Shown here piece by piece: positions 1 through 41,495 of a stretch of 41,495 bases of DNA. The notes below the pieces were generated by a model. That model saw only the letters and a program-made list of their open reading frames with translations. It searched no databases and had not been told where the DNA came from. Source of the DNA: Candidatus Methanoperedens sp. (GTDB lineage: Archaea; Halobacteriota; Methanosarcinia; Methanosarcinales; Methanoperedenaceae). The stretch is taken from positions 1-41,495 of the forward strand of contig JAQUNZ010000014.1 in NCBI GenBank assembly GCA_028717345.1, given 5' to 3'. Within the stretch, counting starts at the first letter, position 1. Each line of letters starts with the position of its first letter. The translations under genes were made by a program, and so were the position numbers.

Positions 1-86
1 GCAGTATGCCGAGGGCTTACCCCTCTCAACTCGCATGGCTTAGTCGGACCCCGATAGCAGTAACCTCTGGCAGGATCAACCAGAAT
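1..86 (-). rRNA. rrs: 16S rRNA, 5' end (partial)
   Basis: Read on the minus strand, the sequence starting near base 86 is ATTCTGGTTGATCCTGCCAG, the near-universal 5' start of archaeal small-subunit rRNA. The segment (C)TAAGCCATGCGAGT follows before the gene runs off the left edge. Only about 86 bases are present, so species assignment from it is not safe. The gene points the same way as the ribosomal-protein operon upstream of it. Confidence 0.96.
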
Positions 87-145
87 TGTTTGATATCTCG
101 TTGAATATCTGCACACGTTTGAAGTTTTATTAGTCCACGATCAAT

Positions 146-165
146 CCTCATATTTAAATACGAGG
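146..165. repeat. 20 bp near-perfect palindrome in pre-16S leader
   Basis: CCTCATATTTAAATACGAGG is self-complementary apart from one mismatched pair. It lies about 60 bases upstream of the mature 16S 5' end. Its centre is TTTAAA, so it could be a TATA element inside a palindrome or a hairpin in the pre-rRNA leader. Confidence 0.5.
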
Positions 166-198
166 TCAATACGAAGCTTTGACTATCGGAATTTTAGG

Positions 199-229
199 AG
201 GAACTATTATATAAGGTACAATAGTTCCT
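199..229. repeat. Inverted repeat, 10 bp stem, pre-16S leader
   Basis: AGGAACTATT (199-208) and AATAGTTCCT (220-229) are perfectly complementary around an 11-base loop. In the rRNA transcript this would form a hairpin about 110 bases before 16S. Confidence 0.55.
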
Positions 230-230
230 T

Positions 231-261
231 GTTAATTCCCTTTCTCTCGATTGGAATTAAC
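231..261. repeat. Inverted repeat, 9 bp stem, pre-16S leader
   Basis: GTTAATTCC (231-239) and GGAATTAAC (253-261) are perfectly complementary around a 13-base loop, directly next to the previous hairpin. Two adjacent hairpins suggest a structured leader with a processing or folding role. Confidence 0.5.
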
Positions 262-619
262 CGAACTGTCATGTCAACGTCGGACGAAGAACTTAATCCT
301 CGTCTCCATTTTATGTATCATGGTTGGAAGACAGCCCTTCACATTCAGGTTCTACCTACAATCTGGGCCGACGCCAAATATTGACCATGAATAAGGTGGT
401 GATAAAGATGCGTTGTATTTTTCAACACAACATTCCCTCGTGTTTTACCACGCAGGAAGACTTACATATGTTTTTTATCGTATATAACGCTTTCCCTCGC
501 ATACGATTTTATACACGAGTTCATTATTTTTATACTGAAAACCAGAACAGTTTTTTCTGAATTTTCTCAAACATTTGTCCTGACAACCTCGTTGCCGGGC
601 TTCCCCAACTACTACACAC

Positions 620-632
620 GAGTATATAAGGG
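620..632 (-). promoter_or_regulatory. TATA-like box, candidate distal rRNA promoter
   Basis: Minus-strand CTTATATACTCG matches the archaeal TATA consensus. It would place a start roughly 25 bases downstream, near 595. It is the TATA element farthest upstream of 16S, lying after the oligo-T terminator of the L12 operon. The motif ACACGAGT next to it recurs near 513-520, beside a second TATA-like element. Confidence 0.4.
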
Positions 633-708
633 TTGCGGGTGAGGTTTTTGAGATATCCGAAGGCTGCAAATTTGTAATATATAAAAAATCAGCAATAAAA
701 GTTTTTGA

Positions 709-752
709 TAAAAAAAAATAAGAATGTAATAAAATTGAAAAAAAAGAAAAAA
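709..752 (-). terminator. Oligo-T terminator of the rpl1-rpl10-rpl12 operon
   Basis: Just after the L12 stop, the minus strand carries several consecutive runs of T (six, nine and eight long) with short interruptions and no strong hairpin. Repeated oligo-T tracts are the usual intrinsic termination signal in archaea, and this separates the operon from the rRNA promoter region. Confidence 0.75.
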
Positions 753-757
753 TGGAT

Positions 758-1069
758 TTACCCGAACAGTGCGCCGAGTCCTTCCATTCCGCTTTCTTCA
801 GCTTTTTCCTTCTCTTGCGGTTTTTCTTCTTTCTTAGGAGCTTCAGCTGCTGTTGTCGCTGCCGGGACTGCTGCCGCCGCTGCCGGGGCTGCAAACGCTG
901 CCTTTGAGATCGCTTCTTCGATATTGACGCCATCAAGAGCAGACACAAGTGCTTTTGCTCTTACTGCATCAACTTCTCCGCCTGCTGCTTTGATAACAGC
1001 AGATACCGCTTCATCTGTAACTTTCTTTCCTGCGCTGTGTAATAACAGTGCTGCATATACGTATTCCAT
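758..1069 (-). CDS. rpl12: Ribosomal stalk protein P1/L12 (archaeal)
   Basis: Acidic stalk protein that dimerises on L10 and recruits translation factors to the ribosome. The 103-residue protein shows the family layout. A helical N-terminal dimerisation domain ([15 protein letters not shown]...) spans about residues 1-58. A flexible Ala/Pro hinge follows, then a charged Glu/Lys segment and the terminal EGLGALFG factor-binding tail. I chose the ATG at 1069 because AGGTGAT ends five bases upstream of it. An in-frame GTG at 1078 overlaps that ribosome-binding site and is less likely. It is last in the rpl1-rpl10-rpl12 operon, 48 bases after rpl10, with a hairpin in the gap. Confidence 0.96.
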
Positions 1070-1095
1070 TTTAATCACCTTTTGTTTAACTGAAT

Positions 1096-1115
1096 CCCCG
1101 TATTTAACTACGGGG
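1096..1115 (-). promoter_or_regulatory. Intercistronic hairpin between rpl10 and rpl12
   Basis: CCCCGTA and TACGGGG form a perfect 7 bp stem with a 6-base loop. It lies between the rpl10 stop (1118) and the rpl12 ribosome-binding site (1075-1080). It may protect or process the transcript so that L12, needed in several copies per ribosome, is made in excess. That role is an inference. Confidence 0.45.
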
Positions 1116-1117
1116 TA

Positions 1118-2152
1118 TTAACCGAATAGCGAGCCAAGACCCGCTGCAATATCTGTTTCCTTTGGTACTTCTTTCTTCTTCTCTTCCTTTACTTCATTCT
1201 CCGGCGCTGCTTTTGCCGCAGCCGGAGCTGCTGCCACTGGTGCTCTTGCAAGCTTTTCTTTCACCCTGTCGCTTATTGCATTAGCATCCCTGGCTGAAGC
1301 AAGTTTTGCAATGGATAACATCTGTGCATTCGCTTTTGCAAGCAGTACATCGATGATATCAGGCATGACGATCTCAGCATTAATGGCAAGATTCCTTGAC
1401 TGCGACGCTGCTTTTGCAAGCAAAGTGCTAATCGTGGCTTTGGCCGGATATGCCGCATTGACCGATAAATTGAACGCCTGCTGTGCAGCAAGAGTAATAT
1501 TGTTTCTATATATGGTTTCATCCACTGCGAGCAGTTTAGATTCATATATCATGCCTTTTTCATAAACTGCACGAAGATCCAGCCCCAATTCTACAGGGTG
1601 TATATCAAGTCGTGAAAGGATCGAAGCAAGTTTTGCATTAACGACATCGCCTGCTTTGGCGACCGTCTTTGTCTCACGGATAACGACTTTTCCACCTTCT
1701 ATGCCTGCCGGGATGCCTGAGCCCTGCAATTCTCCCACGATAGGACCGGGAGGAAATGAAGTAGGACCTTTCTGGACAACAATATCCTTTGGCGCTACGC
1801 CTCCTGGTTTAATGGGAGCCGCTGTCTTGCCTTGTTCCAATAATTTAAACAGCTTGAACGGGTTCTCGTTCGTGAACAACAATGCAGTCTGGTCAACTAC
1901 ATATTTGCTGACCTGTTTAACATCATCGGATGATTCGTCAAGAGCCCTGAATATCATATTATTTCTATACATCCTGACATCAGCAAGACCGCGCAGGTTC
2001 TTGCGCATCAATTGAAGTTGATTTGAAGGTATTCCATGAACTCCGACAATGCCCATTGAAGAATAAGTTGTCATTAATTTCTTAATATTATCTATCTCAT
2101 CCTTTTTCCACTGAGGGATATGGATGCTGTGGTGCACGCCTTCTCTTGACAT
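1118..2152 (-). CDS. rpl10: Ribosomal protein L10/P0 (uL10, archaeal)
   Basis: Base of the ribosomal stalk: binds 23S rRNA and carries L12 dimers. The protein has 344 residues, the long archaeal form. It comprises an N-terminal rRNA-binding domain (..HIPQWKKDEIDNIKKLM), the archaeal/eukaryotic insertion domain in the middle (IKPGGVAPKDIVVQKGPTSF), helical L12-binding segments and an Ala-rich hinge. It ends in AAGLGSLFG, nearly the same tail as L12. The ATG at 2150-2152 directly abuts the rpl1 stop codon, so translation is probably coupled. Confidence 0.97.
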   Translation of the reverse strand: MSREGVHHSIHIPQWKKDEIDNIKKLMTTYSSMGIVGVHGIPSNQLQLMRKNLRGLADVRMYRNNMIFRALDESSDDVKQVSKYVVDQTALLFTNENPFKLFKLLEQGKTAAPIKPGGVAPKDIVVQKGPTSFPPGPIVGELQGSGIPAGIEGGKVVIRETKTVAKAGDVVNAKLASILSRLDIHPVELGLDLRAVYEKGMIYESKLLAVDETIYRNNITLAAQQAFNLSVNAAYPAKATISTLLAKAASQSRNLAINAEIVMPDIIDVLLAKANAQMLSIAKLASARDANAISDRVKEKLARAPVAAAPAAAKAAPENEVKEEKKKEVPKETDIAAGLGSLFG

Positions 2153-2794
2153 TTATATCACCCTCACTGACGGACACATAGTGGTCTTGACATATATCGA
2201 TTTCACGTTATACAGACCGCGCTCGTACCTGTGTTCAATGCGGTTTATGATTGTGTCGATATTCTCTGATATCTTCTCAGGCGGCATCTCTTTTCTGCCA
2301 ACAGATATATGGAATGTCATTTTATCCTTTGACCTGATCTTGATCGAGTTCCTGGACTTGTTAATGATCTGGACAACATCCTTGTCAGGTGTAAGCGGTA
2401 TGGGCATTTTGCCCCTGGGACCAAGCACCTGACCGAGCGTTTTACCTATTAAAGGCATGTACGCTGCTTCTGCTATGAAGAAATTGACCTCCTCTGCCAG
2501 GTTCTTTGCTCTTGTCTTATCTTCTCCGAGGACGTTTATTTCATCGGGGTCAAAAACATAATCCGCCCCTGCGGCTTTTGCTCTCTGACCGGTCTCGCCT
2601 TTTGCGAATACTGCTATCTTGATCTGTTTACCAACGCCATTAGGCAGTATGATCTCCTCATCCAGCCTGTTCTGAGGCTGGTTCATATCAAGATTTTTAA
2701 GGTTTATAGCTAAATCTATGCTTTCTGAGAACTGACGCTGCGGTGACTTCTCCATCGCCTGTTTTACAGCGGTTACTATCTTTTCATGTTCCAA
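2153..2794 (-). CDS. rpl1: Ribosomal protein L1 (uL1)
   Basis: Binds the L1 stalk of 23S rRNA and, in studied archaea and bacteria, represses its own operon. The 213-residue protein matches archaeal L1. The conserved RNA-binding elements are visible: QFSESIDLAINLKNLD near the N-terminus, FPLP-type region replaced by EIILPNGVGK, the central segment GKTLGQVLGPRGKMPIPL, and the C-terminal FHISVGRKEM. First gene of the operon. rpl11, often nearby in archaea, is absent here. The 5' leader carries a hairpin with an asymmetric internal loop that may be the autoregulatory site. Confidence 0.97.
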   Translation of the reverse strand: MEHEKIVTAVKQAMEKSPQRQFSESIDLAINLKNLDMNQPQNRLDEEIILPNGVGKQIKIAVFAKGETGQRAKAAGADYVFDPDEINVLGEDKTRAKNLAEEVNFFIAEAAYMPLIGKTLGQVLGPRGKMPIPLTPDKDVVQIINKSRNSIKIRSKDKMTFHISVGRKEMPPEKISENIDTIINRIEHRYERGLYNVKSIYVKTTMCPSVRVI

Positions 2795-2805
2795 TAAGAT
2801 TCCTC

Positions 2806-2836
2806 CCGTAGTAGTCGACTCGATGGTCTCCTACGG
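2806..2836 (-). promoter_or_regulatory. Leader hairpin of rpl1, candidate L1 autoregulation site
   Basis: On the minus strand, CCGTAG and CTACGG form a 6 bp outer stem. Inside it, GAC and GTC can form a short second helix, separated from the outer stem by an asymmetric loop (GA against GACTA). Two short helices around an asymmetric loop is the general shape of L1-binding sites on 23S rRNA and mRNA. It ends about 11 bases before the rpl1 start. The assignment rests on shape and position only. Confidence 0.4.
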
Positions 2837-2871
2837 TGTTAGGGAGGTGCTATTTTCGACAAGGTAGTACT

Positions 2872-3432
2872 TTAATGTATCGGTTGAACATTTCTGTAAA
2901 GCAGTTTTTCCTGTACCTCTCTGGCTTTTTTCTCACCCGCAAGCCTTTTTAAGAGCTCTATGGCAAACTCCATGGCTGTCCCCGGACCCTGTGAGGTCAA
3001 AATATTCCCGTCTTCCACCACCGGTTTATCAACATACACAGCATTTTTTAACTCATTTTCCATTCCCTTGAATATAGTTGCTTTCTTTCCTGCAAGGATA
3101 CCGGCTTTCGCAAGAACTGACGGGGCAGCGCAAATAGCAGCAACCATCTTTTTATCTGCATAATACCCGTTTACAAGTTCGAGGACGCGCCTGTCATTAC
3201 CGAGATTAACATAACCGGGTGAGCCACCGGGCAAAATAATGACATCATACATTTCCTTTATGCTGTCAAGTGTTACATCAGGCTGCATTTTTATTCCTCT
3301 TGACCCTGTAATCAATCCATCCTTCAACCCTGCTATCGTTACTGTTACTCCACCCCTCCTGAGTATATCCACAATGCTTGTGAGTTCTATCTCCTCAAAA
3401 CCTTCAGCCATCAGAACAAGCGCTTTTGCCAT
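2872..3432 (-). CDS. DJ-1/PfpI/YajL family protein
   Basis: Class I glutamine-amidotransferase-like fold. Family members act as protein chaperones, have been proposed to repair glycated proteins, or are peptidases. The 186-residue protein has the conserved acidic residue in AEGFEEIEL (about Glu13) and the nucleophile elbow AAICAAPSVL with Cys101, as in DJ-1/YajL. It ends shortly after GPGTAMEFAIELLKRLAG. I chose the ATG at 3432, one base after the upstream gene's stop. An ATG at 3453 would add seven residues and overlap that gene, but has a better ribosome-binding site (GGAG). It forms a likely two-gene unit with the YgjP-like gene. Confidence 0.85.
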   Translation of the reverse strand: MAKALVLMAEGFEEIELTSIVDILRRGGVTVTIAGLKDGLITGSRGIKMQPDVTLDSIKEMYDVIILPGGSPGYVNLGNDRRVLELVNGYYADKKMVAAICAAPSVLAKAGILAGKKATIFKGMENELKNAVYVDKPVVEDGNILTSQGPGTAMEFAIELLKRLAGEKKAREVQEKLLYRNVQPIH

Positions 3433-3433
3433 A

Positions 3434-3940
3434 CTATTGAGTTTCTGTCTCATCTTTCTCCATACCCTTTGCTATTAGAAAACCCCTTGCTCTCTCCGTA
3501 TATTTATACTCGGAAACTTTTTCCCAGAACGCTTTTGAATGATCGGGATGCAAAAGATGGCTCATCTCATGCATAAGAACATAATCAAGAACCCATTTTG
3601 GCATCCCCAGAAGTTTATGAGATAATCTGATCGTGCCATTTACAGGAGTGCAGCTTCCGTTGCGGCATTCCTGGTTGGTTACGAATTCAATGGAATTCAC
3701 CTTTAGGGTGCTGTGGAAATATCTGTTATTGAACTGGGCGAACCGCTTTATCAGGTAATCATCATTGTTGATAATTCGCTTCAGCCTCTTGTTCTCTATT
3801 TTTTTCTTCATCTTCTCGATTATCTTTATTTCCTCTTCCCTGTGCATCCCGCATGGGAGATATACTACAAGAGTTTCCCCTATCAGCTTAGCCTGAATTG
3901 TCTTTTTCCTGTCCGGGCTCCTTATGATTTTTATCTCCAT
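3434..3940 (-). CDS. YgjP/M48-like zinc metallohydrolase
   Basis: Predicted zinc-dependent hydrolase of the YgjP (DUF45) group; cellular substrate unknown. The zinc motif HEMSHLLHPDHSKAFW near residues 129-144 has the HExxH core plus the third downstream His. The segment before it (RNGSCTPVNGTIRLSHKLLG..PKWVLDYVLMHE) is typical of the family. I chose MEIKIIRSPDRKKT (start 3940, 168 residues). A frame extension to 4006 adds 22 unlike residues, and a TATA-like TATTATA sits about 25 bases before this ATG, compatible with a leaderless transcript. Confidence 0.85.
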   Translation of the reverse strand: MEIKIIRSPDRKKTIQAKLIGETLVVYLPCGMHREEEIKIIEKMKKKIENKRLKRIINNDDYLIKRFAQFNNRYFHSTLKVNSIEFVTNQECRNGSCTPVNGTIRLSHKLLGMPKWVLDYVLMHEMSHLLHPDHSKAFWEKVSEYKYTERARGFLIAKGMEKDETETQ

Positions 3941-4061
3941 AGTTAATGCCTGTATGCTAACAGGGTATAATAAAAATTCTATATTTGATAGATGCATCTT
4001 AATCAAAAGGTCAGAAATATTTATATATCATTAATACAAATATTTGATAAAAGGATAGAAA

Positions 4062-4169
4062 ATGAATACAGATATCAAACATATCCGAATAACATTAGAA
4101 AAGTCATTGATTTGGTGGCTTGCATTGTTAGCGATCGTCAGCATGTCTCTTCCGGAAGTTTTTAAATAG
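4062..4169 (+). CDS. Possible 35-residue single-pass membrane peptide
   Basis: A short frame beginning MNTDIKHIRITLEKSL and continuing with the hydrophobic stretch IWWLALLAIVSMSL, ending PEVFK. It has the marks of a real small gene: a TATA-like TTTATATA at 4019-4026, and AAAGGA about eight bases before the ATG. It sits in the divergent/convergent gap between the YgjP-like gene and the membrane protein at 4172, whose stop lies 3 bases past it on the other strand. No family recognised. Confidence 0.35.
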   Translation: MNTDIKHIRITLEKSLIWWLALLAIVSMSLPEVFK

Positions 4170-4171
4170 TT

Positions 4172-4714
4172 TCAAGCATGCTTTGCGCTATGCTTATTAT
4201 CAACCGAATCCACATAATTGAGCAGATATATTGCATCATTTAATATACATTCAATATAACTTTTAGCATTTGGATGACTCATTTTATCGAGCAATTCACC
4301 GAAATTTGTCAGTACCAGTATTGAACTGATATATATCATAATAACGTGCTGCGGCAATATTGACAGAGGCATATCTAAGGCTGACTGCATATTAAGAATC
4401 ATTGCCATTGATCCCCCGGCAATAAATGAAATAAGATAACCATTGATCATCCAGTATGCATTCTTCGGTTTTAGCATGAATGGCACGTATAAGATCATCA
4501 ATGTGAATGATATTTTTAATATAAGAAAAGCAGAAGCTCCTTGATAGGAAATAACTGATCTTACAAGCGCATTACCTTCTGCCATTAGCCCCTTCTGCTC
4601 GACCATATATAAAGCGGTCAAAGCATCCCCAAATCCCCAGGTAAGTAACACCAGTAAACACAACAAACCCTGTATCCTTGTAAGCCAGAAAGATTGGTGA
4701 TCATCATATTTCAT
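4172..4714 (-). CDS. Integral membrane protein, DUF5658-like
   Basis: 180-residue protein with about four or five transmembrane helices. It contains the motif FGDALTALYMVEQKGLMAEGN, which resembles the D-x-x-T...E-x-N signature of the DUF5658 membrane family. Function unknown. The C-terminal ~40 residues are hydrophilic. I chose the ATG at 4714 because AAGGTAAT precedes it. An in-frame GTG at 4732 would add six residues. It is a single gene with its own AT-rich upstream region. The family call is tentative. Confidence 0.6.
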   Translation of the reverse strand: MKYDDHQSFWLTRIQGLLCLLVLLTWGFGDALTALYMVEQKGLMAEGNALVRSVISYQGASAFLILKISFTLMILYVPFMLKPKNAYWMINGYLISFIAGGSMAMILNMQSALDMPLSILPQHVIMIYISSILVLTNFGELLDKMSHPNAKSYIECILNDAIYLLNYVDSVDNKHSAKHA

Positions 4715-4849
4715 AATATTACCTTTTTTCACTACATCATTATTATGATACTAATCATAGTTAGACAATTACCTTTCTGTTCTCCTAAGATTTAAACATT
4801 TCTCAAAAAACGATAAAACATTTGTATATTGACGGCAATAATAGAATTA

Positions 4850-5353
4850 ATGTGGAGTGTAATAAAAGAAAAATTCAAGAACCATCCGGCACAGGAAAAG
4901 GTAATAAGGCTACTTTTAGAGAGAGGCTTCCAGATAAATGCCGAGGGTCGGGTAGTCTCGGGGAATATCGAGATCGCGCACACCCAGATAGCAAATGAGA
5001 TCGGTGTGGACAGGAGGGTGGTGGATGTAACCTGTGAGGCTATCCTGAAAGATACTACACTCGGGCAGATATTCAACAATGTGCGCACCATTCCTTTCCT
5101 GAGAGATGTGGCGCAGTATCTCGGTCTTGGAGTAGTGGTCATAACACCGGACGATGCAGCGCGCAAAGGGCTTCTGGGTGCTGTGGCTACTGAGGTGGCA
5201 GAACATGGGAATATCATAAGACAGGCTGTTTCAGATGATCCCTATCTCACAGAAAATCCAAAACTCACTATAATAATAGAGGGAAAAGTCAGTGGAGGGC
5301 TTGTAAAAGCTCTAACCTCGATAAAAGGCGTTCAGAGCGTCACCGTGTACTAA
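4850..5353 (+). CDS. HTH plus ACT domain regulator (COG2150 type)
   Basis: Predicted archaeal regulator of amino-acid metabolism. Of the 167 residues, about 1-80 carry a winged-helix-like segment (IEIAHTQIANEIGVDRRVVDVT). The C-terminal ~75 residues (LGLGVVVITPDDAARKGLLGAVATEVAEHGNIIRQAVSDDP...LTIIIEGK..) form an ACT-type ligand-binding domain. The ATG at 4850 gives MWSVIKEKFKNHPAQEKV, close to relatives' starts. A TTG at 4829 would add seven residues. It converges with the rhomboid gene, the two stops overlapping by four bases. Confidence 0.85.
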   Translation: MWSVIKEKFKNHPAQEKVIRLLLERGFQINAEGRVVSGNIEIAHTQIANEIGVDRRVVDVTCEAILKDTTLGQIFNNVRTIPFLRDVAQYLGLGVVVITPDDAARKGLLGAVATEVAEHGNIIRQAVSDDPYLTENPKLTIIIEGKVSGGLVKALTSIKGVQSVTVY

Positions 5354-6198
5354 TACCCAACAATATGCTTTCCTTTCTTTTTTATCCACCATCCCATTAC
5401 CAGTCCTGCCGCGGCGCCGCTTAAATGGGCGCTGAGCGCGATAGGATCACCCATAACTATGAAAATAATGTCAAGGAAAGTGAAAAATACCAGAGCCTGG
5501 GTGAGCTTCATGGGTATGGGTATGAATAAAAGATAAACGCGGATATCAGGAGCCAGGATGGCAAGGCATGCGAATATCCCGAACAAAGCCCCGCTTGCCC
5601 CGACTGCAGGAGAAGGAGGAGAATTGAATATAAAATAAATGAGAAGAGACCATAACACATAACCCACCCCGCCTGCAATCCCGGTAAGGAAATACACATT
5701 AAGGAACTTTTTCCCCCCTATCCTGCGCTCAAGCTCTGGTCCGAAGAAGTATAATAAGAGCATATTGAATAGGAGATGAAAACCTCCGCTGTGAAGGAAC
5801 ATATGAGTCACAAGATTTACTGCTAATTTCAAGGGTTGATAGAAAACATCAGAAGGATAAAGTGCAAAGTAAAAGAAATACTTATAGCCTATAATATACT
5901 CCAAAAAAAAGGACATGAGCACTATTGCAAGGATCGTAAGCGAGTAACTGGCTTTCAATACAGATAGTGCTTTGAATACGGGGTGAAAGGGGGATTGTCT
6001 TTCTTTCTTGAATGTCAGCCCCTGATCATGTGGATAAAATGTTCCGCTTTCATGAACCCTTTCTTTCAATTTAATAAGCCCTGGGCAGTTGTGGGATTCA
6101 GGCAAACGGTGGTTATAACAGAACGATCCGCCACAGAATTTACATGTAAAGGGCATAGGTTCCCTGAAATGGCAGTAGTCGCATTCATTTGACATCAT
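5350..6198 (-). CDS. Rhomboid intramembrane serine protease with N-terminal AN1 zinc finger
   Basis: Cleaves transmembrane substrates within the membrane. Residues 6-40 form an AN1-type zinc finger (CDYCHFREPMPFTCKFCGGSFC.NHRLPESHNC). The rhomboid core of about six helices follows from about residue 85. Motifs present: HMFLHSGGFHLLFNM (131-146), the catalytic serine in GASGALFG (Ser202) and the partner histidine in SAHLSGAAAG (His258). Two ATG codons lie in tandem at 6198 and 6195, and either may be used. AN1-rhomboid fusions are known in archaea; the zinc finger probably recognises protein partners or substrates. Confidence 0.92.
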   Translation of the reverse strand: MMSNECDYCHFREPMPFTCKFCGGSFCYNHRLPESHNCPGLIKLKERVHESGTFYPHDQGLTFKKERQSPFHPVFKALSVLKASYSLTILAIVLMSFFLEYIIGYKYFFYFALYPSDVFYQPLKLAVNLVTHMFLHSGGFHLLFNMLLLYFFGPELERRIGGKKFLNVYFLTGIAGGVGYVLWSLLIYFIFNSPPSPAVGASGALFGIFACLAILAPDIRVYLLFIPIPMKLTQALVFFTFLDIIFIVMGDPIALSAHLSGAAAGLVMGWWIKKKGKHIVGY

Positions 6199-6226
6199 GC
6201 CCCCTATTTTCCTTCCGGGTTAATAA

Positions 6227-6919
6227 TTATATGGAAAGTTTCTCCTTAATAAAATTCCCCTTTTGGAACACATATACTTCTATTTCCCCGCCGCATTTTA
6301 ACTCCCTCATTTTTCTGTCATATATCTGCTGGCTGTGTTTTAGACCGTGCTTCTTGAAATGCTCTTCTATCTTATTCAAGAACGCAAGTTTCTGCTTCAG
6401 AAATGCAATTTCGTATCGTTTCACATTCCCTGCGATCTTTCCTGCTTCTTCAACTCCGACCTCGCCATGGTACAAACCGTGCTGGTTAAGACCGCCTATC
6501 TGCCTCCAGTCGAGATTACCCTCATCATCTTCCTCCCTGTGCAGCATGTAAGGAAATATCCTGCATATCTCAGGACGGTCGGCGTAATGATCGCACCTCC
6601 CCCCCAAATAGAAAATGCAGTCCCCATTGGATTTGTTCCTGAGGGCATAACCCATCACATAAAACCTGCCCAGGTTATCGCAAAACTCATAATACGGCGC
6701 TGGTCGAAGCACTTCCCTCCCTGCAACTTCGATGATCCTTTTGGCATCATCATCCAGAAGGAACACATGGTCGTTGAATTCTCTTGTACAGCATCTGCCG
6801 CAAAGATCACAAACAAATCCCACTTCGCGGATTATCTCTTCAAACCTGTCGTCCGGGAAGTCGATTATACCGCTTATCTCATGCTCTATTTCGTCAGTTT
6901 TTATGCAAGTTGTCTTCAA
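6227..6919 (-). CDS. YkgJ family cysteine-cluster protein
   Basis: Predicted metal- or Fe-S-binding protein of the YkgJ (zinc- or iron-chelating) family; precise role unknown. Of the 230 residues, the first cluster CDLCGRCCTREF lies at about 37-48. Further Cys residues sit in the middle (NGDCIFYLGGRCDHYADRPEICRIFPY), the family signature. The only upstream start in frame is TTG at 6919; a stop lies three codons before it. The gene lies 16 bases after the small membrane protein and may share its transcript. Confidence 0.82.
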   Translation of the reverse strand: MKTTCIKTDEIEHEISGIIDFPDDRFEEIIREVGFVCDLCGRCCTREFNDHVFLLDDDAKRIIEVAGREVLRPAPYYEFCDNLGRFYVMGYALRNKSNGDCIFYLGGRCDHYADRPEICRIFPYMLHREEDDEGNLDWRQIGGLNQHGLYHGEVGVEEAGKIAGNVKRYEIAFLKQKLAFLNKIEEHFKKHGLKHSQQIYDRKMRELKCGGEIEVYVFQKGNFIKEKLSI

Positions 6920-6935
6920 ACTAATTCATGACCAG

Positions 6936-7253
6936 TTATTCCCTGGTGAAATATAACAATATGCTAAGTGCCATAAACTCAAGAGCATCCGGTATCACTA
7001 CATATAAGGGATTATATCCCAGCAGGCTGACGATCAATGGATATACCGACACAGGAGGGGGGTTTGCCATGACCAGTAGAAGCAGGACAGCCCGGGAAAC
7101 GGTCTGTAGAAGGAGCGCAAGAGTGAATATAATTAGACCGAGCGTGAAGTTAGACTTGATTTTCCTGTATATCTCAACATAAGATACTAAAAGCACGAGC
7201 AATAACACAACATTCCCTGCCGTGATGTAGTATGCTATCTCTGTTATCTGAAT
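6936..7253 (-). CDS. Small three-helix membrane protein, DUF7521-like, probable ATT start
   Basis: About 105 residues with three or four hydrophobic helices. The core VLLLVLLVSYVEIYRKIK..LGLIIFTLALLLQTVSRAVLLLL resembles the small archaeal membrane proteins (DUF7521) usually encoded next to a winged-helix protein, as here. Within the frame the first GTG (7208) falls inside the first helix. AGGAGGT, a strong ribosome-binding site, lies six bases before an ATT at 7253 and gives IQITEIAYYITAGNVVL. I therefore favour ATT as start. The function is unknown; a membrane partner of the adjacent regulator is an inference. Confidence 0.6.
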   Translation of the reverse strand: MQITEIAYYITAGNVVLLLVLLVSYVEIYRKIKSNFTLGLIIFTLALLLQTVSRAVLLLLVMANPPPVSVYPLIVSLLGYNPLYVVIPDALEFMALSILLYFTRE

Positions 7254-7274
7254 AGGATTACCTCCTTATCTTGT

Positions 7275-7562
7275 TTATTTATTCTCTTTATCAATTTTTT
7301 CCCAAATTTGATTAAATTCATTTAAATTTGCCTCCAAAGCTTTGGAAATAAAATACATAGCACCATATTTGTCGCCTTCCATCGTGATCACTCCGTTTTT
7401 TACAAGAACCTCCAGATGGTGCCTGATAGTCTTATAGTCCATATTCATAGACTCAGCTAACTGGTTAGCATTATAAGGCCTATCAATAAGACTCTTCAAT
7501 ATCATTGCGCGTGTATGTCCACCACGAGTTCCTGCAATCAGATACCATAGCAGTTTTTTCAG
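7275..7562 (-). CDS. Winged-helix (ArsR-like) transcription regulator, probable CTG start
   Basis: Small DNA-binding protein. The core NANQLAESMNMDYKTIRHHLEVLVKNGVI is a classic winged helix with the recognition helix at YKTIRHHL. The first ATG in frame (7505) would remove the segment LLWYLIAGTRGGHTRA, which I recall as conserved at the N-terminus of this archaeal family. Further upstream, GGAGG lies seven bases before CTG at 7562, with an in-frame stop two codons earlier. Starting there gives 95 residues. A TATA-like TTATATATTATAA lies near 7598-7611. Neighbouring genes for the membrane protein and YkgJ protein probably share its transcript. Confidence 0.75.
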   Translation of the reverse strand: MKKLLWYLIAGTRGGHTRAMILKSLIDRPYNANQLAESMNMDYKTIRHHLEVLVKNGVITMEGDKYGAMYFISKALEANLNEFNQIWEKIDKENK

Positions 7563-7627
7563 AAGTTATCCTCCTTCCTACCTAGTAGCAAATAAACATT
7601 ATAATATATAACTTTTGGTAATAATTA

Positions 7628-8239
7628 TTAAATTTGACCGCCATAACCGCGGACCTTAAAATCGGCGCAGTATTCCTTTGCGATCTCCCTGCATTCAGGA
7701 ATATTAACCGCAGGCAGGTTGACTACAGTAAACCGCAGTTCAATCCCGGATTTTGAGATTTCCCTGGCAAATTCAAGCATTTTGGAATAAGAGTTCTTAG
7801 ATTTCGGAACACACAGACGGTTATAGGTCTCTTCATCATGGGCGTTCAGGCTGACAGAAACAATTTTCATTCCCGCATCTGCCAGTTCTTCCGCTACCTT
7901 TCTTTCAGGATAGAGAAGTTTTGCATGACCGATGGTATCAAGGCGCACAATCATCCCGCGTGCAGAAAGCCAGCGTGTGATCTCCAGGACATCATCAAGG
8001 CGCACCAGCGGTTCCCCCAGACCTGTAAAAACAACTTCGTTGTATTTTTGGAGTTCAATATTTGAAAGTTCTTTTATGATGTCAGAAAGTGCTGGTTCCT
8101 TTACAAGCCTCAGGTTATAGCCATACACTCCATCAGAATAGCGCTTGATGCAAAAAACACATTCTGAAGTACACCTGTTAGTTATGTTAAGATACAGGTT
8201 TCCATGTGCTTCATAAATTATTGTGTCTTTCTTGTCCAT
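7628..8239 (-). CDS. Radical SAM protein, TatD-associated type
   Basis: 203-residue radical SAM enzyme. The [4Fe-4S] motif is CTSECVFC at about residues 23-30, preceded by GNLYLNITNR. The SAM-binding GLGEP motif and the SVSLNAHDEETYN segment are also present. The short length and the N-terminal motif match the family often linked to TatD nuclease (TIGR04038-like). Substrate unknown. It is a single gene, with no obvious ribosome-binding site before the ATG at 8239. No tatD gene is visible in the window. Confidence 0.8.
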   Translation of the reverse strand: MDKKDTIIYEAHGNLYLNITNRCTSECVFCIKRYSDGVYGYNLRLVKEPALSDIIKELSNIELQKYNEVVFTGLGEPLVRLDDVLEITRWLSARGMIVRLDTIGHAKLLYPERKVAEELADAGMKIVSVSLNAHDEETYNRLCVPKSKNSYSKMLEFAREISKSGIELRFTVVNLPAVNIPECREIAKEYCADFKVRGYGGQI

Positions 8240-8281
8240 TTCATTAGGTAATAAGTAAGTAATGCTTCTTATCCCTTTTCA

Positions 8282-9118
8282 TCACTTTGTTGTTACCTCA
8301 CATCCACCTTCTCCAACTATAACGGTATGCTCTGATTGCGCAACTATGGCACCGCTTGATTCTATCAATTCGAAATATTCCCGCAGCCCTTTCAGGTCAC
8401 CCGTATTCATTTCCGGAACCCATCTCCTTGCAAATGGGAGTGTGCCGAACCGTTCGCTGATCTTTTTATGCGCTGTTGTCCCTGCCTTTAATGCAGCATA
8501 GATATGCGGTTTTCCATATCTGATGTTTCCCGCCCCAGAGGTTGCGAACGGTTCTATGGCAAATACCATGTCTTTTTTTATTTTCCAGCTGAACACGCTT
8601 GCGTAATTCGGTATGTTAATGCCTGAATGGAGCATATATTGCTCAAGACTGTGCCCTGTCAGGTGCTTTATTGGAGTAAAACCGTGTTTTTTTATTGTTT
8701 GTTCGATAACTTTCCCGATCGTCCTGGTCTGGACACTGTCCCTTACTGAGAGAATAGCATTATCAAGCGCTTCTTCACATGCTTTTATTAACTTCGAATG
8801 ATGCCATGTTGCGACCTCGACTGTGCTTGCAGTATCAGCGATATAGCCTTCAATGTGTACCCCTATATCAATTTTAACAACATCCCCTCTCTTAAAGCGC
8901 GCTATATCATCGTCTGGCGTGTAATGCGATGCTATCTCGTTGATAGATATATTGCAGGGAAAAGCGATATTCCCTCCAAGATCTTTAATCCTGTTCTCGG
9001 CATATTCCGCAACCTCAAGCAATGGTACGTCCTCTTTAATTCTTGATCCTGCTTCTTTGCGTACAACAGAGGCGATCTTTCCTGCTTCAAGGTAATGTTC
9101 GCGGATATACTCGTTCAT
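8282..9118 (-). CDS. map: Methionine aminopeptidase, type II
   Basis: Removes initiator methionine from nascent proteins in the cytosol. The 278-residue pita-bread-fold protein has the metal-ligand motifs KIDIGVHIEGYIADTA (two Asp), TGHSLEQY (His), FAIEPFATSG (Glu) and SEHTVIVG (terminal Glu region). The helical insertion characteristic of the archaeal/eukaryotic type II enzyme lies between the last two. Its ATG overlaps the stop of the EamA transporter gene by four bases (ATGA), so the two are co-translated. Confidence 0.95.
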   Translation of the reverse strand: MNEYIREHYLEAGKIASVVRKEAGSRIKEDVPLLEVAEYAENRIKDLGGNIAFPCNISINEIASHYTPDDDIARFKRGDVVKIDIGVHIEGYIADTASTVEVATWHHSKLIKACEEALDNAILSVRDSVQTRTIGKVIEQTIKKHGFTPIKHLTGHSLEQYMLHSGINIPNYASVFSWKIKKDMVFAIEPFATSGAGNIRYGKPHIYAALKAGTTAHKKISERFGTLPFARRWVPEMNTGDLKGLREYFELIESSGAIVAQSEHTVIVGEGGCEVTTK

Positions 9119-9966
9119 GGCTCTCGTGTAACTATTGCCCCGCCAGCCAATATAAGTGCACCACCCATCATTACTGTGATCGAAATGCTATCATGGAGAA
9201 TTATGAGGGACAAAATAACAGCGCTCACAGGTTCTATTAATCCAAGAATACTTGCGTTTGCAGCCCTGACTTTTTTTAATCCGTTAAAATACAGAGATAC
9301 TGCAAGTATTGTGGGAAATACCGCAAGCATAAGAAGGTATATGCTATTTTCGATAATAATCCCGGAAGGCACAGCCGCCGCAGGCAAAAGAAGCAGCGCA
9401 GCTATCAGGAAGCTCCAGAACGCCTGGCTGTATCCTGAATAACTTTTACTTATATGCCTCGATGTCATTATCTGGAAGGCATATGAAATACCTGAGAGTA
9501 TCCCTGCGATTATTCCGGTTGATCGTACTGAAAACCCAATGCTCCCCGGCTCTACTATGAGTATAACGCCTGCTATGGAAAGAACAAGCGCTACCCATCC
9601 TTTTCCTGTGGAGCTTTCATTAAGCAGGAGAGGAGAAAATAGGGTAACATACACAGGAGCGGTGTACAGCAGCAGCACAGCGACCGGGACTGATGCGTTC
9701 AATATGGATTCAAAGAATGCCAGCATTGTAATTACCTGAAGGACGCTGAACAATACAAGGTAAGATCTCTTGTCGCTGAGCCTCAGTCTTGAGAGGTTAC
9801 CAGACAGCATTATAATCAAAAAAAGGATCACAAAAGCAAGAGCCACCCTGTAAAAAAGGATACTCAGTGCACTCATGCCGCTTATCATTTTTACAAGTAT
9901 CCCGGCAGTGCCCCAAAGCACAGCTGCCGTGATGATCTCACCGTAGCCTTTCCATATGAATTTCAT
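9115..9966 (-). CDS. EamA/DMT-superfamily transporter
   Basis: Predicted inner-membrane metabolite exporter. The 283 residues hold about ten helices in two EamA repeats. The first begins AAVLWGTAGILVKMI; the second is centred on the segment containing ISGISYAFQIMTSRHI and ends LGLIEPVSAVILSLIILHD. The LIEPV..A segment is typical of the second repeat. Substrate cannot be told from sequence. It lies three bases after nrdG2 and overlaps map, forming a three-gene unit. Confidence 0.88.
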   Translation of the reverse strand: MKFIWKGYGEIITAAVLWGTAGILVKMISGMSALSILFYRVALAFVILFLIIMLSGNLSRLRLSDKRSYLVLFSVLQVITMLAFFESILNASVPVAVLLLYTAPVYVTLFSPLLLNESSTGKGWVALVLSIAGVILIVEPGSIGFSVRSTGIIAGILSGISYAFQIMTSRHISKSYSGYSQAFWSFLIAALLLLPAAAVPSGIIIENSIYLLMLAVFPTILAVSLYFNGLKKVRAANASILGLIEPVSAVILSLIILHDSISITVMMGGALILAGGAIVTREP

Positions 9967-9969
9967 CGT

Positions 9970-10731
9970 TTAGATTATCCTTTCTTCCCCTTTTTCCCGA
10001 GTCCTTATCCTGACATCCTTTAAAAACGTCAGGTTTCCTGCAAGGACTGCAAGTTCATCCCTGGTAAGGGGCTTTTCTTTTCTTATATTCTCATCCGGGG
10101 CATATTCAGGGATGCCCTGCTGGAGGACATACGTGCAGTTGCGCCCTGCTATGCTCTTTGCTATTTCCGCGATATCGGCGGCAAAAGAGGGAAAAACAGT
10201 TGTCCTGACCTCAAGATCGACATCTTTAAGATTCAGTGTGCAAAGAGCTTTTTCTGCGGCATCAACGATGCCCCCGGTGATCTTCCTGTATTTTTGAGTG
10301 TCGCGGGGTGAAGTTTTGACGTCAAGGAATATCTTATCAATTAGCTTTTTCTTTATCAATCCCTCAAGCCGCTCCGTGTAATATCCATTTGTCTCTATTC
10401 CCACAAGAAGACCCTGCTCTTTTGTGAACCTGGCAAGACGCTCCAGTTCACGAGGGTGCGCTGTCGGCTCACCACCTGAGAAGACAACGGCGCTAATGAA
10501 GGTTTTTGCGTCAATGATCTGGTTCTCTATCTCCTCAATATCAACGACGTTTCCCTTCTTGAAGAGGGGTTCCAGCCTGTTTGAAATGTCAATGAAGTTC
10601 TTATTTGAACAGTAAATGCAGTCAAAATTGCAGCCATTGAAGAAAACTACAGAAACCGACCTGCCATACCAGTCTATCGTGGATACGGGAATCATTATGC
10701 CGCTAAAAACCTGTTTCATTATTTCACTCAT
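9970..10731 (-). CDS. Anaerobic ribonucleotide reductase activating protein (radical SAM, NrdG2 type)
   Basis: Radical SAM activase that installs the glycyl radical on class III ribonucleotide reductase. The 253-residue protein has the cluster motif CNFDCIYCSN at about residues 34-43, the SAM motif FSGGEPTAHP and the usual YGRSVSVVFFNGCNF lead-in. The gene starts at ATG 10731. A TTG one codon upstream is less likely, and there is no clear ribosome-binding site. First gene of the nrdG2-EamA-map unit. No reductase gene is in the window, so activation of another glycyl-radical enzyme remains possible. Confidence 0.82.
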   Translation of the reverse strand: MSEIMKQVFSGIMIPVSTIDWYGRSVSVVFFNGCNFDCIYCSNKNFIDISNRLEPLFKKGNVVDIEEIENQIIDAKTFISAVVFSGGEPTAHPRELERLARFTKEQGLLVGIETNGYYTERLEGLIKKKLIDKIFLDVKTSPRDTQKYRKITGGIVDAAEKALCTLNLKDVDLEVRTTVFPSFAADIAEIAKSIAGRNCTYVLQQGIPEYAPDENIRKEKPLTRDELAVLAGNLTFLKDVRIRTREKGEERII

Positions 10732-10805
10732 CAAAAAGATTAATAGTTAATAAACCAATTTGATAGAGGGCGTAATATTAAAACTTGCGCCTGAAAGGGT
10801 ATCAT

Positions 10806-10830
10806 ACAGCAATAGCTGTTATTTAAAAAC
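10806..10830 (+). promoter_or_regulatory. Inverted repeat next to TATA-like box, promoter of phasin-like/ubiB unit
   Basis: ACAGC (10806-10810) and GCTGT (10815-10819) form a small palindrome immediately upstream of TATTTAAA (10820-10827). The downstream ATG is at 10855 with CGGAGGA before it. The palindrome overlaps where TFB would bind, so it could be an operator. This is position-based inference. Confidence 0.35.
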
Positions 10831-10854
10831 GGGTAAATAAACGGAGGAATACAA

Positions 10855-11172
10855 ATGTCGGAAATGTCTGAAATGATAAGAAAGATGGGGCTGTTCAGTG
10901 TGGGGGTAATATCCCTGACACAGGAAAAAGCCGAAGAATTCACACAGGAAATGATAAAAAAAGGTGAGATGAGCAGGGAGGAAGGGAAGAAGTTCGTCCG
11001 GGAAGTCCTGTCTGAAAAGGAAAAGCAGGTAAAAGACCTTGAAGATAAGATAAATGAAAGGGTTGAGAACGTCATGAAGAAAAGCGGTGTGGTCATGAAG
11101 AGCGATATCTCAGCTCTTGAAAAGAAGATTGAAAAGCTGGAAAAGACCATTCAATCACTGTCAAAAAAATAG
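10855..11172 (+). CDS. Phasin-like coiled-coil protein
   Basis: 105 residues, highly charged and helical. An N-terminal amphipathic segment (MGLFSVGVISLTQEKAEEFT) is followed by a long coiled coil rich in Glu and Lys, ending ISALEKKIEKLEKTIQSLSKK. This matches the small phasin/polyhydroxyalkanoate-regulator-like proteins (COG3937 type) often encoded directly before UbiB kinases. Good ribosome-binding site CGGAGGA. It lies nine bases upstream of ubiB, with which it is surely co-transcribed. An anchoring or adaptor role for the kinase is plausible but unproved. Confidence 0.7.
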   Translation: MSEMSEMIRKMGLFSVGVISLTQEKAEEFTQEMIKKGEMSREEGKKFVREVLSEKEKQVKDLEDKINERVENVMKKSGVVMKSDISALEKKIEKLEKTIQSLSKK

Positions 11173-11181
11173 AGCTTCATC

Positions 11182-12864
11182 TTGCGTCTGCTGGATAACG
11201 AGTACGCCTACGTCAAACGATATCGCCAGATCGTTGACGTGATGGTGAGGCACGGCTTCGGGTATCTTGTTGAAAGGTTCGGTCTGCGTCCCTTTCGGTC
11301 ATTTCGTGAAAAGGTGTTCGGACCAAGACCGCAAATTGAGCCAGTGCAGGTATTGTCTGAAGCAGAAAGGCTACGCCATGCTCTTGAGGAACTCGGACCG
11401 ACTTTTATCAAGTTCGGTCAGATTTTAAGTACGCGGCATGACCTTGTGCCTGAGGCATACATAACAGAACTTGCAAGGCTCCAGGACGAGGTTGCACCTT
11501 TTGGTTATGATGAAGCAAGAAAAGTAATCGAAAGAGAGTTTGGGAAAAAAATCGAAGATGTTTTTTTATCTTTCGATCCCGAGCCGATAGCTGCTGCTTC
11601 AATAGGGCAGGTGCACCGCGCAAGGCTGCTCGAAGGAGATGAAGTTGCGGTCAAGGTGATGCGTCCTGGTGTGGAAAGACTGGTGGAGACCGACCTTGCG
11701 ATCATGATGAGCCTGGCAAGATTCGCCGAAAAGCATATTAAAGAGGGTAAATTTTTCAATCCGGTGGGATTTGTTGAGGAGTTTTCCCGCATAATCAGGC
11801 ATGAGATCGATTATGTACATGAAGCCAAGAACGCTGAGCGGTTTTACAATAATTTCGCAGGAAGCCAAACGGTCAAAATACCGAAGATATACTGGAAATA
11901 TATCACAAGACACGTCCTGACGCAGGAATATTCTGATGGCATCAAGATATCTGATATCGCGCAGATCGAGGCGTCAGGTCTGGATAAAAAAAAGGTCACG
12001 ATAGATATTGCAAATGCGTATCTTAAAATGATATTTGAGGATGGTTTTTATCATGCTGACCCACATCCAGGTAACATACTTGTGACACGTGAGGGGATTA
12101 TCGTATTTCTTGATTTCGGGATGGCAGGGTACGTCGATCCCGAACTCCGGGAATGCCTTGTAAACCTTGTAATAGCTATCCAGAGAAATGATGTTGGATT
12201 CCTTATTGAGGCTCTCACTGAGATGGGATTGATAGTGGATGGAGGCGAAAGCCCGGCGTTCAGGATCAAACTCGAGGAACTGATTAACCAGTACTACAGC
12301 ATGACCACGAAGTTCATTGACCCTGTAAGATTCCTGCGCGATCTTATCGATATCCTGATAAAGAGCAGGGGAAAGATCCCTTCGAATATCATGCTGCTGT
12401 CTAAGACCCTTATGATCAGGGATGAAATTGCCCGCAAGATCGATCCTGAACATAATTTTGCTGAACTTGTAGAACCTTATGTTAAGAAAATGATAGGGGA
12501 GCGCACCAGCCCTTCATATATACTTAAAGAGACCGCAAGGGCTGTGTGGGATTTTGCCAGGCTTGTTAAATCCCTTCCAAGGCGGGTGAATAATATCCTT
12601 GCTAAGGCAGAAAAAGGAACAATGAAATTTGAACTTGAACACCGCGGCTTTGAGGCGCTTGTGGAAGAACTGGATGTTACGAGCAACAGGGTATCGTTCA
12701 GCTTGATAATATCAGCGCTGATAGTTGGTTCGTCAATAATTATCACGACCGGAATGTCCCCCCGTTTCTTTGGTGTGCCGCTTCTGGGGATGTTCGGGTT
12801 CTTTATTGCAGGTGTTCTAGGGATGGGGCTGATAATATCCATCCTGAGGTCGGGGAAATGGTGA
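11182..12864 (+). CDS. ubiB: UbiB/AarF/ABC1 family atypical kinase
   Basis: Membrane-associated atypical kinase/ATPase linked to isoprenoid quinone or lipid metabolism. The 560 residues include the KxGQ motif LGPTFIKFGQILSTR (Lys77-Gln80), the A-rich loop AAASIGQVHRA, the catalytic loop HADPHPGNILV and the metal motif FLDFGMAG. Two C-terminal transmembrane helices lie at about 505-557 (..LIISALIVGSSIIIT.. and ..FGFFIAGVLGMGLIIS..). The start is TTG at 11182. The genome also makes menaquinone (mqnB-mqnD nearby), a plausible link. A diverged copy of bases 12652-12838 recurs at 14029-14215. Confidence 0.93.
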   Translation: MRLLDNEYAYVKRYRQIVDVMVRHGFGYLVERFGLRPFRSFREKVFGPRPQIEPVQVLSEAERLRHALEELGPTFIKFGQILSTRHDLVPEAYITELARLQDEVAPFGYDEARKVIEREFGKKIEDVFLSFDPEPIAAASIGQVHRARLLEGDEVAVKVMRPGVERLVETDLAIMMSLARFAEKHIKEGKFFNPVGFVEEFSRIIRHEIDYVHEAKNAERFYNNFAGSQTVKIPKIYWKYITRHVLTQEYSDGIKISDIAQIEASGLDKKKVTIDIANAYLKMIFEDGFYHADPHPGNILVTREGIIVFLDFGMAGYVDPELRECLVNLVIAIQRNDVGFLIEALTEMGLIVDGGESPAFRIKLEELINQYYSMTTKFIDPVRFLRDLIDILIKSRGKIPSNIMLLSKTLMIRDEIARKIDPEHNFAELVEPYVKKMIGERTSPSYILKETARAVWDFARLVKSLPRRVNNILAKAEKGTMKFELEHRGFEALVEELDVTSNRVSFSLIISALIVGSSIIITTGMSPRFFGVPLLGMFGFFIAGVLGMGLIISILRSGKW

Positions 12865-12938
12865 CCGGTTGAGGCGCGCGGAGGGGAAAGGGCTGGGGAT
12901 GTAGGGAAGGAGGCGCAGGATTTCACACCACCTCAAAG

Positions 12939-13037
12939 GTCGCAAAGATGGATCGACATATTTTATAAATCATGTTGTATTTAAATCTGGCGCCGCGCTA
13001 AAATAATAGCCAGGATGGACAGGAAGAACATGATTTA
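12939..13037 (+). repeat. Dispersed repeat, copy 1 (99 bp)
   Basis: Matches 13792-13890 over the same 99 bases with about nine substitutions and no gaps. Core shared segments are GTCGCAAAGATGGATCGACA and CTGGCGCCGCGCTAAAA, followed by a GGACAGGA-type segment. Similarity extends weakly upstream (CACCACC..CAAAG). It lies just after ubiB and before the toxin-antitoxin genes. Confidence 0.85.
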
Positions 13038-13057
13038 TATGCCGAAAGGATACGATT

Positions 13058-13288
13058 TTAAGGGTTAATTCTTGTTGCGGTATCATTGCGCTTTATTGAC
13101 TTATTTTTTACAATTAGTTCGCGTACTTTCGAAACCAGATGGACGGGGATTTCCATTACAGTGAGATTTCTATTCTTGAAGGCTAATTCATCTTCTTCTA
13201 CAGCTTCATCTTCAGTCTGTTTTTCGTAATGCGAAAGCACAGTCTTTACTTTCTTCTCATCCCAACCTTCTGGAAATCTATTCTTCAT
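13058..13288 (-). CDS. Putative antitoxin of a BrnT/DUF4258-like toxin-antitoxin pair
   Basis: 76-residue charged protein, MKNRFPEGWDEKKVKTVLSH... with an acidic segment (TEDEAVEEDELAF). Its C-terminus (MEIPVHLVSKVRELI) looks like a toxin-binding or dimerisation helix. It overlaps the upstream gene by four bases (ATGA), with the toxin-like gene first. I recall such FPxGWDE small proteins paired with DUF4258-like toxins, but cannot search. The pair sits between two 99 bp repeats, as expected for a mobile or accessory cassette. Confidence 0.65.
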   Translation of the reverse strand: MKNRFPEGWDEKKVKTVLSHYEKQTEDEAVEEDELAFKNRNLTVMEIPVHLVSKVRELIVKNKSIKRNDTATRINP

Positions 13289-13566
13289 CTCTTCTTTTGG
13301 CTCCTGCGTTTGTATGCAATCAATGGTTTGCCTATTAAATCAAAGGCTGTTATTACAAAAATACTTTTTGGCTTGGGATCAAGAACATATATCACCCTCA
13401 AATAGCGTCCAGCGCGTGTTTGACCAAGTGCTACCCTTGAACCATCTCTACCAGAACGGTCTTCCCCAGGCTTAGATAAGATGTCTTCCACTTCTTTTTC
13501 CGATACCATATGGTTGTAAATATGGGGCTGATCTGTCAGGGGATCAATATAATATCGTATGTTCAT
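13285..13566 (-). CDS. Putative BrnT/DUF4258-like toxin
   Basis: 93 residues with the compact fold seen in BrnT/DUF4258-type RNase toxins. It comprises MNIRYYIDPLTDQPHIYNH, an acidic helix (SEKEVEDIL), a beta-hairpin (GRYLRVIYVLDPKPKSIFVITAF) and a basic end (AYKRRSQKKR). The family call rests on this layout plus the overlapping acidic partner. AT-rich sequence with TATA-like elements lies just upstream (13585-13615). First gene of a two-gene unit. Confidence 0.62.
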   Translation of the reverse strand: MNIRYYIDPLTDQPHIYNHMVSEKEVEDILSKPGEDRSGRDGSRVALGQTRAGRYLRVIYVLDPKPKSIFVITAFDLIGKPLIAYKRRSQKKR

Positions 13567-14028
13567 TAGATATGCCCGGAACGATTGTTTATAATTTTAT
13601 TAATTCTGTCTTAACCTGAATTAATAAAAAGTCATCGGTTCTTCATTGGTGTATAATTGTTTAGTGATAGAGTCTAATAAACCGCAGATGAGAGGACTGT
13701 CAACAATATCAGCACGGATGGGGGAGGTCTTGGGTTTTGGGAGAATGGGGCACAGAATTCTAACATGAGCACCACCGCAAAGAACGCAAATGTCGCAAAG
13801 ATGGATCGACAGATTTTATAATTTATGTTGTATTAAAATCTGGCGCCGCGCTAAAAGAATAGCCGGGCTGGACAGGATGAACAGGATTTACAGGATCAAC
13901 AGACCCCATGTGTCTCATCCACGCATACACCTTTTCGCGCGGTGATCCGGTCGAAATAAAAACCGGCGGCATCACTTCGGTATGCAGCGACTGTACCGCA
14001 TATCCCATGCAGGGGAAGCCGGAAGAGC
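13567..14028. other. Accessory intergenic region, no credible gene
   Basis: About 460 bases between the toxin gene and the ubiB fragment. It holds the second 99 bp repeat and a GC-rich stretch (13900-14028) open in several frames on both strands, though none is a recognisable protein. One frame runs into the ubiB fragment without a break. The last part could be a remnant of an unrelated gene joined to the ubiB tail. Confidence 0.5.
13792..13890 (+). repeat. Dispersed repeat, copy 2 (99 bp)
   Basis: Second copy of the repeat at 12939-13037, about 91% identical, same orientation. Upstream it has the motif CCGCAAAGAACGCAAATG. It continues as GACAGGATGAACAGGATTTA followed by CAGGATCAAC, a tandem of CAGGAT-type units. 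Confidence 0.85.
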
Positions 14029-14295
14029 GAGGCGCTTGTGGAGGAACTGGATGTCACGAGCAACAGGGTATCCTTCAGCTTGATAATATCAGCGCTGATA
14101 GTTGGTTCGTCAATAATTATCACCACCGGAATGTCCCCCCGTTTATTTGGCGTGTCGCTTCTGGGGATATTCGGGTTCTTTATTGCCGGTGTTCTGGGGA
14201 TAGGGCTGATAATATTAAGATTTAAGTTAAACTTATCAATCCTAATCAAAATATCAAAATTTCTTGACTTTTGCAAAGTGTTAAGTACTAAATAG
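14029..14295 (+). pseudogene. Fragment of a second ubiB (C-terminal membrane segment only)
   Basis: Bases 14029-14215 align without gaps to 12652-12838 of ubiB with about 11 substitutions (94%). Only four change the protein (Phe to Leu, Pro to Ser, two Met to Ile); the others are synonymous. That pattern shows the copy was under protein-level selection before it was cut down, so it probably came from a diverged ubiB allele rather than a recent local duplication. It carries only the two C-terminal helices. After 14215 the reading frame continues into unrelated AT-rich sequence. Confidence 0.85.
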
Positions 14296-14333
14296 TCATT
14301 ACATTGTTCCATAAAAATTTAGGTGGTTACTAT

Positions 14334-14489
14334 ATGAGTGCTGCAGTCTGGATAGTAATAATATTACTAATTATAATAATTATGGTATTGCCAATAATTC
14401 CGATAGAAAATTGTGCAAAGCTTTTAGGATATAATGTGGCATGTGTTACACAGCATGTATCAGTAGTCCAATTGATATTTGGAAAATAA
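14334..14489 (+). CDS. Small membrane protein, 51 residues
   Basis: MSAAVWIVIILLIIIIMVLPI... is one long hydrophobic helix followed by a short polar tail with two cysteines (ENCAKLLGYNVACVTQHV). AGGTGGT lies seven bases before the ATG, a good ribosome-binding site. It stands 15 bases before the lipoprotein-like gene and may be co-transcribed with it. No family recognised. Confidence 0.55.
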   Translation: MSAAVWIVIILLIIIIMVLPIIPIENCAKLLGYNVACVTQHVSVVQLIFGK

Positions 14490-14503
14490 GGTGGATATTA
14501 AAT

Positions 14504-15068
14504 ATGTCTAAAACTCTCCCAAAAATATCTATTTTCATGGCAATAATAGTTATTGCAGCTATATTCTGGTTGCACGTCAAATGATGGCTCTTCTTCTGTT
14601 AAATTAACCAGTCCTATTAAAAATTGCAAAATGGTCAGTGTGCCATATCAAGAGCAAGTAGCTTATACTGAACAAGAGCCATATAATGCTTACGAAGATG
14701 AACAAGTTCTGCTAAAATATGAAGTAACAAATGCCTTAAAAAGTACAACACTTAAAGGCTTCGATGTTTGGGCTTATGGAGAGGTTACAGTCAGAAATTT
14801 AGATTCTGAAACGGGAAGTTTTACAGTGAAACAAACGATAACGACTTTAAATAATCCATCGAGTACCCAGCAATCTTCGCAATTTATCATGCCGAGCGAA
14901 TCAAAGATATTCCGACAGGAATATGATATTGATATGGGTGACGATTTTAACATCAACTATATAGTTGAACCAGGAACCAAGACTATCACCAAACAAGTTA
15001 CAAAATATAGAACTGTAACAAAATATAGAAGTGAAACTAAATATAGACAAGAAGAACAATGCACTTAA
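14504..15068 (+). pseudogene. Lipoprotein-like gene with a frame break after the signal peptide
   Basis: The ATG at 14504 opens a signal-like peptide (MSKTLPKISIFMAIIVIAAI) that stops at 14584. The downstream body starts in another frame with a lipobox (LYSGC) and runs to 15068. A one-base frame change near 14553-14570 would join signal peptide and lipobox exactly, so this was once, or still is, a single lipoprotein of about 185 residues. The body contains a predicted beta-rich domain (GEVTVRNLDSETGSFTVKQ). It ends in a repeated basic motif (TKYRTVTKYRSETKYR). Either a true mutation or an assembly error. Confidence 0.6.
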
Positions 15069-15180
15069 TTTACAAAATGAATACCACCCATGAATATAAA
15101 TTTCCAAGACCAAAGAAGAGGTTAGGAGATTTAAATTAATTTGTTTTTAGTCCTCAAGTTTGTTTTCTGAGATCTCAACA

Positions 15181-15681
15181 CTATATTTTGGTTAAACGAT
15201 CTCCATCTTTTTTATAATTATATATACGAGTTACATCATCACATTTTTTAGGAAACAGAGACCATATATTTTGATTGCAAGTAACCTCTATTAGGATAGT
15301 TGCATTTTGTATTGAATTAAAAATATTTGCATCTGGTTTAGTAGTAAGTTTATAAGATTGCATTAATGAAGTTTGTATCGGGTATATCTTAGATTCTGGA
15401 AAACAAATTTGATGTACAAAATCATTATTACTTGATTTAAATACAAATTCTCTTGAAGAGGCACATAATATTGCAAAACCTTCTACATTTCCCCTATTAT
15501 TTAAATTTAGATTAATTGTTTCTTCTATATCTTTATTGAAGCCATAATTATTTGAATCATCTAAATAAAAAACTGGGGATGAAGAATTAAAATAAGAATT
15601 ACTAAGAGATATAATTAATCCAGCAATAATAGCAATAGCAAGACCTTTTAGTATATCAGTTTCAGTTTTTTTAGAAACCAT
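15181..15681 (-). CDS. Membrane-anchored protein of unknown function
   Basis: 166 residues. One N-terminal transmembrane helix (GLAIAIIAGLIISLS) is followed by an extracytoplasmic beta-rich domain with NLNNRGNVEGFAI, a stretch like a CARDB or immunoglobulin-like fold. It has three or four cysteines (FAILCASS, HQICFPES, VTCNQN, KKCDD) that could pair. The gene is AT-rich like its neighbours 14300-15070 and unlike the flanking core genes. No family recognised; probably accessory. Confidence 0.6.
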   Translation of the reverse strand: MVSKKTETDILKGLAIAIIAGLIISLSNSYFNSSSPVFYLDDSNNYGFNKDIEETINLNLNNRGNVEGFAILCASSREFVFKSSNNDFVHQICFPESKIYPIQTSLMQSYKLTTKPDANIFNSIQNATILIEVTCNQNIWSLFPKKCDDVTRIYNYKKDGDRLTKI

Positions 15682-15860
15682 CTTTGAATATTAAAGTTAA
15701 TACAATATATAACCTTTTTCATTTATGTTTTATTTTATCATTTTTTAAAAAATCGTTACAATTTACACCACGAATTGAAATGTTCATGAAAATGGTAGTG
15801 TTCTTATATGATTGTAAATCCTTTATTAGCATAAAATTAAATCATTATACATATTTTGGA

Positions 15861-15890
15861 ACCGCAAATGAACGCAGATGAACGCAGATT
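15861..15890 (+). repeat. Three tandem 10-base units (ACGCAGATGA type)
   Basis: ACCGCAAATG, AACGCAGATG and AACGCAGATT lie head to tail just before the mqnB start (15899). Similar AACGCAGATGA-type tracts occur dispersed in many prokaryotic genomes. Together with the CGCAAAGAACGCAAA motif near 13775 it marks the two edges of the accessory island. Confidence 0.7.
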
Positions 15891-15898
15891 GATCGTGC

Positions 15899-16621
15899 AT
15901 GGGTAATAATCCGATCCTGGCTATCGTTGCTCCCACGCCCATTGAATCAAGAGATATTAGAAGTGAAATACGTCCGGCGCCGGGTGATGATCTCAAAAAG
16001 ATATTTGAAGGAGAGCTGTCAGGAAACCATATAATTTTTACCCACTGCGGCGTGGGCAAGGTCAATGCAGCGCATTCTGCGACCCTTTTGCTTGAGAACT
16101 ACGATGTGGATGTTCTGATACTCTTTGGCATCGGTGGCGCGTACCCGGATTCGTCTCTGAAGATCGGTGACATCGCTATTGCGGATAGCGAGAACTATGG
16201 GGAGGAGGGTGTGATGACAAAAGAGGGCTGGAATCCCATGGAATATACTGGATTTCAATTATTGAAAAACAAAAAAGAATATTACAATACATTTGTGCTG
16301 GATGCAAAGCTTGCGCAGATTGCAGTAAGAGCCTCGATAGATTGCGGTTTTGATACTAAACAGGGCAATTTTGTGACCGTGTCGCAGTGCTCCGGCACAC
16401 TCAATAGCGGCATACTCATGAAGGAACGGTTCAACGGACTCTGCGAGAACATGGAAGGCGCCGCCGTGGCGCATATCTGCGCCATGTACGGAGTCCCGAT
16501 GGTAGAAGTCAGGGGCATCAGCAATATTATCGAGGACAGGGACATGAAAAAATGGGATATAGAAGCAGCAGCATCGAACTGCAATAAGGTTGTAATGGAA
16601 ATTGTCAGGAGATTAAAATGA
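15899..16621 (+). CDS. mqnB: Futalosine hydrolase
   Basis: Cleaves futalosine to hypoxanthine and dehypoxanthinyl-futalosine in the futalosine route to menaquinone. The 240-residue nucleoside-phosphorylase-like protein has FTHCGVGKVNAAHSATLL, ILFGIGGAYPDSSLKIGDIAIA and the ribose-binding ENMEGAAVAHICAMYGVP. The conserved Asp/Glu region IEDRD follows. The ATG at 15899 lies eight bases after the tandem repeat and lacks a ribosome-binding site, so it may be leaderless. It overlaps mqnD by four bases. Confidence 0.9.
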   Translation: MGNNPILAIVAPTPIESRDIRSEIRPAPGDDLKKIFEGELSGNHIIFTHCGVGKVNAAHSATLLLENYDVDVLILFGIGGAYPDSSLKIGDIAIADSENYGEEGVMTKEGWNPMEYTGFQLLKNKKEYYNTFVLDAKLAQIAVRASIDCGFDTKQGNFVTVSQCSGTLNSGILMKERFNGLCENMEGAAVAHICAMYGVPMVEVRGISNIIEDRDMKKWDIEAAASNCNKVVMEIVRRLK

Positions 16622-17475
16622 AAAAGCTCTCCCTGGGCTACTCCCCATGCCCCAACGATACCTTCATATTCTATGCCCTGGCTCATAAAAAAGTCAGGGG
16701 CAGCCTGGAATTTTCCGAGACACTCAGGGATGTGGAGACTCTTAACAGGATGGCGCGAAGCTCAGAGCTTGATGTCACCAAGGTTTCTTTCAATGCTTTC
16801 GGTCATTTGAGAGATGACTACTGTCTGCTCCGTTCAGGAAGTGCGCTGGGAAGAGGCTGCGGACCATTGATAGTGGCAAAGAAGAGAATAAATATTGAAT
16901 ATCTTGCAGGGAAAACGATAGCAATACCAGGAAAGATGACCACAGCATATCTGCTTTTGCAGTTGTTTGACCCTGGCATCACCAAGGTGGTGGAGATGCC
17001 TTTTGACCGTATCATGAACGCTGTGAGCCTTGGCACAGTTGATGCAGGATTGATAATCCATGAGGGGCGTTTCACCTATCCGAAGTACGGTCTTCTGGAG
17101 CTTCTTGATCTTGGAGAATGGTGGGAAAAAGAAACCGGGTTGCCCATACCTCTTGGCGGGATCATCGCGAAGAGGAGTCTTGGCGCGGATATAATTAACG
17201 AGGTTGACCGGATGCTAAAAAATAGCGTTGAGTTTGCTTTTGCGAACCGAAGCATGACCCGCGGGTATGTCAGGGAGCATGCACAGGAACTGGATGATGA
17301 AGTTATTGAGCAGCATATCGGGCTGTATGTAAATGACTATACACTGGATATAAGGGACGGAATATTCGCAGTTGAAAAACTATTGAATATGGCAAAAAGG
17401 TTAAATCTGATTCCATATTCAGACAAGCATATTTTTGCTTCCACTGCTGCGAAATACCATCAGCATCGTTTTTAA
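16618..17475 (+). CDS. mqnD: 1,4-dihydroxy-6-naphthoate synthase
   Basis: Converts cyclic dehypoxanthinyl-futalosine to 1,4-dihydroxy-6-naphthoate in menaquinone synthesis. The 285-residue periplasmic-binding-protein-like fold has the family start LSLGYSPCPNDTFIFYALAH. It also has the segment TKVSFNAFGHL and the substrate-binding DAGLIIHEGRFTY, plus the strongly conserved GGIIAKRSLG. The ATGA overlap with mqnB indicates co-translation. The other pathway genes (mqnA, mqnC) are not in the window. Confidence 0.93.
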   Translation: MKKLSLGYSPCPNDTFIFYALAHKKVRGSLEFSETLRDVETLNRMARSSELDVTKVSFNAFGHLRDDYCLLRSGSALGRGCGPLIVAKKRINIEYLAGKTIAIPGKMTTAYLLLQLFDPGITKVVEMPFDRIMNAVSLGTVDAGLIIHEGRFTYPKYGLLELLDLGEWWEKETGLPIPLGGIIAKRSLGADIINEVDRMLKNSVEFAFANRSMTRGYVREHAQELDDEVIEQHIGLYVNDYTLDIRDGIFAVEKLLNMAKRLNLIPYSDKHIFASTAAKYHQHRF

Positions 17476-17566
17476 AAGAGCCATTCTGCTTACGGACTGA
17501 TCCACAGGGAGAGGGTCAAAATGTGTTGTTCAGGGTTTATAAAGTGGTCTGACAATATATAAAGAA

Positions 17567-18979
17567 ATGAGTTCAATCCGAATAATAAAGAACATAAGTG
17601 CCCTGGCTATTGGTGAAGTGATCACAAGGATCTTAAGCCTCATCCTGATAATCTACATTGCAAGGTATCTTGGGGATACTGGATTCGGAAAATACTCTTT
17701 TGCATTTGCGTTTACCAGCCTGTTTCTGGTGTTGGTGGATCCTGGCATTAACACTGTCGTAATAAGGGACGTGGCAAGAGAGAAAAAACTTGCTGGCAAA
17801 TACCTTGGAAATATTATCATTTTGAGATCTCTTCTATCCCTGATCGCCTTTTTTTTCATAGTGGTCGTGATAAACCTGATGGGGTATCCTGATGAAACAA
17901 AGCTTGCAGTTTACATAGTCGGGATCTATACGATAATGACATCCTTTTCACAGCTCACAAGATCCGTATTCAGGGCGTTTGAAAAAATGGAATATGAGGC
18001 TCTGCTGAATATTCTTGAAAGACTCATTTTCGTCTCTCTGGGAATAGTTGTTTTGTTCCTGGGGTATGGGTTAATAGAAGTTGTTTCAGTTTTCCTGATC
18101 GCCGGCGCAGCCAATATCCTGCTAAGTTTTTTTCTCACAGCACGCAGGTTCGCAATCCCAAAATTCGAAGTGGATCAGCAGTTTTTGAAATATTTGTTCA
18201 AAGAAGGTCTTCCTTTTGGAGTGGCATTTATTTTTGTTACTATTTACATAAAAGCTGATACGGTTATTCTATCTATTATGAAAGGAGATGCAGCAGTAGG
18301 ATGGTATAATGCGGCATACCAGATACCTCTGGCAGCAACACTTGTTTCTGCAGCATTGATGGAATCTGTTTTTCCGGTGTTCTCAAATATATACAGGTCA
18401 TCAAAAGAAGCGCTTTATTCAGCCTATGAAAAATTCTTCCAGCTCCTGTCAATAATAGTAATTCCAATAGCTATCGGAGTTACGCTTCTATCAGAGAAAA
18501 TAATACTTCTATTATACGGTAAAGGATATGAGAATTCCATTATTATTCTCCAGATCCTGATATGGTTCATTATTTTTGAGTTCCTCAGCTACCTATTATA
18601 CATTACCCTGGCATCCATCAATAAACAAAGAATAAACACGATATCCACAGGAATTTGTGCGTCTTTGAATATAATATTGAATCTGATCCTTATACCTCAG
18701 CTTGGAATAATGGGATCAGCGATTGCGAAAATCATTACTTATTTTACTCTGTTTGTAATTAACTTTTATTTTATTTCCAAGTATCTGTGCAGGATTTCTC
18801 TCTTCAAAACAATGAATAAAGCCATCATCGCGGGGCTTGCAATGGGTTTAATATTATTCTTTCTCAGGGATATGCATCTGTTGATATCTGTTACTGTTTC
18901 CGGAATATTTTATATCTTTTTTTTGTTTTTAATAAAAGGTCTTACAAAAGAAGACCTGAAATTATTCTACAATCGATAG
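17567..18979 (+). CDS. Oligosaccharide flippase (Wzx/MVF type)
   Basis: Polytopic membrane protein of 470 residues with about 12 to 14 helices. It moves lipid-linked glycans across the membrane. The start (NISALAIGEVITRILSLILIIYIARYLGDTGFGKYSFAFAF) and the mid-protein FKEGLPFGVAFIFVTIYIKADTVILS are typical of archaeal and bacterial Wzx-like proteins. First gene of the glycan locus. It converges with the GT4 gene, the two ends overlapping by 13 bases. Confidence 0.9.
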   Translation: MSSIRIIKNISALAIGEVITRILSLILIIYIARYLGDTGFGKYSFAFAFTSLFLVLVDPGINTVVIRDVAREKKLAGKYLGNIIILRSLLSLIAFFFIVVVINLMGYPDETKLAVYIVGIYTIMTSFSQLTRSVFRAFEKMEYEALLNILERLIFVSLGIVVLFLGYGLIEVVSVFLIAGAANILLSFFLTARRFAIPKFEVDQQFLKYLFKEGLPFGVAFIFVTIYIKADTVILSIMKGDAAVGWYNAAYQIPLAATLVSAALMESVFPVFSNIYRSSKEALYSAYEKFFQLLSIIVIPIAIGVTLLSEKIILLLYGKGYENSIIILQILIWFIIFEFLSYLLYITLASINKQRINTISTGICASLNIILNLILIPQLGIMGSAIAKIITYFTLFVINFYFISKYLCRISLFKTMNKAIIAGLAMGLILFFLRDMHLLISVTVSGIFYIFFLFLIKGLTKEDLKLFYNR

Positions 18980-20082
18980 AATTCCAGGATATCTCCGGAC
19001 ACCTGTGCAAATGAAGGCATGGCATCCAGTGATTTTTTCCCATTCCTGCCCAGACTTTCTCTTAATACATTATCTTTACAAAGTCTTAGCATCGCATCTG
19101 CCAGTTCTTTTGGGTCACAGGGTTTCACCAGGATTCCATTTTCTCCATCATTTATAAGTTGTGGGATCCCTCCAACCCTTGATGCAATTACTGCCTTTCC
19201 AAATTCAAAAGCTTCCAGAATCACCCTGCCAAAACTTTCTGTCCTTGATGGCAATATAATGATGTCTGATAAAGATATTTCTTCCAGGGTTTTTTCGTGA
19301 CCTGATCTTCCTAACAATCTTATATTCAAGTCGTTATCAACGATGAACTTTTCACAGTATGCCCGCATTGGACCGTCACCAATTACTTTCAGGAACAGGT
19401 TTGTAGATCGATCTGAAGCTATTTTGAAAGCTTCCAATAAGATGTCAATCCCCTTTATTTCTGTTAATTCCCCGATGAACAAAAAAGTCAAGTCCTTATC
19501 ATTCGATTTTCTTTTTGATTTTTCCATGATCTTTCTATTAATAGGAAGTCGGGCAAGCTGTAAGGTCAGAATATTTTTTTTAGGGATCTTTATTGAAACA
19601 AGCATATCCTCCACTTTTTTTCCAAGAGCGATATACCGGGGAGAATAACCTGTTTTTATAACCCACTTCAGGGGAAATCGCGCTGGAAAAAGATCCTGCA
19701 CATCTATAACGACAGGAGTGCGAAATAACTGGCTAAAAAGACACGCTCCAGCCGTAATGGCAGTGCTTGAGTGAACATGAATAATCTTTGGTCTATACCT
19801 GAGAAATATAAAAAGCGTGCTAAAAAATGTTGCTGCTGGTAAGAAAATATATCGAAGCGCCTTGAATATTGCATTATCTGGGACATATGATTCCAGGAGA
19901 TTTGGTATAGTTCGAAAAATAGTTACATTATCTTCTGGCGCCCTGGACATGCAATGATATGTGGTTAATACGATCACCTGCATCTTTTCTTTAAAGTGAT
20001 GGACAAGGCTGGAAAAATGAACCGCTGCCCCTCCAATATATGGGGGATATAAAGGTGTAATTATAAGGATTCGATCATTAAT
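18967..20082 (-). CDS. GT4 glycosyltransferase, probable ATT start
   Basis: Transfers a sugar from a nucleotide donor to a growing glycan, in the cytosol at the membrane. The first ATG (19983) would cut into the N-terminal Rossmann domain. Upstream in frame lies RILIITPLYPPYIGGAAVHFS, an unmistakable GT4 start. GAGGT lies seven bases before ATT at 20082, three bases after the preceding gene's stop, giving 371 residues, the usual length. The donor domain motif LPSRTESFGRVILEAFEFGKAV has the EX7E-type signature. Confidence 0.88.
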   Translation of the reverse strand: MNDRILIITPLYPPYIGGAAVHFSSLVHHFKEKMQVIVLTTYHCMSRAPEDNVTIFRTIPNLLESYVPDNAIFKALRYIFLPAATFFSTLFIFLRYRPKIIHVHSSTAITAGACLFSQLFRTPVVIDVQDLFPARFPLKWVIKTGYSPRYIALGKKVEDMLVSIKIPKKNILTLQLARLPINRKIMEKSKRKSNDKDLTFLFIGELTEIKGIDILLEAFKIASDRSTNLFLKVIGDGPMRAYCEKFIVDNDLNIRLLGRSGHEKTLEEISLSDIIILPSRTESFGRVILEAFEFGKAVIASRVGGIPQLINDGENGILVKPCDPKELADAMLRLCKDNVLRESLGRNGKKSLDAMPSFAQVSGDILEFYRL

Positions 20083-20085
20083 AAA

Positions 20086-21207
20086 CTATACCTCAAGGGA
20101 ATTATATAAATCTTCCATTTTCCTGACAATTTTTGTCCAGGAATACTTTTTTTCAATTAATTCTCTTCCATTTGCACCCATCCTCTCTGCCTCTTTCTTA
20201 TCGCTCAGGATTCTTATTATAGCATCTGCCAGCGCTTTTGTATTCCCTGATTTAACCACGAGTCCTGTGTCATGCTTCTTAATATCTTCTGCTATGCCAA
20301 CTATGTCTGTGCCAATAACCGGTCTTCCGGATGCCAATGCCTCCAGCGACACTATTCCAAAGCCCTCCTGTGATGCCGATATTGATGGAAGGACGAACAA
20401 ATTGCAGTTCGTATAATACTCCGGGATGATCTCATTGGGTATATATCCAAGAAATTCAACGTTATCCTCCAAACCCAGAATACCTGCCTTTTCTTTATAA
20501 TATTGAACGAGTTTTCCTCCACCCCCTATTTTTAATTTGACCCGCGGTATCTCCTTTTTAACCAACCTCATAGATTCCAATAAATAATCAAGTCCTTTAT
20601 ATTTGTGATACTCATCCAGCAAACTTAAAAAAAAGATCGTATTTTCAGCTTCTGTTTTTCGGAAAGCGAATCTTCCAACGTCAACTCCATAAGGTATGAT
20701 CTCGATCTTTTCATGATACTCTTTTAAGTGGGGTGAGAAATCAAGATAATTAGAATGGCTGATAATAATTTTTCTTGCTATTTTTAGAACAAATTTCAGG
20801 GCGGTCCTGTTGTAGCCTTTTGCAATATAGTTTGCAGCACCATCGCCCACAATATCATTGTGATAACTCAGGACAAGGGGTTTTCTCTTCCCGATTGAAA
20901 AAATCGCGCTCCAGTCTGCACTCCATGGTGTTGGGAGGTGTGTATGAATTATATCAAAATCTTCTTTTAGAATATGAAATGGGAGGGTTGGAGTGATATT
21001 AGTGTTAGCAATCTTTCCTATGTAATCCAATCTTTCCAGTTTGATCCCGTTGTTTATCGATTTACCATCTTTCGGCTCTCTCGCACATATTATCTTGACT
21101 TTATGCCCTGATCTAACAAGTTCTCTGGAAAGGTAGTATGTATAGTTCTCAACTCCACCAGTATATGGATAAAATCTCGCTGGGGTTTGCAATATTTTCA
21201 AAGCCAA
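20086..21207 (-). CDS. GT4 glycosyltransferase
   Basis: 373-residue GT-B enzyme. The acceptor domain starts ILQTPARFYPYTGGVENYTYYL and has IIHTHLPTPW. The donor domain has the family motif SQEGFGIVSLEALASGRPV and FLGYIPNEIIPEYY. Start is TTG at 21207 (a second TTG is two codons on). It precedes the other GT4 gene by three bases, so they form one transcript with a promoter in the divergent gap before manC. Confidence 0.93.
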   Translation of the reverse strand: MALKILQTPARFYPYTGGVENYTYYLSRELVRSGHKVKIICAREPKDGKSINNGIKLERLDYIGKIANTNITPTLPFHILKEDFDIIHTHLPTPWSADWSAIFSIGKRKPLVLSYHNDIVGDGAANYIAKGYNRTALKFVLKIARKIIISHSNYLDFSPHLKEYHEKIEIIPYGVDVGRFAFRKTEAENTIFFLSLLDEYHKYKGLDYLLESMRLVKKEIPRVKLKIGGGGKLVQYYKEKAGILGLEDNVEFLGYIPNEIIPEYYTNCNLFVLPSISASQEGFGIVSLEALASGRPVIGTDIVGIAEDIKKHDTGLVVKSGNTKALADAIIRILSDKKEAERMGANGRELIEKKYSWTKIVRKMEDLYNSLEV

Positions 21208-21363
21208 TATTCTTCGACTCCCTCGCCGTAAGTCACCATACGTTTCATGCCCATAAGATTGCAGCCGCTTTATTTAAATCTTATCACAGATTTCAGATAG
21301 ATTTTTAAATCCATAAGATATAATATCCAAGCGTAAAGGCAATATTATTAGAGGAAAAAATAC
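21208..21363. promoter_or_regulatory. Divergent promoter region between GT4 pair and manC operon
   Basis: 156 bases. TATTTAAATC (21271-21280) reads as a TATA-like box on the minus strand for the GT4 pair. TTTTTAAATC (21302-21311) plus AAGATATAATAT serve the plus strand. CCATAAGAT occurs twice as a direct repeat (21251-21259 and 21311-21319), 60 bases apart. GAGGAAAAAATAC precedes the manC ATG. Confidence 0.5.
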
Positions 21364-22758
21364 ATGGATCAAGGAGATAGAAAAATAAGATCAATAATAC
21401 TTGCAGGCGGTTCTGGCACCCGCTTATGGCCGCTCTCGCGCGAGCAGTATCCAAAACAGTTTTTGAAATTTGGCAAAACCTCTATTTTTCAAGACACACT
21501 GATAAGATGCCTGCATATCTCGGACATTAAAGAAATATTCGTTGTTACCAACGAATCCCAGAAGTTTTTCGTATCAGGACAGATAAAAGAGTTCGGGTAC
21601 GATATTCCTGTTGAGAATATACTTATCGAACCCAGAGGAAAAAACACACTTCCTGCCATTTGCTTCGGAATGAAAGAAATTGAGAAAAGATACGGCAGCT
21701 CAATAGTAGGAGTATTTCCATCAGACCACATTCTCGAAAAAGCTGCCATGAATATCATAGCAGGTGCGGCATCGATGGCATCTGAAAATCTCGTGACCTT
21801 TGGTATTGCGCCCAGGTCCCCGCATACAGGTTACGGATACATAAAACCCGGCGAGGCGCTCGGAGATGGGTTCAGGGTACTTGAGTTCAGGGAAAAACCT
21901 GTACTTGCCCAGGCTAAAAAATACGTAAAAGAAGGGTGTCTCTGGAACAGCGGAATGTTCCTGTTCAAAACGGATCTATTTTTTTCTGAACTTAAAAAAC
22001 ATGCTTTCGATGTTTTTAAGGCGTTTGAAGCCTCAGAGAACATAAGTGCTATTTATGATGCGGTTCCTTCCATCTCAATAGACTATGGGATAATGGAAAA
22101 ATCTTCATGCGTGGCAGTTATCAGGCTTGATGAGAACTGGAGCGACCTGGGGAACTTCGATGCCATGTATGAAGAGCTTGAAAAAGATGGCTCAGGGAAT
22201 GTTGTTTACGGATGCGATAATGTTTCAATCGGATCAAATGATAATCTCATCTACTCAAAACCCAAAAAACTTGTCTCGCTTATTGATGTCAGCGGAATGG
22301 TCGTGGTGGATACGCCGGACGCACTGCTCGTATGCCCCAGAAGCAGCAGCCAGAAGGTGAAAGACCTTGTTTCCGTTCTTAAGAAAAATGATGATGAAAG
22401 GGCATACCTTCACCAGACCGTGTACAGACCCTGGGGCTCATATACCATCCTTGAAAGCTCGGAAAGACATAAGATAAAAAATATTATGGTAATGCCTGAA
22501 AAAAAACTTAGCCTTCAGCTTCATCACCACAGGAGCGAGCACTGGGTGGTCGTAAAAGGCATGGCGCAGGTACAGGTGGACGGAAGTGAGTTCTTTTTAA
22601 GCCCTGGAGAAAGCACATTTATTAAAGGCGGCATAAAGCACAGGCTGTCCAATCCAGGCAAGATACCGCTTGAGATAATCGAGGTGCAGCTTGGCGATTC
22701 TGTGGCAGAGGATGATATTGTGAGATTTGACGATGAATATGGAAGGGTGAAACATTGA
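21364..22758 (+). CDS. manC: Mannose-1-phosphate guanylyltransferase/mannose-6-phosphate isomerase
   Basis: Makes GDP-mannose from Man-1-P and GTP, with an isomerase domain for Fru-6-P to Man-6-P. The 464 residues hold the nucleotidyltransferase core (IILAGGSGTRLWPLSREQYP at residues 11-30, GVFPSDHIL, and FREKPVLAQAKKYV with the catalytic Lys region) in residues 1-350. The C-terminal cupin domain (RPWGSYTIL..LQLHHHRSEHWVVV..) follows. Start has GAGGAA upstream. First gene of the plus-strand sugar run. It overlaps the next gene by four bases (TTGA). Confidence 0.95.
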   Translation: MDQGDRKIRSIILAGGSGTRLWPLSREQYPKQFLKFGKTSIFQDTLIRCLHISDIKEIFVVTNESQKFFVSGQIKEFGYDIPVENILIEPRGKNTLPAICFGMKEIEKRYGSSIVGVFPSDHILEKAAMNIIAGAASMASENLVTFGIAPRSPHTGYGYIKPGEALGDGFRVLEFREKPVLAQAKKYVKEGCLWNSGMFLFKTDLFFSELKKHAFDVFKAFEASENISAIYDAVPSISIDYGIMEKSSCVAVIRLDENWSDLGNFDAMYEELEKDGSGNVVYGCDNVSIGSNDNLIYSKPKKLVSLIDVSGMVVVDTPDALLVCPRSSSQKVKDLVSVLKKNDDERAYLHQTVYRPWGSYTILESSERHKIKNIMVMPEKKLSLQLHHHRSEHWVVVKGMAQVQVDGSEFFLSPGESTFIKGGIKHRLSNPGKIPLEIIEVQLGDSVAEDDIVRFDDEYGRVKH

Positions 22759-23759
22759 AAGTCATAATACCAGCAGCCGGAGCAGGAAAGCGCCTGTTCC
22801 CGCATACGTTCACAAAACCCAAACCCATGGTGTATATCGCAGGAAAACCTATAATAGGGCATATACTCGACAGGATGAAGGATGTGGAGCCCGAAGAAGT
22901 AATAATGGTGGTTGGCTACAGGAAAGAGCAGATAATGTCGTATGTGGATGAGAACTATTCGGATATATTCAAAATAAAGTATGTAGATCAGCCGGAACAA
23001 CTTGGTCTGGGGCATTCTATCTATGTCGCAAGGGATGAGATAGGCGATTCAGAAATAATGATAGCTCTTGGTGATATGATCTTCAAGGCAGGATATTCTG
23101 ATTTCTATGCTCATTATTTAAATAACGGCGACTGTTCGGGTTCTATTGGCGTGCGTGAAGTGGACGAACCTGAAAAATATGGTGTTGTAGAACTTGAAGG
23201 AAAATATATCAAGAAGCTGGAGGAAAAACCAGCACATCCTCGTTCAAGGCTTGGTATCGCAGGTGTATATTTCATTAAGGAGACAAATATCCTGCTCTCA
23301 ATTCTGGAAGAAATGATGAAAAAAGATACGCGCACACGCGGGGAATACCAGCTCACTGATGCGCTGCAGGAGATGGTAAGCATGGGGCACAAGCTCAAGA
23401 CCTTCCCGGTATCGAGCTGGTACGACTGCGGACATCATGAATCACTGCTTGAGACGAACCGGGTGCTTCTGGATGAGAAAGAGGATATAGACCAGATACA
23501 TGAGATAAAAGATTCGGTCATTATCCCTCCTGTGGCAATTGGGGACAATGTCACGATCATAAATTCAGTGGTTGGACCTCATGCATCCATAGCAAGCGAT
23601 TCGGTCATCGAGAGCAGTATAATTTCAGACAGTGTGATCGGTTCCAGGTCGCATATTTCAAAGGTCAATCTCCAGAGATCGATCGTCGGGGATGACGCAA
23701 GTGTGCATGGGAAACATAATTCCCTTAATATTGGTGATTCATCCTCAATAGAGTTCTGA
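22755..23759 (+). CDS. Sugar-1-phosphate nucleotidyltransferase with left-handed beta-helix
   Basis: Makes a UDP- or dTDP-sugar, probably from glucose-1-phosphate. The N-terminal transferase domain starts IIPAAGAGKRLFPHTFTKPK (signature loop) and has LGDMIF and VREVDEPEKYGVVEL. Residues from about 250 carry hexapeptide-like repeats (SVIIPPVAIGDNVTIINSVVG..) forming a beta-helix. Long-form archaeal RfbA/GlmU-like. Start TTG overlaps the manC stop. The exact base and sugar cannot be read from the sequence. Confidence 0.85.
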   Translation: MKVIIPAAGAGKRLFPHTFTKPKPMVYIAGKPIIGHILDRMKDVEPEEVIMVVGYRKEQIMSYVDENYSDIFKIKYVDQPEQLGLGHSIYVARDEIGDSEIMIALGDMIFKAGYSDFYAHYLNNGDCSGSIGVREVDEPEKYGVVELEGKYIKKLEEKPAHPRSRLGIAGVYFIKETNILLSILEEMMKKDTRTRGEYQLTDALQEMVSMGHKLKTFPVSSWYDCGHHESLLETNRVLLDEKEDIDQIHEIKDSVIIPPVAIGDNVTIINSVVGPHASIASDSVIESSIISDSVIGSRSHISKVNLQRSIVGDDASVHGKHNSLNIGDSSSIEF

Positions 23760-23764
23760 AGTTA

Positions 23765-24400
23765 ATGAATAATAGAAAAATGATAATTCCCGCAATAATT
23801 GCACGAACGCAAAAAGAATTAGATGAACATTTAAGCAAAGTTGAAGGTTATTCAGAATTAGTTCAACTTGACATCATGGATGGAACATTTGTCCCAAATA
23901 ATTCCCTTTATTTCGATTTTGATGTATCAGGTAGTAATATCAGTTTCGAAGCCCATTTAATGATCACTGACCCAATGGGATGGATTGAAAAAAACTGGTG
24001 GAAGGTTGATACTATCATCGTTCATTTTGAATCGTGTGAAAAACCATTGGATATTATAAGGTTTGTAAAAGAAAAAGGTAAAAAAATTGGGTTTGCAATT
24101 ATTCCTGGGACAGCGATTCATAATGTAAAACCTTATCTGGATGATATTGACCAATTGTTGATAATGACCGTTAATCCTGGATTCTACGGAAGTAAATTCC
24201 TCCCTGAAACCCTTAGTAAAATAAGTAAGGCAAGAAAGATAAAACCAAACCTGGATATAGAGGTTGACGGGGGCGTTACGCCTGATACAATCAAATTAAT
24301 AAATGATTCAGGAGCAAATATGTTCGTCTCAGGATCATATATATTAAAATCCGATGGCGTTAAAGAAGCTATCGATTCATTAAAAAAGCTGATACAGTAA
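23765..24400 (+). CDS. Ribulose-phosphate 3-epimerase-like protein
   Basis: 211-residue TIM-barrel protein of the RPE family, interconverting pentulose phosphates or a related sugar phosphate. The motifs QLDIMDGTFVPN, EAHLMITDPM, MTVNPGFYGSKF and EVDGGV are present. The first motif has Gln34 where the typical enzyme has His (HxDxMDG), normally a metal ligand. His64 and the two Asp ligands are kept. I recall the Gln variant in a divergent subfamily, so activity may still be epimerisation, possibly on another substrate. Immediately followed by transketolase and transaldolase genes. Confidence 0.78.
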   Translation: MNNRKMIIPAIIARTQKELDEHLSKVEGYSELVQLDIMDGTFVPNNSLYFDFDVSGSNISFEAHLMITDPMGWIEKNWWKVDTIIVHFESCEKPLDIIRFVKEKGKKIGFAIIPGTAIHNVKPYLDDIDQLLIMTVNPGFYGSKFLPETLSKISKARKIKPNLDIEVDGGVTPDTIKLINDSGANMFVSGSYILKSDGVKEAIDSLKKLIQ

Positions 24401-24425
24401 GATATATGAAGAATTGAAAGGTATT

Positions 24426-25235
24426 ATGCTGAAAATGATCAGGAAATTAAAAGATAAAGCAACTGTTATCCGCAGACATATAATAAAAATGGTACACAGT
24501 GCAGGTTCAGGTCATCCTGGTGGTTCTTTATCATGCACAGATATTCTTGTGGTGTTATATTTCCATGTAATGAAACATGATCCGCAAAAAAAAGACCGTG
24601 AAAGGGACAGGTTCATTTTATCAAAAGGACATGCAGCACCTGCATTATATGCTACATTGGCTGAGTGTGGTTATTTCCCGATAAGCAAATTGGAAACATT
24701 AAGGAAGAACGGAGGATACCTTCAGGGTCACCCGGATTCAAGCATACCAGGCGTTGAAGTTTCATCAGGTTCATTAGGGCAGGGTCTCTCAGTGGCAAAT
24801 GGAATTGCTCTTGCAGCCAGGCTGGATGAGAATCCATCAAGGGTATTTGTGTTATTGGGTGATGGAGAATGCGATGAAGGGCAAGTATGGGAAGCTGCTA
24901 TGCTTTCTGCCCATTATAAACTGGATAATTTAGTTGCAATAGTTGACCGGAATGGGCTTCAAATAGACGGACAAACAGAACAAATAATGTGTCTTGAACC
25001 TTTTTCAAAGAAATGGGAATCGTTTGGCTGGCATGTCATTGAAATAGACGGAAATAATATTGAAGAGATCATAAAAGCTTTTAATGAAACTGAAAATATT
25101 ATTGGAAAGCCGACCGTGATAATTGCACATACATTTAAAGGAAAAGGGGTCTCATTTATGGAAGGGAAATGCGCTTTCCATGGCAAAGCCCCGACAGATG
25201 AAGAAATGATAAGAGCTCTGGAGGAATTGAAGTAA
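24426..25235 (+). CDS. Transketolase, N-terminal subunit
   Basis: ThDP-binding half of a split transketolase, typical of archaea. Of the 269 residues, the ThDP/Mg signature is GDGECDEGQVWEAAM..LDNLVAIVDRNGLQ. Substrate-phosphate and ThDP residues sit in GHPGGSLSCTDILV, SKGHAAPALYA and SSGSLGQGLSVANGIALA. I chose ATG 24426, preceded by AAAGGT; an in-frame TTG at 24414 adds four residues. The stop overlaps the C-subunit start (TAATG). Confidence 0.92.
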   Translation: MLKMIRKLKDKATVIRRHIIKMVHSAGSGHPGGSLSCTDILVVLYFHVMKHDPQKKDRERDRFILSKGHAAPALYATLAECGYFPISKLETLRKNGGYLQGHPDSSIPGVEVSSGSLGQGLSVANGIALAARLDENPSRVFVLLGDGECDEGQVWEAAMLSAHYKLDNLVAIVDRNGLQIDGQTEQIMCLEPFSKKWESFGWHVIEIDGNNIEEIIKAFNETENIIGKPTVIIAHTFKGKGVSFMEGKCAFHGKAPTDEEMIRALEELK

Positions 25236-26173
25236 TGGATAATCTCCTGTCTACAAGAGAGGCATGCGGGCTAACCCTTCAAAATATGGGTCACAAAGAA
25301 AAGGATATCGTTGTTCTGGATGCTGACCTTTCGGGTTCAACACAGACGAAAAAATTCGCCGACAAATTCCCCAACAGGTTCTTTAATGTAGGCTGTGCAG
25401 AACAAAATTTGATAGGAACTGCGGCAGGATTAGCCATCGGCGGAAAGACCGCCTTTGCAGGCACATTCGCCATGTTCTTGATGCGCGCCTGGGAACAGAT
25501 AAGAAACACGGTTGCACATGATAATCTGAATGTAAAATTATTGGGAAGTCATTCAGGTTTAACAAATTCAAAAGATGGAGGTTCCCACCAATGTCTTGAG
25601 GATATTGCGCTCATGTGCTGTTTGCCGAATATGAGTGTATTGAATCCTGTAGATGCTATTGAGGCTGAGAAGATTGTAATCAATGAAGTATACCGTAAAG
25701 GTCCTTCATATATCAGGATGAATAGAATCAGTACTCCGGCGATCAATACTGATGATTATAATTTTGAATTCGGTAAAGCAGTTGAAATCCGGGAAGGTGA
25801 AGACTTAACAATAATTGCAACCGGTACTATGGTGTCAGAGGCAGTCAAAGCGTCAGAAAAGCTGAAAAAAGAGGACATAAAAGCACGAGTATTGAATGTG
25901 CATACGATCAAACCGATAGACAAGAATAGCATCCTCAAATCAGCAAAAGAGACAGGACACATAATAACGGTTGAGGAGCACAGTATTTACGGAGGTTTAG
26001 GCAGTGCTGTTGCCGGGATAATTGTTGAGAATTATCCTGTACCGATGAAGATAATGGGAGTAAATGACCGGTTTGGGGAGTCAGGTGATTATAATTACCT
26101 TATAAATAAATTCGGGTTGAATGATGTTGAAATAGTAAAAAATGCAAAAGAACTTTATGGTGATAGAAAATGA
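25235..26173 (+). CDS. Transketolase, C-terminal subunit
   Basis: Pyrimidine-binding half and C-terminal domain of the split transketolase. The 312 residues contain [15 protein letters not shown], the catalytic Glu region [21 protein letters not shown] and [25 protein letters not shown]. The C-terminal domain follows ([14 protein letters not shown]..). It converts C5/C7 and C4/C6 sugar phosphates by C2 transfer. Stop overlaps the transaldolase ATG by four bases. Confidence 0.93.
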
Positions 26174-26814
26174 AGATTTTTATTGATACGGCAAATATTG
26201 ACGAAATTAAGACCGCTAATGAATGGGGAGTTATTGATGGTGTAACTACAAATCCAACGCTTGTCGCAAAAGAGGGAAAGGATTTTAAGTCCATCGTAAA
26301 TCAGATACTGAGCATAGTTGATGGTCCCATAAGCGTCGAAGTAATTAGTACTGATGCGAAGGGCATGGTCAAAGAAGCAGTTGAAATGTCGAAATGGTCG
26401 AAAAATATCGTGATAAAGATACCAATGATCCCTGAGGGACTAAAGGCTGTCAAGATATTAAATGAAAAAGGTGTTAAGACCAATGTTACGCTGGTCTTTT
26501 CTGTGAACCAGGCAATACTGGCTGCCAAGGCGGGAGCGACTTATGTAAGCCCATTTATTGGAAGGCTGGACGATATCGGTCATGATGGCATGCAAATAAT
26601 AAGAGATATGGTGCAGATATATAATTTATATGATTTTAAAACTGAAATTATCGTTGCAAGCGTCAGGCATCCGTTACACGTCATAGAATCAGCTAAAATA
26701 GGGGCGCATGTTGCTACAATTCCCTTTAGTGTCATTGAAAAGATGTTTAAGCATCCATTGACTGATATCGGGCTTGAGAAGTTCTTGAAGGATTGGAAAA
26801 AGGTTGTTGAATGA
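26170..26814 (+). CDS. Transaldolase (short, FSA-like)
   Basis: 214-residue TIM-barrel. It forms a Schiff base through Lys83 in [18 protein letters not shown]. The family start [20 protein letters not shown] and [14 protein letters not shown] are clear, as are [13 protein letters not shown] and [14 protein letters not shown]. It transfers dihydroxyacetone units between C7 and C3 sugar phosphates, or acts as fructose-6-phosphate aldolase. ATGA overlaps on both sides tie it to the transketolase and UXS genes in one coupled unit. Confidence 0.92.
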
Positions 26815-27737
26815 AAGCATTAGTAACAGGAGGAGCAGGTTTTTTGGGATCACACCTGTGCGACCTGCTGCTTGCTAAAGGATATGAAGTGTTCTGCGTG
26901 GATAACCTGATTACAGGGAGCGTCCGCAACATTGAGCACATAAAAACTGATAAATTCACTTATATGAAGCATGACGTGACAAAACCGCTTTATGTTGAGG
27001 ATAATATAGATTTCATATTCCATCTTGCAAGTCCCGCAAGCCCGATAGATTATCTGGAGCTGCCTATCCAGACATTAAAGGTAGGTGCGCTTGGAACATA
27101 TAATATGCTTGGTCTTGCAAAAGAAAAAAAGGCACGATTCCTGCTTGCTTCCACATCTGAAGTTTACGGCGATCCGCTTGTGAATCCGCAAACTGAGGAA
27201 TACTGGGGTAACGTCAATCCGATAGGACCCCGCGGGGTTTATGATGAAGCGAAGCGCTACGCAGAAGCCATCACTATGGCATATCACAGGTATCATGGAA
27301 TAAATACAAGGATCGTGCGTATCTTTAATACATATGGTCCGAGAATGCGCCTTAACGATGGGCGCGTTGTTCCTAACTTTATCGGGCAGGCGCTGCGGGG
27401 TGAGAACCTTACTGTGTATGGGGATGGCTCCCAAACGCGAAGTTTCTGTTATGTGAGCGATGAGGTTGATGGGATTTACAGGCTGATGATGTCGGATTAT
27501 TCGCTGCCTGTTAATATTGGGAACCCTGAGGAGCATACCATACTTGAGTTCGCAAATATTATAATCAAGATGATGGGCAGCGGTTCGAAAATCGTTTTTA
27601 AGGAGCTGCCTGTGGATGACCCGAAGCAGAGGAGACCGGATATTTCTAAAGCGCGGAAGCTGCTTGGGTGGGAACCGAAGGTTGGGCTGGAAGGGGGGTT
27701 GAGGGAGACGATAGGATACTTCAGGGAGATTTTGTAA
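26811..27737 (+). CDS. UDP-glucuronate decarboxylase-like SDR (UDP-xylose synthase type)
   Basis: 308-residue extended SDR with NAD-binding [11 protein letters not shown], the substrate motif [20 protein letters not shown] and the catalytic [20 protein letters not shown] (Tyr-x3-Lys). [11 protein letters not shown] follows. The ASPASP and [11 protein letters not shown] motifs are typical of UDP-xylose synthases, which decarboxylate UDP-glucuronate. ATGA overlap with the transaldolase. No UDP-glucose dehydrogenase is in the window, so the donor must come from elsewhere. Confidence 0.88.
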
Positions 27738-27801
27738 AATACAATTATTTAATATGCAAAAAAGCATTAAATATGATAATATTCAAAATGGAGACAATAA
27801 A

Positions 27802-28596
27802 ATGCCAAACATGGATAATAAACCAAAAGTCATCATTCTCTGCGGCGGCATGGGTACAAGACTGCGAGAAGAAACCGAATATAAACCCAAACCTTTAGTT
27901 GAGATTGGAGGCAAACCAATCTTATGGCACATTATGAAAATATATTCAAGCTATGGTTTTAAGGATTTTGTGCTATGTCTTGGTTATAAAGGAAACATGA
28001 TTAAAGAATATTTTCTTAATTATGAAATGTTGAACAGTGATTTTACCATAGAACTTGCGAGCAAGAAAATTAAAACACATAATTCAATTTCAGAGCATGA
28101 TTGGCGTGTCACTCTGGCAAATACAGGTGAATCTTCAATGACTGGAGCACGAATAAAAAAAGTAGAAAAGTTTATCGATAGTGATTTGTTTATGTTAACT
28201 TATGGTGATGGTGTTGCAAATATAGATATCACAAAACTTCTCGACTTTCATAAATCCCATGGCAAGATTGGAACGGTTACAGGTGTAAATCCCACCTCTA
28301 AATTTGGGGAGTTATCAATAAAAGGGGATAATGTTCTTCAATTTAATGAAAAACCTCAAATGAACGAAGGTTTTATCAATGGTGGTTTTTTTGTATTTAA
28401 CAAGGAATTCTTTAAATATTTAAATGACGATGATGGTTGCGTGCTTGAAAAGGAGCCCCTTGAGAATCTGGCACGAGATGGAGAATTAATGATGTACAGG
28501 CATACAGGTTTCTGGAATTGTATGGATACCTATCGGGACTTTTTGCATATGAATAACCTATGGACTTCATCCAACCCGCCATGGAAAATATGGTAG
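27802..28596 (+). CDS. rfbF: Glucose-1-phosphate cytidylyltransferase
   Basis: Makes CDP-glucose, the first committed step of CDP-linked 3,6-dideoxyhexose synthesis. Of the 264 residues, the core is [35 protein letters not shown], with [25 protein letters not shown] and [12 protein letters not shown] 27802 has GGAG about eight bases upstream; an in-frame ATG at 27754 has no ribosome-binding site. It ends five bases before the likely rfbG start. Confidence 0.93.
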
Positions 28597-28601
28597 TAGA
28601 A

Positions 28602-29591
28602 ATGACTGATTTCTGGAAAAGCAAGAATGTGTTTATAACCGGCGCAACAGGTCTGCTCGGGTCATGGTTGACAAAACTCATGATCGATGAAGGGGCTAAT
28701 GTAATTTGCCTGAACCGGGATATAACCCCAAAATCCATTGTATGGAGCCGTTCTTCAGAATTTGATTATATCAAAGATAAATTGACCGTTGTGAATGGAT
28801 GCCTGGAGGATTATCAATTACTTGAAAGGATACTGAACGAATATGAGATCGAAGTTGTTTTCCATCTTGGAGCGCAGACGATCGTTGGAGTGGCTAATAG
28901 GAATCCGCTATCCACGTTTGAATCAAATATCAGGGGAACTTACAATCTTCTTGAAGCATGCAGGAGGAACAGGGAAAACATCAAAGCTGTTGTTGTGGCG
29001 TCAAGTGACAAAGCATACGGGATACAGGAAAAGCTGCCTTATGATGAAAGTACTCCATTGCGAGGCACTCACCCCTATGATGTCTCAAAAAGCTGTGCTG
29101 ATCTGTTGTCATATACATATTTCCATACATATGGATTGCCTGTTTGTGTAACCCGCTGCGGGAATTTATTTGGTCCGGGGGATTTGAATTTTAACAGGAT
29201 AGTTCCTGGAACCATAAGGTCAATATTGCTTGGTGAAAAGCCATTAATAAGAAGCGACGGGAGTTATATTAGAGATTATTTCTATGTCAAGGATGGAGCT
29301 ATTGCCTATAAGCATCTGGCTGAAAAGATATACGAACGGGATATAGCAGGTGAAAGCTTTAATTTCAGCAATGAGATACAGCTAACGGTTCTTGGACTTG
29401 TTGAGAAGATTCTTGATATCATGGGAAGCTCTCTTGAACCAGAGATTCTCGGAAAAGCAACCAACGAGATAAAACATCAGTACCTGTCAGCAAAGAAGGC
29501 TCATGAAGTGCTGAAATGGTATCCGTGCTATACATTAGAAAAAAGTCTTAAGGAGACTGTGGAATGGTACGAAAATTTTTTAAATAACTAA
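28602..29591 (+). CDS. rfbG: CDP-glucose 4,6-dehydratase
   Basis: Converts CDP-glucose to CDP-4-keto-6-deoxyglucose with bound NAD. The protein has about 329 residues. [20 protein letters not shown] is the family's characteristic N-terminus. [39 protein letters not shown] and [12 protein letters not shown] (Tyr-x3-Lys) follow, then the loop [21 protein letters not shown] 28602 matches the family length. Two in-frame upstream starts (28560, 28581) overlap the end of rfbF. Confidence 0.93.
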
Positions 29592-29617
29592 GTTTAAATT
29601 TGCAATTTCTATAGAAC

Positions 29618-30562
29618 ATGGTTATGAAAAAGTTAATTAGCGTGGTAATACCGGCGTATAATGAAGAGGAAGTTGTTGATGAGCTTGCCAATAGATTAAA
29701 AAAGGTTATGCAGGAGAATAATAATTACGATTTTGAGGTAATTATTGTAGAAAACGGCTCTTGGGATTCGACGTTTGAAAAACTTATAAACCTCTATAAA
29801 GAAGATAACAGGTTCAAAATTGTGCAATTATCACGGAATTTTGGATGTGACGGCGGTATTACAGCAGGGTTGAAATATGCAAAAGGTGATGCTGCAGTAA
29901 TTATGAACGCGGACCTTCAGGATCCACCAGAAATGATATCAAAGTATATCAGGAAATGGGAAGAAGGATACGAGATTGTTTACGGTATCATAGAACAAAG
30001 AGAAGGTGTTCCATTTTTAAGACGATTTTTCTCAACTACTTTTTATAAAATAATAAATAGATTAACCAATAATGCAATTCCTGAAGGCGCAAGTGATTTC
30101 CGCCTGGTGGATAAGAAAGTATATTTTACAGTAAATAAAATGGAAGAGAGAAATAAGTTTTTGCGCGGTATTATCGCATGGACCGGATTTAAACAGACGG
30201 GGATTCCATTCGATAGACCTCCCAGGTTTGCAGGTGAGTCAAAAGCTGATTTTCTAACAGTGCTTAAAGTAGCAATGAATGGAATATTTTCTTTTTCATA
30301 TTTTCCGTTAAGAGTAGTAACTGCGCTGGGACTTGTTGTATCGGTTGGTTCTTTTTTGATGAGTATAGTGGAAATAGGGCTTTACTTGAAATACGGGCGA
30401 GTTGTGCCAGGATTTACAACTACTATACTTTTAATACTATTTTTATTTGGAATTCTGTTTTTTATTCTGGGAATTATTGGAGAGTATCTTGCACGGATAT
30501 ATGACGAAGTAAAACAGCGTCCGAATTATATTGTGAGGAATAAGATTGGGTTTACTGATTAA
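29618..30562 (+). CDS. GT2 glycosyltransferase, GtrB/DPM-like, two C-terminal helices
   Basis: Transfers a sugar to polyprenyl phosphate at the cytosolic membrane face. Of the 314 residues, the GT-A core has VVIPAYNEEEVVDEL, ENGSWDSTFEKL and the metal motif NADLQDPPEMI. Also visible are GASDFRLVDKKVY and RFAGESKADF. Two transmembrane helices lie at about 232-255 and 264-290. The family is usually paired with a GtrA flippase and a GT-C; both occur at the end of this run (38494-41279). An alternative ATG is two codons downstream. Confidence 0.9.
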   Translation: MVMKKLISVVIPAYNEEEVVDELANRLKKVMQENNNYDFEVIIVENGSWDSTFEKLINLYKEDNRFKIVQLSRNFGCDGGITAGLKYAKGDAAVIMNADLQDPPEMISKYIRKWEEGYEIVYGIIEQREGVPFLRRFFSTTFYKIINRLTNNAIPEGASDFRLVDKKVYFTVNKMEERNKFLRGIIAWTGFKQTGIPFDRPPRFAGESKADFLTVLKVAMNGIFSFSYFPLRVVTALGLVVSVGSFLMSIVEIGLYLKYGRVVPGFTTTILLILFLFGILFFILGIIGEYLARIYDEVKQRPNYIVRNKIGFTD

Positions 30563-30584
30563 AGTGTTTGGAAATTAATTAATC

Positions 30585-31334
30585 ATGAAAGTAGTCTTTT
30601 TAGGCACTAATGGATGGTATGATACAGAGACTGGAAATACTGTATGCACGCTTATCGAGACAAAGGATTATTTTATTATTCTGGATGCAGGTAATGGAAT
30701 TTATAAACTTGATCGTTATATTACGAACGCAAGCAATAAACCAATTAAACTTTTTATCAGTCATTTTCATATCGATCACATCAGTGGAATGCACATATTG
30801 AATAAATTTAGATTTAATCAGGGGATGAAGATATATGGGCAGGCAGGAACAAAAGATATTCTAAATAGGATCGTCAATTCTCCATATACTATTCCGTTCT
30901 CAAGATTGCCATTTAAAGTTGATTTTGACGACCTTTCTGAAGGGACTCATCATCTCCCATTTTCGGTAGAATGCAGATTCCTGCATCATTCATCACCATG
31001 CATGGGGTATCGATTCGAACTTGAAGGGAAAATAATTACTTATTGTCCGGATACAGGGGTATGTGAAAATGCAATAAAACTTTCAAGAAATGCAGACTTG
31101 CTTATTACAGAATGCTCATTTAAGAGCGGTCAGAGTAATGCTCAATGGCCGCATTTAAATCCTGAGGATGCGGCACAGATTGCGAATGAGGCTAAAGTCA
31201 GGAAGCTTGTTCTGATTCATTTCGACACAAATATATATCGAACCTTGAAAGAAAGGAAGGAAGCTGAAACCATAGCAAAGAACATATTCCAAAACACATT
31301 TGCAGCAATTGATAATATGCAAATTCAAGTATAG
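30585..31334 (+). CDS. Metallo-beta-lactamase-fold hydrolase, RNase Z-like
   Basis: 249-residue dizinc hydrolase with HFHIDHISGMHIL (His60, His62, Asp64, His65). Later metal ligands occur at CPDTG, plus a C-terminal HFDT. The N-terminus VVFLGTNGWYDTETGNTVC and the HHSSPCMGYRFELEGK segment resemble the ElaC/AtsA-like branch. Substrate unknown. Its place between the sugar-nucleotide genes and the ThDP enzyme suggests a hydrolytic step in the pathway, but this is inference. It has its own ATG with no clear ribosome-binding site. Confidence 0.85.
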   Translation: MKVVFLGTNGWYDTETGNTVCTLIETKDYFIILDAGNGIYKLDRYITNASNKPIKLFISHFHIDHISGMHILNKFRFNQGMKIYGQAGTKDILNRIVNSPYTIPFSRLPFKVDFDDLSEGTHHLPFSVECRFLHHSSPCMGYRFELEGKIITYCPDTGVCENAIKLSRNADLLITECSFKSGQSNAQWPHLNPEDAAQIANEAKVRKLVLIHFDTNIYRTLKERKEAETIAKNIFQNTFAAIDNMQIQV

Positions 31335-31352
31335 ACTAACAATTATCCAAAC

Positions 31353-31418
31353 ATGAAAAAAAGAATAATTAAGTTAATACATGCAAAGATAAAAGGTAGT
31401 ATGAATAAGGAGATTTAA
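31353..31418 (+). CDS. Possible 21-residue leader peptide before the ThDP enzyme
   Basis: Encodes the basic, amphipathic MKKRIIKLIHAKIKGSMNKE plus one Ile. It ends two bases before the ATG of the ThDP enzyme and overlaps its ribosome-binding site (AAGGAG). It could couple translation or be chance, as the region is AT-rich. No ribosome-binding site of its own is visible. Confidence 0.2.
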   Translation: MKKRIIKLIHAKIKGSMNKEI

Positions 31419-31420
31419 TT

Positions 31421-33211
31421 ATGAAAATGCGAGTAGCAGATTTTCTTACGGCAAAATTGTATGAAGCTGGCGGTGAACATGTTTTCCTGATAACAGGTGG
31501 AATGATCATGCATCTTACTGATGCCTTGCTGCAACATGGGAAACAAAAATTCATATGCTGTCATCATGAGCAAGCTGCTGTAATGGCAGCGGATAGCTAT
31601 GGAAGGTTTACTGGAAAACTTGGGGTTGCCTATGTTACCGCAGGTCCTGGCGCATTGAACACATTGACAGGAGTTGTGGGCGCTTATGTAGATTCCTCAC
31701 CCTGCATTATCGTTGCTGGTCAATCAAAAGTAGCACAGGCAAAAGTAACTGGTCCACGGCAATTTGCCCTTCAAGGATTTAACACACTGCCAATATTTAA
31801 AAATGTAACAAAATACGCAGTTATGTTGGATGATGTTTCCAAAGTTAAGTATGAAGTTGAAAAATGTATTTTTCTAGCTAAATCTCATCGTGTAGGCCCG
31901 GTATGGATCGAATGTCCTGTAGATATCCAGGGTGCTATTTTTGACCCTGATGATTATGAAGGTTTTAATCCACCATCTGAAGAACCTGATGATTCTAAAC
32001 TACTTCAAGAACAAGTAGAATTAGTTAAAGATGCTATATTAAAAAGTAGAAGGCCATGTATACTTGTCGGTGCAGGTGTTCGTCTTTCAGGTGCAATTGA
32101 ATCATTACATAAATTACTGGATAGAACTGGCATTCCGGTTATGACTTCGAGACTTGGTATGGATTTGATCGACCATGAGCATCCTTTGTTTGTAGGTCGT
32201 CCTGGAACTTATGGAGATAGGGCAGCTAATTTCACAATCCAGAATTCAGATCTTTTCTTGAATATTGGCTGCAGGTTAGGTATTGGGTTGGTCAGTTACG
32301 AATATCAAACTTTCGCCTGCCGAGCTAAAAAAATTATTGTTGATATAGACAAGTCTGAATTAACCAAGCCGTCTATCGTTCCTGATATTGCTATTTGTGC
32401 AGACGCTGATGTTTTCATCAATATGCTCATTGAACGTCTAGGAAATTACCATTTTGATAATAAAAAGTGGGTGGAACAAACACAACGCTGGAAAAAAAAA
32501 TATCCAGTAGATCTTCCTGAATATGAAAAAGAAAAAGAAGGAATAAACTCATATCATTTCATAAGGTTATTTTCTGAAAGAATGCCCAAAGATAGTGTTT
32601 TTGTCCTGGATACTGGTTCCTGTTTCCATGTATATGCACAGGCTTTTAAGGTAAAGTTCGGTCAAAGGCATATAATCACTGGAGGTCTTTCTACTATGGG
32701 TTATATGCCTGGTGTAATCGGGGTTGCTGTTGCTCATCACGGTAAAGAAGTCTATTGTATTACAGGGGATGGCTCAATACAAATGAACCTTCAAGAACTG
32801 CAGACAATTGTTCACAATAAACTTCCTGCAAAAATCATTGTTTTTAATAACAATGGTTATTTACTTATTCGACATACTCAAAAAAATTTTATGGATGGCC
32901 GTTTCATAGGAGAATGCGCAGATACGGGTGTAAGTTTTCCAGACATGAAAAAAATAGCGAAAGCATATGGGATTCCTTATATGAGAATTTCAAAATTAAG
33001 CGAGTTAGATGCAAAACTAACCTCGTTAATGAAACATGAAGGAAATGTTATATGTGAGATCATGACGCCTGCCAATCAATTACTTATTCCGCGTGTGGCA
33101 TCAAAAAAGCTGGATGATGGAACAATGGTATCCATGCCATATGACGATATGTTCCCATTTCTTCCACGAGACGAATATCAAGAGAATTGTGTGTATGATA
33201 AAATTTTGTAG
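31421..33211 (+). CDS. ThDP-dependent enzyme, IlvB/YerE-like
   Basis: 596 residues with the three-domain layout of the acetolactate synthase superfamily. The pyrimidine-binding domain has the catalytic Glu50 in HHEQAAVMAADSYGR. The central domain is RPCILVGAGVRLSG. The ThDP-binding domain has GDGSIQMNLQELQTI..VFNNNGY (Gly449-Asp450). It decarboxylates pyruvate or a 2-oxo acid and transfers the C2 unit. Lying between rfbG and rfbH, it fits YerE, which adds a C2 unit to C4 of CDP-3,6-dideoxy-4-ketoglucose. A plain acetolactate synthase is possible, but no small subunit is nearby. AAGGAG lies eight bases before the ATG. Confidence 0.85.
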   Translation: MKMRVADFLTAKLYEAGGEHVFLITGGMIMHLTDALLQHGKQKFICCHHEQAAVMAADSYGRFTGKLGVAYVTAGPGALNTLTGVVGAYVDSSPCIIVAGQSKVAQAKVTGPRQFALQGFNTLPIFKNVTKYAVMLDDVSKVKYEVEKCIFLAKSHRVGPVWIECPVDIQGAIFDPDDYEGFNPPSEEPDDSKLLQEQVELVKDAILKSRRPCILVGAGVRLSGAIESLHKLLDRTGIPVMTSRLGMDLIDHEHPLFVGRPGTYGDRAANFTIQNSDLFLNIGCRLGIGLVSYEYQTFACRAKKIIVDIDKSELTKPSIVPDIAICADADVFINMLIERLGNYHFDNKKWVEQTQRWKKKYPVDLPEYEKEKEGINSYHFIRLFSERMPKDSVFVLDTGSCFHVYAQAFKVKFGQRHIITGGLSTMGYMPGVIGVAVAHHGKEVYCITGDGSIQMNLQELQTIVHNKLPAKIIVFNNNGYLLIRHTQKNFMDGRFIGECADTGVSFPDMKKIAKAYGIPYMRISKLSELDAKLTSLMKHEGNVICEIMTPANQLLIPRVASKKLDDGTMVSMPYDDMFPFLPRDEYQENCVYDKIL

Positions 33212-33229
33212 TTCTAAAAGGTTACAAGA

Positions 33230-34120
33230 GTGAGCACTATTCCAAAAAAAATCAAAGTCGCAATACTTGGCAGCGGCAATATAGGGACAGACCTCCTTGT
33301 GAAGACATTGCGTTCCCCATTACTGGATTGCACCCTTTTCATTGGACGCAACTTAACATCACGGGGAATAGCCAAAGCTGTCAGCCTGGGGGTGAAAGTT
33401 TCCGACTTGAGTATTGATGCTATCGTAAGAAAACCAGACTGCTGCGATCTTGTTTTTGATGCAACATCAGCGCTCAGCCATGTAAAACATGTGCAAATTC
33501 TGGAAAAGCTTGGCAAGATCGTAATTGACCTGACACCATCTAATATCGGAAAAATGTGCATCCCAGCAGTTAATCTCAAGGAATGCCTGAATCATAGAAA
33601 TGTAAGCATGGTCACCTGCGGCGGGCAGGCATCTATACCTCTGGCTTATGTCATAGGACAGACGTATAATAATGTTGATTACATTGAAGTTGTTTCGTCC
33701 ATATCTTCCAGAAGCGCGGGACCGGCTACCCGTGTAAATCTTGATGAGTATATAGAAACTACGGAAAAAGGAATTAAGGATTTTTCCGGATGCAAAAGAG
33801 CTAAGACTATATTGAATCTGAATCCTGCCATTCCATATGTAGACATGCAAACTACGGTTTTTGTAAAAGTTGAAAGACCTGATGTTGAAAAGCTCAAACC
33901 TGCCATAGATAAAATGGTGAACAAAGTTCAACAATACGTCCCCGGATATCAGCTCATAGTGCCACCAACTATTGAAAACGATAGGATCGTGGTTATGGTC
34001 AAAGTTCGAGGACGTGGCGATTATTTGCCTCCGTATGCTGGTAATCTGGATATTATTAACTGCGCGGCTATAGCTATGGCTGAAGAGTACGCGAAATATT
34101 TATTGAAGAAGGGTGAATAG
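33230..34120 (+). CDS. mhpF: Acetaldehyde dehydrogenase (acylating), MhpF/DmpF type
   Basis: Oxidises acetaldehyde with CoA and NAD to acetyl-CoA. The 296 residues carry the NAD-binding VAILGSGNIGTDLLVK, the catalytic Cys130 in VTCGGQASIPLAYVI and the family block SARS-type VVSSISSRSAGPATRVNLDEYIETT in shortened form. NPAIPYVDMQTTVF is another block. Start GTG at 33230, 18 bases after the ThDP gene. Normally works as a complex with MhpE, the next gene, five bases on. The placement in a sugar locus is unusual. Confidence 0.92.
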   Translation: MSTIPKKIKVAILGSGNIGTDLLVKTLRSPLLDCTLFIGRNLTSRGIAKAVSLGVKVSDLSIDAIVRKPDCCDLVFDATSALSHVKHVQILEKLGKIVIDLTPSNIGKMCIPAVNLKECLNHRNVSMVTCGGQASIPLAYVIGQTYNNVDYIEVVSSISSRSAGPATRVNLDEYIETTEKGIKDFSGCKRAKTILNLNPAIPYVDMQTTVFVKVERPDVEKLKPAIDKMVNKVQQYVPGYQLIVPPTIENDRIVVMVKVRGRGDYLPPYAGNLDIINCAAIAMAEEYAKYLLKKGE

Positions 34121-34125
34121 GTATT

Positions 34126-35139
34126 ATGCCAAAAATATTGATCAGTGACTCTACACTCCGGGATGGCTCTCATGCAGTGGGTCATCAGTTAAATTCGCAT
34201 CAGGTAGCAGTTTATGCGGCAGCAGCAGAAGCGGCAGGCATTCCGATAGTCGAGGTCGGGCATGGAAATGGTCTTGGCGCTTCATCGCTGCAATTGGGAG
34301 AAAGCCTGATTTCCGATAATGAAATGCTAATAAGCGCAAGAAAGCATCTGACCAACTCAAAGCTGGGAATTCTTATAATCCCGGGCTTTGCCACGATAAA
34401 TAAGGACCTGAGTAGGGCAATTGAAGCAGGGGTCGATGTCGTGCGCGTGGCATCACACTGTACTGAGGCAGATATAACGGAAAGACACATAACTTATGCC
34501 CGCCAGAAAGGAAAAGAAGTCTATGGCGTCCTTATGATGAGTCATATGGCACCCAAAGAAATGCTGGTTGACGAAGCTCTCAAAATGGAGCTCTATGGCG
34601 CCGAGGGTGTTATTCTTATGGATTCTGCCGGGGCATATCTGCCCAGTGATGTCACTGAAAAAGTATCTGCTCTGGTTAATAAATTAAGAATTCCCATTGG
34701 TTTCCATGCCCACAACAATTTGGGTATGGCAGTCGCGAATTCCATCGCGGCAGTGGAAGCGGGGGCAACGATCCTGGATGGCACTGTGCGGGGATTTGGT
34801 GCGGGAGCAGGGAATGCGCAGCTTGAAGTGCTGGTAGCAGTTCTTGAAAAAATGGGATATTCGACAGGTATAGACTTATATAAGATCCTTGACGCTGCTG
34901 ATATTGCAGAAAAAGAAATGATAAAAGTCATTCCGAGTATTAAATCAGAGAGTATCGTGAGTGGTCTTTCCGGTGTTTTTTCCGGATTCCTTAAACCTGT
35001 GAACCGGATCGCTCAAAAATACGGTGTTGATCCAAGGGACATATTCTTTGAACTGGGCCGCAGACAGGTAGTTGCAGGTCAGGAGGATTTGATCATCGAG
35101 GTTGCACAGGAATTGTCCCATAGGCGTGATATAAAATGA
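34126..35139 (+). CDS. mhpE: 4-hydroxy-2-oxovalerate aldolase, MhpE/DmpG type
   Basis: Class II pyruvate aldolase that cleaves or forms 4-hydroxy-2-oxo acids, channelling acetaldehyde to MhpF. The 337 residues include DSTLRDGSHAVGHQ (Arg12, Asp13, His16) and the metal ligands in FHAHNNLGMAVAN (His194, His196). The C-terminal communication domain (VDPRDIFFELGRRQVVAGQEDLI) is complete, so pairing with MhpF is likely. It overlaps the next gene by four bases. Confidence 0.93.
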   Translation: MPKILISDSTLRDGSHAVGHQLNSHQVAVYAAAAEAAGIPIVEVGHGNGLGASSLQLGESLISDNEMLISARKHLTNSKLGILIIPGFATINKDLSRAIEAGVDVVRVASHCTEADITERHITYARQKGKEVYGVLMMSHMAPKEMLVDEALKMELYGAEGVILMDSAGAYLPSDVTEKVSALVNKLRIPIGFHAHNNLGMAVANSIAAVEAGATILDGTVRGFGAGAGNAQLEVLVAVLEKMGYSTGIDLYKILDAADIAEKEMIKVIPSIKSESIVSGLSGVFSGFLKPVNRIAQKYGVDPRDIFFELGRRQVVAGQEDLIIEVAQELSHRRDIK

Positions 35140-36200
35140 ACCATATATTAAAAAGTGTCCGGAAGGACTGTGACGAAGTAACTGCAAGCTCCATTCCCCT
35201 GCTTTATAAGTTAAAAGGTGAATGCATCTTTATCACAGGTGGTACCGGGTTCATGGGTACGTGGCTTGTCGAGATGGTTACATTTTTGAATGATGTATAT
35301 AGCTTTAATACCAGGCTAATTTTGTTATCCGACAGGGCTAATAACTTCAGCGCGAAGGCGTCTCATCTTGCAATGCGAAAAGATGTTGAACTGGTAGAGC
35401 GGGATGTCAGGAACTTGATCGAAATACCTGAGGTGGTTACATATATCATCCATGCAGCAGCCAATCCTGATAATCGCATGCATGCATCTGATCCGCTTAA
35501 GACCATGGATGTTATTTCAAGAGGTACGGATGCTGTGCTTAATGCGGCTGTCAGGCTGCCTGTCCTTAAAAAATTACTGAACATAAGTTCAGGATTGATT
35601 TACGGTCCTCAACCCCCGGATTTTGATTCAATAGCTGAAGATTATCGAGGCGGTTCTGATTGCGGTTCGGTCACTTCAGCTTATTCTGAAGCAAAACGAT
35701 TTGCAGAGACACTATGTGCTGCATATCGCAGTCAATATAAAATTGCCATAGTCACTGCTCGTCCGTTCGCTTTTATCGGTCCTTACCAACTCCTGGATAA
35801 ACCATGGGCGATAAATAATTTTATTCGCGACAGCTTGATGGGCGGACCTGTTCGTATTTTAGGTGATGGCCAGACTGTTAGATGCTACATGTATCCAAGC
35901 GATATGGCTTTCTGGCTTCTGCGCATACTGATAGACGGAACTCCGGGATTGGCTTATAATGTTGGGAGTCCGCATGGAGTGACATTGCAGCAGCTGGCTG
36001 AAAAAATAACCGGAAACTTTCCCATTAAGCCCAGGATTATTTCCCGCGTTGCAGGTGAAAGTGATTTATACAGATCAAAACTGGTTCCTGATGTAACCCT
36101 TGCCCAAAAAAGCCTGGGTCTAAATCTGACAGTAGATATTGATGAAGCTATCAGGCGTACCCTGCTCTGGCATAGAGAAAGCGGAATAAAAGGTATATGA
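35136..36200 (+). CDS. NAD-dependent epimerase/dehydratase (extended SDR)
   Basis: 354 residues. After a ~30-residue N-terminal extension comes the cofactor loop FITGGTGFMGTWLVEM. Catalytic elements are SSGLIYGPQP and SAYSEAKRFAETL (Tyr-x3-Lys). ARPFAFIGPY and the RCYMYPSDMAFWLL region are typical of sugar-nucleotide dehydratases/epimerases. Exact reaction unknown; a step on the branched or deoxy sugar is likely. ATGA overlaps on both ends. Confidence 0.85.
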   Translation: MNHILKSVRKDCDEVTASSIPLLYKLKGECIFITGGTGFMGTWLVEMVTFLNDVYSFNTRLILLSDRANNFSAKASHLAMRKDVELVERDVRNLIEIPEVVTYIIHAAANPDNRMHASDPLKTMDVISRGTDAVLNAAVRLPVLKKLLNISSGLIYGPQPPDFDSIAEDYRGGSDCGSVTSAYSEAKRFAETLCAAYRSQYKIAIVTARPFAFIGPYQLLDKPWAINNFIRDSLMGGPVRILGDGQTVRCYMYPSDMAFWLLRILIDGTPGLAYNVGSPHGVTLQQLAEKITGNFPIKPRIISRVAGESDLYRSKLVPDVTLAQKSLGLNLTVDIDEAIRRTLLWHRESGIKGI

Positions 36201-37135
36201 TGCGCAAGAAAATCGCTATCCTTGGCGCCACAGGGCATATTGCAAAGAGCTTGATATATGGGTTTTGTTTGACTGATAATTATGAGCTTTTACTGTTCGC
36301 CAGATCAAATGACAGGCTAAATGAATTCCTGCAGAGGATACACTGCAATAATAGGTTTTCATACAGAGCTTTTAGCGAATTTGAGCAAGAAAAATACGAC
36401 GTTGTTATAAATTGCATTGGGATTGGTGATCCGGGAAAGTTGAAAAATGCAGGGATTTCAATTTTCAGGCTGACAGAAACATATGACAACATGATATTGG
36501 ATTACATTGAAGACCAGAATGATGCTCTTTATATAAACTTTAGCAGCGGCGCAGCGTACGGAACATATTTTAGCATCCCTGCCGATGAATCATCCTGCGC
36601 TAAAATTTATATAAATAATCTCGCTTCGACTGATTATTATGGGATTGCCAAGCTAAATGCAGAAGCTAAGCATCGGTCATTGAATAATTTGAATATCATA
36701 GATCTAAGGATATTTGGATATTTTAGCAGATTTATAGATATTGGATCCCAGTATCTTTTGAGTGAGGCAATCTCTTGTATTCAAGACGGTAAAGTTCTTG
36801 AAACAGGACCGGGAAATATAATTCGAGATTATGTTCATCCGCAGGATTTCATGTCTCTTATTGAAAAATGTATCAATAAACGATCTATTAACGATGTATT
36901 CGATGTTTATAGTAAAAAACCTGTGACGAAATTTGAGATACTGGATTATTTTACCAGACAATACGGATTAAGATACATTGTTAAAGAAAATGCAAATATT
37001 TCAAATGCTACCGGTACTAAAGACAACTATTACTCTAATAATAAAAAAGCCGAAAAACTTTGTTATTTCCCCCGGTTTACCTCATTGGATAGTATTATTG
37101 ATGAAACAAAGTTAATTCTTTCGAATACAATTTAA
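36197..37135 (+). CDS. SDR-family sugar-nucleotide reductase/epimerase
   Basis: 312 residues with a divergent cofactor loop (IAILGATGHIAKSL) and YYGIAKLNAEAK (Tyr-x3-Lys). The C-terminal substrate region is RDYVHPQDFMSLIEKCI. It could be the reductase that finishes the pathway, as YerF does for yersiniose, but the reaction cannot be read from sequence. AAAGGTAT lies before tandem ATG codons (36197 and 36200). Confidence 0.78.
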   Translation: MMRKKIAILGATGHIAKSLIYGFCLTDNYELLLFARSNDRLNEFLQRIHCNNRFSYRAFSEFEQEKYDVVINCIGIGDPGKLKNAGISIFRLTETYDNMILDYIEDQNDALYINFSSGAAYGTYFSIPADESSCAKIYINNLASTDYYGIAKLNAEAKHRSLNNLNIIDLRIFGYFSRFIDIGSQYLLSEAISCIQDGKVLETGPGNIIRDYVHPQDFMSLIEKCINKRSINDVFDVYSKKPVTKFEILDYFTRQYGLRYIVKENANISNATGTKDNYYSNNKKAEKLCYFPRFTSLDSIIDETKLILSNTI

Positions 37136-37148
37136 AAGATGTCAAGAT

Positions 37149-38480
37149 ATGAAAACCAAAGAAGAACTCAAAAAGGAAATATTCAGTAAAGTCAAAGAGT
37201 ACTTTCTATTAGCTCATCAGCAGGAGCAATTCATACCAGGCAGATCAAAAGTAAATTACGCAGGTAGAGTTTACGATGAGAAAGAATTGATCAATCTCGT
37301 GGATTCTGCACTCGAATTCTGGCTGACATCAGGCAGATATGCAAAAGAATTTGAAAAAAACTTCTCTGATTTCCTGGGAGTAAAACATTGTATCCTTACG
37401 AACTCAGGCTCATCTGCAAACCTGCTTGCCATTACAGCATTAACTTCTCCCAAACTTGGAGATAAACGATTAAAACCCGGCGATGAAGTAATTACGACTG
37501 CTGCCTGCTTCCCAACCACAGTAGCGCCTATAATACAGAATAATCTGGTTCCGGTTTTTGTGGATGTAAGCATACCAACATATAATATCGAATGCTTGCA
37601 ACTTGAAAATGCGCTCAGCGAAAAAACCAGAGCAGTTTTTCTTGCACATACGCTGGGAAATCCTTTTGATATAGATACAGTAAAAAATTTTTGCAGTAAA
37701 AATGGACTCTGGCTTATTGAAGATAACTGTGATTCCCTTGGCTCAGAATATAAAGGCAAATACACAGGCACATTTGGAGATATAGCGACATATAGCTTTT
37801 ATCCTCCACACCATATGACCATGGGAGAAGGCGGAGCTTTAACGACAGATAACACTCTTTTGAAAGACATAATCTGTTCGTTCAGGGACTGGGGAAGAGA
37901 TTGCTGGTGTGATTCCGGACAGGATAATGCCTGTCGTAAACGGTTTTCATGGCAGCTTGGTCAACTGCCGAAAGGATATGATCATAAATATACATATTCT
38001 CATTTTGGGTATAATCTGAAAGTTACGGACATGCAAGCGGCTGTTGGATGCGCGCAGCTTGAAAAGTTGCCTGGTTTTATTGAAAAAAGGAGAAATAATT
38101 TCAAAGAATTGTTCAATGGGTTAAAGAAATATGAAGATCATTTGATATTGCCTGAAGCTACTTATGGGAGTGACCCTAGCTGGTTCGGATTCTTAATTAC
38201 TGTACGGGAAGAAAGCAGTTTTTCCAAGAATCAGATTGTTGAATATTTGGAATCAAAAGGTATTCAGACAAGGATGCTTTTTGCAGGAAATATTATAAAA
38301 CATCCCTGTTTTGATGAGATAAGAGGGGGTTATGGAAAATACAGGGTTATTGGAGGTATGGAAAATACGGATAACATTATGAAAAATAGTTTCTGGTTAG
38401 GAGTTTATCCTGGAATGGATTCTAAAAAATTGAATTACATGATCAATATGTTTGAAAATTTTTTCAATGATGTTCATTGA
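37149..38480 (+). CDS. rfbH: CDP-4-keto-6-deoxyglucose 3-dehydrase (E1, RfbH)
   Basis: PMP- and [2Fe-2S]-dependent removal of the C3 hydroxyl, giving 3,6-dideoxyhexoses. 443 residues of the DegT fold. The usual PLP lysine is replaced by His221 in YPPHHMTMGEGG, the hallmark of E1. The cluster cysteines Cys194, Cys252, Cys254 and Cys262 reproduce the E1 pattern C-X57-C-X-C-X7-C exactly. The partner reductase E3 is not in the window. Starts nine bases downstream of a TCAAGATATG stretch, 13 bases after the previous stop. Confidence 0.95.
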   Translation: MKTKEELKKEIFSKVKEYFLLAHQQEQFIPGRSKVNYAGRVYDEKELINLVDSALEFWLTSGRYAKEFEKNFSDFLGVKHCILTNSGSSANLLAITALTSPKLGDKRLKPGDEVITTAACFPTTVAPIIQNNLVPVFVDVSIPTYNIECLQLENALSEKTRAVFLAHTLGNPFDIDTVKNFCSKNGLWLIEDNCDSLGSEYKGKYTGTFGDIATYSFYPPHHMTMGEGGALTTDNTLLKDIICSFRDWGRDCWCDSGQDNACRKRFSWQLGQLPKGYDHKYTYSHFGYNLKVTDMQAAVGCAQLEKLPGFIEKRRNNFKELFNGLKKYEDHLILPEATYGSDPSWFGFLITVREESSFSKNQIVEYLESKGIQTRMLFAGNIIKHPCFDEIRGGYGKYRVIGGMENTDNIMKNSFWLGVYPGMDSKKLNYMINMFENFFNDVH

Positions 38481-38493
38481 ATTGAGAGCTATA

Positions 38494-38865
38494 ATGTTTG
38501 AAAAACAAATCTCCAGATTTATTTTTGTTGGGATTTTGAATACAATTGTGGGATATGGTGCTTATTTTATATTGCTATATTTAAATATATATTATATGTT
38601 GGCACTTCTGATTTCACATATAATTGGTGTTACCAATAGTTTTATTTGGAACAAAAAATGGACATTCCAATCAGAGGGAAATGCACGAAGAGAGGGAATA
38701 AAATTTTTTTCCGTTTATGGTATTATATTCATGATGAATCTATTTATTTTAACTTTTTTTGTAGAAGGATTGAAACTCACTCCGCAAATCGGCCAGGTAG
38801 TTGCATTAGGCATTTGTACAATGATCAGTTATTTTGGGCATAAATACTGGAGCTTTAGATTATGA
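38494..38865 (+). CDS. GtrA family membrane protein
   Basis: Four-helix membrane protein, 123 residues. Family members flip polyprenyl-phosphate-linked sugars or are needed for glycan transfer. QISRFIFVGILNTIVGYGAYF is the family start; FIWNKKWTFQSEG and the ending ISYFGHKYWSF are conserved blocks. I chose ATG 38494, after the rfbH stop; in-frame ATG codons at 38470 and 38452 overlap rfbH. ATGA overlap with the next gene. Confidence 0.9.
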   Translation: MFEKQISRFIFVGILNTIVGYGAYFILLYLNIYYMLALLISHIIGVTNSFIWNKKWTFQSEGNARREGIKFFSVYGIIFMMNLFILTFFVEGLKLTPQIGQVVALGICTMISYFGHKYWSFRL

Positions 38866-41279
38866 ATATTGTTGAAAATTTTCACACGCTATTGACGAGA
38901 TTCTATGAAAGAGCTATTCAATACAAAGAAATCTTAATTTTATTGCTTTTTACTTTAATATTTTTCTGGAAAATCATAATAAATAATGATCAGATGATAA
39001 GTCCGGCTTTTGATACCACAGGAATTCTTTCATTCTGGAGATGGCTATATTCAAGCACTATCCTTCAATATGGTGAACTTCCTCTCTGGAATCCATACAC
39101 CTTTAGCGGAACCACTTTTCTCAGCAATCCTCAAACATCCATGTTTTACCCGATAAATGCATTATTCATTCTTTTCCCCTCGAATCTGACATTTGGGTAT
39201 ATTTTTATGCTGGATGTTTTTTTGATGGGCGTATTTACTTATTTATTTGCAAGGACTATTGAATTAAGCAAATTCTCTTCTTTAATTTCAGCCATAGTTT
39301 TCATGTTCAGTGGAACCGTGACATCACGAATTTATGCCGGGCATCTGAATATCCTTGATGCGTTTGTCTGGTTTCCTTTAATTCTCTTATTTTATGAAAT
39401 GGCAATAAAGGAAAGGAAATTGGTGTATGGGATTCTGGCTGGATTTGCCCTTACACTCATGTTTTTCACAGGTCATACCCAGTTTATAGTTTATGGCCTG
39501 ATGGCTTCGGTCATGTATTTTATTTTCAGGTCATATGGAATAATCAAAAAAGAAAGAAATTCCAGGTGTATATTAAACTTAGCAGTAATCCTGTTTATAT
39601 CAATGGTTGTGTTATTTTCTTTGGTTGCAATCCAACTTTTGCCCACGCTAGAATTTTCAAATTATGCTGATCGAGCTGGAGGTATTAGCTTTAAAGAAGC
39701 CTCAACATTTTCTTTGACACCCCAGTATTTTATTGCGTTTATTATTCCTGAATTTTTTGGAAGCCCTATAAACAATACTTATTGGCACCATGGAAATCTA
39801 TGGGAAATATGTGGGTATGCTGGGGTATTGCCATTAATATTAGCGTTAATTGGGAGTATGTATAAAAAAAAGAATATTTATGTATCTATTTTTTTAATCC
39901 TGGTATTATTTACGTTGCTGTTCTCATTAGGGAAATACACCCCAATTTTTACTATATTTTATAACTATGTGCCGGGATTTAATCTATTCAGGGCACCAGG
40001 AAGATTTTTGTTTGTATATGTATTTTCCATTTCAATTTTAGCAGGTTTTGGAAGCAGTTTTTTAACTGAAGATATTTCCAGGAAGCAATTGGATGAATTT
40101 AGTAAATTTACAAAAAGTTTAATCTTGATTTCTATATTGTCAATCATATTACTACTTATTTCCTATTTTGCAAAATCTTTAATAATATCATTTGGACAAT
40201 CACTTATAGCTGAGAATTATTTAATATACTCTCAGCTGTATCAATATCCATTGTCTTATTGGTATGATTTTACTACAGTAGTTTATTCAACAATTTTACA
40301 AAGTGTAATTATCTTCATAATATTTTTAGTAACCAGCACATACATATTATATTTGAAGGCAAAAGGGAAAATCAACTTAAATCATTTCCAGTATATAGTT
40401 ATATTATTAATTTTGTTAGATCTTTTTGCTTTTGGTTGGAATTTTATTGATACAAAAAATCCAGATGATATTTTTAAACCTCCTGAATATATTAAAATAA
40501 TTAAAAGTGATGATACCCGCTACAGGGTATTGGGTCCATTGGCACAATCTATAGCAAGTAAATCAGATATTGAGCTGGTAAATGGATATGACTCATCTTA
40601 TTTGAGATTATATCAGGATTTTTTATGGTTATCTGACAATAAATCGATTTCTATTAATCCAAAATATGATTTGGTTATTGATATTCCCGATATCTCCGAT
40701 ATCCATAATCTAAATATTTTTCGTTTATTGAATGTGAAGTATATAATTTCAGAAAAAGAACCAAATACAATTGGATTCCATAAAATATACAGTCAAAATA
40801 ACCTTTCTATCTATGAAATTAATGAAACAATGCCGCGTGCATTTATCGTAAGGAATGCAAGGATAATACAGAATAAGAGTGAAATATTTAATGTGCTGCA
40901 AGATTATAATTTTAATATTACTGATGAAATCATTTTAGAACAAAATCCTGGCGTTCCAATTCATAATGCAGGAAAATTTGAAAATGTGAAAATAGCCAAA
41001 TACACTCCAAATCGAATAGATATGGAGATCAATATGACAAATCCTGGCTTTTTAGTTTTAAGTGAGATCTGGTACCCGGGATGGAAAGCTTATGACAATA
41101 ATCAAAAAAGTGAAGTTTATAAAACAGATTATGCACTTAGATCTATTTTTGTTGCAGAAGGTGAGCACCATATAAGTTTCGTATATGAACCAGAATCATA
41201 TTCGATTGGGAAAACGATTTCCATAATATCTTTCATTGTATGTATTTTTGTTATTATTATTCTATTGCAAAAACATTGA
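38862..41279 (+). CDS. YfhO-like multi-pass membrane protein (GT-C type)
   Basis: 805 residues, about a dozen helices in the first 540, then a large extracytoplasmic C-terminal domain and a final helix. The first loop has SPAFDTTGILSFWRWLY and LPLWNPYTFSGTTFLSNPQT, matching the YfhO family, relatives of GT-C glycosyltransferases that use lipid-linked donors on the outer membrane face. With GtrA and GtrB it completes a Gtr-like set for side-chain addition. The last coding gene of the sugar run. Confidence 0.82.
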   Translation: MNIVENFHTLLTRFYERAIQYKEILILLLFTLIFFWKIIINNDQMISPAFDTTGILSFWRWLYSSTILQYGELPLWNPYTFSGTTFLSNPQTSMFYPINALFILFPSNLTFGYIFMLDVFLMGVFTYLFARTIELSKFSSLISAIVFMFSGTVTSRIYAGHLNILDAFVWFPLILLFYEMAIKERKLVYGILAGFALTLMFFTGHTQFIVYGLMASVMYFIFRSYGIIKKERNSRCILNLAVILFISMVVLFSLVAIQLLPTLEFSNYADRAGGISFKEASTFSLTPQYFIAFIIPEFFGSPINNTYWHHGNLWEICGYAGVLPLILALIGSMYKKKNIYVSIFLILVLFTLLFSLGKYTPIFTIFYNYVPGFNLFRAPGRFLFVYVFSISILAGFGSSFLTEDISRKQLDEFSKFTKSLILISILSIILLLISYFAKSLIISFGQSLIAENYLIYSQLYQYPLSYWYDFTTVVYSTILQSVIIFIIFLVTSTYILYLKAKGKINLNHFQYIVILLILLDLFAFGWNFIDTKNPDDIFKPPEYIKIIKSDDTRYRVLGPLAQSIASKSDIELVNGYDSSYLRLYQDFLWLSDNKSISINPKYDLVIDIPDISDIHNLNIFRLLNVKYIISEKEPNTIGFHKIYSQNNLSIYEINETMPRAFIVRNARIIQNKSEIFNVLQDYNFNITDEIILEQNPGVPIHNAGKFENVKIAKYTPNRIDMEINMTNPGFLVLSEIWYPGWKAYDNNQKSEVYKTDYALRSIFVAEGEHHISFVYEPESYSIGKTISIISFIVCIFVIIILLQKH

Positions 41280-41432
41280 ATAAAAATTGCGGAGTTAAGG
41301 ATTAAAATACAAGCAGAAGAGATGCTTTATGGAATTGAACTGTTGTAACATTATTTTGGAATCGTTATACTAGTATAACGATTCCAAAATAACATAACAA
41401 TATTTATTAGTAAAGAGCGCTAATATAATAAT
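41280..41432. other. Intergenic tail of the glycan locus, IS edge
   Basis: AT-rich non-coding sequence after the YfhO-like gene, containing the 42 bp palindrome and TAATATAATAATA-type sequence before the partial transposase gene. No clear terminator hairpin follows the stop at 41279 other than the palindrome itself. Confidence 0.5.
41351..41392. repeat. Perfect 42 bp palindrome centred on CTAG
   Basis: Bases 41351-41371 are the exact reverse complement of 41372-41392 with no loop. The centre is ACTAGT, and the arm reads ATAACGATTCCAAAATAA from base 41375 on. The arms end in TTATTTT/AAAATAA. It starts 82 bases before the ATG of a transposase-like frame, which suggests two insertion-sequence ends meeting at a single TA. 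A terminator is the alternative. Confidence 0.85.
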
Positions 41433-41495
41433 ATGCCATTTTCAAGCCAGCGCTCGAAACTTCAACTGACTGATAAAGAACTTGAAAACCTAAAA
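41433..41495 (+). CDS. Start of a probable IS630-family transposase (partial)
   Basis: The last 21 codons read MPFSSQRSKLQLTDKELENL plus Lys, then run off the right edge. The K-L-Q-L-(T/S)-x-x-E-x-E-x-L pattern at the N-terminus resembles the helix-turn-helix start of IS630-type transposases. The short length leaves this tentative. The nearby palindrome, compatible with IS630 ends and TA target sites, supports it. Confidence 0.5.
   Translation, partial: MPFSSQRSKLQLTDKELENLK

Follow-up and report, generated by a model that had tools for sequence, protein, structure and literature searches.

The MhpF and MhpE families, acylating acetaldehyde dehydrogenases and pyruvate aldolases, normally complete the breakdown of aromatic compounds. 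In the channel complexes DmpFG and BphIJ, Tyr290 and Leu87 set 4S stereospecificity, and engineered BphI variants reportedly give the 4R product. The donor preference of MMAR_2332 was reportedly shown in earlier work. E. coli MhpF runs reductively in yeast (PMC5574463). YerE-like ThDP enzymes, of which there are more than 200, accept C2 to C8 donors, and pyruvate is the substrate of YerE itself (PMC12247030). Citing Steitz et al. 2022, the same source describes ErwE of Pectobacterium atrosepticum as using 4-hydroxy-2-oxo acids instead of pyruvate as donors and CDP-4-keto-3,6-dideoxyglucose as acceptor, which yields erwiniose (PMC12247030). JanthE of Janthinobacterium sp. HH01 accepts 4-hydroxy-2-oxovalerate (PMC12188165). 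In Rickettsiella isopodorum, the island A1D18_03425-03465, listed as horizontally acquired and without a pathway assignment, brings together a ThDP enzyme, an aldolase, an acetaldehyde dehydrogenase, a PLP enzyme and a glucose-1-phosphate cytidylyltransferase (PMC5181103).

The same set of genes is found together in the window, a stretch of 41,495 nucleotides from the archaeon Candidatus Methanoperedens sp. (Table 1). The sequence-only reading had placed an MhpF-MhpE pair 18 and 5 bases behind a YerE-like gene inside a sugar operon. The coordinates confirm this spacing; the ThDP, MhpF and MhpE genes are all intact and lie on the + strand, and the start of SDR1 (35136) overlaps the end of MhpE by 4 bases. 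The catalytic residues that it had named are likewise in place (Cys130 in MhpF; Arg12, Asp13, His16, His194 and His196 in MhpE). In the surrounding CDP-3,6-dideoxysugar operon, RfbF and RfbH score above their cut-offs, with an RfbG-like dehydratase also adjoining. The RfbH sequence contains SFYPPHH and the Cys cluster. Near the gene cluster, no E3 reductase was identified that could serve RfbH. Meta-cleavage genes were not found within the window, and the whole genome encodes a single MhpF and a single MhpE above the cut-off; mcrA was not found in the genome. Within the genus, five of six genomes that carry the MBL-fold hydrolase also have the YerE-like ThDP gene. As in GtrA-GtrB-type modification of surface glycans, a GT2 enzyme, a GtrA-like protein and a large membrane protein share one operon, whereas the gene order differs and the third member is YfhO-like.

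Table 1. Genes of the sugar operon in the window, with the matches on which each assignment rests.
Feature	Coordinates	Strand	Basis
RfbF-like glucose-1-phosphate cytidylyltransferase	27754..28596	+	TIGR02623, 359 bits vs cut-off 300
RfbG-like CDP-glucose 4,6-dehydratase	28560..29591	+	top NCBIfam match TIGR02622, 196 bits, below cut-off 278; assigned mainly by context
GT2 polyprenyl-phosphate glycosyltransferase (PgfS/ArnC/GtrB type)	29618..30562	+	PF00535; NF047588, 268 bits, below cut-off 500
MBL-fold hydrolase, accessory	30585..31334	+	PF12706
YerE/ErwE-like ThDP carboligase, candidate sugar-branching enzyme (596 aa)	31421..33211	+	JanthE match, motifs, tree
MhpF-type acylating acetaldehyde dehydrogenase (296 aa, GTG start)	33230..34120	+	TIGR03215, 380 bits vs cut-off 282; Cys130
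MhpE-type pyruvate aldolase (337 aa)	34126..35139	+	TIGR03217, 404 bits vs cut-off 286; PF07836
SDR1 (extended SDR), may act as ketoreductase of the branch or as epimerase	35136..36200	+	PF01370; recurs beside MhpE
SDR2, candidate branch ketoreductase	36197..37135	+	PF01370; loci L238, L240, L250, L254
RfbH, CDP-4-keto-6-deoxyglucose 3-dehydrase (E1)	37149..38480	+	NF011936, 737 bits vs cut-off 423
GtrA-type flippase-like membrane protein	38452..38865	+	PF04138
YfhO-like membrane protein, candidate outer-face glycosyltransferase	38862..41279	+	PF09586

The window shares RfbF/G/H and a ThDP branching enzyme with the yersiniose A system of Yersinia pseudotuberculosis; YerE takes pyruvate and adds a two-carbon branch, whereas the window has MhpF-MhpE and a Leu at the JanthE 121 site. 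Its likeness to the ErwE system is one of published chemistry: a YerE-like ThDP enzyme with a CDP-4-keto-3,6-dideoxyglucose acceptor and a 4-hydroxy-2-oxo acid donor, both of which we propose for the archaeal window. The best PDB match of the window ThDP enzyme was JanthE (8rph; 431 bits vs 235 for plant AHAS), the closest solved structure, and the window enzyme scored below the AHAS cut-off (TIGR00118). The enzyme carries the domains PF02775, PF02776 and PF00205 and the motifs HHEQAA at 48, GDG at 449 (CDG in JanthE) and NN at 476, and so has the ThDP motif and the catalytic Glu that mark the decarboxylase superfamily. Compared with AHAS, a characterised YerE-like enzyme is its closer relative by bit scores, cut-off and tree. 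On the ThDP tree, which covers relatives other than Y. pseudotuberculosis YerE itself, JanthE groups among the MhpFE-linked enzymes, and the MhpFE label changes 4 times versus 30.7 times when shuffled. At the JanthE Val121 hotspot, Phe is found in AHAS and in all aldolase-free enzymes of the YerE clade (19/19) but in none of the MhpFE-linked ones (0/49), a residue contrast that does not count as independent events since the aldolase-free enzymes form essentially one clade. The window enzyme lies outside this Phe clade, which we infer to be the pyruvate-using YerE type. The columns of JanthE Y268, P293, Y297 and K567 vary too, less cleanly. The MhpF-MhpE pair is missing from all 19 loci of the YerE clade, whose sampling took no account of MhpE.

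A search for the three-gene order across genomes, as the sequence-only reading had suggested, revealed that it is not confined to this genome: RfbF/G/H, the YerE-like ThDP gene, MhpF-MhpE and an SDR occur together in twelve or more phyla, and a second family of archaea has them too; in no case do meta-cleavage genes accompany them. The locus from that family (L149) has the same neighbours at 58-72% identity. Where MhpE was at least 60% identical (34 genome loci), a full YerE-like ThDP gene lay alongside in 28, and 4 more loci were cut by contig ends; where it was less than 50% identical, only one of 16 loci had the ThDP gene. The linkage of MhpE to the ThDP gene is far beyond chance. In the window and its relatives the ThDP gene is also linked to the genes for CDP-4-keto-3,6-dideoxyglucose. 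mhpD was present in 29/30 catabolic loci versus none of the ThDP-linked loci. SDR1 occurs mainly in loci with MhpFE, while the SDR2 type lies directly 3’ of the ThDP gene in some aldolase-free (yersiniose-type) loci, namely those given in Table 1. The slot of MhpFE is occupied by NeuB, HpcH or HMGL synthases in other YerE-like clades, and an HpcH/HpaI aldolase is present as well in 15 of the 49 linked loci, so that the donor in those loci may not be 4-hydroxy-2-oxopentanoate; the window and its nearest relatives have neither HpcH nor NeuB. In two loci inside an MhpFE clade (L258 and L259) no module was found. A search of plasmids yielded no gene for a YerE-like ThDP enzyme.

The window pair shares families, catalytic residues and communication domain with the channel complexes DmpFG, BphIJ and MhpEF (1nvm), MhpE carrying the DmpG communication domain PF07836; it differs from them in lacking meta-cleavage genes and in the reverse direction that we propose. 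The catalytic Cys of MhpF is kept in 47/47 linked relatives, and the five catalytic residues of MhpE are invariant in 49/49. ThDP-linked MhpE stands apart from 32 catabolic MhpE on a fully supported branch. At the BphI Tyr290 site, 47/49 linked enzymes have Phe versus Tyr in all 32 catabolic ones, and at the Leu87 site 48/49 have His, Phe or Tyr versus Leu in 32/32. By their residues, the linked enzymes resemble BphI variants that were engineered and give the 4R product. Only the first change is present in the window MhpE, which has Phe285 at the Tyr290 site and Leu83 at the Leu87 site, where it is the sole member of the 49 with Leu. The BphI Leu89 site is Ile in the window, and most relatives likewise keep a residue of Ile/Leu size there.

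The recurrence of the linkage, the clade split of both ThDP enzyme and MhpE, the residue changes, the lack of mhpD in linked loci, the synthase swaps, the chemistry of ErwE, the acceptance of 4-hydroxy-2-oxovalerate by JanthE and the reductive working of E. coli MhpF together favour a donor-supply route. We consider it likely that MhpFE is the donor-making module of the ThDP sugar-branching enzyme and provides the four-carbon branch of an erwiniose-type sugar; genes adjoining the ThDP gene could make the 4-hydroxy-2-oxo acid donor. RfbF, RfbG and RfbH would produce CDP-4-keto-3,6-dideoxyglucose. MhpF would reduce acetyl-CoA with NADH to acetaldehyde and hand it to MhpE, which would condense it with pyruvate to 4-hydroxy-2-oxopentanoate. 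The ThDP enzyme would decarboxylate this acid, instead of pyruvate, and place the resulting 3-hydroxybutanoyl unit on the keto sugar at C4, with CO2 release driving the uphill MhpF reduction. Once either SDR1 or SDR2 has reduced the ketone of the branch, the product would be a ten-carbon sugar of the erwiniose type that is bound to CDP and carries a 4-C-(1,3-dihydroxybutyl) branch, and GT2, GtrA and YfhO probably act in lipid loading, flipping and attachment to a surface glycan. What the window enzymes catalyse, in which direction they run and which sugar results are our inferences.

The sequence-only reading had offered two roles for the pair, salvage of acetaldehyde and direct aldol addition of pyruvate to the sugar, and we rejected both on distribution and gene content. 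In the salvage scheme the ThDP enzyme uses pyruvate for a yersiniose-type two-carbon branch and leaks acetaldehyde, which MhpF turns into acetyl-CoA with MhpE as a passenger of the complex. This agrees with the oxidative, catabolic role of MhpF and with the substrate of YerE itself. It also predicts the pair beside pyruvate-using YerE, where it occurs in 0/19 loci, and it leaves without explanation the retention of MhpE in every complete locus, the changes at Tyr290 and Leu87, and the swaps with NeuB, HpcH and HMGL modules; we regard it as highly improbable. Pyruvyl-type C4 branches occur in nature, as in shewanellose, and the active site of the linked aldolases is unlike that of catabolic ones, both of which would suit an MhpE that puts pyruvate on the 4-keto sugar nucleotide while the ThDP enzyme acts elsewhere. 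Direct addition is nevertheless very unlikely given that the ThDP enzyme and MhpF, both then unneeded, are kept in nearly every linked locus, that the communication domain is intact and that the Ile/Leu-sized Leu89 site speaks against a bulky acceptor. It leaves no job for the ThDP enzyme or MhpF, although its spirit survives in that carbons from the aldolase would reach the branch.

Supply of the same kind of donor from a different acyl-CoA reduced by MhpF, or its extension by a further aldolase to a caryophyllose-like longer branch, fits the linked loci with an additional HpcH/HpaI aldolase and the C2 to C8 range of YerE-like enzymes. It is unlikely for the window, in which, as in its nearest relatives, HpcH and NeuB are absent, and where Ile at the Leu89 site leads us to expect a small aldehyde. 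That a horizontally acquired catabolic pair came to lie beside sugar genes by accident has nothing in its favour except the family names; recurrence of the order across many phyla refutes chance adjacency, linked MhpE forms a clade distinct from the catabolic enzymes and there are no meta-cleavage genes alongside, leaving this explanation a vanishingly small probability. Overall, the earlier reading is partly supported, with a third route favoured in which MhpF-MhpE would supply the ThDP enzyme with the 2-oxo acid for its transfer reaction.

Beyond the window, we give roughly even chances to a modular view of YerE-like branching, in which branch length and stereochemistry are set by an exchangeable, adjoining 2-oxo-acid synthase (none for pyruvate; MhpF-MhpE; MhpF-MhpE with HpcH; NeuB-like; an HMGL-like and DHQS-like pair), the MhpE of the cassette is a distinct biosynthetic aldolase evolved towards 4R at both sites engineered in BphI, and archaea use the system too. 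If true, a textbook catabolic channel complex gains a biosynthetic job, and the synthase beside the ThDP gene would predict branch length for YerE-like clusters whose sugar is uncharacterised. The linked enzymes would be natural aldolases that may yield the 4R product, so far obtained by mutation of BphI, and archaea would be added to the makers of branched deoxysugars.

The acylating acetaldehyde dehydrogenase MhpF and the pyruvate aldolase MhpE follow a YerE-like sugar-branching ThDP gene on one strand, with gaps of 18 and 5 bases, as the sequence-only reading had placed them, and the catalytic residues that it named in MhpF and MhpE were found in the window sequence. The end of MhpE overlaps by 4 bases the start of SDR1, the first of two candidate branch ketoreductases. 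In profile comparison the ThDP protein fell below the acetolactate synthase cut-off; among solved structures it matches the YerE-like JanthE best (431 bits vs 235 for plant AHAS). The three genes are flanked by RfbF, an RfbG-like dehydratase, GT2, an MBL hydrolase, two SDRs, RfbH, and GtrA-like and YfhO-like genes. A search across the window found no meta-cleavage genes, and the genome, archaeal by the RL10P insertion in its L10 protein, holds one MhpF and one MhpE over the cut-off.

Features of the window considered here
Feature	Position	Strand	Remarks
L10 protein with RL10P insertion	1118-2152		
Pentose-phosphate set	23765-26814		ribulose-phosphate 3-epimerase, split transketolase, transaldolase; directly upstream of the sugar operon, inside the polysaccharide island
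MBL-fold hydrolase	30585-31334		accompanies the CDP-branched-sugar locus in 5 of the 6 genomes of the genus that have it
ThDP gene, YerE-like	31421-33211	+	intact
MhpF	33230-34120	+	intact; over NCBIfam cut-off
MhpE	34126-35139	+	intact; over NCBIfam cut-off; DmpG communication domain kept
MhpE Leu83 codon (CTT)	34372-34374		

The three-gene order proved recurrent across genomes. Among the best 80 loci of an MhpE scan of GTDB genomes, a complete YerE-like ThDP gene lay alongside in 28 of the 34 loci with MhpE of at least 60% identity (four of the other six end at contig edges), versus 1 of 16 with MhpE below 50%. The loci span Omnitrophota, Elusimicrobiota, Bacillota, Pseudomonadota, Thermodesulfobacteriota, Bdellovibrionota, Gemmatimonadota, Armatimonadota, Planctomycetota, Verrucomicrobiota, Spirochaetota, Bacteroidota, Fibrobacterota and others. 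MhpF occurs in 7 of 393 genomes of the archaeal phylum; five of these have MhpD nearby and look catabolic, and among the seven the sugar cassette is present only in the window's genome and in G129, a genome of another family, whose locus (L149) has the same neighbours at 58-72% identity and a GtrA-like gene at 45%. The genes of the cassette were also noted in an island of Rickettsiella isopodorum, with no pathway given (PMC5181103).

ErwE, the YerE-like enzyme of P. atrosepticum, takes 4-hydroxy-2-oxo acids, 4-hydroxy-2-oxopentanoate among them, and not pyruvate; its acceptor is CDP-4-keto-3,6-dideoxyglucose and its product erwiniose, and MMAR_2332 (caryophyllose) has a similar donor preference (review PMC12247030). 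4-Hydroxy-2-oxopentanoate is the exact product of MhpF-MhpE run in reverse from acetyl-CoA, NADH and pyruvate. We infer this direction in the window's organism; E. coli MhpF acts reductively in yeast (PMC5574463). In the proposed pathway, RfbF would convert glucose-1-phosphate to CDP-glucose, the RfbG-like enzyme would carry out 4,6-dehydration and RfbH 3-deoxygenation (no E3 partner for RfbH was identified); MhpF and then MhpE would synthesize the donor, the ThDP enzyme would transfer it decarboxylatively onto C4, SDR1 or SDR2 would reduce the ketone, and GT2 lipid loading, GtrA-like flipping and YfhO-like transfer would follow. The first and last groups of steps are proposed from family assignment, the middle from the ThDP-tree, aldolase and module tests. 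What the ThDP step does chemically has already been published; no paper in the accessible literature gave MhpF-MhpE a donor-supply role, which the primary ErwE paper (Steitz 2022) may do. As far as we checked, three points are undescribed: the occurrence in archaea, the aldolase signature at two sites and the pattern of swapped modules.

In the aldolase tree, a fully supported branch parts ThDP-linked MhpE from 32 catabolic MhpE; MhpD is carried by 29 of 30 catabolic loci and by none of the ThDP-linked ones. Two sites split the groups fully or almost. At the position of BphI Tyr290 (Phe285 in the window), all 32 catabolic enzymes have Tyr and 47 of the 49 linked ones Phe; at that of BphI Leu87, all 32 catabolic enzymes have Leu, and 48 of the 49 linked ones carry His, Phe or Tyr. 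Wild-type BphI gives the 4S product alone, Y290F loses stereocontrol, and L87N/Y290F and L87W/Y290F accept 4R alone (PMC3962088). Linked MhpE with His, Phe or Tyr at site 87 are predicted to give the 4R product, by analogy because L87H, L87F and L87Y are outside the variants described there. The sole site-87 exception among the 49 is the window's own Leu83, whose codon is one base from a His codon; the archaeal cassette of G129 has His here, as do most relatives, and the leucine may be genuine or may stem from faulty assembly. We take erwiniose to be a D-gulo-octose, from which, with our own derivation, carbon 7 is R; this fits a 4R donor. Four actinomycete loci (L069, L073, L075, L076) have MhpE on the biosynthetic side, with Phe at the 290 site, yet MhpD nearby, possibly an intermediate state. 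Actinomycete and Nostoc MhpE of the biosynthetic clade also occur in other contexts (L063, L066, L068; two with MhpF), with an AMP-binding enzyme in L063 and a class I tRNA synthetase gene adjoining MhpE in L066.

On a ThDP tree of YerE-like enzymes from genome samples blind to MhpE and from the MhpE scan, the MhpFE label changes 4 times vs a shuffled mean of 30.7. The 19 enzymes of the basal clade (archaea, Paenibacillales relatives, Geobacter relatives) lack an aldolase by the probes used (0/19), and in most of their loci RfbF/G/H is accompanied by an SDR ketoreductase, either SDR2-like or SDRc10, as one would predict for a yersiniose pathway. This clade appears to be the pyruvate-using one, on a tree that holds no characterised YerE sequence. 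The site of Val121, an active-site hotspot of JanthE (PMC12188165), is occupied by Phe in AHAS and in 19/19 basal enzymes, but by one of Leu, Val, Ile, Thr, Ser and Arg in 49/49 MhpFE-linked enzymes, a contrast that counts once rather than 19 times because the basal clade is a single lineage. Outside that clade, a C-C synthase for 2-oxo acids lies no more than 7 kb away from 25 of 31 YerE-like enzymes of the MhpE-blind sample (NeuB-like 11, MhpFE 7, HpcH/HpaI 4, HMGL-like 3), in contrast to 0/19 within it (Fisher p ~1e-8, uncorrected for kinship); the probes came from these same loci, and basal-clade synthases of other kinds could escape them. Since 15 MhpFE loci hold an additional HpcH/HpaI aldolase, the donor there may differ.

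In other arrangements, MhpF-MhpE directly follows an unrelated, non-YerE E1-alpha/E1-beta ThDP enzyme and precedes an SDR (L065:7289-12084, with a NeuB-like match a few kb upstream), a pairing that the donor-supply model would allow. A Pelagibacteraceae locus (L062:7114-14161) combines MhpF-MhpE, an ATP-grasp enzyme, NeuB and methyltransferases, with the YerE-like gene absent. Five islands (L243, L244, L245, L152, L224) unite a 3-dehydroquinate-synthase-like gene, a YerE-like ThDP gene and an HMGL-/HpcH-type enzyme, which suggests a cyclised branch or sugar.

Within the window's genus, G003 encodes a 707-aa protein (L002:391-2511) whose MhpE-like aldolase domain passes the TIGR03217 cut-off and whose C-terminal ~360 aa have no Pfam match; its gene is adjoined by a DegT-like aminotransferase gene. 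The window's RfbF and RfbG are 87-89% identical in congener G006, but congeners' ThDP genes are just 35-50% identical to the window's and none has MhpF-MhpE nearby; in congener G012 (L277), a NeuB-like synthase gene lies between two YerE-like ThDP genes ~5.5 kb apart. Together, these comparisons look like a resident framework with exchanged modules.
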